64,000 nucleotides of DNA from Tubulanus polymorphus (lineage: Eukaryota > Nemertea > Palaeonemertea > Tubulaniformes > Tubulanidae), in assembly GCF_964204645.1 (NCBI RefSeq), contig NC_134032.1, positions 2,501 through 66,500 of the forward strand, written 5' to 3'. Below the pieces are notes generated by a model, which worked only from the letters and a program-made list of their open reading frames with translations, was not told the origin of the DNA and searched no databases. This document shows, in pieces, positions 1 through 64,000 of the stretch. A program made the translations under genes and the position numbers. Position 1 is the stretch's first letter, and every line of letters starts with the position of its first letter.

Positions 1-443
1 CCCTAACCCTAACCCTAACCCTAACCCTAACCCTAACCCTAACCCTAACCCTAACCCTAACCCTAACCCTAACCCTAACCCTAACCCTAACCCTAACCCT
101 AACCCTAACCCTAACCCTAACCCTAACCCTAACCCTAACCCTAACCCTAACCCTAACCCTAACCCTAACCCTAACCCTAACCCTAACCCTAACCCTAACC
201 CTAACCCTAACCCTAACCCTAACCCTAACCCTAACCCTAACCCTAACCCTAACCCTAACCCTAACCCTAACCCTAACCCTAACCCTAACCCTAACCCTAA
301 CCCTAACCCTAACCCTAACCCTAACCCTAACCCTAACCCTAACCCTAACCCTAACCCTAACCCTAACCCTAACCCTAACCCTAACCCTAACCCTAACCCT
401 AACCCTAACCCTAACCCTAACCCTAACCCTAACCCTAACCCTA
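1..443. repeat. Telomere, (CCCTAA)n
   Basis: Uninterrupted CCCTAA hexamers from the first base. This is the C-rich strand of a TTAGGG telomere, so position 1 faces the chromosome end. The block joins a 353-bp unit inside its tRNA-like T arm (CCTAGGTCCG) with no filler, as if telomere repeats were added to a 5'-truncated insertion. Confidence 0.97.
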
Positions 444-752
444 GGTCCGTGGTTCGAGTCCCGGTCTAGGTGGTGGACTGTGCTTTTCCCGATGCCCCTA
501 ACTCTAATGCCTTCCGACAGGTGGGAGTTAGCCTGATTTCCCGCTGCCCGTGCTCTAGTGGGGAACTGAAAAAGAAATTAATTAATACATCTCGATTAAC
601 AGTCTCGGGGGTTAATCTGAAGAACACACTTGTCATATAATTAATATTCAAATTCAAAAATTGGTTCCCCTAACCTCTATCTCTATACCTAACCTCAGCC
701 TGTGCCAGGAATGAAGGAATGCGAGGTCACAGGAAATGACAGTCGTCGGTCT

Positions 753-824
753 GCCCAGGTAGCTCAACTGGTAGAGCAGTCGTCCGGCAAACGAAAGGTC
801 CGTGGTTCGAGTCCCGGTCTAGGT
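753..824 (+). other. tRNA-like pol III head of the 353-bp unit (Ala-GGC-like)
   Basis: The A box TAGCTCAACTGG and B box GGTTCGAGTCC are both intact. The D stem GCTC/GAGC pairs; the acceptor pairs at 6 of 7 positions with wobbles; the anticodon stem pairs at 4 of 5; the T stem has two mismatches. The anticodon-loop position reads GGC, but position 33 is C rather than T, so this is a tRNA-derived promoter rather than a working tRNA. The same sequence recurs every 353 bp at 1106, 1459, 1812, 2165 and 2518; 444-471 is its truncated 3' end. Confidence 0.75.
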
Positions 825-892
825 GGTGGACTGTGCTTTTCCCGATGCCCCTAACTCTAATGCCTTCCGACAGGTGGGAGTTAGCCTGATTT

Positions 893-1047
893 CCCGCTGC
901 CCGTGCTCTAGTGGGGAACTGAAAAAGAAATTAATTAATACATCTCGATTAACAGTCTCGGGGGTTAATCTGAAGAACACACTTGTCATATAATTAATAT
1001 TCAAATTCAAAAATTGGTTCCCCTAACCTCTATCTCTATACCTAACC
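893..1047 (+). other. PLE-like 3' tail of the 353-bp unit (representative copy)
   Basis: This starts with the block CCCGCTGCCCGTGC followed by TCTAGTGGGG (893-916), identical at 23 of 24 positions to PLE 10254-10277. GGGGAAC (913-919) can pair with GTTCCCC (1017-1023), closing a loop of about 100 nt. After the stem, TAACCTCTATCTCTA is identical to the PLE 3' end and continues into ACCTAACC. Copies lie in all seven units (540 onward in the truncated one). The loop is AT-rich and unrelated to the short loop in the PLE. Confidence 0.85.
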
Positions 1048-2812
1048 TCAGCCTGTGCCAGGAATGAAGGAATGCGAGGTCACAGGAAATGACAGTCGTC
1101 GGTCTGCCCAGGTAGCTCAACTGGTAGAGCAGTCGTCCGGCAAACGAAAGGTCCGTGGTTCGAGTCCCGGTCTAGGTGGTGGACTGTGCTTTTCCCGATG
1201 CCCCTAACTCTAATGCCTTCCGACAGGTGGGAGTTAGCCTGATTTCCCGCTGCCCGTGCTCTAGTGGGGAACTGAAAAAGAAATTAATTAATACATCTCG
1301 ATTAACAGTCTCGGGGGTTAATCTGAAGAACACACTTGTCATATAATTAATATTCAAATTCAAAAATTGGTTCCCCTAACCTCTATCTCTATACCTAACC
1401 TCAGCCTGTGCCAGGAATGAAGGAATGCGAGGTCACAGGAAATGACAGTCGTCGGTCTGCCCAGGTAGCTCAACTGGTAGAGCAGTCGTCCGGCAAACGA
1501 AAGGTCCGTGGTTCGAGTCCCGGTCTAGGTGGTGGACTGTGCTTTTCCCGATGCCCCTAACTCTAATGCCTTCCGACAGGTGGGAGTTAGCCTGATTTCC
1601 CGCTGCCCGTGCTCTAGTGGGGAACTGAAAAAGAAATTAATTAATACATCTCGATTAACAGTCTCGGGGGTTAATCTGAAGAACACACTTGTCATATAAT
1701 TAATATTCAAATTCAAAAATTGGTTCCCCTAACCTCTATCTCTATACCTAACCTCAGCCTGTGCCAGGAATGAAGGAATGCGAGGTCACAGGAAATGACA
1801 GTCGTCGGTCTGCCCAGGTAGCTCAACTGGTAGAGCAGTCGTCCGGCAAACGAAAGGTCCGTGGTTCGAGTCCCGGTCTAGGTGGTGGACTGTGCTTTTC
1901 CCGATGCCCCTAACTCTAATGCCTTCCGACAGGTGGGAGTTAGCCTGATTTCCCGCTGCCCGTGCTCTAGTGGGGAACTGAAAAAGAAATTAATTAATAC
2001 ATCTCGATTAACAGTCTCGGGGGTTAATCTGAAGAACACACTTGTCATATAATTAATATTCAAATTCAAAAATTGGTTCCCCTAACCTCTATCTCTATAC
2101 CTAACCTCAGCCTGTGCCAGGAATGAAGGAATGCGAGGTCACAGGAAATGACAGTCGTCGGTCTGCCCAGGTAGCTCAACTGGTAGAGCAGTCGTCCGGC
2201 AAACGAAAGGTCCGTGGTTCGAGTCCCGGTCTAGGTGGTGGACTGTGCTTTTCCCGATGCCCCTAACTCTAATGCCTTCCGACAGGTGGGAGTTAGCCTG
2301 ATTTCCCGCTGCCCGTGCTCTAGTGGGGAACTGAAAAAGAAATTAATTAATACATCTCGATTAACAGTCTCGGGGGTTAATCTGAAGAACACACTTGTCA
2401 TATAATTAATATTCAAATTCAAAAATTGGTTCCCCTAACCTCTATCTCTATACCTAACCTCAGCCTGTGCCAGGAATGAAGGAATGCGAGGTCACAGGAA
2501 ATGACAGTCGTCGGTCTGCCCAGGTAGCTCAACTGGTAGAGCAGTCGTCCGGCAAACGAAAGGTCCGTGGTTCGAGTCCCGGTCTAGGTGGTGGACTGTG
2601 CTTTTCCCGATGCCCCTAACTCTAATGCCTTCCGACAGGTGGGAGTTAGCCTGATTTCCCGCTGCCCGTGCTCTAGTGGGGAACTGAAAAAGAAATTAAT
2701 TAATACATCTCGATTAACAGTCTCGGGGGTTAATCTGAAGAACACACTTGTCATATAATTAATATTCAAATTCAAAAATTGGTTCCCCTAACCTCTATCT
2801 CTATACCTAACC

Positions 2813-3937
2813 CTAACCCTAACCCTAACCCTAACCCTAACCCTAACCCTAACCCTAACCCTAACCCTAACCCTAACCCTAACCCTAACCCTAACCCTAA
2901 CCCTAACCCTAACCCTAACCCTAACCCTAACCCTAACCCTAACCCTAACCCTAACCCTAACCCTAACCCTAACCCTAACCCTAACCCTAACCCTAACCCT
3001 AACCCTAACCCTAACCCTAACCCTAACCCTAACCCTAACCCTAACCCTAACCCTAACCCTAACCCTAACCCTAACCCTAACCCTAACCTAACCCTAACCC
3101 TAACCCTAACCCTAACCCTAACCCTAACCCTAACCCTAACCCTAACCCTAACCCTAACCCTAACCCTAACCCTAACCCTAACCCTAACCCTAACCCTAAC
3201 CCTAACCCTAACCCTAACCTAACCCTAACCCTAACCCTAACCCTAACCCTAACCCTAACCCTAACCCTAACCCTAACCCTAACCCTAACCCTAACCCTAA
3301 CCCTAACCCTAACCCTAACCCTAACCCTAACCCTAACCCTAACCCTAACCCTAACCCTAACCCTAACCCTAACCCTAACCCTAACCCTAACCCTAACCCT
3401 AACCCTAACCCTAACCCTAACCCTAACCCTAACCCTAACCCTAACCCTAACCCTAACCCTAACCCTAACCCTAACCCTAACCCTAACCCTAACCCTAACC
3501 CTAACCCTAACCCTAACCCTAACCCTAACCCTAACCCTAACCCTAACCCTAACCCTAACCCTAACCCTAACCCTAACCCTAACCCTAACCCTAACCCTAA
3601 CCCTAACCCTAACCCTAACCCTAACCCTAACCCTAACCCTAACCCTAACCCTAACCCTAACCCTAACCCTAACCTAACCCTAACCCTAACCCTAACCCTA
3701 ACCCTAACCCTAACCCTAACCCTAACCCTAACCCTAACCCTAACCCTAACCCTAACCCTAACCCTAACCCTAACCCTAACCCTAACCCTAACCCTAACCC
3801 TAACCCTAACCCTAACCCTAACCCTAACCCTAACCCTAACCCTAACCCTAACCCTAACCCTAACCCTAACCCTAACCCTAACCCTAACCCTAACCCTAAC
3901 CCTAACCCTAACCCTAACCCTAACCCTAACCCTAACC

Positions 3938-3978
<41 letters not shown>

Positions 3979-4214
3979 CCCTAACCCTAACCCTAACCCT
4001 AACCCTAACCCTAACCCTAACCCTAACCCTAACCCTAACCCTAACCCTAACCCTAACCCTAACCCTAACCCTAACCCTAACCCTAACCCTAACCCTAACC
4101 CTAACCCTAACCCTAACCCTAACCCTAACCCTAACCCTAACCCTAACCCTAACCCTAACCCTAACCCTAACCCTAACCCTAACCCTAACCCTAACCCTAA
4201 CCCTAACCCTAACC
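2813..4214. repeat. Internal telomeric repeat block
   Basis: About 1.4 kb of CCCTAA hexamers with only four irregular units: CCTAA around 3088, 3218 and 3673, and CCCTAAA near 3958. It separates the 353-bp array from the PLE and has the same orientation as the terminal telomere. It therefore looks like an older chromosome end later capped by the array. The long Pro-Asn, Leu-Thr and Leu-Gly ORFs here are artefacts of the repeat. Confidence 0.95.
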
Positions 4215-4245
4215 AAATATCAGAAACAGTTAGAAAAATAAACAA

Positions 4246-4850
4246 AAGCGCGATATCGGGAACCGAACCCTAACCGCTAGTACAGACTGGTTGCCTGTCC
4301 CAGGACGATAGAAACCGGTAACCAGTCCACCGCTATTATCTATTTCGAAAATATGCGTCAGCACTGAGATTATATCATAGAAACACCCGAAAAGTATTTA
4401 TTAATCTATTATAAATTTAGAAAGAAAGGGAATCTAGAATAGGTAAGAATATACTCAATTACTAAAACGGCGCGCCTGATCGGGACTCGAACCCGCGGCA
4501 CCCGAATTAAGCTCCGGAGAATACTCGGGAACCGTACCCGCCGCTCCGAAATTAACCGCTAGTACTGACGGGTTGCCGGTGTCCCGCGTTAGATACCGGC
4601 AACCAGTCCACCGCTCTTATTTATTTTGAAAATATGCGTCGGCACTAAGATTATATCGTAGAAACATCTGAAAAGTACTATTGTATCCGTCAAAGATTCA
4701 GAATTAAAAGGAATCCAGAATAGGTAAAAAAACATTTAGAATAGAACTATTCAATTACTAAACGGCGCCTGGTCGGGACTCGAACCCGCGGCACCCTAAT
4801 TAACCTCCGTTTAATCTATAACGTTCGGTCGGGGACCTAACCCGCTACGT
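4246..4850 (-). repeat. Two diverged direct repeats with hairpins and T-arm-like boxes
   Basis: 4270-4516 and 4558-4806 are diverged copies of one unit about 288 bp apart. Each has an inverted repeat that stays paired despite divergence (GACTGGTT with AACCAGTC at 4285-4327; GGTTGCCGG with CCGGCAACC at 4575-4610). Each also has a block resembling a tRNA T arm on the minus strand (GGGTTCGAGTCCCG, plus strand near 4489-4502 and 4773-4787). Weaker B-box-like copies lie near 4255, 4530 and 4830. No full tRNA fold is visible. This is either the PLE 5' region or an older SINE-derived repeat. Confidence 0.6.
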
Positions 4851-5978
4851 CCTAATTAACTATTATCGTATCTACGCGCCAACTCTTGGAACATACTCTA
4901 TATAGATCCGGGTGTCAAGTTTCAAATTTCTCTAAAACAGACAGTTTATTTTCGGATAACAATTCTAATGAGATCGCTCAAAAGTATTAGTAGCTATATT
5001 CAAAAACCGCACTATAGGTTGTAGAAGTATAAGAAGTTTATAGGATAAATACTAGTCCACGGACATCAATCACTGTTTACGATTCACTCCTAATTAGTGA
5101 CCGATCGGCCACCTGCGCCTCTTGACTAATTATCCGACACAATTCTATACAAAATCGCAGTTACGACGCCTTCAAACTCATCAGTTTTTTTCAAAGAACA
5201 CAGCCCAATATTCCCGATTCAAAAAGAGTTTTAAAATCACGTATATATTTCAACCTTCGGATTAAAGAAGAGATCATAGTGTTTTTGAACCACTCAAACT
5301 ACGCAAGCTTAAACCGATTTACTGAATACCCGCGCTCCGGTCTGAATATATTTGTCACATGTTCAAGTTCACATAGCTTTACTCGATCCTAATAACTCTA
5401 AATAAGCGTAGTTTATCTAATAGAATTATATTTAAGAACTTAGAATTAAAACAGACGTATTAGTAAGACATTTCTATCAAAACTCGTCACCCATAATTAG
5501 GGCTAATTAACCACCCGCGCTCACTCAGTAATTTAGATCTTACGGGTTATAACTTCCTACTAAATCGCCGACGCCGCGCTGTCTAATTCATCCAATTTTC
5601 GGTAGAATACCGCGTAGATATTTCAAAATCCGCTCTTTAAAGCTTTAGAATACGGAGAAAACTTGATTAACTAAGAACCGGATTTCACCATTTACGACTA
5701 TTTAGTAAACACGCGTATATCGGAATACGCCTCGGCCGCGCACCGCTAATTAACGCATCTAAACTAATTAGGAATTAAGCAATTTTGAAACTGAACTCGG
5801 ACATATTTCGAACATTCCGGTTCACGTATATTAATAATACATATTCTAGATTTCTCTTTATAGAAAACACTTTGAGTATTTATTAGGTTATATCGAAATA
5901 AACTTTTCAATTCTATATTAGACACGCCGTTCTTTAGATCTTTAGAACTATACATCAAAGCAAACTATTCAACAGCTA
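4851..5978. other. Non-coding 5' region, no gene seen
   Basis: AT-rich sequence with scattered CG-rich islets next to TAATTA (near 5095, 5495 and 5735), suggesting an older, strongly diverged tandem repeat. No ORF with family features, no RNA gene and no clean repeat boundary could be recognised. Confidence 0.5.
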
Positions 5979-6084
5979 GATCAAGGGCCATAATTAGTGC
6001 TGTTTTCTAGTCACTCTGGATCAAAGGCATAATTAGTCAGACCCCTAGTTTGTCTATTAGCTTGATCACAGAAGTACAATTAGT
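5979..6084 (+). repeat. Three promoter-proximal repeats (GATCA...AATTAGT)
   Basis: Three imperfect copies of a roughly 20-bp motif start at 5979, 6019 and 6064, spaced 40-45 bp. The first reads GATCAAGGGCCATAATTAGT. They lie 70-180 bp upstream of the TATA box of the PLE ORF1, where a repeated protein-binding site would be plausible. Binding is inference. Confidence 0.55.
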
Positions 6085-6155
6085 CTAGATCACAAGGTCT
6101 CATATGGTCACTTAACTTCTAACTCAAATACTGTTCACTTGTTGCGCGCTGCGTG

Positions 6156-6163
6156 TATAAAAA
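6156..6163 (+). promoter_or_regulatory. TATA box of the PLE
   Basis: TATAAAAA lies 31 bp upstream of the first ATG of ORF1 (6187), with TTCAGC at 6181-6186 as a possible initiator. This spacing puts transcription start almost on the ATG, so the leader would be very short, or translation begins at the second ATG (6238). Confidence 0.6.
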
Positions 6164-6186
6164 CCCGTGTCTAATCCTAGTTCAGC

Positions 6187-7749
6187 ATGATTCCTGCACT
6201 GACACTGACGAAGGCAACCTCGCCGAAATATCTGTCAATGGAGCGATCTACTCGAAAGAAGAAACGACCACCAGCTGAGAAGACCAGCAAGGGCGGAGGA
6301 CGCCCTGAGCGACACCAGCAACCCGGGATGTCGCCGAAAACGTATTATAGAGCTCTTCAAGTGGCGCACCACCTTGCCCAGTTGAGCTCTGGTCCGAAAG
6401 CGATTCGGAGGAAGAAGGACCATCTGAAGATGTTCCTGCGGCCGGCGGCTTGCACCGAAGCAGTAACGGTGCAGCTGCACGCTGCCGCGGACGTCTGGAT
6501 GGAGACAGTTTCGAAAGAGCTGACCATCCATTACGCTGCCACATTTGTCGAGCTAATGGGTGATCCTCTGCCGGACTGTCTATCAGCACAGGATGTCGCC
6601 CTGACATGGGCCCGGAGGAATTTCGGCTCCCGTCTGAGCCCCGGAACGATCCGGCTTTTCAACATCGCGCTGGATTTGCGGTCGAAATTCCGCGGTCAGG
6701 CTCTGTCTGACAAACTCAGAAATGTCCTATCTAACCCACCTTCTTCCCCTTCTCATTTCAGGTCACACCACCAGGAGGCACCCACGGAGCCGAAGATTCG
6801 TCCGCCGCCGAGACCGAGCCGGAAGATTCGAAAGCCCGCGACGCCGAGGACGCCTGCACCAACCGCAGCCGCGCCCGCCGCGCCCACAGCGCCTCCTTCT
6901 TTTTCTGATTCCAGGTCACCGAGAAGCTACGCGGATGTCACCAGGACGCCACCAACCAGAATGGCGCCACCACCGAGAAGTCCGATGCCGACGCCGCCGC
7001 CGCCGCCACCAAGAAGTCCGACGCCACCGAGAAGTCCGACGCCGCCGCCTCGAAACCCGACGCCGCCGCCGCCGCAGAGAACGCCGACCGCACCAACCAG
7101 CAGTCCGACGCCGTCTCTCTCTTCTTCTCTTTCCAGCTCTCCGTCTCATTACAGGTCACCAGGGCGCCTACTGCCAGCGCGAAGTCCGACGCCAACACCG
7201 AGACCGATGGCGCCCCAGGAAGTTCGCCGTCATCCGAATACGGGTCGGAAGAAACAGGATTGGAGTCTGCCACCAACCCGGCGACCCATTCTGGTGATTG
7301 GTGACTCAAATCTGAGTAACATCACATCAAGCCGCCGTCCGGATGACGTCCAGATCGAGAGCTTCCCCGGCTGCAAGATAGCTCATCTCGCCGACCTGAT
7401 CGATGCTGTACCGGAGCGCCGAGATCGCCCGGATACGGTGATCATCAGCGTCGGAATCAACAACCGCGACAACAACTTCGAAGCGACCGCCAGGAAGACC
7501 ACACAGCGCCTGATCAACGCCGCAGTCAAGAAGTATCAGCACTCGTTCGTCCACTTCGTTCAACTCAACACGACCCGCGAACACCAGCAGTTCGCCCGGA
7601 AGTTCAACGAATTCCTCGAGATTCACGACGACGTCACCGCGATACCACCCATCGATGATCGACGCTTCAGAGTTGTTGGTGACGGGATCCACTGGAACCG
7701 TGGTACAGCTAACACCCTGCTGGACCACTGGCTCAGTGGTTTAAACTAA
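6187..7749 (+). CDS. PLE ORF1: basic/proline-rich protein with C-terminal SGNH (GDSL-type) hydrolase domain
   Basis: 520 codons. The N-terminal part is basic (KKKRPP near residue 21) and residues 40-180 are globular-looking. Residues 185-360 are Pro/Ser/Arg low-complexity sequence with repeated S-R-S. The C-terminal 150 residues hold SGNH-hydrolase blocks: GDSN at 372-375 (nucleophile Ser), VGIN near 422-425 (block III) and DGIH at 499-502 (block V Asp and His). GDSL/SGNH esterases are known in ORF1 of some LINEs (CR1 type) and in some telomeric PLEs; their role there is unsettled. The linker contains CAG|GTCAC polypyrimidine-AG motifs at 6761, 6914 and 7154, all in the same codon phase. ATG 6187 is the first in frame; Met18 at 6238 is an alternative. 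The gene ends in a -1 frameshift signal leading to ORF2. Arg-rich ORFs in the other frames here are shadows of the low-complexity linker. Confidence 0.85.
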   Translation: MIPALTLTKATSPKYLSMERSTRKKKRPPAEKTSKGGGRPERHQQPGMSPKTYYRALQVAHHLAQLSSGPKAIRRKKDHLKMFLRPAACTEAVTVQLHAAADVWMETVSKELTIHYAATFVELMGDPLPDCLSAQDVALTWARRNFGSRLSPGTIRLFNIALDLRSKFRGQALSDKLRNVLSNPPSSPSHFRSHHQEAPTEPKIRPPPRPSRKIRKPATPRTPAPTAAAPAAPTAPPSFSDSRSPRSYADVTRTPPTRMAPPPRSPMPTPPPPPPRSPTPPRSPTPPPRNPTPPPPQRTPTAPTSSPTPSLSSSLSSSPSHYRSPGRLLPARSPTPTPRPMAPQEVRRHPNTGRKKQDWSLPPTRRPILVIGDSNLSNITSSRRPDDVQIESFPGCKIAHLADLIDAVPERRDRPDTVIISVGINNRDNNFEATARKTTQRLINAAVKKYQHSFVHFVQLNTTREHQQFARKFNEFLEIHDDVTAIPPIDDRRFRVVGDGIHWNRGTANTLLDHWLSGLN

Positions 7750-7776
7750 GTATTAGTGAGACCAACGGGTCCACTA
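7740..7776 (+). promoter_or_regulatory. -1 programmed ribosomal frameshift signal
   Basis: TTTAAAC at 7740-7746 is phased X XXY YYZ in the ORF1 frame (TTA AAC) and is followed at once by the ORF1 stop TAA (7747-7749). After a 7-nt spacer, TAGTG (7754-7758) pairs with CACTA (7772-7776) and GACC (7760-7763) with GGTC (7768-7771), giving a 9-bp stem with one bulged A and an AACG loop. A second hairpin (GTTAA with TTAAC, 7784-7804) follows. The -1 frame is open from 7740 through ORF2. The heptamer, phase, spacer and stem all match the known -1 frameshift pattern; activity is inferred. Confidence 0.85.
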
Positions 7777-10205
7777 TTGGTGAGTTAAATCAACCGGAAT
7801 TAACCAATGCTTCTCTGATTTCTTCCATTTCCAGGTCCGACGAACACGAAGAACCGGCACCAAACCGAGCGCGACGCGATCCGGTCACCGCTCTCGGGAG
7901 CCCGGTGGTCAACCTCACACGTTCACTCCGCCTAAGTCCGGCGCAACATCAGCTACTCCGAAAGGGCCTCACTTATTGCCCGACTCCAAAAATCGGTTCT
8001 GATGCCGCCGCGACCGAGCGCACCAAGGGAGTGTGCCGATTCAACCGGCTAGTGAAACTCGACCATCACTTCCGAGACAAACCGGACCGCGAGGCTCCGC
8101 GTTTCCGTCTGCCCAGCAGTTGGGCTCCGGATGAAATAGAACCAGTAATCGCCGGGTTCTGCAACGACGCGCACGAATTGGCTCAACAAACCAGGGATAC
8201 GCGTCGCGTAAATGATAACCTCACTAAACAGGAACGCGAAGCCCTCCAGCAGCTGCGTGACAACACTAATATTGTCATCAAAGCCGCCGATAAGGGTTCC
8301 GCTACGGTTATCATGGACCGCGACGACTACGTCCACGAAGCCATGCGCCAACTAGCCGATCTCGAGTATTATCAGCCGCTGCAGCAACCGATCTTCGAAC
8401 AGACCGGGGAAGAAATTCGCGAAATCATCGAAAATATGGCTCGACGAAAAATCATCCCGCTAAAAACCGCCGAATATCTATTACCGCCCGATAATCCGAA
8501 ACAGAGGCAGTTCTATCTGCTTCCCAAAATCCATAAAGAACGCGAGAAGTGGACGGTACCCGATCGCGTACCGCCGGGGAGACCGATCGTCTCCGACTGC
8601 GGCTCCGAAACCTACGAAATTTCGGAATGGATCGACTACTATTTGCAGCCGATCGCCCGCGGTCACCCGTCGTACGTCAAAGATACCAACCACTTTCTAG
8701 ATATTTTGGCCGGTAAACAATTTAGCGCCGATGCGTTACTCGTCACCATGGACATCGATTCGCTCTACACCAACATCCCCCACGAAGAGGGTATCGCCAG
8801 CATCCGACAAGCTCTCCGAGATAACCCGAACCCGGGACGCCCGGATGCCGAGCTGCTGAAACTACTCGAAATCAGCCTGAAGAAAAATGACTTTAACTTT
8901 AACGAAAACACATATTTACAGGTAAAAGGTACCGCAATGGGTAAGCGTTTTGCTCCTTCTTATGCCAATATCTTTGTAGCCGAATGGGAAAAAGAAGGTC
9001 TGTCCAGAAGCGAACTCCAACCATCGCTATACGCTCGGTTCATCGACGACATCTACATAGTTTGGGAACACGGCCGCGAAACGTTGATGCAATTCATCGA
9101 CGTCCTACAAACAGTGAGCCGATCCATCAAACTCAAGTTCGAAATCAGCGACACCAGCGTCAACTTCCTGGACGTAACCACTTTCAAAGGCCCGCGATTC
9201 GAGACAAGTGGCACAGTAGACACCAAAGTCTACTTCAAACCAACCGATTCGCATCAATTACTACATCGATCCTCGTTTCACCCTAAACACACGTTTTCCG
9301 GTATAGTTAAAAGTCAAATTCTCCGGTTCCGGCGCATCTGCAATAACGATTCGGACTTACACGCAGCGTCCGGAACCGTCCTTAAAGTACTCAGAGGTCG
9401 TGGCTACAAAGACCGCGAACTGCGACACATCAAAAGCCAAGCTCTACGGCACCACGCCGAACGAGATCTACGAGAACAACAACGGGCCGACGAACCGCCG
9501 AAAAAGCGTTTACCGCTTATCTTACCTCACTCCGAAGCCAACCGAACCCTAGCCCGTAACATCCGAACCAGATTTACGGAACTGGCTACGGCCACCGGCC
9601 GGTCGGACGAGGTAACCACGGTCACCGCCTACACCAAGCACAAGAGTCTCAAAGATCTCCTAACTTCGTCGCAGCTCAAACCCACGGAGCCACCCCCTCC
9701 CCGAGTCCCCTCTTCACCGCATCGTAACAGAAATACTTCCGTTGTTTCCAATTCTTCTATTTCCAGGTCTACTCAAAGAACTCCGTCAACCCGACGTCGA
9801 GGCACCGAGAAATGCAGAACACCGAGATGTCGTACGTGTCCACTCGTCCGAGAAACAACCGTTTGCCGCAGCCACAACAAAATGCACGCGATCCGCAGCA
9901 CAATTAATTGCGCGACCCGTGAAATTGTATACTGCATCGAATGCACCAAGTGCAACATGCTGTACGTCGGCCAAACCGGAATGTCTCTACGAGAACGCGT
10001 CACTCATCACGTCTCACGCATCAGAACGAAGAATTCGACTCCAGTCTCGGACCACTTCAACCAAGTCGACCACACCCGCGAACACTTTCGGGTGTACGGT
10101 CTCCAACACCTACCAGGCTCCACGAGACCGATCCGCGAAGCAGCCGAACAAGACTGGATACGACGACTCGACACGAACACGCCCCGAGGCATGAACGTCC
10201 CGTAG
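7746..10205 (+). CDS. PLE ORF2: reverse transcriptase with C-terminal GIY-YIG endonuclease
   Basis: 819 codons in the -1 frame relative to ORF1, first codon after slippage at 7746. No ATG precedes the RT core (a GTG at 7905 is only the first alternative start), so expression by frameshift fusion of about 1,340 residues is the best reading. RT signatures: AADKG at 8284, LPKIHK at 8520, MDIDSLYTNIP near 8748, GTAMG near 8929, the catalytic FIDDI at 9039-9053, and the HPKHT/FRR thumb-side region to about 9340. A basic linker follows, then a Cys cluster CRTPRCRTC near 9812 typical of PLEs. The GIY-YIG nuclease has VYC at 9927, YVG at 9963-9971 and R/E residues to about 10178. PLE RTs prime from DNA ends or nicks and are related to telomerase. 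No stops or frameshifts were seen, so the copy could be active. A second CAG|GTC motif pair lies at 7834 and 9766. Confidence 0.92.
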   Translation, partial: LSISETNGSTIGELNQPELTNASLISSISRSDEHEEPAPNRARRDPVTALGSPVVNLTRSLRLSPAQHQLLRKGLTYCPTPKIGSDAAATERTKGVCRFNRLVKLDHHFRDKPDREAPRFRLPSSWAPDEIEPVIAGFCNDAHELAQQTRDTRRVNDNLTKQEREALQQLRDNTNIVIKAADKGSATVIMDRDDYVHEAMRQLADLEYYQPLQQPIFEQTGEEIREIIENMARRKIIPLKTAEYLLPPDNPKQRQFYLLPKIHKEREKWTVPDRVPPGRPIVSDCGSETYEISEWIDYYLQPIARGHPSYVKDTNHFLDILAGKQFSADALLVTMDIDSLYTNIPHEEGIASIRQALRDNPNPGRPDAELLKLLEISLKKNDFNFNENTYLQVKGTAMGKRFAPSYANIFVAEWEKEGLSRSELQPSLYARFIDDIYIVWEHGRETLMQFIDVLQTVSRSIKLKFEISDTSVNFLDVTTFKGPRFETSGTVDTKVYFKPTDSHQLLHRSSFHPKHTFSGIVKSQILRFRRICNNDSDLHAASGTVLKVLRGRGYKDRELRHIKSQALRHHAERDLREQQRADEPPKKRLPLILPHSEANRTLARNIRTRFTELATATGRSDEVTTVTAYTKHKSLKDLLTSSQLKPTEPPPPRVPSSPHRNRNTSVVSNSSISRSTQRTPSTRRRGTEKCRTPRCRTCPLVRETTVCRSHNKMHAIRSTINCATREIVYCIECTKCNMLYVGQTGMSLRERVTHHVSRIRTKNSTPVSDHFNQVDHTREHFRVYGLQHLPGSTRPIREAAEQDWIRRLDTNTPRGMNVP
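7811..7834 (+). other. Recurrent polypyrimidine-CAG motif (3' splice-site-like)
   Basis: A pyrimidine run ending in TTTCCAG before GTCC. Equivalent motifs end at 6761, 6914, 7136, 7154, 9766 and 10247. Five of them are read as S-R-S in the same codon phase. They resemble animal splice acceptors, but no convincing donors are paired with them, and using one here would not remove the ORF1 stop. Their meaning is open. Confidence 0.45.
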
Positions 10206-10253
10206 ACCGCCTCACTACAACAATTAACTCTCACTACTTTTTTACAGGGATAA
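10206..10253 (+). other. PLE 3' UTR, pyrimidine-rich part
   Basis: About 50 bp between the ORF2 stop and the block shared with the 353-bp unit. It ends in CTACTTTTTTACAGGG, another polypyrimidine-AG motif. Confidence 0.6.
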
Positions 10254-10317
10254 CCCGCTGCCCGTGCACTAGTGGGGTCTCCAAACCTTCGGTTTGGTCC
10301 CCTAACCTCTATCTCTA
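10254..10317 (+). promoter_or_regulatory. Structured 3' end of the PLE, shared with the 353-bp unit
   Basis: CCCGCTGCCCGTGCACTAGT leads into GGGG (10274-10277), which can pair with CCCC (10299-10302) around a perfect 7-bp hairpin CCAAACC-TTC-GGTTTGG (10281-10297). TAACCTCTATCTCTA (10303-10317) then runs into ACCTAACCC. The tandem unit keeps the outer block, outer stem and tail but has a different loop. The conserved parts are candidates for RT recognition. The CCTAACC end could anneal to the TTAGGG overhang. Confidence 0.8.
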
Positions 10318-10672
10318 AACCTAACCCTAACCCTAACCCTAACCCTAACCCTAACCCTAACCCTAACCCTAACCCTAACCCTAATTCATTAACCCTAACC
10401 CTAACCCATTAACCCTAATTCATTAACCCTAACCCTAACCCTAACCCTAACCCTAATTCATTAACCCTAACCCTAATTCATTAACCCTAACCCTAACCCA
10501 TTAACCCTAATTCATTAACCCTAACCCTAATTCATTAACCCTAACCCTAATTCATTAACCCTAACCCTAATTCATTAACCCTAACCCTAATTCATTAACC
10601 CTAACCCTAATTCATTAACCCTAACCCTAATTCATTAACCCTAACCCTAATTCATTAACCCTAATTCATTGT
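10318..10672. repeat. Proximal telomeric block with TTCATT variant repeats
   Basis: CCCTAA hexamers at first, then a regular alternation of CCCTAA with CCCTAATTCATTAA, plus some CCCATTAA. It is the centromere-side flank of the PLE. The ordered variant pattern differs from the near-pure telomere on the other side, so this block is older. Confidence 0.9.
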
Positions 10673-10880
10673 AATTAATCGTAATCATGTGTGAAATTAG
10701 AGAATCGGATAATTAGCGTAATCCTATTAACCTTAATCGTAATCCCATTAACCCTAGCTTGTAATTAATCGTAATCATGTGTGTAATTAGAGAATTGGAG
10801 GATTAGCCTAATCCCATTAACCCTAGCTTGTAACTAATCATAATCATGAGTGTAATTAGAGATTTAGAGAATTAGTGAAG
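10673..10880. repeat. Degenerate subtelomeric repeat, three copies
   Basis: Three diverged copies of a 60-90 bp unit starting near 10669, 10758 and 10826. Each contains TTGTAATTAATCGTAATCAT, GTAATTAGAGAATT and, in the first two, ATCC(C/T)ATTAACC. It may have grown from decayed telomeric repeats. Confidence 0.6.
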
Positions 10881-10902
10881 TACTAGTGAAAATCTGTCAA
10901 CC

Positions 10903-10977
10903 ACCGACACCGGGACTCGAACCACGGATGTCTCGCTTGCCAGGCAGGCGATGCTCTACCACTTGAGCTATCGGGGT
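10903..10977 (-). other. tRNA-like relic (Ala-GGC-like), minus strand
   Basis: On the minus strand, an A box TAGCTCAAGTGG and a B box GGTTCGAGTCC are intact and the D stem GCTC/GAGC pairs. The anticodon loop can be read CTGGCAA (GGC), as in the 353-bp unit. The acceptor stem pairs poorly and about three extra bases lie between the D and anticodon arms, so a working tRNA is unlikely. It is probably the head of an old SINE; no SINE body was recognised beside it. Confidence 0.5.
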
Positions 10978-11687
10978 GACTTGCTGGTTTTCACCTTTGA
11001 TTCGTTGTTAGCCTTCTGGCACAGACTAGTGTTAGGATCACAGATAGAGGTTTTGTGGCTCTTGACCATTAATAACGCACCGAATTATTAACTCATTGAC
11101 TATTATTCAACCCTTTTCATAGGTTGTTCACTTGCGTAAGGGTCTTTTCTCTCTGCCTGAAACATTTCAGGCAACTACGATCATCCTTAAGGGAATTAAA
11201 ACAAGTTTTAAGGGGTTATATTTTCAGGTCTGGACAGAGTATTTTCGCGTATTTTCACCTATCTCCGACACTCATTTTCGCAACCTAGGCTCAATGGAAG
11301 CCCGCACCCGAGGTTTTAATGCTTCTATACATACTATAGGGCCCCTTCTAAATACCTGACATGTTTCAGGGCCCTGAGCATCTACAAAGGGTCTTGTGAC
11401 CCCCTGAAATGTGCTCGCACGGCCGTCTGAGACCTCTGGTAAATCCGTGCGTCAAAAGGTAGAAAGGGGTGACTTGCAGGTCTAGGGTCCTTTTATAAGA
11501 TTTGCACACTTTGATTAGACCCTCCCCTAGGTCACTGAGAAGTTTCAGAGCCCTAGGGCCACTATTAAGGTCGTAGGAGATGTTAGAAGCGTCATTTTTC
11601 ACGTTTTTCATGTCTCATGTGTATTTTGGCGTATTTTGACACTGATTTTTCGCGTTGGGTCCGCCCAGACCCAACGGACCCCCACGA
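10978..11687. other. Subtelomeric repeat DNA, no gene
   Basis: No ORF has family features. A motif like CTGANANGTTTCAGRGCCCT recurs near 11147, 11355 and 11545 and resembles phrases at 25920-26130, such as GAAGTTTCGG and TTTTAAGGG. This suggests the same subtelomeric family on both sides of the BEL/Pao insertion. Confidence 0.4.
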
Positions 11688-11755
11688 CCCATCTTTTCAG
11701 ATTGAATCCATCAACTTCAGGAAAATAAGTAGCCAGAAAATTCGGAATCTTTCAA
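11688..11755 (+). repeat. Isolated partial monomer of the 102-bp satellite
   Basis: ACCCATCTTTTCAGATTGAA through GAATCTTTCAA matches the satellite at 30801-44216 nearly base for base over about 67 bp, 19 kb from the main array. It stops exactly where the candidate BEL/Pao LTR begins (TGTCATGAC), so the LTR element probably inserted into a monomer. Confidence 0.75.
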
Positions 11756-11961
11756 TGTCATGACTGTTATGCTATATTTTACATTTCAATATCTTATAAG
11801 TTACAGTCTATGGTTTTGTATACAGTATTCTCAAGTTGGCATCCAGTCATACCACAAACTATTCCCAATCAACTGTTAAATGTTAACCAACCATATAATC
11901 ATGTACGCTATATACAGTCCTCTGAATAAAGCCGTTAGTCAGTAGAGTTCATATTACTACA
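11756..11961 (+). repeat. Candidate 5' LTR of the BEL/Pao element
   Basis: Starts TGT and ends ACA, contains CTATATACAG near 11908 and a poly(A) signal AATAAA at 11925-11930, and lies upstream of Gag. The sister LTR is missing, so it cannot be confirmed by self-comparison. Confidence 0.5.
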
Positions 11962-12037
11962 CCGTGTTGGTCGTTTACTTTGGGTCCGCCGCATTTCAGT
12001 ACATTTGGTCCCTCGAGCCTCTACTAGTGATTTGGAA

Positions 12038-13210
12038 ATGGAAAAAATGGAGAAACTCAAAGCGTCACGTGCAACCCATCGATGACAATTTACTAAGCTG
12101 AAGTGATGTGACCAGTCGTTGCGTGAGGAAAATCTAGTAGAAGGTACGTCATTTTTGTAAAATATGAAATTCAAAATTTGAACTCTTAGAAAGTTTGGAC
12201 TGTCAAATCTTAGAGGAAGCGCATGTGTCTATCACATCTTATATAGACTTGGTTGTCGAATTCGACGAGTATATTTGAGAACGGAAGCTTGAGGTGGACA
12301 CATTGGCTTTCAGTGAGCTGGCATTAAGGATGAAAGCTTCAACCACCAATTCACAAAATTCGAGGGGCGCTAATAGTCAGTCGATTAACTTACCGAGTCT
12401 TAAGAATTCATGTATTTAGTGGTCAGTTGTTGGAGTGTCAATCCTTCTGGGATCTGTTTATTGTCACAGTGGATATCAGACCAGATTATTAGATATTGAA
12501 AAGTCCAGCCACCTTTTGTGTTATTTAAGCGGTGAGGCCAAGACTGCAGTAGAAAGGTTATCGTTGTCGGCAACGAATTATCAGTCAACAAAGAAATTAC
12601 TTTTTTCACGTTATGGTCAACCACACAAAATTGCGGAGGCGCACTTGATAGCGTTAACAAACAGATTTGCACCGTCCATCGTCTGATAAGAAATCACTTC
12701 GTTCGTTTTATGACAGTATAGAAGTTTATGTTCGTTCGTTAGGCCGACATAAAAATTCTTACGAGACATTACTAGTACCAGCAATCTTATCGAAATTACC
12801 AAATGTTATCAAGGCCAATCTTACTCGGATTAATGTAAAAATGAATGGTAATTGGATGATTATTGCAAGCATTGTTAACTGAAATTTTTAATTTTGGATT
12901 TTTGCAGCGATTCACCCCTACCAGAAGAACGTGGGCACTACACCTCTACACTTCGCACCAATACAACTCGAGATGTCCGGAGATACAGCTGTCTTTACTG
13001 TGGTGGTAACCATACCCCCACTCTCAGCGATAAGGTCACGGATGTCAACAAAAGGCTTCGAAAAGTTCGTGAGTCTAATTTGTGTTTTAATTGTCTCGGC
13101 AAACACCGGCTTAATTTGTGTCGTTCAAAAATCGTTGTAAAAAATGTTCGCAAAATCATCATACGCCTTTGTGCGGTGCCGTGTTTTCGAATCGTATTAA
13201 TCCTGTGAAG
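12038..13210 (+). pseudogene. BEL/Pao Gag with zinc knuckles (broken)
   Basis: Coding signal begins at ATG 12038 (MEKMEKLKAS) in the coiled-coil-like N-terminal region, with stops by 12105. The core Gag domain (DUF1759 type) is recognisable at 12480-12880: HLLCYLSGEAKTAVERLSLS and, after a frameshift near 12670, LRSFYDSIEVYVRSLG and AILSKLP. After a further break, 12985-13180 encodes a zinc-knuckle region with CLYCGGNHTP, CFNCLGKHRLNLC and (other frame) CKKCSQNHHTPLC. Gag would package the element RNA. At least three frameshifts are needed to connect the pieces, so no product is expected. Confidence 0.8.
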
Positions 13211-13328
13211 CGAATCGTCCATTCATCAATTGGAGTGAACACCGAATCAACCTACGTCAAAAGTCGCGTCATCATCAAATCATGTCCCAATATCTCAGAG
13301 CTCAGCGAATGTTAGTCCGAAAATTTGC

Positions 13329-13675
13329 TTGAAAACCGCGGTCGTCTCGTTGCAGTCAGAAAGCGTAAAATTGGACGCGAATTTATTATTTGATGACGGA
13401 TCTCAACGGACCTTCTTCGCAGAGAAATTGGTTAGAGAGTTGGGTGTTCAACCAATTGGCAAAGAATTAATTAGTACAGGTAGTTTTGGATCTAACATGC
13501 CGAGTAATCAAGAAGTTGACGTAGTTAGCATTAAAGTTTCATGTAATGATAATTCAATAGAAATAATCGAAGCTTTAGTCATCCCCTTGATCACTTGACC
13601 CTTAGTTAATTTCCAATTAAATCTAAGCAAAATTCCGGAATTCAATGGGTTGAGGTTGGCACGTTTTTGTACGTC
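13329..13675 (+). pseudogene. BEL/Pao retropepsin, N-terminal part (interrupted)
   Basis: Aspartic-protease domain of the BEL/Pao type (DUF1758 family): LLFDDGSQRTFF carries the active-site Asp (D-D-G-S), followed by the flap-side region TGSFGSNMP. A TGA stop lies at 13596-13598, after which homologous coding resumes to the Polinton insertion point. The domain continues at 23864 beyond the insertion, in a frame consistent with one copy of the 6-bp target site. Confidence 0.85.
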
Positions 13676-13699
13676 AGTAATAGGAAAAGTGGGGTTTCA
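13670..13699 (+). repeat. Left target duplication and terminal inverted repeat of the Polinton
   Basis: TACGTC (13670-13675) is the target duplication; the element starts AGTAATAGGAAAAGTGGGG at 13676. Twenty of the first 24 bases match the reverse complement of the right end. Similarity falls off quickly after that, whereas Polintons usually have inverted repeats of hundreds of bp. Confidence 0.9.
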
Positions 13700-13941
13700 G
13701 ATAAATGGGTTTCATTGAGTACAAAGGAATTAAAAGATTTAGAAGGATTTAAAATAATCTATCATGGAAAAAATGAAGATGGTCATCATGATTTACAAAT
13801 TGTTGATTAAATTTTTAAAAAATACATTAATTAAATTAATGAATATCTAGAATCCGAAATGACTTATCTGAACAATTTAATTGCTCCGCATAGATAGACA
13901 AAAGTAGTGATCCATTAATGATTAATCCATTTTTTTTGTTA
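13700..13941 (+). other. Polinton left subterminal region
   Basis: AT-rich. A + strand open stretch without ATG runs through the inverted repeat to a stop at 13809 (contains KELKDLEGFKIIYHG) and is the only + strand coding-like sequence in the element. It is not recognised and may be the tail of a lost gene. Confidence 0.4.
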
Positions 13942-14283
13942 TCAATTTTGGAATTTCAGAAGTATTTTCATTTTTGATAGCAGTTGTTTCAGAATTATCA
14001 ATATCATAAATTTTATTTGATTTTTCATACATCCAATCAAAATGAATATAATTACAAATCCAGTTGTAAAATATAAATATTTATCAAATATTCTATTATT
14101 AGAAGTAGCAGAAATAAAAATATTTTCACCATTTTCATAAACATCTTTATTATCTATTTTTTCTTTTTTAGCTTTTTTATATTCTTGTGATTGAATTCCT
14201 AATATCCGAGACTGTTCAATTTGTTTCAGACTTCTCAGGTTTTTCTTCACAGTTAATTCCTTCACTTCTTCCACTTCGCTCAT
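13942..14283 (-). CDS. Small Polinton protein with one membrane segment
   Basis: 113 codons. The N-terminal half is charged (Lys/Glu). A hydrophobic segment YFTTGFVIIFILIGCM lies around residues 70-87, followed by a basic tail. It overlaps the start of the next gene by 68 bp in another frame. Not recognised by family; the last gene of the minus-strand cluster. Confidence 0.45.
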   Translation of the reverse strand: MSEVEEVKELTVKKNLRSLKQIEQSRILGIQSQEYKKAKKEKIDNKDVYENGENIFISATSNNRIFDKYLYFTTGFVIIFILIGCMKNQIKFMILIILKQLLSKMKILLKFQN

Positions 14284-14806
14284 TTATTGTAGAAAGATTT
14301 TTACTTTCAATATTCGAAAATGTTGTAACTCCAGTTGATAATAATGTCATAAATCCACCTAATTGAAATGATAAATATCCAATCCATTTATTTAATTCGG
14401 TCATAACTAAATAATCATTTTTTAAATCAGCATATAATCTATTTTCATCTTGAATTGGCAGCATATAATTACATAATTTACTATAACCTTTTACTACATT
14501 TTCTGATATCGCGTCATTAATTCTAGCTGTTCTCGCGGTTTCATAAATCTTAAATAATTTAATAATTTTATCTGATTTCATTGTATCTAATTCATTATAA
14601 GTTAAATTTTTACATTTTCCAGATGCTATTAATATTTCTAATTGATGTTTACAATAATGATAATATTCATGATTATTATTTGTTGTAACATTATTTAAAG
14701 CACCATCATCTGGATTTAATTTTGTTTCTGTTATTCCTAAATCATCTAAAGTTTTTTCAATTGGAACATCACCATTTTTAGATTTTATTTTCTTTTCACC
14801 TCCCAT
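14216..14806 (-). CDS. Polinton hypothetical protein, 196 aa
   Basis: Starts MGGEKKIKSKNGD; mostly polar, with a weak hydrophobic stretch LSFQLGGFMTLLSTGV near residues 143-160. No frameshift seen, one of the few intact ORFs of the element. Not recognised. Its position at the end of the capsid-gene side suggests a structural or accessory role, which is only inference. Confidence 0.5.
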   Translation of the reverse strand: MGGEKKIKSKNGDVPIEKTLDDLGITETKLNPDDGALNNVTTNNNHEYYHYCKHQLEILIASGKCKNLTYNELDTMKSDKIIKLFKIYETARTARINDAISENVVKGYSKLCNYMLPIQDENRLYADLKNDYLVMTELNKWIGYLSFQLGGFMTLLSTGVTTFSNIESKNLSTINERSGRSEGINCEEKPEKSETN

Positions 14807-14814
14807 TTATATAA

Positions 14815-15010
14815 CAAAAAAAATAGTTGTGATGTTGCAACTAGAATTTAACTAGAATGTAACTAAAAATCAACTAGATTAACAAACTAGTTGAATTATT
14901 ATTGTTTTTATTTATTTCTTGTTAAATCTAGTTGATTTTTATTCCAACTACCAATAACTAGAATTCAACTAGAATGTAACTAGAATTCAAATAGATCAAC
15001 AAGCCAGTTG
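14815..15010. repeat. CTAGTTGAA/TTCAACTAG repeat region
   Basis: A 200-bp gene-free spacer with about ten copies, in both orientations, of an ACTAGAATT or TAGTTGA motif. Examples are AACTAGAATTTAACTAGAAT near 14837 and AACTAGAATTCAACTAGAAT near 14956. The inverted copies could form hairpins between the two minus-strand genes. Confidence 0.6.
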
Positions 15011-15013
15011 AAT

Positions 15014-15580
15014 TTAAATAAATTCATATTTAAATGGGTGTTGTAATCTAAATAGTAATTTTGATCTTTTATTATTTTTCAATTTATCCATATATTCATT
15101 ATGTATATCATGTGGAATTATATCATTTTCCTCAAGTGCATTTTTCATCGATTTTCTATCTTTATTGTAGAATAAAACTAAAAATCTAATGTTTTCTCTA
15201 AAATCTTTAATAATTGAATTATATTTTTGATTTAAACCCCATGTTGTTATCCTAAAATGTCTACCAGAAAAAGCTAACTTTAGAATCATGTAAATTTGCA
15301 CAATCGTCTATAATGAATAATGTATTTGATCCTTTATATATATCAATTGCTATTTTAATACAATTATCTAAATTTTCTTTTACTGTTTAAGGATCTAATA
15401 TAATAAATTTATTATTTCTAGTAATATTTCTATCATAAGTTTGATTAAATTCATATGTTGGACAAAATAATATTATCAAAATAGTTTTTATAAACAGTTT
15501 CTAATAAATTTAATATAAAATAAGTTTTTCCACAATTTGTTACGCCAGAAATTACCATATTATGAGGCTCATATAAGAAT
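15014..15580 (-). pseudogene. Polinton genome-packaging ATPase (broken)
   Basis: FtsK/HerA-type packaging ATPase of Polintons and related capsid-encoding elements. Walker A is visible as SGVTNCGKTYF at about 15533-15565, Walker B as TLFIIDDC near 15303-15330. The C-terminal region GRHFRITTWGLNQKYNSI through FRENIRFLVLFY (15160-15275) is the conserved end. The segments lie in different frames, with a stop near 15388 and frameshifts near 15300 and 15470, so the gene is dead. It is about 190 codons here, near family length (~220). Confidence 0.85.
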
Positions 15581-15589
15581 AATTTCTAT

Positions 15590-16695
15590 TCATTTATATA
15601 TTTCTAATTTTACTTGATAATATCCATTCATTGAATTTATCTGGCCATCCAACCCATTTTACTAAAGAACATTTTTTTTCTTTTAACAGTTTTTGTTTTT
15701 AATACTTTTTCAATTTTATATTCTTGTTCTAGATTTTCAGTAGTTAAACTCAATTCTTCTTCATAAAACCCATCAACTTCTTCACCATCTAAATCTTCTA
15801 ATTTATAAACATATGGTTTTGTTATTATTACCTTTTTCGATCGTATCCCTTGTCAAATATCTTTTTATACTTAGAAATTCTAACATTTTGACCAACTTTA
15901 AATTTAGGTTCACCAAAATCATCTACAAGAAATGCTCCGTATAAATTATTCCAAACAATTTCAGCATTTTCAGGTTTTCTAGCATCAATAGGTTTCATTC
16001 CAATAGAAGAATGATAAGAATTATTATATCCTTCTATCAATTTTGGTAAAACATCAATCCATTTAAAAGTATTATTTGCTGTAAAATATTTCCACATTCT
16101 TGTTCTTAATGTTCTATTAAATCGTTCAACAACTGCTACTTTTTTATCCGATTTTGTTGAAAAATATTTAATATTATGATTGTCTAAGAGTTCATGAACA
16201 AATGAATTATCAAATTCTTTTCCATCATCAAATTGTATTTTTTCTGGTTTTAGTTTATCATCCGAAAGAAATTTTCTTAAAACATTTGATGTTTGTACAG
16301 CATCTTTTCTATAAAGTGTGGAAGCTCCATACATAACGACTAAAAATATCAATTACATTCAATATTCACCAATAATCATCATTATCTTTCTTAACATTTT
16401 TCATATCAATTAAATCTCCTTGCCACTGTTGATCTACATAACTTACCATAGTTTTACGAGTTTTATATTTTCTAACAATCTTATTATGTGTTGTATATGT
16501 TGGTTGTTCTAACATAAATTCATTTATATCTTTATATTTAACTAAATGTTGTGGGATTATCTTATCTAATTTATCTTGTTTTACTTGACGCCATATATTT
16601 TTGGTAGAAGAATAAGCAACCGAACTCTCAGGGTTGTAATATATATTTCTTAAATATTGTTCTTTAGTATTAGGAGTTTTTTTACCACCCTATTT
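15590..16695 (-). pseudogene. Polinton retroviral-type integrase with chromodomain (broken)
   Basis: DDE integrase that inserts the element. From the N-terminus (16690 downward): a zinc-binding-like region, then WQGDLIDM (first catalytic Asp, near 16420), a break at 16340-16360, and FDDGKEFDNSF (second Asp). ERFNRTLRTRMW follows near 16100 (the Glu, preceded by VAV rather than a gap) and then GVGQNVRIS-like C-terminal sequence. A chromodomain-like tail with YKIEKVLKTKTVKRKK and GWPDKFNEWI (15610-15730) follows another frameshift near 15690. The middle 174-codon part (15828-16352) is still open. Confidence 0.88.
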
Positions 16696-16724
16696 ATATA
16701 TTGTTAATTTTAACTTTATATTTC

Positions 16725-17966
16725 TAATATTGAATACTATCTAATTGTGAATTTACAATATTTAATTGTGCGTCAGATATAATATGAATATGCATTTTGA
16801 AATTTAAGCTTTCTTTTTTCTTTGTCACGAATAATTGTATTCCATCTTTAGTGTTCTGTAGTTTTTACCCAGAACCATGTAATGAATTATCTTCAGTTGT
16901 TCTAAAATCTAACCATAATGCATATTTATTGCCGGTATAATAATCAATTTGATCAATATTACAATTTTCAAATGATTTTACTTTTTCATTCATAAAATGT
17001 TTTCTAATTTCTGGCCATTGATCTATCATTCTCATTCCTTGACAAGATATTTTATTTGCTATTCCTTCGATAGTTATTTCTACTTTTGTTATTTCAGGAC
17101 TATAATAATTATCTACCTTTATTGCGCCATTAGAATATGTTGCAATGGGAAAAAAAATATTAATATACCTTTAATAGATCTTCTTGGGAAGTTAATATTC
17201 TCATTAATTATTTCATCATTTGCATTAATAGTTACAGTTTTAAATTTATCAATATAATCATATAATAATGAAAATCCTTGATTGTATCCAGAGTGAATTG
17301 TATTAGCAATATTTTCATTAGTTACTGTATTATATTCTAAACATATATTCGATAATTTATAACCCATATCTTTAACAACGCTAGATAATACAATTTCATT
17401 TTCAATTGTATCAATGTTATTTCGAATATAATATCTTCTTGAATTGCGTATTTATATAAAGGCGCATTATTATTTATCAATTCAAAGTCTAATGGAATTC
17501 TATATTTGCTTCCATAAATCTTTTTTTATCAAATTATCTGCGGTACGAGTTACTATTGCGTCATTAGCTCCTGATCTTAATTTATTTTGGTTTTCTGATT
17601 CCTTGAAATATCATATTATTTCTATTTTCTTTAGTTAACCATAAATCTTTATAATTCATAAATAAATTATCATCATCTAATGAGAAAACTGTTTCTGGAC
17701 CGATGTAGTTAATTTTTTAATCAAATATCTTCCAACATTATCAACAACGTAATTATTATCATGGCCAGTTTCTTTTATATCGGCTGATAAATAAATACTA
17801 TTTGGAACATAAAAAGTATTTTGTGTTAATCGAGGAATTCTAACATAAAGTTTCATCGGGATTAATATTTGAAGGATTATGAGTAATTATATGATGCGAT
17901 CTTTCTGCTTTAATAGCATTAGATATTCTAAAAATCTTAGAAGGACTTATATAACTCCCACTCATT
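16725..17966 (-). pseudogene. Polinton major capsid protein, double jelly-roll type (broken)
   Basis: Starts MSGSYISPSKIFRIS at 17966. IPRLTQNTFYVPNSIYLSAD near 17830 and VVDNVGRYLIKK near 17730 are the conserved N-terminal part of this family. NFPRRSIKGILIFFFP near 17165-17195, DFRTTEDNSLHGSG near 16895 and the C-terminal HIHIISDAQLNIVNSQLDS near 16750-16790 mark the second half. At least five frameshifts separate these blocks, and the length (about 410 codons) is below the usual 500-650, so parts are deleted. This is the protein that lets Polintons form virus-like particles; here it cannot be made. Confidence 0.82.
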
Positions 17967-18005
17967 TATTTAAGAAAAAAATTAATTATTTATTTTTGAT
18001 TATGT

Positions 18006-19623
18006 TTATTTGATATTTTTTGATATCATATTCACTAACCCAAAAATAATAGCACTTACAACTGTAATTAAAAATAAAATAATATGTTCAGCAGCAAAGT
18101 TAAGAATATTCCCAGCAGATTTCAATATAAAACCAACAATTGATGCAATAATTCCGGGTAATGCTGCAGCAGATTTTTTAGATAGTTCCCATAAATATTT
18201 TGCTAATTTCTTTAAACCATCCTTAACTTTATCTTTTATAGAATTATTATCTGGTTTATTGGGAGTAGGAGTAGGAGTAGATTTCAAAGAATTTGATATA
18301 ATTAAACCAATTGTTAACATAGTTACAGCTGTTACAATTGAAAGAATTGTTGTTCCTTCTAGTTTGAATAATAATCTTATTCTATCTTTTAATGGTATTT
18401 CAGAATTTGGTTTAATTATTAAATCTTTAAAAACATCTTTTAATCTTTTAAAATTATTACCAAATTCTTTTAATAATATATCTATTTCACCTTTTTGTAA
18501 TTCTGAATTATATTTTAAATCATCTATTTCTTTTTCTAAAAGTTCTTTTTGCCTATATTTTATTTCATCAATTACTTGATGATTAAGATCAGACTTTAAT
18601 TGTTTAAATTCTTCTATCAGTTTTTTCTTTTTCCAATTACATAATTTTTTGATCTCTTATACTTTTATCATGCGCAATTTTATTAGCTGATATTTGTACG
18701 CCTTTAATTTCTCTACGCGTTTGTTCAGGAAATGCTTCTAATTCATCATCAGTTAAATCAAGTAATCCTTTTTCTAGTAAAGATTGCATTCGATTTATTC
18801 CAGTTTCAGCACCGGGTGTATCTAACATGCTATCAATTTGTTTTTCTAATACTAATTGTAATTGACTTGAGCCATTATCAATTTGTTGAATATCTCTTCT
18901 CGATGTTTCTGGTGTTGAAGTTCTTAATTTATCTAATCGATCAGCATACTCTTCCATTTCTGGATCAAAATCAGTAGGATTTGGATGTGGATTTTTAAAT
19001 GGTGAATATTTGTTTATATCAATATTAGGAATTGGTTCTTTTTCATTTATTCTATCGATTGCATTCCATATAATTCTGAGAAATTCTCCTTTTGAACGTT
19101 CAATTGTAGATCTTGCTCGCATTTCTGGACGGAACAGATTTTCTTGTCCCATTTTAGATAATTGAATTGATACTGTTTCGTTATTTAATTCAACTTTATA
19201 AAACCATGAATCATTTTTAAATTCTAAATTTTTCATGAAAAATGGATCATCTTTTCTAATTTTTATTGCAATATCTTCTGGTTCAATGTTATCTGTTATA
19301 TTTTTTGGTAATAATCCTTCAATAACTGTATTTGTTACAATATTTTTTATGTAAAATAATTCTTTTCTCACTGTTCATTCTAATTCTTTAAATAATTCTC
19401 TTCTTTCTGGTATAGTTTTAATTATTATCTCATCGCGGGTTCTTAAATAATCAATTAATTTTTCACTTTTTTCAGTATTATCTTTAAATTTATCATAATC
19501 ATATAATATAGGCCCACTAGAATCATCTAAATTAGTATTATATGCTGATTCATCATCATTATCAATATTAGTTTCTGCATCATTATAATCATCATCAATA
19601 TATCCTTCATTATTATTTTCCAT
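18006..19623 (-). pseudogene. Polinton structural/membrane protein (one gene split by TGA and an A6 frameshift)
   Basis: Three open pieces belong together. 19375-19623 is an acidic N-terminus (DDDYNDAE). It ends at a TGA (19375-19377) and the same frame continues as 18637-19371 (RKELFYIKN...). This stops at 18637, while the next frame, entered at an A6 run near 18645, continues (NWKKKKLIEEF...) to 18006. The C-terminal part has the phrase AAALPGIIASIVGFILKSAG and a final membrane segment (ILFLITVVSAIIFGLV), a pattern I associate with a conserved Polinton/adintovirus protein. Combined length is about 538 codons. The exact role is unknown to me; it lies between the two capsid genes. Confidence 0.65.
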
Positions 19624-19669
19624 TTCATAATCTTCTACACCTTCTAATTCCTTTTACATAATAAAACAA

Positions 19670-19900
19670 TTAAAATTTAAAATATAATATTCCTCCTATA
19701 ACAATTCCTATACAAGTTAAAGCTAATTTAGCATTTTCATGGGATTTATTATCATCATTTAGTTTAATTATTTCATGTTGAATAATATCAGTTTTAATAT
19801 TTTCTGATGTATTGTAATCTTTTATTTTAGAATCATTATCCAATTTAATATTTTTAGTTTTAGTTTCAGTTGATTGAATATGTTTTTTTATTTTTTTCAC
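19670..19900 (-). CDS. Small Polinton protein with C-terminal membrane anchor
   Basis: 76 codons: Lys/Asp/Asn-rich, then ALTCIGIVIGGILYF at the C-terminus, typical of a tail-anchored peptide. It starts just at the end of the minor-capsid gene. Not recognised. Confidence 0.5.
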   Translation of the reverse strand: MKKIKKHIQSTETKTKNIKLDNDSKIKDYNTSENIKTDIIQHEIIKLNDDNKSHENAKLALTCIGIVIGGILYFKF

Positions 19901-20895
19901 CTTCCATTAATTTTGGAGCAGTAAAAATCTTTTTATTTATATCATTTAATCCAAATGAATTATTTATTGTTGCAGTTTTAATTAGATTATTATAACCAAT
20001 TATATTTCCCACTTTAATACTAAATCATTAGAAATAATTAATAGATTAGGGCCTATACAATAATTTAATCTAATATGTGATTTATCTAAATAATTTTGAT
20101 ATCTTACAAGGTTTTCTGGAATCGATCTATTTTTATGAATAGAATCTTCAAATAATACTTTGAATTGTTTCTGCGCATCAAATGAAGTACTATCATTTCC
20201 AACTATTGGTGATCTTGTTCCAACTTGTGCACCTAAAATACAAATTAAATAAGTTCTAATTCTAGTTCTAAACCTTCACCATTATCTACAATGAAATTAT
20301 TCCAAGCATCATCATTATCGATTTTATAATTATGATAAGCTGAAATTGTATGCATATAATCAATTCTTTTTATTTCATACTCTTCACCAATACCTTGCAA
20401 TTTACCTTAAATTCATTACATATTTTTTAAAACTTAGATGAATATTATTATCCAATTCTTTAAAATATTTCGATCCGAGTAAAGGACATTCTAATTCATT
20501 TAATATAATTCTAATTTGAAAGTATGCATGAAATCTAAATATTGTATGAATTAATTTTAAATCAAATTGTTAAATAAATTATTCAAGTGATCATTCCAAC
20601 TTATACCACACCCTGTTGTTGCACAATAAACAGCAAAATTTAATTGATTCTTCCAATATTTCATATTAGATTTTATTTTATATATATTATATTCATCTTG
20701 AGTAAAAGTAACTTCATATGTATTAAATATATTTTCCATTCTAGAAATGAAAAACTTTGTTTCAGTAACATAAATTTCTAAATTAATTAATGAAGGTAAA
20801 ACTACATTTTTATATGTTATAATACTATTAAAATCTATAGGTGGAATTAAATATCTATATGATTTATTATATTGGTAAGCTTTTGGAAACCCCAT
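19901..20895 (-). pseudogene. Polinton minor capsid (penton-like, PX) protein (broken)
   Basis: Starts MGFPKAYQYNKSYRY at 20895. The conserved YCATTGCGISW lies near 20605, followed after a break by IRIILNELECPLLGSKYF and ICNEFKVN (20415-20520). Then come SPIIGNDSTSFDAQKQF near 20165-20215 and YCIGPNLLIISNDLVLKVGN with IIGYNNLIKTAT at the end (19975-20075). These are hallmarks of the Polinton minor capsid family. Frameshifts near 20560, 20400 and 20240 break it. Confidence 0.82.
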
Positions 20896-20904
20896 TTATA
20901 TAAT

Positions 20905-21250
20905 TAAAAAATTAATAATTTATTAATTCTTTTAATAATTTATCTTGTTCTTCAACTGTTATATGGCCATTTAAACTTATTATATAATCTAGTTTATTCT
21001 TCAATTTATTAATTTCTTTTATATTAGTTTTAATTTTTTCTTTATTACTTTTTATATTTCATTTTGAACTTATGCCGGTTAAAACACTTTAACTTAAACC
21101 TAACACACCAATTGATATAGCTAAAGGTGTTAATGGTGAGAATATTGCTAGAAATGTTATTACAGAACTAATTGTAACTGAACCACTAATAATAAGATAA
21201 TATATAATTTTACTTTTTAAATATTTTTTCTTTTTTATCACTTTCAAATT
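20905..21250 (-). pseudogene. Remnant of a Polinton membrane protein abutting the truncated polymerase
   Basis: On the minus strand: KIIYYLIISGSVTISSVITF and TPLAISIGVLGL, then after a break KLDYIISLNGHITVEEQDKL. This hydrophobic region followed by a short helical tail is a known Polinton protein pattern. It abuts, out of frame, the point where the DNA polymerase gene breaks off (near 21250), so one deletion removed the end of the polymerase and the start of this gene. Confidence 0.55.
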
Positions 21251-23395
21251 CTAACATCTGATTTTAAATATAAATCAACTAATTCACCATGATTTTTCAT
21301 CTTAAAATGGTTCCAAATATTTAATGTTCTATTAAACACTTCATCTTTCATATACTCCTATTTTAATTGATCATAAAATTGATCTTTTAATGATTCTGTT
21401 ACATTAAAATCATTGTGTGTTTTATAAAATGAATAAGGAATTGCACCTTTATATCTCAATAATTTAAAATCTTGTTCATTTGGATAATAATATCGAGTTA
21501 TTATAAAATCATTATCAACTAAACTTTATGATAAATTATCTAATGAACTTGCTAGAAACCTATAAGAATCTTAAAATCTAATGCAAAAACCAAATTGAAA
21601 TGAAATATAATTTTCGAATGTTTTAGCTAATAGTTTAAAATCATATTTTCTCACATTTACACCATTCATAGCATTATATTCTTCTATTTCTTGATTAATT
21701 GCGCCCAATTTTCCCGATAATTGTTTTATAAATAGATGGGTATCATAGCCTGATAAATTATGAAATAATATTGGTACGAAATTAACTTTCTTAGCTTGAA
21801 ATTACAATCTTCATGAGCAGCTCCACGATATTTTGAATTTAAATGATCATGATCTCTAACTTTTTTATCAAATGAATAAAAACGTTTTTCACAATAACAA
21901 CAATGAGTTGCATAATTAAAATCAATTTCATCTTCTTTTGTCATAACTATTCATTTATTTTTGTTTAATAATTTAGCAAAATCACTTTCTAATTCAATTA
22001 TTTCATTACAAAAATCATTAACTACATTTTCACCTCTAAAAGAAATATATTGACTTTCATATAATTCAGGATAATTTGATTTTATATAAATTCCATAAGC
22101 AGCAGCTCTTTGAACTTTTTTAATTGTATTTAAAATAGGTGGGTCTTGAATTATATCTTCATTTAGTTCATTTCCTTTATCCATTGATTTTAAAAATTGC
22201 TTTTTGTTATATATTTCTTTTCTATCTTGATCGGTTAATTCTTTATTCAACGATTCGAAATCCCCATAAATTACAAATGGAACAATATTCTTAAATTTAT
22301 GATTAGTAAATTTCAATTTATAATCTTTTTCTGTTGGCATTATTAATTTACAAAAATCTTTATCATCACATAATTCTTTATGTTTTAGTAACGCATTCTC
22401 AGTCATAAATTTAGATAAACATTTTCTACATAGATAAATTTTATTATGGTGATCACTTTCTGTTCTAAAGAATAAATCAATTTGTTTTAACCACATATAA
22501 TGTTCATTTTCATCTTTTTTGTAATATAACAAATCTATAGCATTTTCATCATCATAATATTCTGTTAAATATAAAGCTTCCAATGTAAAATCTTTTATCA
22601 CCTTTTGTCTTTGGTAATTGCATTAATTAATTAATTTATTTATTTATTTTTAAATCATTAACTTTTTCTATTTTAGGAATCATTTTTATAGTTACTGGAT
22701 ATTGATCAATTTTATATAATGTTTCATATTTCCGGTAATTTGTTATTCTAAAACTATGTGTAATATCTTCTGTTGGGTGTAAACAACTAATAATTGACCA
22801 TTCTGTTGGATGTAAACAACTAATAATTGACCATAGAAAACATTTATTATCTTCATTTTGAATATTTATTACTGCTTTTGTTGTAAATGGAAATTCAATA
22901 TAACTTAATATCCTTTTCTGTTGTAAAGTTTGAGTCATTTTTAAACATTGTTTTACTTTTTGATGTTTTATTCCTTTTTGTATTATAAACATTTAAATCT
23001 AAAAATATAATTCCATTCAATGTTAAGCCAGAACCCTCAAAATATCTTTCTTCAATATGACGTTTAAATTCATTAAATATTTTTTCTAACTTCTCTTTTA
23101 TTTGTGTTTTTGAAATTATTTCTTCAGAGTGTGTATGAATATTATAATACATTTTTTCTTCTGACTTTATAAAACTTACTTTCCCAGAGATACTTATTTT
23201 TGGATATTCAACATCTGTTATCCAATCTAGTATTTTTTCTATTATTTCATTAAATTTACTATAATCTTCTATTGTTGTACCTTTAAAAAATCTAAATATA
23301 ATAGCTGCAGGTCCAATTTTACTGTGTAATGTTTCTAAAATTTCAATTGTATCTTTTATTTCTAGTGAATCAATATAATTTCTAACATTTTCCAC
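21250..23395 (-). pseudogene. Polinton protein-primed DNA polymerase B, N-terminal and exonuclease parts only
   Basis: The gene should replicate the element. From 23395: an N-terminal domain (SGKVSFIKSEEKMYY; RHIEERYFEGSGLTLNGI). Then INIQNEDNKCFLWSIISCLH (22780-22870) with a 33-bp tandem duplication, a Cys-rich block YLCRKCLSKFMTENALLKH (22380-22440) and YGDFES (exonuclease Asp-Glu motif, about 22255). CYCEKRFYSFDKKVRDHDHL (21830-21895) and the second exonuclease region LVDLYLKSDV (21254-21285) follow. Stops or frameshifts occur near 22900, 22620, 21947, 21785, 21585 and 21535. The palm with its D-T-D motif and the thumb are absent, which explains much of the reduced element length. Confidence 0.85.
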
Positions 23396-23417
23396 GTAGG
23401 GTTTATTTGAAATGGAT

Positions 23418-23777
23418 TTAGTTTTTGAAGTTGGTTTTTTTTACTTTTTGAGGTTTATCATCGAAATAATCTTTTCCTAAGACATTATTACTCAAATTTT
23501 GATGGTGTTTTTGTGATTCGAGATGTCTACTATAATTCCTTTTTATTATAAATTCATTACAAACTTCACATTTTATTTCATCCACATTCATATTTTCTAA
23601 TCGTTCTTTTCTTTCATTGGAATTTTCTGAAGTTTCAAAATCTATAACATTTTTTATGTTTTGAAGATTTTTCATGTTTAGATTTATTAGATTTATCGAT
23701 GTATTTTTACAATATGGGCAATAATATTGATTTTTATTAACATTATTGTTTTCTGGCTGGTGTTCATTCTCCCCCAT
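23418..23777 (-). CDS. Polinton zinc-finger protein or polymerase N-terminal extension
   Basis: 119 codons, starting MGENEHQPENN next to the right terminus. It has two zinc-binding clusters: YYCPYC near residue 18, and a C2H2-type finger CEVCNEFIIKRNYSRHLESQ with KHH near residues 73-93. C2H2 fingers of this kind stand at the start of the polymerase gene in several Polintons, and the polymerase signal resumes within 25 bp. It may therefore be the N-terminal exon or a separate regulator. No internal stop. Confidence 0.6.
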   Translation of the reverse strand: MGENEHQPENNNVNKNQYYCPYCKNTSINLINLNMKNLQNIKNVIDFETSENSNERKERLENMNVDEIKCEVCNEFIIKRNYSRHLESQKHHQNLSNNVLGKDYFDDKPQKVKKTNFKN

Positions 23778-23833
23778 TTATTAGGAAAAAAATTACTTGT
23801 GGTGATGAGAGCTAGTACTCTCGTACTCTGGTA

Positions 23834-23863
23834 TGAAAGCCTACTTTCCCAATTACTTACGTC
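23834..23863 (-). repeat. Right terminal inverted repeat and target duplication of the Polinton
   Basis: The element ends ...TTTCCCAATTACT at 23857, the inverted counterpart of the left end, and is followed by TACGTC (23858-23863), the second copy of the 6-bp target site. Confidence 0.9.
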
Positions 23864-24053
23864 TAATAACTCAACGTTTGAGATTGATATTCTAATCGGT
23901 AGTGATTACTATTACAAATTCATTCAGTCCAATCTAATTAAATCTTCAACTGGACCTGCAGCATTACATTCCAGATTAGGGTACATTATATCTGGACCTG
24001 TATTTTATGAATTTAATTCTAGTCGTTCTGAGACAAATGAGCGTTGTTTTTGA
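23864..24053 (+). pseudogene. BEL/Pao protease region, continuation after the Polinton
   Basis: Begins in the codon frame expected if the insertion and one target copy are removed. Contains EIDILIGSDYYYKF and the conserved GPAALHSRLGYIISGPV of the BEL/Pao protease-RT linker. A TGA ends it at 24053. Confidence 0.85.
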
Positions 24054-24059
24054 ACCTGA

Positions 24060-25516
24060 AGAGAATTATTGGAGTCTTGAAACAACCACCTACACTGCAA
24101 GAGAATTTCTTTGAAAACTATTGCACCAATTATATTTCTAAGTCAGATAATATGTACATTGCCAGATTGCCCTGGAAAGAATAGCACGGCAATTTACCAG
24201 ATAATTTTGGTCTAGTTAATTCCAGAACACGTTCATTAGCTCGTCGATTAGCTAAAACTTCAGATATGCTGGACAAATATCATGACATAATTAAGTATCA
24301 ATTAGAGCGGGAATTTATAGAGAAAGTTGATTCTAATGATTGTGAATATTATGATAAGTTACATTATTTGCCTCATCATCCCGTTTTCAGACAATCCAGT
24401 ACAATTCCAATACGAATTGTTTTTGACTGCAGTAGTCTTCAGACCAAGAACACATGTAATCTTAATGATTGTCTAGAATCAGGTCCTTCTTTATTGAATG
24501 ATATTTCTTCAATTCTAATACGCTTTAGATTGTCTAAATACGACGTAACTCGATATTTATGGTTGATCCGAATGAACCAGAAAGCGAATTTGAAACTTTC
24601 AGATTTAAGAGGGTATTATTTGGGGCCACTTGTTCCCCGTTTATCTTGAACAGTGTTATTATTTACCATTTACGGGCTAGTAGTGAATTATTTTCAGATC
24701 AAATTTTACGTGACATTTATGTCGATAACGTAATAACTAGTATTTCTAGCTCCGTAGATGAAGTGAAATTTTATGATGAATGCAGATCTATGAAGTCATC
24801 GACAAGTTTCAATTTTCGGTCATGGGCTCCAAATTGTTCAGAATTGAATAGTTTAGCCTCAGAACATGGTATTTTGGATAATTCGGGAAAATGTCAAAAT
24901 TTTAGGGATGAATTGGAATCTTGTATTGGATAAATTTTTGTTTCCGTATAGTTAATTGCCTTTAAAATCTCCCGTAACCAAAAGGAATGTCTTACACTCG
25001 ATAGCATCTATATTTGACCCATTTGGGTATTTGAATCCTGTGACTATACGCGCAAAGATTTTGTTACAGGACATCAGGAAGGCAGGACTTGATTGGGACT
25101 CTGAACTTCCATGTGAAATTGTTGAAAAATGGAGTTCTATCCATAAAGATTTAAACGCGTCTCTCAAGTTGGATTTCAATCGTCGATATCTTTGTGGTGA
25201 TATTTTAGAGCCCGAACTTCATGTAATTTGAGATTCCAGCTCACGTGGTTATTGTACGGTAGCTTTTTTGAAAGGTGATAAAGATTCGGCTTTCATTATG
25301 TCAAAGAATAAAGTTTCGCCCTTGAATGGTATGTCAATTCAAAACTCGAATTAATGGCTGCGACAATAAATGCGAGATTGTGTAACCATGTCAAAAAATC
25401 TTTGGAGCCTGTATTGAAATCTCCATTGAAGTTATTTTTATGGTCTGATAGTCAAGTAGTTCTCAGCTGGATTCGAAACGAGAAACCTCAACCTTTTAGG
25501 CCAAACTTTCACGCTA
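24060..25516 (+). pseudogene. BEL/Pao reverse transcriptase and RNase H (broken, 3'-truncated)
   Basis: RT fingers with YLPHHPVFR and IRIVFDCS near 24361-24430 (24266-24649). After a frameshift the palm follows in 24559-24933: FRFKRVLFGATCSPFILN and the catalytic YVDNV (24718-24732). The connection KRNVLHSIASIFDPFGYLNP (24980-25040) is diagnostic of BEL/Pao. RNase H follows: DSSSRGYC near 25230 and FLWSDSQVVLSWI near 25435-25475. Stops at 25229 and near 24940 and frameshifts in between make it inactive. Homology ends near 25516, before any integrase, where subtelomeric repeat (CCTGGCCTTGATGCACGG) begins. Confidence 0.85.
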
Positions 25517-27654
25517 ACCCTAGCTTTTTACCTGGCCTTGATGCACGGATTTCGAAATTTTCAAAGTCCAGCCCTGACAAAGCCTTCCATTCGGGGGGTC
25601 AAAACCGACCCCGGGGGTGCAACTCGTCTAGCCAACAATGTTGATATCGAAAAAAAGAATTTTTTTTCTATTTTCGAAACTTGACCCTGGCGCCCCCTAT
25701 GCACTTATTTTCACTGTCGAAGTTTAGAAGTCTTACCGTCAGTTTTAAGCGTTTTATAGTGGTCAGAATTTTTGGTCATTTATTTCGGATAAGCTTGGTG
25801 GATAGAACGGCTGGCCTTGGTGCACGGATATTTTTTTACTACAAAAACGGTCAGAATTCCCCTTGTGAGGGTCTGGGGTACTATCAACTCATTTGGCCAC
25901 TCGCACCAGGCCGTCTTCTATATGCCTGAGAAGTTTCGGCGATTTCCGAGTCGTTTTAAGGGTTCAAATTTCTTTTCCAAAATGGGACCTTCGATAATTT
26001 CGACATTTTTGACTTATAAAATGACTTATACAGGGGGCGCTGGCATCTGTGTATACGATTTCGGTGACTGCCCGCTATCTACTAAGTCGCTTCTACGTAC
26101 CCTAAAAGTTTCAAAGTCCTAACATTAGTTTTAAGGGTTTTATAGGTGTTAGAAGTTCCATTTCGGGTTAGCTTGGTGAGTGGCCTTGGTGCACGGATTT
26201 GTGTTTTCTTTGATTTCGGGTTAGCTTGGCGAGTAGTTCGTTGGCCTTGGTGCATGTTTTGCTATCCTGGTGACTTAGGCGCGTTTCTTTTTACGCAAAC
26301 GTGTTCAGGAGTATCTCCTCTATAGGGGTAAATTGTCAAAGCGTTGTTCAGCTCGTTCTAAAAGTTAAATATTTTCGGGAATCGACCCAATATCTAGGGT
26401 AAAGCACTGTCCTCTAACCGGTTGACCTTGGTGCGCAGTTGACTTTTTTCTCGTAGGCCTAGACACGTAACGCGCGTAACGACGTTTTGAATGCGGCAGC
26501 AAGCGCGTCGCGTGCCGCATAGCTCTCACCTATCCTACCGAGACGTTTAGGGTAAAGCACTATCTTCTAACTACTTGGCCTTGGTGTACGGATAATTTCG
26601 GGATTCGAACCCAAATCTCTAGGGTATTCTAACGGGTTGGCCTTGGGGCGCGGTTTACTTTGTCATTTTTCGCCGAGTTCTCGCAGCCGAGGAACGGTTT
26701 TGCGATTCTTATTCTTAAGCTTTGTGGGTTTCGACGACCGAATCGTCATCGTTTACCGAAGCTACACATCCCCGGCTACAAAAGTCAAGTAGTGTCGTGA
26801 TGTTCGACGACCTAGAAATCGGTTTTAAGACCCCCCCCCCCCAAAAGTGACCGGGCGCTCGGGCTAAGCACTCGTTCATACACCGTGCACCAAAGCCATG
26901 AAACTATCAAGTTCCGTGCCCGAAGGCTATTCCGATATAAGACGTCCATGCACCAAGGCCGTGGTGAGTGGCCTTCGTGCACGGTTTACTTTGAATTTTT
27001 CGAAATTTTACACAAATTCACGTATCTACACATGTTTTAAGGGGTGAATACCCCCGACTTCCGGTAGACTAAGAACCTAAAGAACGACCCCAATCCACAC
27101 AGCCCGACCCGCTGTACGGCACCCAGGGGATATCGAGCCCTACCATACCCCCAGGGGCCCGGGGACAGGGGCCCAAAGTGGCCGTAAACGCCTAAGACAT
27201 TCTCCTAACAGAAACGTGCACCAAGGCCGTGAAGCTTATGAAATCCGTGCATGAAGGCCGGAAAACTATCAAGTTCCGTGCTCGTAGGCCATTCGTGCTA
27301 TTCATTTCCGTACACAAAGGCCCCTTACACACTCAAAAACAACAGAGTCCAGCGAGTTGGTGAGTGGCCTTGGGGCACGGAGAAAAATGACCGAAAACGT
27401 CCGAGTAAGGGTTTGTCCAGGGGGAATTCCCTGACTTTCGGTCATCTCAGAAACACAATAAATACGTCTTACGATAGTATACAAGGACCTGTATACGCCC
27501 AAAGACCTGTATACGCCCAAGGAGTTTCAAAACTTTACGCCATCCGCAAGGGTCCCAACCCCTGGGCCCAATATGGACCTTTAAAAAGCCTCAAAAACCC
27601 GAAAACTAAGTTTTTCGTGCACGAAGGCCACCCGTGCACCAAGGCCGACGTCCG
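25517..27654. repeat. Subtelomeric repeat mosaic with GGCCTTGGTGCACGG motifs
   Basis: No gene seen. A motif close to GGCCTTGGTGCACGG recurs at least ten times, in both orientations (for example 25538, 25812, 26178, 26240, 26571, 26638, 26976, 27364; inverted near 26890, 26950, 27217). Near 26370-26440 and 26545-26640 it is part of minus-strand tRNA-like blocks with a B box (GGTCGATTCCC; GGGTTCGAATCCC) and GGTTAGAG. It is therefore probably the D-arm side of a tRNA-derived repeat. A C12 run lies at 26831-26842. 26449-26540 has a close copy at 30110-30200. Confidence 0.6.
26449..26540. repeat. Direct repeat flanking the minisatellite (left copy)
   Basis: TCGTAGGCCTAGACACGTAA through CTATCCTACCG matches 30110-30200 with about seven changes, including TTTTGAATGCGGCAGCAAGC in both. 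It shows that the minisatellite expanded inside a subtelomeric repeat unit. Confidence 0.8.
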
Positions 27655-30023
27655 TGGCCTTTGTGCACGGATCGAGTTCTGTAACTGTTGGCCTTTGTGC
27701 ACGGATCGAGTCCTCTAACTGTTGGCCTTTGTGCACGTATCGAGTCTTGTAACTGTTGGCCTTTGTGCACGGATCGAGTCCTCTAACTGTTGGCCTTTGT
27801 GCACGTATCGAGTCTTGTAACTGTTGGCCTTTGTGCACGGATCGAGTCCTCTAACTGTTGGCCTTTGTGCACGGATCGAGTCCTGTAACTGTTGGCCTTT
27901 GTGCACGGATCGAGTCCTCTAACTGTTGGCCTTTGTGCACGTATCGAGTCTTGTAACTGTTGGCCTTTGTGCACGTATCGAGTCTTGTAACTGTTGGCCT
28001 TTGTGCACGGATCGAGTCCTCTAACTGTTGGCCTTTGTGCACGGATCGAGTCCTCTAACTGTTGGCCTTTGTGCACGTATCGAGTCTTGTAACTGTTGGC
28101 CTTTGTGCACGGATCGAGTCTTGTAACTGTTGGCCTTTGTGCACGTATCGAGTCGATCCTGTAACTGTTGGCCTTTGTGCACGGATCGAGTCCTCTAACT
28201 GTTGGCCTTTGTGCACGGATCGAGTCCTGTAACTGTTGGCCTTTGTGCACGGATCGAGTCTTGTAACTGTTGGCCTTTGTGCACGTATCGAGTCGATCCT
28301 GTAACTGTTGGCCTTTGTGCACGGATCGAGTCCTCTAACTGTTGGCCTTTGTGCACGGATCGAGTCCTCTAACTGTTGGCCTTTGTGCACGGATCGAGTC
28401 CTCTAACTGTTGGCCTTTGTGCACGGATCGAGTCTTGTAACTGTTGGCCTTTGTGCACGTATCGAGTCGATCCTGTAACTGTTGGCCTTTGTGTACGGAT
28501 CGAGTCCTCTAACTGTTGGCCTTTGTGCACGGATCGAGTCCTGTAACTGTTGGCCTTTGTGCACGGATCGAGTCCTGTAACTGTTGGCCTTTGTGTACGG
28601 ATCGAGTCCTGTAACTGTTGGCCTTTGTGTACGGATCGAGTCCTCTTACTGTTGGCCTTTGTGCACGTATCGAGTCCTCTAACTGTTGGCCTTTGTGCAC
28701 GGATCGAGTCCTCTAACTGTTGGCCTTTGTGTACGGATCGAGTCCTCTTACTGTTGGCCTTTGTGCACGTATCGAGTCCTCTAACTGTTGGCCTTTGTGC
28801 ACGTATCGAGTCTTGTAACTGTTGGCCTTTGTGCACGGATCGAGTCCTCTAACTGTTGGCCTTTGTGCACGTATCGAGTCCTCTAACTGTTGGCCTTTGT
28901 GCACGTATCGAGTCCTCTAACTGTTGGCCTTTGTGCACGGATCGAGTCCTCTAACTGTTGGCTTTTGTGCACGTATCGAGTCCTCTAACTGTTGGCCTTT
29001 GTGCACGGATCGAGTCCTCTAACTGTTGGCCTTTGTGCACGTATCGAGTCCTCTAACTGTTGGCCTTTGTGCACGGATCGAGTCCTCTAACTGTTGGCCT
29101 TTGTGCACGGATCGAGTCCTGTAACTGTTGGCCTTTGTGCACGGATCGAGTCCTCTAACTGTTGGCCTTTGTGTACGTATCGAGTCCTCTAACTGTTGGC
29201 CTTTGTGCACGGATCGAGTCCTCTAACTGTTGGCCTTTGTGTACGGATCGAGTCCTCTTACTGTTGGCCTTTGTGCACGTATCGAGTCCTCTAACTGTTG
29301 GCCTTTGTGCACGGATCGAGTCCTCTAACTGTTGGCCTTTGTGTACGGATCGAGTCCTCTTACTGTTGGCCTTTGTGCACGTATCGAGTCCTCTAACTGT
29401 TGGCCTTTGTGCACGTATCAAGTCTTGTAACTGTTGGCCTTTGTGCACGGATCGAGTCCTCTAACTGTTGGCCTTTGTGCACGTATCGAGTCCTCTAACT
29501 GTTGGCCTTTGTGCACGGATCGAGTCCTCTAACTGTTGGCCTTTGTGCACGGATCGAGTCCTGTAACTGTTGGCCTTTGTGCACGGATCGAGTCCTCTAA
29601 CTGTTGGCCTTTGTGCACGGATCGAGTCCTCTAACTGTTGGCCTTTGTGCACGGATCGAGTCCTGTAACTGTTGGCCTTTGTGCACGGATCGAGTCCTCT
29701 AACTGTTGGCTTTTGTGCACGTATCGAGTCCTCTAACTGTTGGCCTTTGTGCACGGATCGAGTCCTCTAACTGTTGGCTTTTGTGCACGTATCGAGTCCT
29801 CTAACTGTTGGCCTTTGTGCACGGATCGAGTCCTCTAACTGTTGGCCTTTGTGCACGGATCGAGTCCTCTAACTGTTGGCCTTTGTGCACGGATCGAGTC
29901 TTGTAACTGTTGGCCTTTGTGCACGGATCGAGTCCTCTAACTGTTGGCCTTTGTGCACGGATCGAGTCCTCTAACTGTTGGCCTTTGTGTACGGATCGAG
30001 TCCTCTAACTGTTGGCCTTTGTG
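27655..30023. repeat. 34-bp minisatellite, about 70 copies
   Basis: Unit GGCCTTTGTGCACGGATCGA followed by GTCCTCTAACTGTT. Variants are few and mixed: GGATCG/GTATCG, CCTCT/CCTGT/TTGT, TGCACG/TGTACG, and a 4-bp GATC insertion in three units (28150-28480). Blocks of several units recur, indicating unequal exchange. There are no unique spacers, so it is not a CRISPR array. The unit resembles GTCCTCTAACCGGTTGACCT at 26414, so it probably grew from a tRNA-like repeat. The HKGQQL ORFs are by-products. Confidence 0.92.
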
Positions 30024-30800
30024 AAATCGGTTTTAAGACCCCCTCAAAAGTGACCGGGCGCTAGGGCTAAGCACGCGTTAGAGTCATTGACCTTGGCGCA
30101 CGTTAGTTTCTCGTAGGCCTAGACACGTAACAAGCGTAATGACGTTTTGAATGCGGCAGCAAGCGCATCGTGTGCCGCATAGCTGTCACTTATCCTACCG
30201 CTCAAAAGTGACCCGAGATTTTTTTCGTCGGACCGAGCTTAAGCTATGTGGGTTTACACGACCGAATCGTTATCGTTTACAGATGCTAGGTATCCCCGGC
30301 TATAGATTAAAATTAATTTCGCCATGTCAGACGACCTTAGAATCGGTTTAAAGACCGGCCTAAAATGGACCGGGTGTTAGAGTCATCGGCCTTGGGGCGC
30401 GGTTGACTTAGGGTTGACGTTTTTTGAGTGGTTTCGAAGCCCGATGGGTCCGACCCCGATGGGTCCGACTTTACCGCCCTACCATTTCGCGCCTAGCGCC
30501 CCCTGGCCACAATTGACATCGGATACCCAGAGTCCATATCCCGGTCTACCATTAGACTATCGTCTTTATTTCTTGTCGTAAAGTTCCCCTTTACAAATCC
30601 GATATCGGACCAAAGACCACGGAGTAGTCCGACTTGGAAAATCGTCAGTGGCCTTGGAGCACGGGAATTTTTAGTCATCCGACTGTTTATCCGCCACTTA
30701 TCTCCGAAAGTATTTGTCCGATCTGAAATCTGTAAACGCCACGCGATTCGGAATGCCTTAAACTGGTTAGTAAGCCCAGTTTTGGCTCGATAAACCCAGT
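30024..30800. repeat. Right flank of the minisatellite, subtelomeric repeat
   Basis: 30024-30075 (AAATCGGTTTTAAGACCCCC, GTGACCGGGCGCTAGGG) and 30235-30370 are copies of 26700-26870; 30110-30200 copies 26449-26540. From 30400 to 30790 nothing was recognised except two GATGGGTCCGAC repeats near 30447 and a GGCCTTGGAGCACGG near 30648. No gene. Confidence 0.6.
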
Positions 30801-33800
30801 TTGAAAATTGGGCTAACCCGGTATAAGATAGAATTCATCATCTTTGGGACCTTATTTAGCAAGAAAAATCTGTATCTTTCAGCCCATCTACTCGAAATCA
30901 GTTCAGTTTACCTTAACCTATCATTCCAGATCGAATCCATCATCTTCAGGAGCATTTAGTAGCCAGAAACTTCTTAATCTTTCCACCTATCTATTTGAAA
31001 TCAGTTCAATGCGCCTTAACCCATCTTTTCAGATTGAATCCATCATCTTTAGAACCAAAAGCAGCCAGAAAATTCTGAATCTTTCCACCTATCTATTTGA
31101 AATCAGTTCAATGCGCCTTAACCCATCTTTTCAGATTGAATCCATCAACTTCAGAAGGATAAGAAGCCAGAAAATTCTGAATCTTTCAACCAATCTATTG
31201 AAAATCAGTTCAGTACACCCTAACCCATCAATTAAGATAGAATTCATCATCTTCAGGACCGTATTTAGCAAGAAAAATCTGTATCTTTCAACCCATCTAT
31301 TCGAAATCAGTGCTGTTTACCTTAACCAATCATTTCAGATCGAATCCATCATCTTCAGGAGCATTTAGTAGCCAGAAAATTCTTAATCTTTCCACTTATC
31401 TATTAGAAATCAGTTCAATACGCCTAAACCCATCTTTTCAGATTGAATCCATCATCTTCAGAAACATAAGGAGCCAGAAAATTCTGAATCTTTCCTCCTA
31501 TCTATTTGAGATCAGTTCAATACGCCTTAACCCATCGTTTCAGATTGAATCCATCATCTTCAGAACCAAAAGCAGCCAGAAAATTCTGATTCTTTTAACC
31601 TATCTATTTGAAATCAGTTCAATACGCCTTAACCCATCGTTTCAGATTGAATCCATCATCTTCAGAACCAAAAGCAGCCAGAAAATTCTGATTCTTTCAA
31701 CCTATCTATTTGAAATATGTTCAATACGACTTAACCCATCTTTTCAGATTAAATCCATCATCTTCAGAACCAAAAGCAGCCAGAAAATTCTGATTCTTTC
31801 AACCTATCTATTTGAAATCAGTTCAATACGACTTAACCCATCTTTTCAGATTGAATCCATCATCTTTAGTACCAAAAGCAGCCAGAAAATTCTGATTCTT
31901 TCAACCTATCTATTTGAAATCAGTTCAATGCGTCTTAACCCATCTTTTCAGATTGAATCCATCATCTTCAGAACCGAAAGCAGCCAGAAAATTCTGAATC
32001 TTTCCACCTATCTATTTGAAATCAGTTCAATACGCCTTAACCCATCTTTTCAGATTGAATCCATCAACTTCAGAAGGATAAGAAGCCAGAAAATTCTGAA
32101 TCTTTCAACCAATCTATTGAAAATCAGTTCAGTACACCCTAACCCATCAATTAAGATAGAATTCATCATCTTCAGGACCGTATTTAGCAAGAAAAATCTG
32201 TATCTTTCAACCCATCTACTCGAAATCAGTTCAGTTTACCTTAACCTATCATTTCAGATCGAGTCTATCATCTTTAGTACCAAAAGCAGCCAGAAAATTC
32301 TGATTCTTTCAACCTATCTATTTGAAATCAGTTCAATGCGCCTTAACCCATCTTTTCAGATTGAATCCATCATCTTCAGAACCAAAAGCAGCCAGAAAAT
32401 TCTGATTCTTTCAACCTATCTATTTGAAATCAGTTCAATACGCCTTAACCCATCTTTTCAGATTGAATCCATCATCTTTAGTACCAAAAGCAGCCAGAAA
32501 ATTCTGATTCTTTCAACCTATCTATTTGGAATCAGTTCAATGCGCCTTAACCCATCTTTTCAGATTGAATCCATCATCTTTAGTACCAAAAGCAGCCAGA
32601 AAATTCTGATTCTTTCAACCTATCTATTTGAAATCAGTTCAATACGCCTTAACCCATCTTTTCAGATTGAATCCATCATCTTTAGTACCAAAAGCAGCCA
32701 GAAAATTCTGATTCTTTCAACCTATCTATTTGAAATATGTTCAATACGACTTAACCCATCTTTTCAGATTGAATCCATCAACTTCAGAAGGATAAGAAGC
32801 CAGAAAATTCTGAATATTTCAACCAATCTATTGAAAATCAGTTCAGTACACCCTAACCCATCAATTAAGATAGAATTCATCATCTTCAGGACCGTATTTA
32901 GCAAGAAAAATCTGTATCTTTCAACCCATCTATTCGAAATCAGTGCTGTTTACCTTAACCAATCATTTCAGATCGAATCCATCATCTTCAGGAGCATTTA
33001 GTAGCCAGAAAATTCTTAATCTTTCCACTTATCTATTAGAAATCAGTTCAATACGCCTAAACCCATCTTTTCAGATTGAATCCATCATCTTTAGTACCAA
33101 AAGCAGCCAGAAAATTCTGATTCTTTCAACCTATCTATTTGAAATCAGTTCAATGCGCCTTAACCCATCTTTTCAGATTGAATCCATCATCTTCAGAACC
33201 AAAAGCAGCCAGAAAATTCTGATTCTTTCAACCTATCTATTTGAAATCAGTTCAATACGCCTTAACCCATCTTTTCAGATTGAATCCATCATCTTTAGTA
33301 CCAAAAGCAGCCAGAAAATTCTGATTCTTTCAACCTATCTATTTGGAATCAGTTCAATGCGCCTTAACCCATCTTTTCAGATTGAATCCATCATCTTTAG
33401 TACCAAAAGCAGCCAGAAAATTCTGATTCTTTCAACCTATCTATTTGAAATCAGTTCAATACGCCTTAACCCATCTTTTCAGATTGAATCCATCATCTTT
33501 AGTACCAAAAGCAGCCAGAAAATTCTGATTCTTTCAACCTATCTATTTGAAATATGTTCAATACGACTTAACCCATCTTTTCAGATTGAATCCATCAACT
33601 TCAGAAGGATAAGAAGCCAGAAAATTCTGAATATTTCAACCAATCTATTGAAAATCAGTTCAGTACACCCTAACCCATCAATTAAGATAGAATTCATCAT
33701 CTTCAGGACCGTATTTAGCAAGAAAAATCTGTATCTTTCAACCCATCTATTCGAAATCAGTGCTGTTTACCTTAACCAATCATTTCAGATCGAATCCATC

Positions 33801-36800
33801 ATCTTCAGGAGCATTTAGTAGCCAGAAAATTCTTAATCTTTCCACTTATCTATTAGAAATCAGTTCAATACGCCTAAACCCATCTTTTCAGATTGAATCC
33901 ATCATCTTTAGTACCAAAAGCAGCCAGAAAATTCTGATTCTTTCAACCTATCTATTTGAAATCAGTTCAATACGCCTTAACCCATCTTTTCAGATTGAAT
34001 CCATCATCTTTAGTACCAAAAGCAGCCAGAAAATTCTGATTCTTTCAACCTATCTATTTGAAATATGTTCAATACGACTTAACCCATCTTTTCAGATTGA
34101 ATCCATCAACTTCAGAAGGATAAGAAGCCAGAAAATTCTGAATCTTTCAACCAATCTATTGAAAATCAGTTCAGTACACCCTAACCCATCAATTAAGATA
34201 GAATTCATCATCTTCAGGACCGTATTTAGCAAGAAAAATCTGTATCTTTCAACCCATCTACTCGAAATCAGTTCAGTTTACCTTAACCTATCATTTCAGA
34301 TCGAGTCTATCATCTTTAGTACCAAAAGCAGCCAGAAAATTCTGATTCTTTCAACCTATCTATTTGAAATCAGTTCAATGCGCCTTAACCCATCTTTTCA
34401 GATTGAATCCATCATCTTCAGAACCAAAAGCAGCCAGAAAATTCTGATTCTTTCAACCTATCTATTTGAAATCAGTTCAATACGCCTTAACCCATCTTTT
34501 CAGATTGAATCCATCATCTTTAGTACCAAAAGCAGCCAGAAAATTCTGATTCTTTCAACCTATCTATTTGGAATCAGTTCAATGCGCCTTAACCCATCTT
34601 TTCAGATTGAATCCATCATCTTTAGTACCAAAAGCAGCCAGAAAATTCTGATTCTTTCAACCTATCTATTTGAAATATGTTCAATACGACTTAACCCATC
34701 TTTTCAGATTGAATCCATCAACTTCAGAAGGATAAGAAGCCAGAAAATTCTGAATCTTTCAACCAATCTATTGAAAATCAGTTCAGTACACCCTAACCCA
34801 TCAATTAAGATAGAATTCATCATCTTCAGGACCGTATTTAGTAAGAAAAATCTGTATCTTTCAACCCATCTACTCGAAATCAGTTCAGTTTACCTTAACC
34901 TATCATTTCAGATCGAGTCTATCATCTTTAGTACCAAAAGCAGCCAGAAAATTCTGATTCTTTCAACCTATCTATTTGAAATCAGTTCAATGCGCCTTAA
35001 CCCATCTTTTCAGATTGAATCCATCATCTTTAGAACCAAAAGCAGCCAGAAAATTCTGAATCTTTCCACCTATCTATTTGAAATCAGTTCAATGCGCCTT
35101 AACCCATCTTTTCAGATTGAATCCATCAACTTCAGAAGGATAAGAAGCCAGAAAATTCTGAATCTTTCAACCAATCTATTGAAAATCAGTTCAGTACACC
35201 CTAACCCATCAATTAAGATAGAATTCATCATCTTCAGGACCGTATTTAGCAAGAAAAATCTGTATCTTTCAACCCATCTATTCGAAATCAGTGCTGTTTA
35301 CCTTAACCAATCATTTCAGATCGAATCCATCATCTTCAGGAGCATTTAGTAGCCAGAAAATTCTTAATCTTTCCACTTATCTATTAGAAATCAGTTCAAT
35401 ACGCCTAAACCCATCTTTTCAGATTGAATCCATCAACTTCAGAAGGATAAGAAGCCAGAAAATTCTGAATCTTTCAACCAATCTATTGAAAATCAGTTCA
35501 GTACACCCTAACCCATCAATTAAGATAGAATTCATCATCTTCAGGACCGTATTTAGCAAGAAAATTCTGTATCTTTCAACCCATCTATTCGAAATCAGTG
35601 CTGTTTACCTTAACCAATCATTTCAGATCGAATCCATCATCTTCAGGAGCATTTAGTAGCCAGAAAATTCTTAATCTTTCCACTTATCTATTAGAAATCA
35701 GTTCAATACGCCTAAACCCATCTTTTCAGATTGAATCCATCATCTTCAGAAACATAAGGAGCCAGAAAATTCTGAATCTTTCCTCCTATCTATTTGAGAT
35801 CAGTTCAATACGCCTTAACCCATCGTTTCAGATTGAATCCATCATCTTCAGAACCAAAAGCAGCCAGAAAATTCTGATTCTTTCCACCTATATATTTTAA
35901 ATCAGTTCAATACGCCTTAACCCATCTTTTCAGATTAAATCCATCATCTTCAGAACCAAAAGCAGCCAGAAAATTCTGATTCTTTTAACCTATCTATTTG
36001 AAATCAGTTCAATACGCCTTAACCCATCTTTTCAGATTGAATCCATCATCTTTAGTACCAAAAGCAGCCAGAAAATTCTGATTCTTTCAACCTATCTATT
36101 TGAAATATGTTCAATACGACTTAACCCATCTTTTCAGATTGAATCCATCATCTTTAGTACCAAAAGCAGCCAGAAAATTCTGAATCTTTCCACCTATCTA
36201 TTTGAAATCAGTTCAATGCGCCTTAACCCATCTTTTCAGATTGAATCCATCAACTTCAGAAGGATAAGAAGCCAGAAAATTCTGAATCTTTCAACCAATC
36301 TATTGAAAATCAGTTCAGTACACCCTAACCCATCAATTAAGATAGAATTCATCATCTTCAGGACCGTATTTAGTAAGAAAAATCTGTATCTTTCAACCCA
36401 TCTACTCGAAATCAGTTCAGTTTACCTTAAGCTATCATTTCAGATCGAGTCTATCATCTTCAGAACCAAAAGCAGCCAGAAAATTCTGATTCTTTCAACC
36501 TATCTATTTGAAATCAGTTCAATGCGCCTTAACCCATCCTTTCAGATTGAATCCATCATCTTTAGAACCAAAAGCAGCCAGAAAATTCTGATTCTTTCAA
36601 CCTATCTATTTGAAACCAGTTCAATACGACTTAACCCATCTTTTCAGATTGAATCCATCATCTTTAGTACCAAAAGCAGCCAGAAAATTCTGATTCTTTC
36701 AACCTATCTATTTGAAATCAGTTCAATGCGCCTTAACCCATCTTTTCAGATTGAATCCATCATCTTTAGAACCAAAAGCAGCCAGAAAATTCTGATTCTT

Positions 36801-39800
36801 TCAACCTATCTATTTGAAACCAGTTCAATACGACTTAACCCATCTTTTCAGATTGAATCCATCATCTTTAGTACCAAAAGCAGCCAGAAAATTCTGATTC
36901 TTTCAACCTATCTATTTGAAATCAGTTCAATGCGCCTTAACCCATCTTTTCAGATTGAATCCATCATCTTTAGAACCAAAAGCAGCCAGAAAATTCTGAA
37001 TCTTTCCACCTATCTATTTGAAATCAGTTCAATGCGCCTTAACCCATCTTTTCAGATTGAATCCATCATCTTTAGAACCAAAAGCAGCCAGAAAATTCTG
37101 ATTCTTTCAACCTATCTATTTGAAACCAGTTCAATACGACTTAACCAATCATTTCAGATCGAATCCATCATCTTCAGGAGCATTTAGTAGCCAGAAAATT
37201 CTTAATCGTTCCACTTATCTATTAGAAATCAGTTCAATACGCCTAAACCCATCTTTTCAGATTGAATCCATCAACTTCAGAAGGATAAGAAGCCAGAAAA
37301 TTCTGAATCTTTCAACCAATCTATTGAAAATCAGTTCAGTACACCCTAACCCATCAATTAAGATAGAATTCATCATCATCAGGACCGTATTTAGCAAGAA
37401 AAATGTGTATCTTTCAACCCATCTACTCGAAATCAGTTCAGTTTACCTTAACCTATCATTTCAGATCGAGTCTATCATCTTTAGTACCAAAAGCAGCCAG
37501 AAAATTCTGATTCTTTCAACCTATCTATTTGAAATCAGTTCAATGCGCCTTAACCCATCTTTTCAGATTGAATCCATCATCTTCAGAACCAAAAGCAGCC
37601 AGAAAATTCTGATTCTTTCAACCTATCTATTTGAAATCAGTTCAATACGCCTTAACCCATCTTTTCAGATTGAATCCATCAACTTCAGAAGGATAAGAAG
37701 CCAGAAAATTCTGAATCTTTCAACCAATCTATTGAAAATCAGTTCAGTACACCCTAACCCATCAATTAAGATAGAATTCATCATCTTCAGGACCGTATTT
37801 AGTAAGAAAAATCTGTATCTTTCAACCCATCTACTCGAAATCAGTTCAGTTTACCTTAACCTATCATTTCAGATCGAGTCTATCATCTTTAGTACCAAAA
37901 GCAGCCAGAAAATTCTGATTCTTTCAACCTATCTATTTGAAATCAGTTCAATGCGCCTTAACCCATCTTTTCAGATTGAATCCATCATCTTTAGAACCAA
38001 AAGCAGCCAGAAAATTCTGATTCTTTCAACCTATCTATTTGAAACCAGTTCAATACGACTTAACCCATCTTTTCAGATTGAATCCATCATCTTTAGTACC
38101 AAAAGCAGCCAGAAAATTCTGATTCTTTCAACCTATCTATTTGAAATCAGTTCAATGCGCCTTAACCCATCTTTTCAGATTGAATCCATCATCTTTAGAA
38201 CCAAAAGCAGCCAGAAAATTCTGAATCTTTCCACCTATCTATTTGAAATCAGTTCAATGCGCCTTAACCCATCTTTTCAGATTGAATCCATCAACTTCAG
38301 AAGGATAAGAAGCCAGAAAATTCTGAATCTTTCAACCAATCTATTGAAAATCAGTTCAGTACACCCTAACCCATCAATTAAGATAGAATTCATCATCTTC
38401 AGGACCGTATTTAGCAAGAAAAATCTGTATCTTTCAACCCATCTATTCGAAATCAGTGCTGTTTACCTTAACCAATCATTTCAGATCGAATCCATCATCT
38501 TCAGGAGCATTTAGTAGCCAGAAAATTCTTAATCTTTCCACTTATCTATTAGAAATCGGTTCAATACGCCTAAACCCATCTTTTCAGATTGAATCCATCA
38601 TCTTCAGAAACATAAGGAGCCAGAAAATTCTGAATCTTTCCTCCTATCTATTTGAGATCAGTTCAATACGCCTTAACCCATCGTTTCAGATTGAATCCAT
38701 CATCTTCAGAACCAAAGGCAGCCAGAAAATTCTGATTCTTTTAACCTATCTATTTGAAATCAGTTCAATACGCCTTAACCCATCTTTTCAGATTAAATCC
38801 ATCATCTTTAGTACCAAAAGCAGCCAGAAAATTCTGATTCTTTCAACCTATCTATTTGAAATCAGTTCAATACGACTTAACCCATCTTTTCAGATTGAAT
38901 CCATCATCTTCAGAACCAGAAGCAGCCAGAAAATTTTGATTCTTTCAACCTATCTATTTGAAATCAGTTCAATACGACTTAACCCATCTTTTCAGATTGA
39001 ATCCATCATCTTCAGAACCAGAAGCAGCCAGAAAATTCTGATTCTTTCAACCTATCTATTTGAAATCAGTTCAATACGACTTAACCCATCTTTTCAGATT
39101 GAATCCATCATCTTCAGAACCAGAAGCAGCCAGAAAATTCTGATTCTTTCAACCTATCTATTTGAAATCAGTTCAATACGACTTAACCCATCTTTTCAGA
39201 TTGAATCCATCATCTTTAGTACCAAAAGCAGCCAGAAAATTCTGATTCTTTCAACCTATCTATTTGAAATCAGTTCAATACGACTTAACCCATCTTTTCA
39301 GATTGAATCCATCATCTTCAGAACCAGAAGCAGCCAGAAAATTCTGATTCTTTCCACCTATCTATTTGAAATCAGTTCAATACGCCTTAACCCATCTTTT
39401 CAGATTGAATCCATCATCTTTAGTACCAAAAGCAGCCAGAAAATTCTGATTCTTTCAACCTATCTATTTGGAATCAGTTCAATGCGCCTTAACCCATCTT
39501 TTCAGATTGAATCCATCATCTTCAGAACCAGAAGCAGCCAGAAAATTCTGATTCTTTCAACCTATCTATTTGAAATCAGTTCAATACGACTTAACCCATC
39601 TTTTCAGATTGAATCCATCATCTTCAGAACCAAAAGCAGCCAGAAAATTCTGATTCTTTCAACCTATCTATTTGAAACCAGTTCAATACGACTTAACCCA
39701 TCTTTTCAGATTGAATCCATCATCTTTAGTACCAAAAGCAGCCAGAAAATTCTGATTCTTTCAACCTATCTATTTGAAATCAGTTCAATGCGCCTTAACC

Positions 39801-42800
39801 CATCTTTTCAGATTGAATCCATCATCTTTAGAACCAAAAGCAGCCAGAAAATTCTGAATCTTTCCACCTATCTATTTGAAATCAGTTCAATGCGCCTTAA
39901 CCCATCTTTTCAGATTGAATCCATCATCTTTAGAACCAAAAGCAGCCAGAAAATTCTGATTCTTTCAACCTATCTATTTGAAACCAGTTCAATACGACTT
40001 AACCAATCATTTCAGATCGAATCCATCATCTTCAGGAGCATTTAGTAGCCAGAAAATTCTTAATCGTTCCACTTATCTATTAGAAATCAGTTCAATACGC
40101 CTAAACCCATCTTTTCAGATTGAATCCATCAACTTCAGAAGGATAAGAAGCCAGAAAATTCTGAATCTTTCAACCAATCTATTGAAAATCAGTTCAGTAC
40201 ACCCTAACCCATCAATTAAGATAGAATTCATCATCATCAGGACCGTATTTAGCAAGAAAAATGTGTATCTTTCAACCCATCTACTCGAAATCAGTTCAGT
40301 TTACCTTAACCTATCATTTCAGATCGAGTCTATCATCTTTAGTACCAAAAGCAGCCAGAAAATTCTGATTCTTTCAACCTATCTATTTGAAATCAGTTCA
40401 ATGCGCCTTAACCCATCTTTTCAGATTGAATCCATCATCTTCAGAACCAAAAGCAGCCAGAAAATTCTGATTCTTTCAACCTATCTATTTGAAATCAGTT
40501 CAATACGCCTTAACCCATCTTTTCAGATTGAATCCATCAACTTCAGAAGGATAAGAAGCCAGAAAATTCTGAATCTTTCAACCAATCTATTGAAAATCAG
40601 TTCAGTACACCCTAACCCATCAATTAAGATAGAATTCATCATCTTCAGGACCGTATTTAGTAAGAAAAATCTGTATCTTTCAACCCATCTACTCGAAATC
40701 AGTTCAGTTTACCTTAACCTATCATTTCAGATCGAGTCTATCATCTTTAGTACCAAAAGCAGCCAGAAAATTCTGATTCTTTCAACCTATCTATTTGAAA
40801 TCAGTTCAATGCGCCTTAACCCATCTTTTCAGATTGAATCCATCATCTTTAGAACCAAAAGCAGCCAGAAAATTCTGATTCTTTCAACCTATCTATTTGA
40901 AACCAGTTCAATACGACTTAACCCATCTTTTCAGATTGAATCCATCATCTTTAGTACCAAAAGCAGCCAGAAAATTCTGATTCTTTCAACCTATCTATTT
41001 GAAATCAGTTCAATGCGCCTTAACCCATCTTTTCAGATTGAATCCATCATCTTTAGAACCAAAAGCAGCCAGAAAATTCTGAATCTTTCCACCTATCTAT
41101 TTGAAATCAGTTCAATACGACTTAACCCATCTTTTCAGATTAAATCCATCATCTTCAGAACCAAAAGCAGCCAGAAAATTCTGATTCTTTCAACCTATCT
41201 ATTTGAAATATGTTCAATACGACTTAACCCATCTTTTCAGATTGAATCCATCATCTTTAGTACCAAAAGCAGCCAGAAAATTCTGATTCTTTCAACCTAT
41301 CTATTTGAAATATGTTCAATACGACTTAACCCATCTTTTCAGATTGAATCCATCATCTTCAGAACCAAAAGCAGCCAGAAAATTCTGATTCTTTCAACCT
41401 ATCTATTTGAAATCAGTTCAATGCGTCTTAACCCATCTTTTCAGATTGAATCCATCATCTTCAGAACCGAAAGCAGCCAGAAAATTCTGAATCTTTCCAC
41501 CTATCTATTTGAAATCAGTTCAATACGCCTTAACCCATCTTTTCAGATTGAATCCATCAACTTCAGAAGGATAAGAAGCCAGAAAATTCTGAATCTTTCA
41601 ACCAATCTATTGAAAATCAGTTCAGTACACCCTAACCCATCAATTAAGATAGAATTCATCATCTTCAGGACCGTATTTAGCAAGAAAAATCTGTATCTTT
41701 CAACCCATCTACTCGAAATCAGTTCAGTTTACCTTAACCTATCATTTCAGATCGAGTCTATCATCTTTAGTACCAAAAGCAGCCAGAAAATTCTGATTCT
41801 TTCAACCTATCTATTTGAAATCAGTTCAATGCGCCTTAACCCATCTTTTCAGATTGAATCCATCATCTTCAGAACCAAAAGCAGCCAGAAAATTCTGATT
41901 CTTTCCACCTATCTATTTGAAATCAGTTCAATACGCCTTAACCCATCTTTTCAGATTGAATCCATCATCTTTAGTACCAAAAGCAGCCAGAAAATTCTGA
42001 TTCTTTCAACCTATCTATTTGAAATATGTTCAATACGACTTAACCCATCTTTTCAGATTGAATCCATCAACTTCAGAAGGATAAGAAGCCAGAAAATTCT
42101 GAATCTTTCAACCAATCTATTGAAAATCAGTTCAGTACACCCTAACCCATCAATTAAGATAGAATTCATCATCTTCAGGACCGTATTTAGCAAGAAAAAT
42201 CTGTATCTTTCAACCCATCTATTCGAAATCAGTGCTGTTTACCTTAACCAATCATTTCAGATCGAATCCATCATCTTCAGGAGCATTTAGTAGCCAGAAA
42301 ATTCTTAATCTTTCCACTTATCTATTAGAAATCAGTTCAATACGCCTAAACCCATCTTTTCAGATTGAATCCATCATCTTTAGTACCAAAAGCAGCCAGA
42401 AAATTCTGATTCTTTCAACCTATCTATTTGAAATCAGTTCAATACGCCTTAACCCATCTTTTCAGATTGAATCCATCATCTTTAGTACCAAAAGCAGCCA
42501 GAAAATTCTGATTCTTTCAACCTATCTATTTGAAATATGTTCAATACGACTTAACCCATCTTTTCAGATTGAATCCATCAACTTCAGAAGGATAAGAAGC
42601 CAGAAAATTCTGAATCTTTCAACCAATCTATTGAAAATCAGTTCAGTACACCCTAACCCATCAATTAAGATAGAATTCATCATCTTCAGGACCGTATTTA
42701 GCAAGAAAAATCTGTATCTTTCAACCCATCTATTCGAAATCAGTGCTGTTTACCTTAACCAATCATTTCAGATCGAATCCATCATCTTCAGGAGCATTTA

Positions 42801-44216
42801 GTAGCCAGAAAATTCTTAATCTTTCCACTTATCTATTAGAAATCAGTTCAATACGCCTAAACCCATCTTTTCAGATTGAATCCATCATCTTCAGAAACAT
42901 AAGGAGCCAGAAAATTCTGAATCTTTCCTCCTATCTATTTGAGATCAGTTCAATACGCCTTAACCCATCGTTTCAGATTGAATCCATCATCTTCAGAACC
43001 AAAAGCAGCCAGAAAATTCTGATTCTTTTAACCTATCTATTTGAAATCAGTTCAATACGCCTTAACCCATCGTTTCAGATTGAATCCATCATCTTCAGAA
43101 CCAAAAGCAGCCAGAAAATTCTGATTCTTTTAACCTATCTATTTGAAATCAGTTCAATGCGCCTTAACCCATCTTTTCAGATTAAATCCATCATCTTCAG
43201 AACCAAAAGCAGCCAGAAAATTCTGATTCTTTCAACCTATCTATTTGAAATCAGTTCAATACGACTTAACCCATCTTTTCAGATTGAATCCATCATCTTT
43301 AGTACCAAAAGCAGCCAGAAAATTCTGATTCTTTCAACCTATCTATTTGAAATATGTTCAATACGACTTAACCCATCTTTTCAGATTGAATCCATCATCT
43401 TTAGTACCAAAAGCAGCCAGAAAATTCTGATTCTTTCAACCTATCTATTTGAAATCAGTTCAATGCGCCTTTACCCATCTTTTCAGATTGAATCCATCAA
43501 CTTCAGAAGGATAAGAAGCCAGAAAATTCTGAATCTTTCAACCAATCTATTGAAAATCAGTTCAGTACACCCTAACCCATCAATTAAGATAGAATTCATC
43601 ATCTTCAGGACCGTATTTAGCAAGAAAAATCTGTATCTTTCAACCCATCTATTCGAAATCAGTGCTGTTTACCTTAACCAATCATTTCAGATCGAATCCA
43701 TCATCTTTAGGAGCATTTAGTAGCCAGAAAATTCTTAATCTTTCCACTTATCTATTAGAAATCAGTTCAATACGCCTAAACCCATCTTTTCAGATTGAAT
43801 CCATCATCTTCAGAAACATAAGGAGCCAGAAAATTCTGAATCTTTCCTCCTATCTATTTGAAATCAGTTCAATACGCCTTAACCCATCGTTTCAGATTGA
43901 ATCCATCATCTTCAGAACCAAAAGCAGCCAGAAAATTCTGATTCTTTTAACCTATCTATTTGAAATCAGTTCAATACGCCTAAACCAATCTTTTCAGATT
44001 GAATCCATCAACTTCAGAAGCATAAGTAGCCAGAAAATTCTGAATCTTTCAACCAATCTATTGAAAATTAGTTCAGCACACCCTAACCCATCAATTAAGA
44101 TAGAATTCATCATCTTTAGGACCATATTCAGCTAAAAAAATCTCTGATTCTTTCAACCTATCTATTTGAAATCAGTTCAATACGCCTAAACCCATCTTTT
44201 CAGATTGAATCCATCA
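30801..44216 (+). repeat. 102-bp satellite, about 131 monomers, with a recurrent 103-bp variant
   Basis: Tandem monomers such as CAGATTGAATCCATCATCTT ... CCTATCTATTTGAAATCAGT. The monomer is 34 codons long and lacks stops in one + frame, so ORFs of 100-770 codons run through it. The ORFs all end at a variant monomer with one extra base (AGGAGCATTTAGTAG in place of AGAACCAAAAGCAG). Distances between successive copies of this variant are exactly n x 102 + 1 (n = 16, 8, 15, 3, 15, 13, 15, 22, 5, 9). A second monomer type contains TACACCCTAACCCAT, a telomere-like phrase. Large blocks (about 817 and 1,531 bp) repeat almost exactly, indicating recent higher-order duplication. I do not call a protein here. 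Confidence 0.93.
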
Positions 44217-45013
44217 TCGAATACCGATATTCTAACCGATATTATATATATATAAAACACTAGGTTACCCCTGTTATTATTTCGATGGCATAATATGATA
44301 TGAATCAAACAGTACGAAATGACTTCAAAACGATGACTTAAAAAGTTCGTAGCCACATCCAACATTTATAATCTATAGAATAATAGTAATAAACTGTTGA
44401 ATCTAATTCTGTTTTATGTAATGAATTTCTATGTTTGCAATAAAACACTGATGTTCAATGGTACAAAAACAACCACTTCTATTACGAGATTAATATATGA
44501 AATTGAGAGGAGACCTCAAAATAACAAGGTGCGAATGATTTAAATATAATAATTATTCAATGATTTGAATCTACAATTAAAAAAACCGCGTCTTCTAAAA
44601 ATATACGCGAGAAATATCGACATCAAAAACAGCGCGACCAAAATCAGTAAATTAATTCAACCAAATAAACCAGAAACCGAGGTACCTCAGGAATAGGACC
44701 CGACCGGGTGAGGTGGGTGCTATCTGAACCTGAAACCAGTTGTACGTAAGTAAATGTCATTTGTATTTTATAAGAAGTAGAGTTCAACAGTTCAACTCTT
44801 CATCTTAATCAAATCACACTTAACTCACAAACTGTCAAACATTTTCAATCAAGTTCAATTGTAAATAAATGCAACTTTTATTGTCAAAAAGTTCCACTTG
44901 AAATAACAACTGTATTTTATATAAACAGCTGAAATTATGTTCTAATTCACAGATTTATCAACTAACTATTCTAACCTAACCTATATATTCGGCCTACCTA
45001 TTCGGACTCGGGT
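44217..45013. other. No gene recognised; downstream part may be a 3' UTR
   Basis: AT-rich non-repeat sequence with a (TA)n run at 44244-44254. On the minus strand AATAAA at 44877-44882 lies about 135 bp past the stop of the candidate exon at 45014. Confidence 0.4.
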
Positions 45014-45255
45014 TTAGGGGTTAGGGAGGGGATACTGAAATAGAGACATGTTATACAGGTCCCACCGGAATTCTTCAGTCACTCTGTCATCATCATTCAA
45101 CTTCAGGTTCAATCTTCTGTGACTAGGGGGTCTTGGTCTTTTCACTGAAATAGAACATACAGGCCGCACCTGAATCGGGCCACTCTGTTGTGTGCTGGGG
45201 GTGAAGACACGTACTCTGTGGCCTAGTCTTCTGGGGTCTTGTCTCAGCGATGACC
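45014..45255 (-). CDS. Candidate terminal coding exon, unknown protein
   Basis: A minus-strand ORF of 157 codons has two distinct halves: an unlikely hydrophobic first half, and a well-behaved second half that follows a splice-acceptor-like TTTCAG (acceptor base at 45256). From there about 79 codons run to a stop at 45014, rich in Arg/Pro (VKRPRPPSHRRLNL), followed by a poly(A) signal. This fits the last exon of a minus-strand gene, possibly the one whose exons lie beyond 49.6 kb, but I cannot match the protein to RNF19 or any other family. Confidence 0.35.
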
Positions 45256-46961
45256 CTGAAATTGTCATGTTTATTTCAAATAATTTATTTACATAATAGG
45301 CGTTGTCTAGTAAAGCAATAGATTTAAAAAACCGAAATTCTGAAAAAAAGAAAAACACCTGAAAATAGAGAGAAACCCTGGAAAAAAAGAAGCATGAAAT
45401 ACAGGATCCTGAAATTAAGATATTAAGCATCAAAATAAACAAACAGCTTCCTCCAACTGAGAACTCCCAGGACACCACGCATAGCACCCTAATTTCATCA
45501 CTTAAATTAACCCATTATATTTCCATGTAATACTATAACTTACTAACTCACCGAGTAAGTTCCTAATAACTAACTTAACCTATAAAACATAATTTCAGCT
45601 GTTAATGTTTTTTCTAACTTACAGTTTATCCAATCCTGTGTGTGTAATGTATGAATCCAATGATAATCCTTGAGTCAATTTGAATCCTTGTGTTTTTAAT
45701 AACGTGCCGAATAAATCCTGAATAAGAAATTTAGTTTTCAGTAACAGTTCACAGTTTTTGAGAACAGGTCATATTAATCGATTCCATTCATAATAAATCC
45801 GTATATATGTTCACAAGAGGTAGGTATGTTAAAATGTCTGATTTTTACTGTAGACATGACGTGCGAGCACCTCTAAGTCCGACAGTCATACGAATAATGT
45901 ACACTTGACACCCAGATGTAATAATCTGTGCTGGACACAACGAACGACAAGAATGGTCGAACACAATGAAGCTTCATATTTCATATTATCTAACTATTGA
46001 GGTCACTGGTCATAATCCATGTTCGCTCTATAAACTGCGCGGCTCTGGTGAAATCAATCCATTCCGAACTGCATGAAGTATGTATCAGTATAAATCAGAT
46101 ACTATAGAAATATCTTATAGCAATTGATTTAACTTGAAATTTGAATTTTATTGATTAACTTATATTTTCATGAGGTTAGGCCAACACCGGGTCCAGCTTC
46201 CAAAACATCCTCATCAATGATTCGACGCATAATTAGTCATACTCGTCGGTGATTGGATACAAAGTTAGTTATACTCGTCGGTGTTTGGCTAACTGGTACA
46301 AAATATGAATATCTAAACTGGATGAAACCGTTTGAACGCGCGTCACGTAGGCATTTGTATCGTATTGTCCGAGAACAATAAACAATGACATTTGACACAT
46401 TTCACGAGACTATAAATCATCTTCTTTACATCGTTAACTCAATGCAGGTCACTATACGCTAATCATTAACAATACAATATCAATATCATCTCAAACTGGA
46501 CCGTTTTAATACTGAATGTATCTGTGTATGATTTTGTGACAGGTTCCTACGTGATGAACTAATGCAACACCGCTATCGTAGCTTTATTAGTTGAAAATCA
46601 TTTAACTTGAATTTATTTCGAATGTCCCATTTAACCAATGTATAAACTTTAGATCAGTACATTAATATGTGTAACCAATTTGTCGATCATGATCATACAA
46701 CTTTAAGCTAATCAAACCCTGGAAAACATAACGCAGTCTACAAATTGTCTCATTTTGTCATAACTGATCAATACTGAAATAAGTGAAACTAGTTCTGCAG
46801 TCTGCTATCTACCCCCTGATACCAGTACAAATCCCGCCAATTCTCCTCGACTTTTCTTTATATCAAAGATCAAACTAGTATAATGAGTTACTGTAAGAGC
46901 TGATCAGTGATAATCAGCAAAATGAGATGTAGTTGATAATAGAGCGCGACCTAAAACACAG
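45256..46961. other. Unannotated intergenic or intronic DNA
   Basis: No coding exon, RNA gene or mobile element recognised. A short repeat ATACTCGTCGGTG occurs twice (near 46241 and 46273), and a reversed-complement-like pair ACTTACTAACTC/GAGTAAGTTC lies near 45540. Confidence 0.4.
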
Positions 46962-47109
46962 CTTACCCCGCCCTGTGTCTCTAATGCGGCACCGCTCTCT
47001 TACCCCGCCCTGTGTCTCTAATGCGGCACCGCTCTCTTACCCCGCCCTGTGTCTATAATGCGGCACCGCTCTCTTACCCCGCCCTGTGTCTCTAATGCGG
47101 AACCGCTCT
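46962..47109. repeat. 37-bp tandem repeat, four copies
   Basis: Four head-to-tail copies of CTTACCCCGCCCTGTGTCTC plus TAATGCGGCACCGCTCT, with single changes (TCTATAATG in copy 3, GGAACC in copy 4). GC-rich within AT-rich surroundings. Confidence 0.92.
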
Positions 47110-48446
47110 CTTACTGAGTCTCTCTCAAAATATTCCTGAGTTTAATTCCTAATAATCCATTTTTGTAAATTCAACTCGTATAAACTATCAAACCGACATA
47201 AAACCACATTTCATCATCGTAACGCAGTTAGTTATTTTACTGTTACGTAATTTGTGTCGAGTCAACTAGACACCCAGATTAATGAGGATGACTGAGGTTT
47301 TTTTTTAAAGAGAAATATCTAGAGGTCACCCAGACTCAATTTTACCCCTTTGATATCATTCGAGGTCAAGTTCTTTATTTCTGTGACAAATTTCTATGAA
47401 ATATTTTGCTCAAATAAATTCATTCTGATCTAATATCAATGAAAATAAGTGTAGTTATTCATTTCAGTATGAAATTTGGCTCTGTTTTCAGGAATTACTG
47501 TTTTTCCAGACATCGGATCCAGAATATCACCTTGCCATCACCATGACAACGCACCAGTCAAAACAAACAACAATCATTCAGAAATGAAGCCCTGTAGATT
47601 CTTAAATTTGGTTTGAAGTTTCTTTATTTTGGTTGAGTAGATTCTGAATGATGCAAAGTTTACTAGAGACACTGGTTTTATCAAAATCAACTCTGGGGGA
47701 CAGTGCCAATCATGGAAAGGTTTTAACAGTCACTCAGATATTGTGTTCCACTGCATTCAGATCAAACCAACAGTTCACACTCAATTTGAGAAATATTTTG
47801 TCTTAATGTATAATAAATTTCACGTTTAATTTGACACTGAAGATATAAATTTCTAAATTTCCAATAGATGGCGTCTGTGACATACAGTATATTCGTATTA
47901 ATCCAATAATTTGGTGGTTCAGCAGAAATCCAATAGGTGGCGATCATGTCGTAATAACTATTCATCGGTATATATCAGACACCCTGGTTTATCATCTGAT
48001 CAAAATCACTGGGTTTGAACTTGGAACATCCTAAAAATCCTCTAAACAGCATGAAACATCACAGTCATTTAGAATCAATAATTCATTCATTTGACGCGCA
48101 GTCAATTTCAGGTGTAGACGTGTCGCAGGTTTCAGTTATTGAGATCCTCCTCCATTAGACTGAAAATAAATCAAACAACATTCATTATAACATCATTAGA
48201 GCAATTCACAAAAATCATATCAAATATTCGATATAAATAAGAGTAACTAAACAAACCTGATCTAAACATCACCTTCTTTTGAGTAGAATAAACAAAACTC
48301 TAGCGTTACGCCTACATCTGAAATAATACAAAACACTGAAAATCATTATTTCTTCATCAGATAAAAAATGAAAACAGATTCAACAAGATTCAAAATGCTT
48401 TTAGTGCCAAGAATTTGTTACAATTTTTTTTCATACAAGACTTAAC

Positions 48447-48735
48447 GGTAAATTAGTTCAGACTTAGAGCAGGGAACACTATATGAATTTATTCCCACAG
48501 CGTCTGAAATTACAGATTTCACACCAGAATTTTCAGCCTGTTCGTTGCTCAGCCGCAGGTGAATCGCACCACTCAAACATGTTTGATATTTGCACAGTAA
48601 ATTGGTTTAGACTTAGAGCAGGGAACACTATATGAATTTATTCCCACACCGTCTGAAATTACAAATTTCACAATGAAATTTTCAGCGTGTTCGTTGCTCA
48701 GCAGCAGGTGAATCGCACCATTCAAACATGTTTGA
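48447..48735. repeat. Local tandem duplication of about 148 bp in segment copy 1
   Basis: AGACTTAGAGCAGGGAACAC through GTTTGATATTT occurs twice in a row (48465 and 48609 on) with a few changes; the other segment copies have one. Confidence 0.75.
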
Positions 48736-49598
48736 TATTTCCACAGTAAATTGAGCCGCAATCTTTGACAAGCTTTCAAATCATGACGGCATCAATGATT
48801 TGAGAATGGCGCTGAAAACCTGCTTGGATTTTGGTTAACTCGGTTTTAAAACACCACAGTTTTTAACTTCGAAACTGTTTCTACAAATCTACTGTGGGTT
48901 TTTTATTCGTCAACTAAAAGTGGTGCAACGCCGTGCATATCACAGCAGTTTGTGTCAGTTGCGATCGAAAGCAACTGTTGGCCTACCGTAGGCCGGAGTA
49001 GAACACGGGCATCTAGCCCGATACGGCTTGCGACGAGTCGGTTAAGTGTTGGTTATTCAACGTGTTGGTTATTCAACGTCACTCTGTGAATTCAATTCGA
49101 ATACAGTCTATATTCAATCCCAGTTTTTGGCTATATTCAATTATTGAAAAACTGGGATTGGGATTGACTGGAATTGACTTTGTATTGAGTTTAACAGTTG
49201 TGTGGGTTTAGTTTCGACATGAAAGGACATTTCAAAGGACATAATGATATCTGTAATGAGGCATTCAATAAATGAACACTTTGAATCCCAGTTCATCTGT
49301 TTGGGTTAAATTCCTTTAGTTCAAAAATTTCCTCAAATTGAAAAACTGTAGTCAGAAAGCTGACCTATCACACATATTAAGCTATCATTCTATGTCTCAC
49401 GTGGTCACCCTGTGTGATAGGCCTCACGTATAAAAGACTTCCAGTTATGTGTCCGTATATGTTCCCGGAATTCAGACCAAAAACGACCTTTTGGGCACGA
49501 GGCCCTTGTGACTCGTGTGGAAATATAATAATGATCACTAAATTGAGATTCTCAGAGACAGACGGCAGATGGATTCCTAATATTAGTCGATAATTTAC

Positions 49599-49761
49599 CT
49601 CGCGTCCGACCCAGACGGGAATCCCTATGATCATCGCGGGAACTGCGATTCCAGCAACGAGTCCGATACCGACCGGAGCGCCAACTAACGTGACAAGTTG
49701 CCACAATATCTTCTTCTTTCGGCTCCATGGCTTTTTACCCCAGAAAGTGCAGCCAGACGGA
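49599..49761 (-). pseudogene. RNF19: RNF19-like exon (first transmembrane region), segment copy 1
   Basis: RNF19A/B are RBR-type E3 ubiquitin ligases with two membrane regions after the RBR domain. This exon encodes [20 protein letters not shown] and then a Gly/Val/Ile-rich membrane segment ending IPVWVGRE, which I recognise as the RNF19 first transmembrane region. It is bounded by an acceptor TTTTCAG (intron base 49762) and a donor GAG|GTAAAT (exon end 49599), so it is a genomic, intron-split copy, not a retrocopy. In this segment copy the downstream exons have been deleted, leaving it an orphan. Confidence 0.75.
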
Positions 49762-50929
49762 CTGAAAATCAACATAATCGACTAAATTATTACTCAATTT
49801 CTAAGGACTTATAAACCTTTATCATCGATTAAAGGCCGAGCTCGGGTTTACAAGGAAGGACCATAAATATCAATGGATTTATTCTATCACTTGCAACCAT
49901 TTGATTCAGAGCTCTGACAACTAGAGAATCGCCAGTTGCATAGTCATGGCTTAGACTTAAGACTACTCTAAGACCAACTTAGTTAATAATATAACCAATC
50001 TAACAACTTAAGACCAGGGCCCTGTTTCACAAAAAAGTTAAACTCAAATTCTTGGTGTAATTGCCATTGGTTACTTCATTTCTTCAATGAACACAACAAT
50101 TCAAACTTAACCGTTTAAGCCTTAAACTTTTTCGTGAAACTGCACCCAGTCCCAAGATTTAAGACCACCATTATAACATCATTAGAGCAATTCACAAAAA
50201 TCATATCAAATATTCGATATAAATAAGAGTAACTAAACGAACCTGATCTAAACATCACCTTCTTTTGAGTAGAATAAACAAAACTCTAGCGTTACGCCTA
50301 CATCTGAAATAATACAAAACACTGAAAATCATTTTTTTCATACAAGACTTAACGGTAAATTGGTTCGGACTTAGAGCAGGGAACACTATATGAATTTATT
50401 CCCACACCGTCTGAAATTACAGATTTCACAATGAAATTTGCAGCGTGTTCGTTGCTCAGCAGCAGGTGAATCACAACATTCAAACATGTTTGATATTTCC
50501 ACAGTTAATTTCATTGCAGCCAAATTTTTGTTCAGTCCCAAACACAGTATATTGAGCCGCAATCTTTGACAAGCTTTCAAATCATGACGGCATCAATGAT
50601 TTGAGAACGGCGCTGAAAACCTGCTTGGATTTTGGTTAACTCGGTTTTAAAACACCACTGAAACTGGTTTCTAGAGGTCTGTGATTAGGGCCTAAGATAT
50701 ATCTACCTGAATTGAGGGATCACTTGTTCACTTCATCGCCAAACAGTTATTCCTTGAACTTCCTGATGACTGCAGTTATTCAGTAGAGCATCACCCTGAA
50801 ATAAATATAGAAACCTGTCAGAGAAATCACTCTAAAATCCAGGGTATCCGCTGGGTCAAATGCTCCATCTGTATTGATAGTAATAGTTTAGGCCTCGATC
50901 CACTCTTTATGTTATTGATACTTTTTACT

Positions 50930-51226
50930 GCGGTGAGGGCTAGTGGTTAGAGCCAGGTCATGGGTTCGATCCCCGTTGTGTCCTCGGGCAAGACACTTAT
51001 CCTCACTGCCTCTCTCCACCCAGGAGTAAATGGGTACCTGGCCTGATAGAAGACTCCTGAGCGCTTGTTAGCAGCTCGGTGTTACTTCTCAAAAGGGAGA
51101 GATGACTGATACATGTTAGAGTATTAAAATTGGCCGGGGTAATAATACCGAAAAATGTAAAGCGCTCTGAGCAGCCTGGCTGGATTTAGCACTATATAAG
51201 ACACATATTAATATTATTATTATTAC
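50930..51226 (+). mobile_element. tRNA-derived SINE, segment copy 1 (17-bp deletion in the head)
   Basis: tRNA-like head (GGGCTAGTGGTTAGAG; B box GGGTTCGATCC), then a central domain with GGGCAAGACACTTATCCTCA and CACCCAGGAGTAAATGGGTA. The tail TAAAGCGCTCTGAGCAGCCT ... CACTATATAAG is of the type shared with L2/CR1-like LINEs, ending in (ATT)n. Compared with 56504 and 61160 the head lacks 17 bp between the pol III boxes. Confidence 0.85.
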
Positions 51227-52335
51227 TGAATGATGATGGTTTTACAGCACGCATCAGTGAATAGAGATTGCTGCTGCTCGTGGGGTTAAACCGGACTGTT
51301 TTATGTCGCTCTCCATCTCGAATCACCTTCATACATCACAAGTATTCGATTCATAAGTAAATTTACTTACTGTATTTCAATGTTGAAATGGTTTGAACAC
51401 ATTCTGTCGCTTCTGCGTTGAAAGAGAAGCTTCTAAATATTTCAAGTGAAAATTGCGCCATCATTCTTAATTGGGACATACTCCACTTGGGAGGGCTAGT
51501 TCTGTAGACCGCGGAGATCGAGGTCGACTCGGACTCAGGCTTTGCGCTCCGAGCACCAACTAAAGAGTTCACGGTTCTAGCCGCGGATGGCTTTAGGTAC
51601 CGCTCCGGATTACTAGCGGGGTAATGAATTCCACGGAATTAGCAATACGTAGCAATTCTAGTGAACTTCCGAGCTATAGTTCGAATAAAACATTCTAAAA
51701 TTATTCCCAATTAATGAAACAATCAAATGATCTTTTAAGTTGAATTGGTGACTCACAACACGTATTTAACCTAATAGTTTTTTCAGCGGGGCTCGGCCGA
51801 CAGTATCGACAAGTTTTGTATTTCTGTAACAAATATCTATGAAATATTTTGCTCAAATAAACTCATTCTGTTATCATATCGATGAAAATAAGTGAAGTTA
51901 TTCATTTCAGTATGAAATTTGGCTCTGTTTTGAGAAATTACTATTTTTCCAAAAACGGATCCAGAATATCACCTTGCCATCACCATGACAACGCACCAGT
52001 CAAAACAAACAACAATCATTCAGAAATGAAGCCCTGTAGATTATTGAAATTGGTTTCATGTTTCTTTACTTTGGTTGAGTAGATTCTGGATGATGCAAAG
52101 TTAACTAGAGACACTGGTTTTATCAAAATCAACTCTGGAAGACAGTGCCAATCCTGGAAGGGTTTTAACAGTCACTCAGATATTGTGTTCCACTGCATTC
52201 AGATCAAACCAACAGTTCACACTCAACTTGAGAAATATTTTGTGTTAATCTAAAATGCATTTCACGTTTATTTTGACTCAAGATATAAATTTCTAAATTT
52301 CCAATAGATGGCGTCTGTGATATACAGTTTAATCC

Positions 52336-52357
52336 AATACGAATACGTATTCGTATT
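52336..52357. repeat. Perfect 22-bp palindrome
   Basis: AATACGAATAC followed by its exact reverse complement. Present at 57927-57948 and 62567-62588 in the other copies, but only half is left in copy 1 (near 47890). Confidence 0.85.
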
Positions 52358-53677
52358 AATCCAATAATTTGGTGGTTCAGCAGAAATCCAATAGGTGGCG
52401 ATCATGTCGTAGTAACTATTCATCAGTATATATCAGACACCCTGGTCTATCATCTGATCAGAATCACTGGGTTTGAACTTGGGACATCCTACAAATCCTC
52501 TAAACAGCATGAAACATCACAGTCATTTAGAATCAATAATTCATTCATTTGACGCGCAGTCAATTTCAGGTGTAGACGTGTCGCAGGTTTCAGTTATTGA
52601 GATCCTCCTCCATTAGACTGAAAATAAATCAAACAACATTCATTATAACATCATTAGAGCAATTCACAAAAATCGTATCAAATATTCGATATAAATAAGA
52701 GTAACTAAACAAACCTGATCTAAACATCACCTTCTTTTGAGTAGAATAAACAAAACTCTAGCGTTACGCCTACATCTGAAATAATACAAAACACTGAAAA
52801 TCATTATTTCTTCATCAGATAAAAAATGAAAACAGATTCAACAAGATTCAAAATGCTTTTAGTGCCAAGAATTTTCAGTGTTACAATCTTTTTTCATACA
52901 AGACTTAACGGTAAATTGGTTCAGACTTAGAGCAGGGAACACTATATGAATTTATTCCCACACCGTCTGAAATTACAAATTTCACAATGAAATTTTCAGC
53001 GTGTTCGTTGCTCAGCAGCAGGTGAATCGCAACATTCAAACATCTTTGATATTTCCACAGTTAATTTCATCGCAGCAAAATTTTTGTTTAGTCCCAAACA
53101 CAGTAAATTGAGCCGCAATCTTTGATAAGCTTTCAAATCATGACGGCATCAATGATTTGAGAACGGCGCTGAAAACCTGCTTGGATTTTGGTTAACTCGG
53201 TTATAAAACAACACAGTTTTTAACTTCGAAACTGTTTCTACAAATCTACTGTGGGTTTTTTATTCGTCGACTAAAATTGGTGCAACGCCGTGCATATCAC
53301 AGCAGTTTGTGTCAGTTGCGATCGAAAGCAACTGTTGGCCTACCGTAGGCCGGAGTAGAACACGGGCAACTAGCCGGTCAGGCTTGCGACGAGTCGGTAG
53401 GGGTCGGGTTGCTGTCGCAAGCCGGGCTTACGTTGAACAGATAGAGCAGCAACTGGCGGCCTCTCGTAGGCCGTTAATCGGCGATAAACCCAGTTGTGTC
53501 GGTAGGCATCGCGTTGCTTGTCGACATAAGTCAGCCTTAATCCTGCTTTCTCAGAGAACTGCTCTTCCTTCTCCATGAGATTTTCCTAAATCTGCACCCG
53601 TACGTTCGCCGTGCCCTTCTCCAATTTTCCAGGGGATCCTCGTGATTCGTGAGATTGTAGTCGGGAAAATCTCTTAC

Positions 53678-53911
53678 CTGTTTTGGAATCCGCTCGGTCC
53701 GGCAACGGCGCTTCCCGATAAACTACCGTTTAAACTGGAGCCAGCAATCGCTCTGTTACTGGCCGATTAGCGATCGCTCTCATCGCGGATTATCCCGACT
53801 CGGTCGATGTGGTTTCCGCTAGCGCTAAGACTGCCAGTCATAGCCATAGACATCTCACCGATACTAGGTCCGATACTGGGGTTCGCTACCCGGTGACTGG
53901 TCGTTTCTATA
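53678..53911 (-). pseudogene. RNF19: RNF19-like exon downstream of the transmembrane region, segment copy 2
   Basis: Between an acceptor TTCTCACAG (intron base 53912) and a donor CAG|GTAAGA (exon end 53678) the minus strand encodes NPSIGPSIGEM, GSLSASGNHIDRVGIIRDE and, after an in-frame TAA (53767-53769), SNRAIAGSSLNGSLSGSAV. This matches the conserved cytosolic segment that follows the second membrane region of RNF19. The frame is otherwise continuous, so the TAA is a nonsense change. It is present in all three copies (also 59357 and 63959), so it predates the duplication or marks an unusual end of the protein. Confidence 0.7.
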
Positions 53912-53972
53912 CTGTGAGAATCAGCTACAACAAATATAAACATTCACTCATACTAGTACTGAACTAACTTAA

Positions 53973-54049
53973 ATGACGTCATAGGGGGATTTATATAGCA
54001 GCCACACCAGACAACATGGCTTTATCAGTTAATCCCCCTATGACATCAT
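53973..54049. repeat. Inverted-repeat element with a CRE-like palindrome
   Basis: ATGACGTCATAGGGGGATT at the left end and AATCCCCCTATGACATCAT at the right end form a 19-bp inverted repeat around 39 bp, like a small MITE. The left arm contains TGACGTCA, the consensus cAMP-response element. A third arm copy lies at 54115-54140; segment copy 3 has the same at 59563-59639. Confidence 0.6.
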
Positions 54050-54211
54050 CAAATTATCTTTCTCTTTCTGGCAAGTCTATATAAAACGTAGAAAAGTTGG
54101 CCACCTCCAATAAATCCGCCTATGACATCATCAAATTATCCCTTCAGATTCCTAGAAAGACAGCTGATTCCGGACCCTGCCCTATATGAAAAGTATGGTT
54201 TAAGTACTTAC

Positions 54212-54477
54212 GGGCGTAAGGCCCCGATGGGCCACTTCCTTCGTTTTTTTCGAACTCAAATCGAACTCCGCCCGGAGTCAGTCGTCGATACGCCGCAACC
54301 ACCGCTGCGACACAGCGATATCGGAACCACGCCGTAAACATACGCCAATAATATCGGTACACCGATACCAACGGCTAAACTAGCGACAACTGGCGCTACG
54401 ATAACAGACGCAGTTACACCACCGGCTATTACCATATTCCTCTTGTGCTGTGGTAGGTGACCGTAACGTGTGTGTAA
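54212..54477 (-). pseudogene. RNF19: RNF19-like exon (second transmembrane region), segment copy 2
   Basis: Acceptor GTGTTTCAG (intron base 54478), donor CCC|GTAAGT (exon end 54212). Encodes [20 protein letters not shown] and the membrane segment with [15 protein letters not shown], then [14 protein letters not shown], a highly conserved RNF19 stretch. Exon phase 0 joins the exon at 55294-55456 exactly (VGRE then LHTRYGH). Homology after GCGVS continues only in a different frame (GVRFEF), so there is a 1-nt-type frameshift, shared with copy 3. Likely a pseudogene, unless the reading is rescued by an alternative donor. Confidence 0.75.
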
Positions 54478-55293
54478 CTGAAACACAAGATAAACACATG
54501 AGAAATAGCATTTTTCATAGTAAAAATCTCGCCTGTGGTGGATTTAGGTTCCAATTTCTGTTTCTGACTAGCGCCATCAAGCGAGTAATTTCAGAACTTG
54601 AATTTGTCGATATCCTGTATTTCACCCGATAAGCCTTATCCTATGTCCTTGTCATTACGGTTAAATGACAGTAACCACTTGATACAGTTTATGCGCAGTG
54701 TTTAGAACTAGGATTTTGACAAATCAAATCAATAAGGATTTATTATTTCTAAGTGTTGGTTATTCAACGTCACTCTGTGAATTCAATTCGAATACAGTCT
54801 ATATTCAATCCCAGTTTTTGGCTATATTCAATTATTGAAAAACTGGGATTGGGATTGACTGGAATTGACTTTGTATTGAGTTTAACAGTTGTGTGGGTTT
54901 AGTTTCGACATGAAAGGACATTTCAAAGGACATAATGATATCTGTAATGAGGCATTCAATAAATGAACACTTTGAATCCCAGTTCATCTGTTTGGGTTAA
55001 ATTCCTTTAGTTCAAAAATTTCCTCAAATTGAAAAACTGTAGTCAGAAAGCTGACCTATCACACATATTAAGCTATCATTTTATGTCTCACGTGGTCACC
55101 CTGTGTGGTAGGCCTCACGTATAAAAGACTTTCAGTTATGTGTCCATGCGTATATGTTCTCGGCATTCAGACCGAATATGACCTTTTGGGCACGAGGCCC
55201 TTGTGACTCGTGTGGAAATATAATAATGATCACTAAATTGAGATTCTCAGAGACAGACGGCAGATGGATTCCTAATATTAGTCGATAATTTAC

Positions 55294-55456
55294 CTCGCGT
55301 CCGACCCAGACGGGAATCCCTATGATCATCGCGGGAACTGCGATTCCAGCAACGAGTCCGATACCGACCGGAGCGCCAACTAACGTGACAAGTTGCCACA
55401 ATATCTTCTTCTTTCGGCTCCATGGCTTTTTATCCCAGAAAGTGCAGCCAGACGGA
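55294..55456 (-). pseudogene. RNF19: RNF19-like exon (first transmembrane region), segment copy 2
   Basis: The same exon as 49599-49761 at a distance of 5,695 bp, with one visible substitution (Gly to Asp in GKKPW, TTTTTATCCC on the + strand). Splice sites are intact. It is the only segment copy with all three exons in order (55456-55294, 54477-54212, 53911-53678 on the minus strand). Confidence 0.75.
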
Positions 55457-56503
55457 CTGAAAATCAACATAATCGACTAAATTATTACTCAATTTCTAAG
55501 GACTTATAAACCTTTATCATCGATTAAAGGCCGAGCTCGGGTTTACAAGGAAGGACCATAAATATCAATGGATTTATTCTATCACTTGCAACCATTTGAT
55601 TCAGAGCTCTGACAACTAGAGAATCGCCATGTGTGCAGGGGCCAGTTGCATAGTCATGGCTTAGACTTAAGACTAGTCCAAGACCAACTTAGTTCTATAG
55701 CTAATCTAACAACTTAAGACCAGTCCCAAGATTTAAGACCACCATTATAACATCATTAGAGCAATTCACAAAAATCATATCAAATATTCGATATAAATAA
55801 GAGTAACTAAACGAACCTGATCTAAACATCACCTTCTTTTGAGTAGAATAAACAAAACTCTAGCGTTACGCCTACATCTGAAATAATACAAAACACTGAA
55901 AGTCATTTTTTTCATACAAGACTTAACGGTAAATTGGTTCAGACTTAGAGCAGGGAACACTACATGAATTTATTCCCACACCATCTGAAATTACAGATTT
56001 CACAATGAAATTTGCAGCGTGTTCGTTGCTCAGCAGCAGGTGAATCGCACCATTCAAACATGTTTGAGATTTCCACAGTTAATTTCATTGCAGCCAAATT
56101 TTTGTTCAGTCCCAAACACAGTATATTGAGCCGCAATCTTTGACAAGCTTTCAAATCATGACGGCATCAATGATTTGAGAACGGCGCTGAAAACCTGCTT
56201 GGATTTTGGTTAACTCGGTTTTAAAACACCACTGAAACTGGTTTCTAGAGGTCTGTGATTAGGGCCTAAGATATATCTACCTGAATTGAGGGATCACTTG
56301 TTCACTTCATCGCCAAACAGTTATTCCTTGAACTTCCTGATGACTGCAGTTATTCAGTAGAGCATCACCCTGAAATAAATATAGAAACCTGTCAGAGAAA
56401 TCACTCTAAAATCCAGGGTATCCGCTGGGTCAAATGCTCCATCTGTATTGATAGTAATAGTTTAGGCCTCGATCCACTCTTTATGTTATTGATACTTTTT
56501 ACT

Positions 56504-56818
56504 GCGGTGAGGGCTAGTGGTTAGAGCGTTCAGCTCTGGGAAGCCAGGTCATGGGTTCGATCCCCGTTGTGTCCTCGGGCAAGACACTTATCCTCACTGC
56601 CTCTCTCCACCCAGGAGTAAATGGGTACCTGGCCTGATAGAAGACTCCTGAGCGCTTGTTAGCAGCTCGGTGTTACTTCTCAAAAGGGAGAGATGACTGA
56701 TACATGTTAGAGTATTAAAATTGGCCGGGGTAATAATACCGAAAAATGTAAAGCGCTCTGAGCAGCCTGGCTGGATTTAGCACTATATAAGACACATATT
56801 AATATTATTATTATTACT
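56504..56818 (+). mobile_element. tRNA-derived SINE, segment copy 2 (full head)
   Basis: As at 50930 but with the complete tRNA-like head (GGTTAGAGCGTTCAGCTCTG). Carried along by the segmental duplication, not an independent insertion: flanks are the same in all copies. Confidence 0.87.
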
Positions 56819-59267
56819 GAATGATGATGGTTTTACCGCACGCATCAGTGAATAGAGATTGCTGCTGCTCGTGGGGTTAAACCGGACTGTTTTATGTCGC
56901 TCTCCATCTCGAATCACCTTCATACATCACAAGTATTCGATTCATAAGTAAATTTACTTACTGTATTTCAATGTTGAAATGGTTTGAACACATTCTGTCG
57001 CTTCTGCGTTGAAAGAGAAGCTTCTAAATATTTCAAGTGAAAATTGCGCCATCATTCTTAATTGGGACATACTCCACTTGGGAGGGCTAGTTCTGTAGAC
57101 CGCGGAGATCGAGGTCGACTCGGACTCAGGCTTTGCGCTCCGAGCACCAACTAAAGAGTTCACGGTTCTAGCCGCGGATGGCTTTAGGTACCGCTCCGGA
57201 TTACTAGCGGGGTAATGAATTCCACGGAATTAGCAATACGTAGCAATTCTACTGAACTTCCGAGCTATAGTTCGAATAAAACATTCTAAAATTATTCCCA
57301 ATTAATGAAACAATCAAATGATCTTTTAAGTTGAATTGGTGACTCACAACACGTATTTAACCTAATAGTTTTTTCAGCGGGGCTCGGCCGACAGTATCGA
57401 CAAGTTTTGTATTTCTGTAACAAATATCTATGAAATATTTTGCTCAAATAAACTCATTCTGTTATCATATCGATGAAAATAAGTGAAGTTATTCATTTCA
57501 GTATGAAATTTGGCTCTGTTTTGAGAAATTACTATTTTTCCAAAAACGGATCCAGAATATCACCTTGCCATCACCATGACAACGCACCAGTCAAAACAAA
57601 CAACAATCATTCAGAAATGAAGCCCTGTAGATTATTGAAATTGGTTTCATGTTTCTTTACTTTGGTTGAGTAGATTCTGGATGATGCAAAGTTAACTAGA
57701 GACACTGGTTTTATCAAAATCATCTCTGGAAGACAGTGCCAATCCTGGAAGGGTTTTAACAGTCACTCAGATATTGTGTTCCACTGCATTCAGATCAAAC
57801 CAACAGTTCAGACTCAACTTGAGAACTATTTTGTGTTAATCTAAAATGCATTTCACGTTTATTTTGACTCAAGATATAAATTTCTAAATTTCCAATAGAT
57901 GGCGTCTGTGATATACAGTTTAATCCAATACGAATACGTATTCGTATTAATCCAATAATTTGGTGGTTCAGCAGAAATCCAATAGGTGGCGATCATGTCG
58001 TAGTAACTATTCATCAGTATATATCAGACACCCTGGTCTATCATCTGATCAGAATCACTGGGTTTGAACTTGGGACATCCTACAAATCCTCTAAACAGCA
58101 TGAAACATCACAGTCATTTAGAATCAATAATTCATTCATTTGACGCGCAGTCAATTTCAGGTGTAGACGTGTCGCAGGTTTCAGTTATTGAGATCCTCCT
58201 CCATTAGACTGAAAATAAATCAAACAACATTCATTATAACATCATTAGAGCAATTCACAAAAATCGTATCAAATATTCGATATAAATAAGAGTAACTAAA
58301 CAAACCTGATCTAAACATCACCTTCTTTTGAGTAGAATAAACAAAACTCTAGCGTTACGCCTACATCTGAAATAATACAAAACACTGAAAATCATTATTT
58401 CTTCATCAGATAAAAAATGAAAACAGATTCAACAAGATTCAAAATGCTTTTAGTGCCAAGAATTTTCAGTGTTACAATCTTTTTTCATACAAGACTTAAC
58501 GGTAAATTGGTTCAGACTTAGAGCAGGGAACACTATATGAATTTATTCCCACACCGTCTGAAATTACAAATTTCACAATGAAATTTTCAGCGTGTTCGTT
58601 GCTCAGCAGCAGGTGAATCGCAACATTCAAACATCTTTGATATTTCCACAGTTAATTTCATCGCAGCAAAATTTTTGTTTAGTCCCAAACACAGTAAATT
58701 GAGCCGCAATCTTTGATAAGCTTTCAAATCATGACGGCATCAATGATTTGAGAACGGCGCTGAAAACCTGCTTGGATTTTGGTTAACTCGGTTATAAAAC
58801 AACACAGTTTTTAACTTCGAAACTGTTTCTACAAATCTACTGTGGGTTTTTTATTCGTCGACAAAAAGTGGTGCAACGCCGTGCATATCACAGCAGTTTG
58901 TGTCAGTTGCGATCGAAAGCAACTGTTGGCCTACCGTAGGCCGGAGTAGAACACGGGCAACTAGCCGGTCAGGCTTGCGACGAGTCGGTAGGGGTCGGGT
59001 TGCCGTCGCAAGCCGGCATATGTCGAACAGATAGAGCAGCAACTGGCGGCCTCTCGTAGGCCGTTAATCGGCGATAAACCCAGTTGTGTCGGTAGGCATC
59101 GCGTTGCTTGTCGACATAAGTCAGCCTTAATCCTGCTTTCTCAGAGAACTGCTCTTCCTTCTCCATGAGATTTTCCTAAATCTGCACCCGTACGTTCGCC
59201 GTGCCCTCCTCCAATTTTCCAGGGGATCCTCGTGATTCGTGAGATTGTAGTCGGGAAAATCTCTTAC

Positions 59268-59501
59268 CTGTTTTGGAATCCGCTCGGTCCGGCAACGGCG
59301 CTTCCCGATAAACTACCGTTTAAACTGGAGCCAGCAATCGCTCTGTTACTGGCCGATTAGCGATCGCTCTCACCGCGGATTATCCCGACTCGGTCGATGT
59401 GGTTTCCGCTAGCGCTAAGACTGCCAGTCATAGCCATAGACATCTCACCGATACTAGGTCCGATACTGGGGTTCGCTAACCGGTCACTGGTCGTTTATAT
59501 A
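59268..59501 (-). pseudogene. RNF19: RNF19-like exon downstream of the transmembrane region, segment copy 3
   Basis: Copy of 53678-53911 with the same splice sites and the same in-frame TAA (59357-59359). Confidence 0.68.
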
Positions 59502-59801
59502 CTGTGAGAATCAGCTACAACAAATATAAACATTCACTCATACTAGTACTGAACTAACTTAAATGACGTCATAGGGGGATTTATATAGCAGCCACACCAG
59601 ACAACGTGGCTTTATCAGTTAATCCCCCTATGACATCATCAAATTATCTTTCTATTTCTGGCAAGTCTATATAAAACGTAGAAAAGTTGGCCACCTCCAA
59701 TAAATCCCCCTATGACATCATCAAATTATCCCTTCAGAATCCTAGAAAGACAGCTGATTCCGGACCCTGCGCTATATGAAAAGTATGGTTTAAGTACTTA
59801 C

Positions 59802-60038
59802 AGGCGTAAGGCCCCGATGGGCCACTTCCTTCGTTCTCTTCGAACTCAAATCGAACTCTGCCCGGAGTCAGTCGTCGATATGCCGCAACCACCGCTGCGA
59901 CACAGCGATATCGGTACCACGCCGTAAACATACGGCTAAACTAGCGACAACTGGCGCTACGATAACAGACGCAGTTACACCACCGGCTATTACCATATTC
60001 CTCTTGTGCTGTGGTAGGTGACCGTAACGTGTATGTAA
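59802..60038 (-). pseudogene. RNF19: RNF19-like exon (second transmembrane region), segment copy 3, with 29-bp deletion
   Basis: Copy of 54212-54477, but 29 bp inside the membrane segment are missing (CATACG|GCTAAAC near 59931), shifting the frame; the donor and acceptor remain. The exon for the first membrane region is absent from this segment copy. Confidence 0.75.
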
Positions 60039-61159
60039 CTGAAACACAAGATAAACACATGAGAAATAGCATTTTTCATAGTAAAATTTGCGATAAAAAT
60101 CTAGCGCGTGGTGGATTTAGGTTCCAATTTCTGTTTCTGACTAGCGCCATCAAGCGAGTAATTTCAGAACTAGAATTTGTCGATATCCTGTATTTCACCC
60201 GATAAGCCTTATCATATGTCCTTGTCATTACGGTTAAATCACAGTAACCACTTGATCTGGTTTATGCGCAGTGTTTAGAACTAGGTCAATTTCAGGTGTA
60301 GACGTGTCGCAGGTTTCAGTTATTGAGATCCTCCTCCATTAGACTGAAAATAAATCAAACAACATTCATTATAACATCATTAGAGCAATTCACAAAAATC
60401 ATATCAAATATTCGATATAAATAAGAGTAACTAAACGAACCTGATCTAAACATCACCTTCTTTTGAGTAGAATAAACAAAACTCTAGCGTTACGCCTACA
60501 TCTGAAATAATACAAAACACTGAAAATCATTATTTCTTCATCAGATAAACAATGAAAACAGATTCAAAATGCATTTAGTGCCAACAATTTTCAGGCTTAA
60601 AATTTTTTTTCTCATACAAGACATAACGGTAAATTGGTTCAGACTTAGAGCAGGGAACACTATATGAATTTATTCCCACACCGTCTGAAATTACAGATTT
60701 CACAATGAAATTTGCAGCGTGTTCGTTGCTCAGCAGCAGGTGAATCGCAACATTCAAACATGTTTGATATTTCCACAGTAAATTGAGCCGCAATCTTTGA
60801 CAAGCTTTCAAATCATGATGGCATCAATGATTTGAGAACGGCACTGAAAACCTGCTTGGATTTTGGTTAACTCGGTTTTAAAACACCACTGAAACTGGTT
60901 TGTAGAGGTCTGTGATTAGGGCCTAAGATATATCTACCTGAATTGAGGGATCACTTGTTCACTTCATCGCCAAACAGTTATTCCTTGAACTTCCTGATGA
61001 CTGCAGTTATTCAGTTGAGCATCACCCTGAAATAAACATAGAAACCTGTCAGAGAAAGCACTCTAAAATCCATGGTATCAGAGGGTCAAATGCTCCATCT
61101 GTATTGATAGTAATAGTTTAGGCCTCGATCCACTCTTTATGTTATTGATACTTTTTACT

Positions 61160-61473
61160 GCGGTGAGGGCTAGTGGTTAGAGCGTTCAGCTCTGGGAAGC
61201 CAGGTCGTGGGTTCGATCCCCGTTGTGTCCTCGGGCAAGACTCTTATCCTCACTGCCTCTCTCCACCCAGGAGTAAATGGGTACCTGGCCTGATAGATGA
61301 CTCCTGAGCGCTTGTTAGCAGCTCGGTGTTACTTCTCAAAAGGGAGAGATGACTGATACATGTTAGAGTATTAAAACTGGCCGGGGTAATAATACCGAAA
61401 AATTTAAAGCGCTCTGAGCAGCCTGGCTGGATTTAGCACTATATAAGACACATATTAATATTATTATTATTAC
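61160..61473 (+). mobile_element. tRNA-derived SINE, segment copy 3
   Basis: Full-length copy like 56504-56818 with scattered substitutions (GTCGTGGGTTCG in the B-box region). Confidence 0.86.
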
Positions 61474-63869
61474 TGAATGATGATGGTTTTACAGCACGCA
61501 TCAGTGAATAGAGATTGCTGCTGCTGCTCGTGGGGTTAAACCGGAGTGTTTTATGTCGCTCTCCATCTCGAATCACCTTCATACATCACAAGTATTCGAT
61601 TCATAAGTAAATTTACTTACTGTATTTCAATGTTGAAATGGTTTGAACACATTCTGTCGCTTCTGCGTTGAAAGAGAAGCTTCTAAATATTTCAAGTGTA
61701 AATAGCGATTTATTCGTCCGCCATGCTGGTTCTGCAGACCGCGCAGCTCGAGGTCGACTCGGACTCAGGCTTTGCGCTCCGAGCACCAACTAAAGAGTTC
61801 ACGGTTCTAGCCGCGGATGGCTTTAGATACCGCTCCGGATTACTAGCGGGTAATGAATTCCACGGAATTAGCAATACGTAGCAATTCTAGTGAACTTCCG
61901 AGCTATTGTTCGAATAAAACATTCTAAAATTATTCCCAATTAATGAAACAATCAAATGATCTTATAAGTTGAATTGGTGACTCACAACACGTATTTAACC
62001 TAATAGTTTTTTTCAGCGGGGCACGGCTGAGAGTATCGACAAGTTTTGTATTTCTTTAACAAATATCTGTGAAATTTTTTGCTAAAAATTCATTCTGTTA
62101 TTATATCGATGAAAATAAGTGTAGTTATTCATTTCAGTATGAAATTTGGCTCTGTTTTAAGGAATTACTATTTTTCCAGACATCGGATCCAGAATATCAC
62201 CTTGCCATCACCATGACAACGCACCAGTCAAAACTAAACAACAATCATTCAGAAATGAAGCCCTGTAGATTCTTAAATTTGGTTTAAAGTTTCCCTATTT
62301 TGGTTGAGTAGATTCTGAATGATGCAAAGTTTACTAGAGACATTGGTTTTATCAAAATCATCTCTGGAAGACAGTGCCAATCCTGGAAGGGTTTTAACAG
62401 TCACTCAGATATTGTGTTCCACTGCATTCAGATCAAACCAACAGTTCACACTCAATTTGAGAACTATTTTGTGTTTATCTAAAATAAATTTCACGTTTAT
62501 TTTGACACTCAAGATATAAATTTCTAAATTTCCAATAGATGGCGTCTGTGATATACAGTTTAATCCAATACGAATACGTATTCGTATTAATCCAATAATT
62601 TGGTGGTTCAGCAGATATCCAATAGGTGGCGATCATGTCGTAGTAACTATTCATCAGTATATATCAGACACCCTGGTCTATCATCTGATCAGAATCACTT
62701 GGTTTGAACCTGGGATATCCCTCCAAATCCTCTAAACAGCATGAAACATCACAGTCATTTAGAATCAATAATTCATTCATTTGACGTGCAGTCAATTTCA
62801 GGTGTAGACGTGTCGCAGGTTTCAGTTATTGAGATCCTCCTCCATTAGACTGAATATAAATCAAACAACATTCATTATAACATCATTAGAGCAATTCACA
62901 AAAATCATATCAAATATTCGATATAAATAAGAGTAACTAAAACAAACCTGATCTAAACATCACCTTCTTTTGAGTAGAATAAACAAAACTCTAGCGTTAC
63001 GCCTACATCTGAAATAATACAAAACACTGAAAATCATTATTTCTTCATCAGATAAAAAATGAAAACAGATTCAACAAGATTCAAAATGCTTCTAGTTCCA
63101 AGAATTTTCAGTGGTACAATTTTTTTGTCATACAAGACTTAACGGTAAATTGGTTCAGACTTAGAGCGGGGAACACTATATGAATTTATTCCCACACCGT
63201 CTGAAATTACAAATTTCACAATGAAATTTGCAGCGTGTTCGTTGCTCAGCTGCAGGTGAATCGCAACATTCAAACATGTTTGATATTTCCACAGTAAATT
63301 GAGCCGCAATCTTTGACAAGCTTTCAAATCATGACGGCATCAATGATTTGAGAACGGTGCTGAAAACCTGCTTGGATTTTGGTTAACTCGGTTTTAAAAC
63401 ACCACAGTTTTTAACTTCGAAACTGTTTCTACAAATCTACTGTGGGTTTTTTATTCGTCGACTAAAAGTGGTGCAACGCCGTGCATATCACAGCAGTTTG
63501 TGTCAGTTGCGATCGAAAGCAACTGTTGGCCTACCGTAGACCGGAGTAGAACACGGGCAACTAGCCGGATACGGCTTGCGACGAGTCGGTAGGCGTCGGG
63601 TTGCCGTCGCAAGCCGGCATATGTCGAACAGATAGAGCAGAAACTGGCGGCCTCTCATAGGCCGTTAATCGGCGATAAACCCAGTTGTGTCGGTAGGCAT
63701 CGCGTTGCTTGTCGACATAAGTCAGCCTTAATCCTGCTTTCTCAGAGAACTGCTCTTCCTTCTCTTTGAGATTTTCCTAAATCTGCACCCGTACCTTCGC
63801 CGTGCCCTTCTCCAATTTTCTCAGGGGATCCACGTGATTCGTGAGATTGTAGTCGGGAAAATCTCTTAC

Positions 63870-64000
63870 CTGTTTTGGAATCTGCTCGGTCCGGCAACGG
63901 CGCTTCCCGATAAACTACCGTTCAAACTGGAGCCAGCAATCGCTCTGTTACTGGCCGATTAGCGATCGCTCTCATCGCGGATTATCCCGACTCGGTCGAT
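63870..64000 (-). pseudogene. RNF19: RNF19-like exon downstream of the transmembrane region, segment copy 4 (cut by window)
   Basis: The donor side of the same exon; the in-frame TAA is again present (63959-63961). It continues beyond the window. Confidence 0.6.

Follow-up and report, generated by a model that had tools for sequence, protein, structure and literature searches.

Short tRNA-bearing elements appear to share both ends with a telomeric Penelope-like element in Tubulanus polymorphus

Introduction

In SINE-LINE tail-sharing pairs, a short tRNA-headed element carries the 3' end of an autonomous retroelement, and SINEs have been paired with LINEs. Penelope-like elements (PLEs) are relatives of telomerase. 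The elements of Tubulanus polymorphus described here resemble the SINE-LINE pairs in that a tRNA-bearing short element carries the 3' end of an autonomous partner, but this partner is a GIY-YIG PLE, sharing extends to the 5' end, the tRNA lies 58 bases inside the unit and the units form tandem arrays.

Other described systems are compared here as far as excerpts of the cited papers go. Athena and the Terminons of bdelloid rotifers are alike in their PLE reverse transcriptase, in a 3' telomeric complement behind a fold and in 5' truncation by telomeric repeats, as well as in head-to-tail arrays and esterase ORFs (PMC6431247). Terminons are described as carrying reverse-complement telomeric repeats behind a hammerhead fold, without an endonuclease and possibly with GDSL ORFs, and as mostly 5'-truncated by telomeric repeats (PMC6431247); GDSL ORFs of bdelloids appear in a further source (PMC5408684), and priming from chromosome ends is attributed to PLEs that lack the endonuclease (PMC3846280). 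Whereas Athena and the Terminons have a hammerhead and no linked endonuclease, the Tubulanus PLE encodes GIY-YIG within its reverse transcriptase protein and no hammerhead was found; the excerpt mentions no tRNA-bearing partner of the rotifer elements (PMC6431247). Endonuclease-bearing PLEs of the Neptune group and others, compared by domain layout, likewise have a reverse transcriptase and GIY-YIG with a cysteine-rich stretch between them (seen by eye in Tubulanus; reported for Neptune in PMC3846280) and form partial tandems, but the Tubulanus PLE differs in its telomeric targeting and CCTAACC tail.

Animal non-LTR retrozymes are alike in their ~300-bp tandem units and in the service that PLEs are proposed to provide as mobilisers of these non-autonomous elements, a proposal based on co-existence, tandem form and hammerheads (PMC7229834); they are, however, defined by the hammerhead ribozyme, whereas none was found in the Tubulanus units, which bear a tRNA and have their termini in common with a named PLE. 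SART and TRAS of the silkworm are also retroelements within telomerase-type repeats and require their 3' UTR for targeting, but they are LINEs, not PLEs, and the excerpt mentions no tail-sharing SINE (PMC4700185). The short Penelope elements of Heliconius are similarly non-autonomous and Penelope-related, with no mention of a tRNA or of telomeres in the excerpt (PMC6685494). A search of the open-licence literature, mostly at title level and with subscription literature largely outside it, found no description of end sharing between a PLE and a SINE. With the Tubulanus element, an endonuclease-bearing PLE would join the retroelements known to be added to chromosome ends, and recognition by a PLE protein becomes testable, because the shared termini are explicit, several families supply natural variants, and filled and empty sites can be compared.

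Results and discussion

The window, a stretch of 64,000 nucleotides (C8:2501-66500), was analysed together with the 267.8-Mb genome in 77 contigs (C numbers denote contigs and L numbers loci). The initial annotation had described a telomeric 353-bp unit with a tRNA head and the tail of a neighbouring PLE. This unit was confirmed as one truncated and six complete identical copies with a tRNA-Ala-like head and a PLE-type tail, in a tandem array at window 443-2812 (period 353, 6.7 copies, 100% matches; Tandem Repeats Finder). To the left of the window, the contig reads N and then CCCTAA. The features discussed below are as follows.

1..443, no strand: telomeric CCCTAA repeats, distal, abutting the truncated first unit (sequence, repeat finder)
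444..694, plus strand: SINE-A unit, 5'-truncated, beginning at about unit position 102
695..2812, plus strand: six full-length SINE-A units of 353 bp, all identical, with starts at 695, 1048, 1401, 1754, 2107 and 2460
2460..2474, plus strand: 5' terminal motif TCAGCCTGTGCCAGG, common to the PLE (last unit shown)
2518..2590, plus strand: tRNA-Ala-like head (last unit; one per complete unit; Rfam, ARAGORN pseudogene mode)
2658..2681, plus strand: 3' block common with the PLE, 23/24 (last unit; BLAST)
2784..2812, plus strand: tail common with the PLE, 28/29, ending CCTAACC (last unit; BLAST)
2813..4214, no strand: CCCTAA repeats separating the SINE-A array from the PLE
4215..10326, plus strand: PLE copy, 5'-truncated (on C4, complete units in tandem measure 6.25-6.35 kb)
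6187..7749, plus strand: PLE ORF1, with a weak SGNH/GDSL-esterase-like stretch
7713..10205, plus strand: PLE ORF2, with reverse transcriptase and GIY-YIG; stop-to-stop length 830 codons
10254..10277, plus strand: PLE 3' block CCCGCTGCCCGTGCACTAGTGGGG
10303..10326, plus strand: PLE tail TAACCTCTATCTCTAAACCTAACC, continuing into CCCTAA
10842..11075, minus strand: SINE-C part (one unit's tail, the junction, and the next unit's 5' motif and tRNA-like head)

The Rfam tRNA model matched all six complete SINE-A units at 47.3 bits (gathering threshold 29) and scored 43 bits in a second family, SINE-B. The A box (TAGCTCAACTGG) and B box (GGTTCGAGTCC), earlier called intact, are indeed whole by eye. ARAGORN in pseudogene mode called tRNA-Ala(GGC) in units A and B and no tRNA in unit C; it called none with bacterial settings, and none in units A, B and C with standard settings. 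The tRNA begins 58 bases inside the SINE-A unit, not at its 5' end, and in A and B a TTTT stands at unit position 143, 11 bases past the tRNA. Classical pol III transcription of a SINE is doubtful because of these 58 preceding bases and the TTTT behind. The name 'SINE' fits elements that are short, non-coding, interspersed and provided with a partner's 3' end, but not the expectation of a pol III head at the 5' end, where a 58-base leader stands instead; we would therefore call the 353-bp units SINE-like, by size, tRNA and partner tail though not by head position. Unit sizes are 353 bp (A), about 336 bp (B) and about 298 bp (C, from tail spacing on C5), and older copies are dispersed.

A close alternative, to which we give somewhat less than an even chance, is that the units are rebuilt non-autonomous PLEs, which kept both ends, acquired a tRNA gene and filler, and are transcribed like the PLE, with the tRNA as a passenger or processing signal. 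The sharing of both termini, the internal position of the tRNA, the TTTT that follows it after 11 bases in A and B, and the mention of short non-autonomous Penelope elements in butterflies (PMC6685494, in excerpt) would suit such an origin, whereas outside the two ends the unit and the PLE match over just 11-13 bases (BLAST) and the A and B boxes of the tRNA are retained in several families. A PLE derivative with a captured tRNA would need the PLE as helper just as a SINE would, and would move in the same way, only origin and transcription being different. Our preferred reading, which we regard as probable from the features set out here, takes the 353-bp unit as a tRNA-bearing, non-autonomous retroelement, trans-mobilised by the adjoining PLE and one of at least three such families in this genome. 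The minus strand of the PLE 5' part matches the B-box region of the tRNA head at window 4481-4493 (13/13) and ~4775-4786 (11/11).

The partner PLE carries reverse transcriptase and GIY-YIG in one ORF. The former was recognized above cut-off (PF00078, E 1.3e-7) and the latter just under the Pfam cut-off of 22.6 (PF01541, E 3.8e-4, 21.1 bits); the best NCBIfam match of ORF2 was a group II intron reverse transcriptase (E 2e-7) and its best homologue the uncharacterized protein LOC141902624 of T. polymorphus. Judging by ORF2, which is open across all 830 residues at 99-100% identity in 48 of the 54 copies scored (among 924 candidates), the PLE copies are recent. The esterase-like stretch of ORF1 is a weak match (Pfam E 0.047; PDB 4c1b E 0.09); PLEs with esterases have been reported previously (PMC3905857, in excerpt). 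The PLE forms head-to-tail tandem or partial tandem copies, most neighbouring 3' ends on C4 lying 6.25-6.35 kb apart. On C34 the spacing is 5.09 kb, and the copies are 5'-truncated with CCCTAA between them. Arrays could be placed at six chromosome ends (left on C4, C8, C9 and C10, right on C7 and C10), and there the 3' ends, whether of PLE or SINE, point inward.

BLAST of SINE-A against the PLE 3' end gave 28/29 matches at unit positions 325-353 and 23/24 at 199-222. The second of these had been described as a block before GGGG; the 23/24 match stands, and the GGGG lies inside the 24-base block. The identical 15-mer TAACCTCTATCTCTA was likewise recovered, with its PLE copy at 10303-10317, and occurs 162 times in the 267.8-Mb genome and never as the reversed control. 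The 3' parts aligned with a local score of 56, against a maximum of 27 in 500 shuffles, and the 3' scores of A, B and C were each equalled by 0 of 500. The longer 3' module CCCGCTGCCNGTG had 191 matches genome-wide, against 4 for its reversed control. When 20 of these sites were opened, 17 proved to be PLE 3' ends and 3 to be unrelated, so that the tail belongs to a module typical of PLE 3' ends rather than being a subtelomeric sequence unrelated to the PLE. Sites with tail only were a minority (L001, L008, L087 and L129), read as extreme truncations or expansions. They include a single 19-bp tail in a host repeat (L129, C9:9791291), seven tails in tandem (L008, C2:8928457-8928585) and a larger minisatellite derived from the tail (L087, C9:257028-257675).

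A GGGG/CCCC stem, also proposed earlier, is present in the lowest-energy folds of the PLE, SINE-B and a short 3' end D, and absent from those of SINE-A, the SINE-C copy used and one old PLE copy; as a shared fold it is plausible in these predictions. The 3' end D was seen once (L081, C32), as GGGGG, a short loop, CCCCC and a variant tail, and its source element was not found. The tails of SINE-B and SINE-C depart from the window-type PLE tail at several bases. No second PLE family was identified among the 54 of 924 candidates scored, and three further module sites (L088-L090), candidates for a PLE with SINE-B's own tail variant, proved to be unrelated DNA.

The 3' tail was the sole sharing proposed before; the 5' end is shared as well. 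Since the window's PLE is 5'-truncated, its 5' counterpart TTAGCCCGTGCCAGG was read in L064 and L068. In fixed register, the first 15 bases of PLE and SINE-A match at 13 positions, and the following 27 are at chance. Tandem junctions read CCTAACC and then TTAGCCCGTGCCAGG (PLE), TCAGCCTGTGCCAGG (A) or CCGACCAGTGCCAGG (B), whereas in SINE-C CCTAAC and two bases precede, for example, TAGCCTGTGCCAGG. Over 14 anchored bases, the PLE matched A, B, C (L093) and L076 at 12, 10, 12 and 12 positions, and over the next 27 at 4, 4, 4 and 8. L076 starts at the motif, its 5' end being joined to DNA with no tail ahead of it. Without anchoring, none of 500 shuffles equalled the 5' score of A, while 6 equalled that of B and 8 that of C; because this similarity is weak for B and C, the case for 5' sharing depends on the fixed register and on the number of families that show it. 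That the 5' motif is generic was considered and rejected: AGCCNGTGCCAGGA had 42 matches and the control 0, one opened match (L095) being unrelated DNA. By eye, a string like GCCNGTGC occurs in both the 5' motif and the 3' block of the PLE and of SINE-A, B and C, the SINE-B versions being GCCAGTGT in the 3' block and ACCAGTGC at the 5' end; its repetition may possibly represent a duplicated protein-binding site.

Two more tRNA-bearing families, B and C, were recognized, so that at least three have both PLE-type ends in this one genome, where repeat counts are lower bounds. At 100% identity, SINE-A gave 41 rows on C66 (15), C10 (17), C8 (7) and C34 (2), which form five arrays (C8, C66, C34, C10:10402-15977 and C10:35787-36025), all joined to CCCTAA-type repeats. 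The telomeric setting first claimed thus holds for all 41 rows, but divergent relatives lie at non-telomeric sites. Those with a 3' end have the PLE-type tail (L004, L007, L071, L075 and L085), not that of another LINE, while L072 ends just short of the tail and several others have no 3' end or were not read that far. The arrays are truncated distally near unit position 28 (C34), 74 (C10), 102 (C8) and 116 (C10:35787), and that of C66 extends past the contig start. Their inner neighbours are a long CCCTAA tract and then the PLE (C8), 17 repeats and then SINE-B (C10), differently cut PLE pieces (C34 and C66) and degenerate CCCTGAGA repeats (C10:35787). The simplest reading is that the arrays arose by separate events; spread by recombination followed by terminal erosion and healing could also explain the variable truncation.

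SINE-B has a spacing of 335-337 bp and 81% identity to A. Its 43 rows at 99-100%, each spanning at least 200 of 291 query bases, lie on C65 (26), C32 (5), C10 near 14.06 Mb (4), C10 left (2), C7 (4), C4 (1, interstitial) and C9 (1). The arrays on C7 (L080) and at 14.06 Mb on C10 (L073) are far from a contig end and have N runs on their distal side, so this distance is maybe a matter of scaffolding, and both are possibly chromosome ends wrongly joined. At interstitial L074 (C4:9664446-9664565), an inverted SINE-B fragment adjoins a SINE-B copy. SINE-C lies in subtelomeric DNA of C8, at 89% on C9, C16 and C51, and in older copies elsewhere; the subtelomeric DNA that contains it is common to the ends of C8 (window 10640-11500) and C9 (L070, C9:1-3500).

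Some non-telomeric PLE and SINE copies also occupy the same host repeats. Among 28 copies of host repeat 2, whose empty site (L125) reads CCCTTAACTCTAAACCTAACCCGAACCC, five are filled at one point, four by the PLE (L110, L116, L117 and L128) and one by SINE-A (L085), where part of the target DNA is missing. Host repeat 1, with 94 copies and the empty site GGGAACTAAACCTAACCCTAAACCTAACCACTAGTCCCC (L120), holds a tail in four: PLE (L107 and L113), a bare tail (L129) and seven tails (L008); SINE-B at L074 sits in a degenerate copy. These filled-target counts are lower bounds, from 42 hand-chosen tail places among 100 listed of 162, omitting the left-end arrays of C4, C8 and C10 and repeats inside tail arrays. 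Flanks were compared by BLAST among 19 PLE and 11 SINE entries (10 of them true flanks, the L071 entry being its second unit; L094 had no usable flank), 2 tail-only entries and 8 control stretches. Pairs with E<0.01 were PLE-PLE 25, PLE-SINE 19, PLE-tail 5, SINE-tail 2, SINE-SINE 1 and tail-tail 1, against control-control 2, SINE-control 1 (the L071 entry) and PLE-control 0. The best PLE-SINE pair was L085 (SINE-A) with L117 (PLE), at 88% over 239 bp (E 2e-84), and many other pairs were short telomere-like strings. Capture of target DNA was rejected as the whole explanation of the tail, TAACCTCTATCTCTA and the 24-base block being missing from the empty site; for its last 14 bases, pairing with a target or origin from one is conceivable, because the empty host repeat 2 site (L125) has CTCTAAACCTAACCC.

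In a junction census with tails de-duplicated by position within submitted loci, SINE-A tails led into their own start (36) or telomeric repeats (5), and PLE tails into their own start (11), telomeric repeats (17) or other sequence (15: 11 interstitial, 4 in telomeric regions); 8 tails fell in no class. SINE-B tails, counted without most of the C65 array, led into their own start (19), telomeric repeats (4), a short telomeric stretch and then PLE (1) or interstitial sequence (1). Among the 66 complete head-to-tail junctions counted, none ran directly from a PLE tail to a SINE start or the other way round; each joined units of the same family. This weighs against free jumps from one RNA to another and favours growth at the DNA level or a template that is multimeric or circular. 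Partial head-to-tail dimers occur at the non-telomeric SINE copies L071, L094 and L096. Excerpts of one paper call such dimers typical of PLEs and describe reverse transcription that begins internally in a lizard PLE (PMC11167929). At L083, a PLE copy breaks off within the ORF2 region, at a CCTAA of its own, and is followed by CCTAACCCTAACCCT leading to SINE-A, as though a telomeric end had acted as primer at this point. The sole SINE-PLE chimera (L079), in which a SINE-B array, near the boundary of leader and tRNA, is fused directly with the ORF1 region of the PLE, could have formed by recombination.

Homotypic junctions would also be expected if the units were a telomeric satellite, whose arrays spread via recombination, break-induced replication or circles and whose likeness to the PLE is a relic. 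Units are identical or nearly so within and between arrays, no long array was seen anywhere but close to a chromosome end or on a short unplaced contig, and the opened non-telomeric copies are single or partial dimers. We nevertheless consider this very unlikely, as divergent scattered copies sit at host repeats that the PLE also uses, with empty sites, and as neighbours and truncation points vary among arrays; processes of the satellite type may well explain array length.

Unit size and homotypic tandem arrays likewise recall retrozymes, and PLEs have been proposed as mobilisers of animal retrozymes (PMC7229834, in excerpt): RNA of the tandem repeats would self-cleave and circularise and then be copied by the PLE enzyme. 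This we hold to be very improbable, the known hammerhead classes being absent by Rfam to E 10 from window 1-13000 and six loci, and the string CTGANGA..GAAA from dimers of A, B and C and from the PLE 5' region; a ribozyme of a new kind might still be present. Two Rfam scans to E 10 and one string search revealed no hammerhead in the units, at their junctions or in the 5' region of the PLE, and the idea of one at the junctions was rejected. Within the coding part of the PLE, the hammerhead-like string is present at two places (~0.3 expected, calculated by hand), one of them beside the ORF1 start (core at window ~6205-6228), without an Rfam match. The first has a mispaired stem, and the strings are not fully dismissed.

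Returning to mobilisation by the PLE, we think it likely that at least three tRNA-bearing satellite families depend on one endonuclease-bearing PLE via two short termini and jointly build TTAGGG-bearing chromosome ends, natural variants outlining the RNA signals and a primer rule (CCUAACC on GGTTAGG). The signals in cis would be a 5' motif of about YTAGCCNGTGCCAGG and a 3' module of CCCGCTGCCNGTGC..GTGGGG, a family-specific loop, CCCC and a tail ending CCTAACC. The RNA end CCUAACC would pair with GGTTAGG, either in a chromosome's G-rich terminal overhang or at a telomere-like interstitial site, and the PLE reverse transcriptase would lengthen the GGTTAGG-bearing DNA end toward the RNA 5' end. 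The unit would often be copied repeatedly, synthesis ending in a truncated copy, after which TTAGGG would be added by telomerase or repair. The sequences speak for this model through shared ends, polarity, truncation, homotypic junctions and common target repeats with empty sites. From these we infer that the PLE protein recognizes the SINE RNAs, that annealing is the primer rule, and that arrays arise either from RNA that is multimeric or circular or by later growth of the DNA; recombination may have enlarged them.

Other tandem repeats lie further inside the window. A 34-bp array at 27655-30023 has 69 copies with 94% matches, and a 102-bp satellite at 30858-44218 has about 131 copies. Satellite-like DNA akin to the latter flanks PLE 3' ends on C43 and C4 (L043 and L063).
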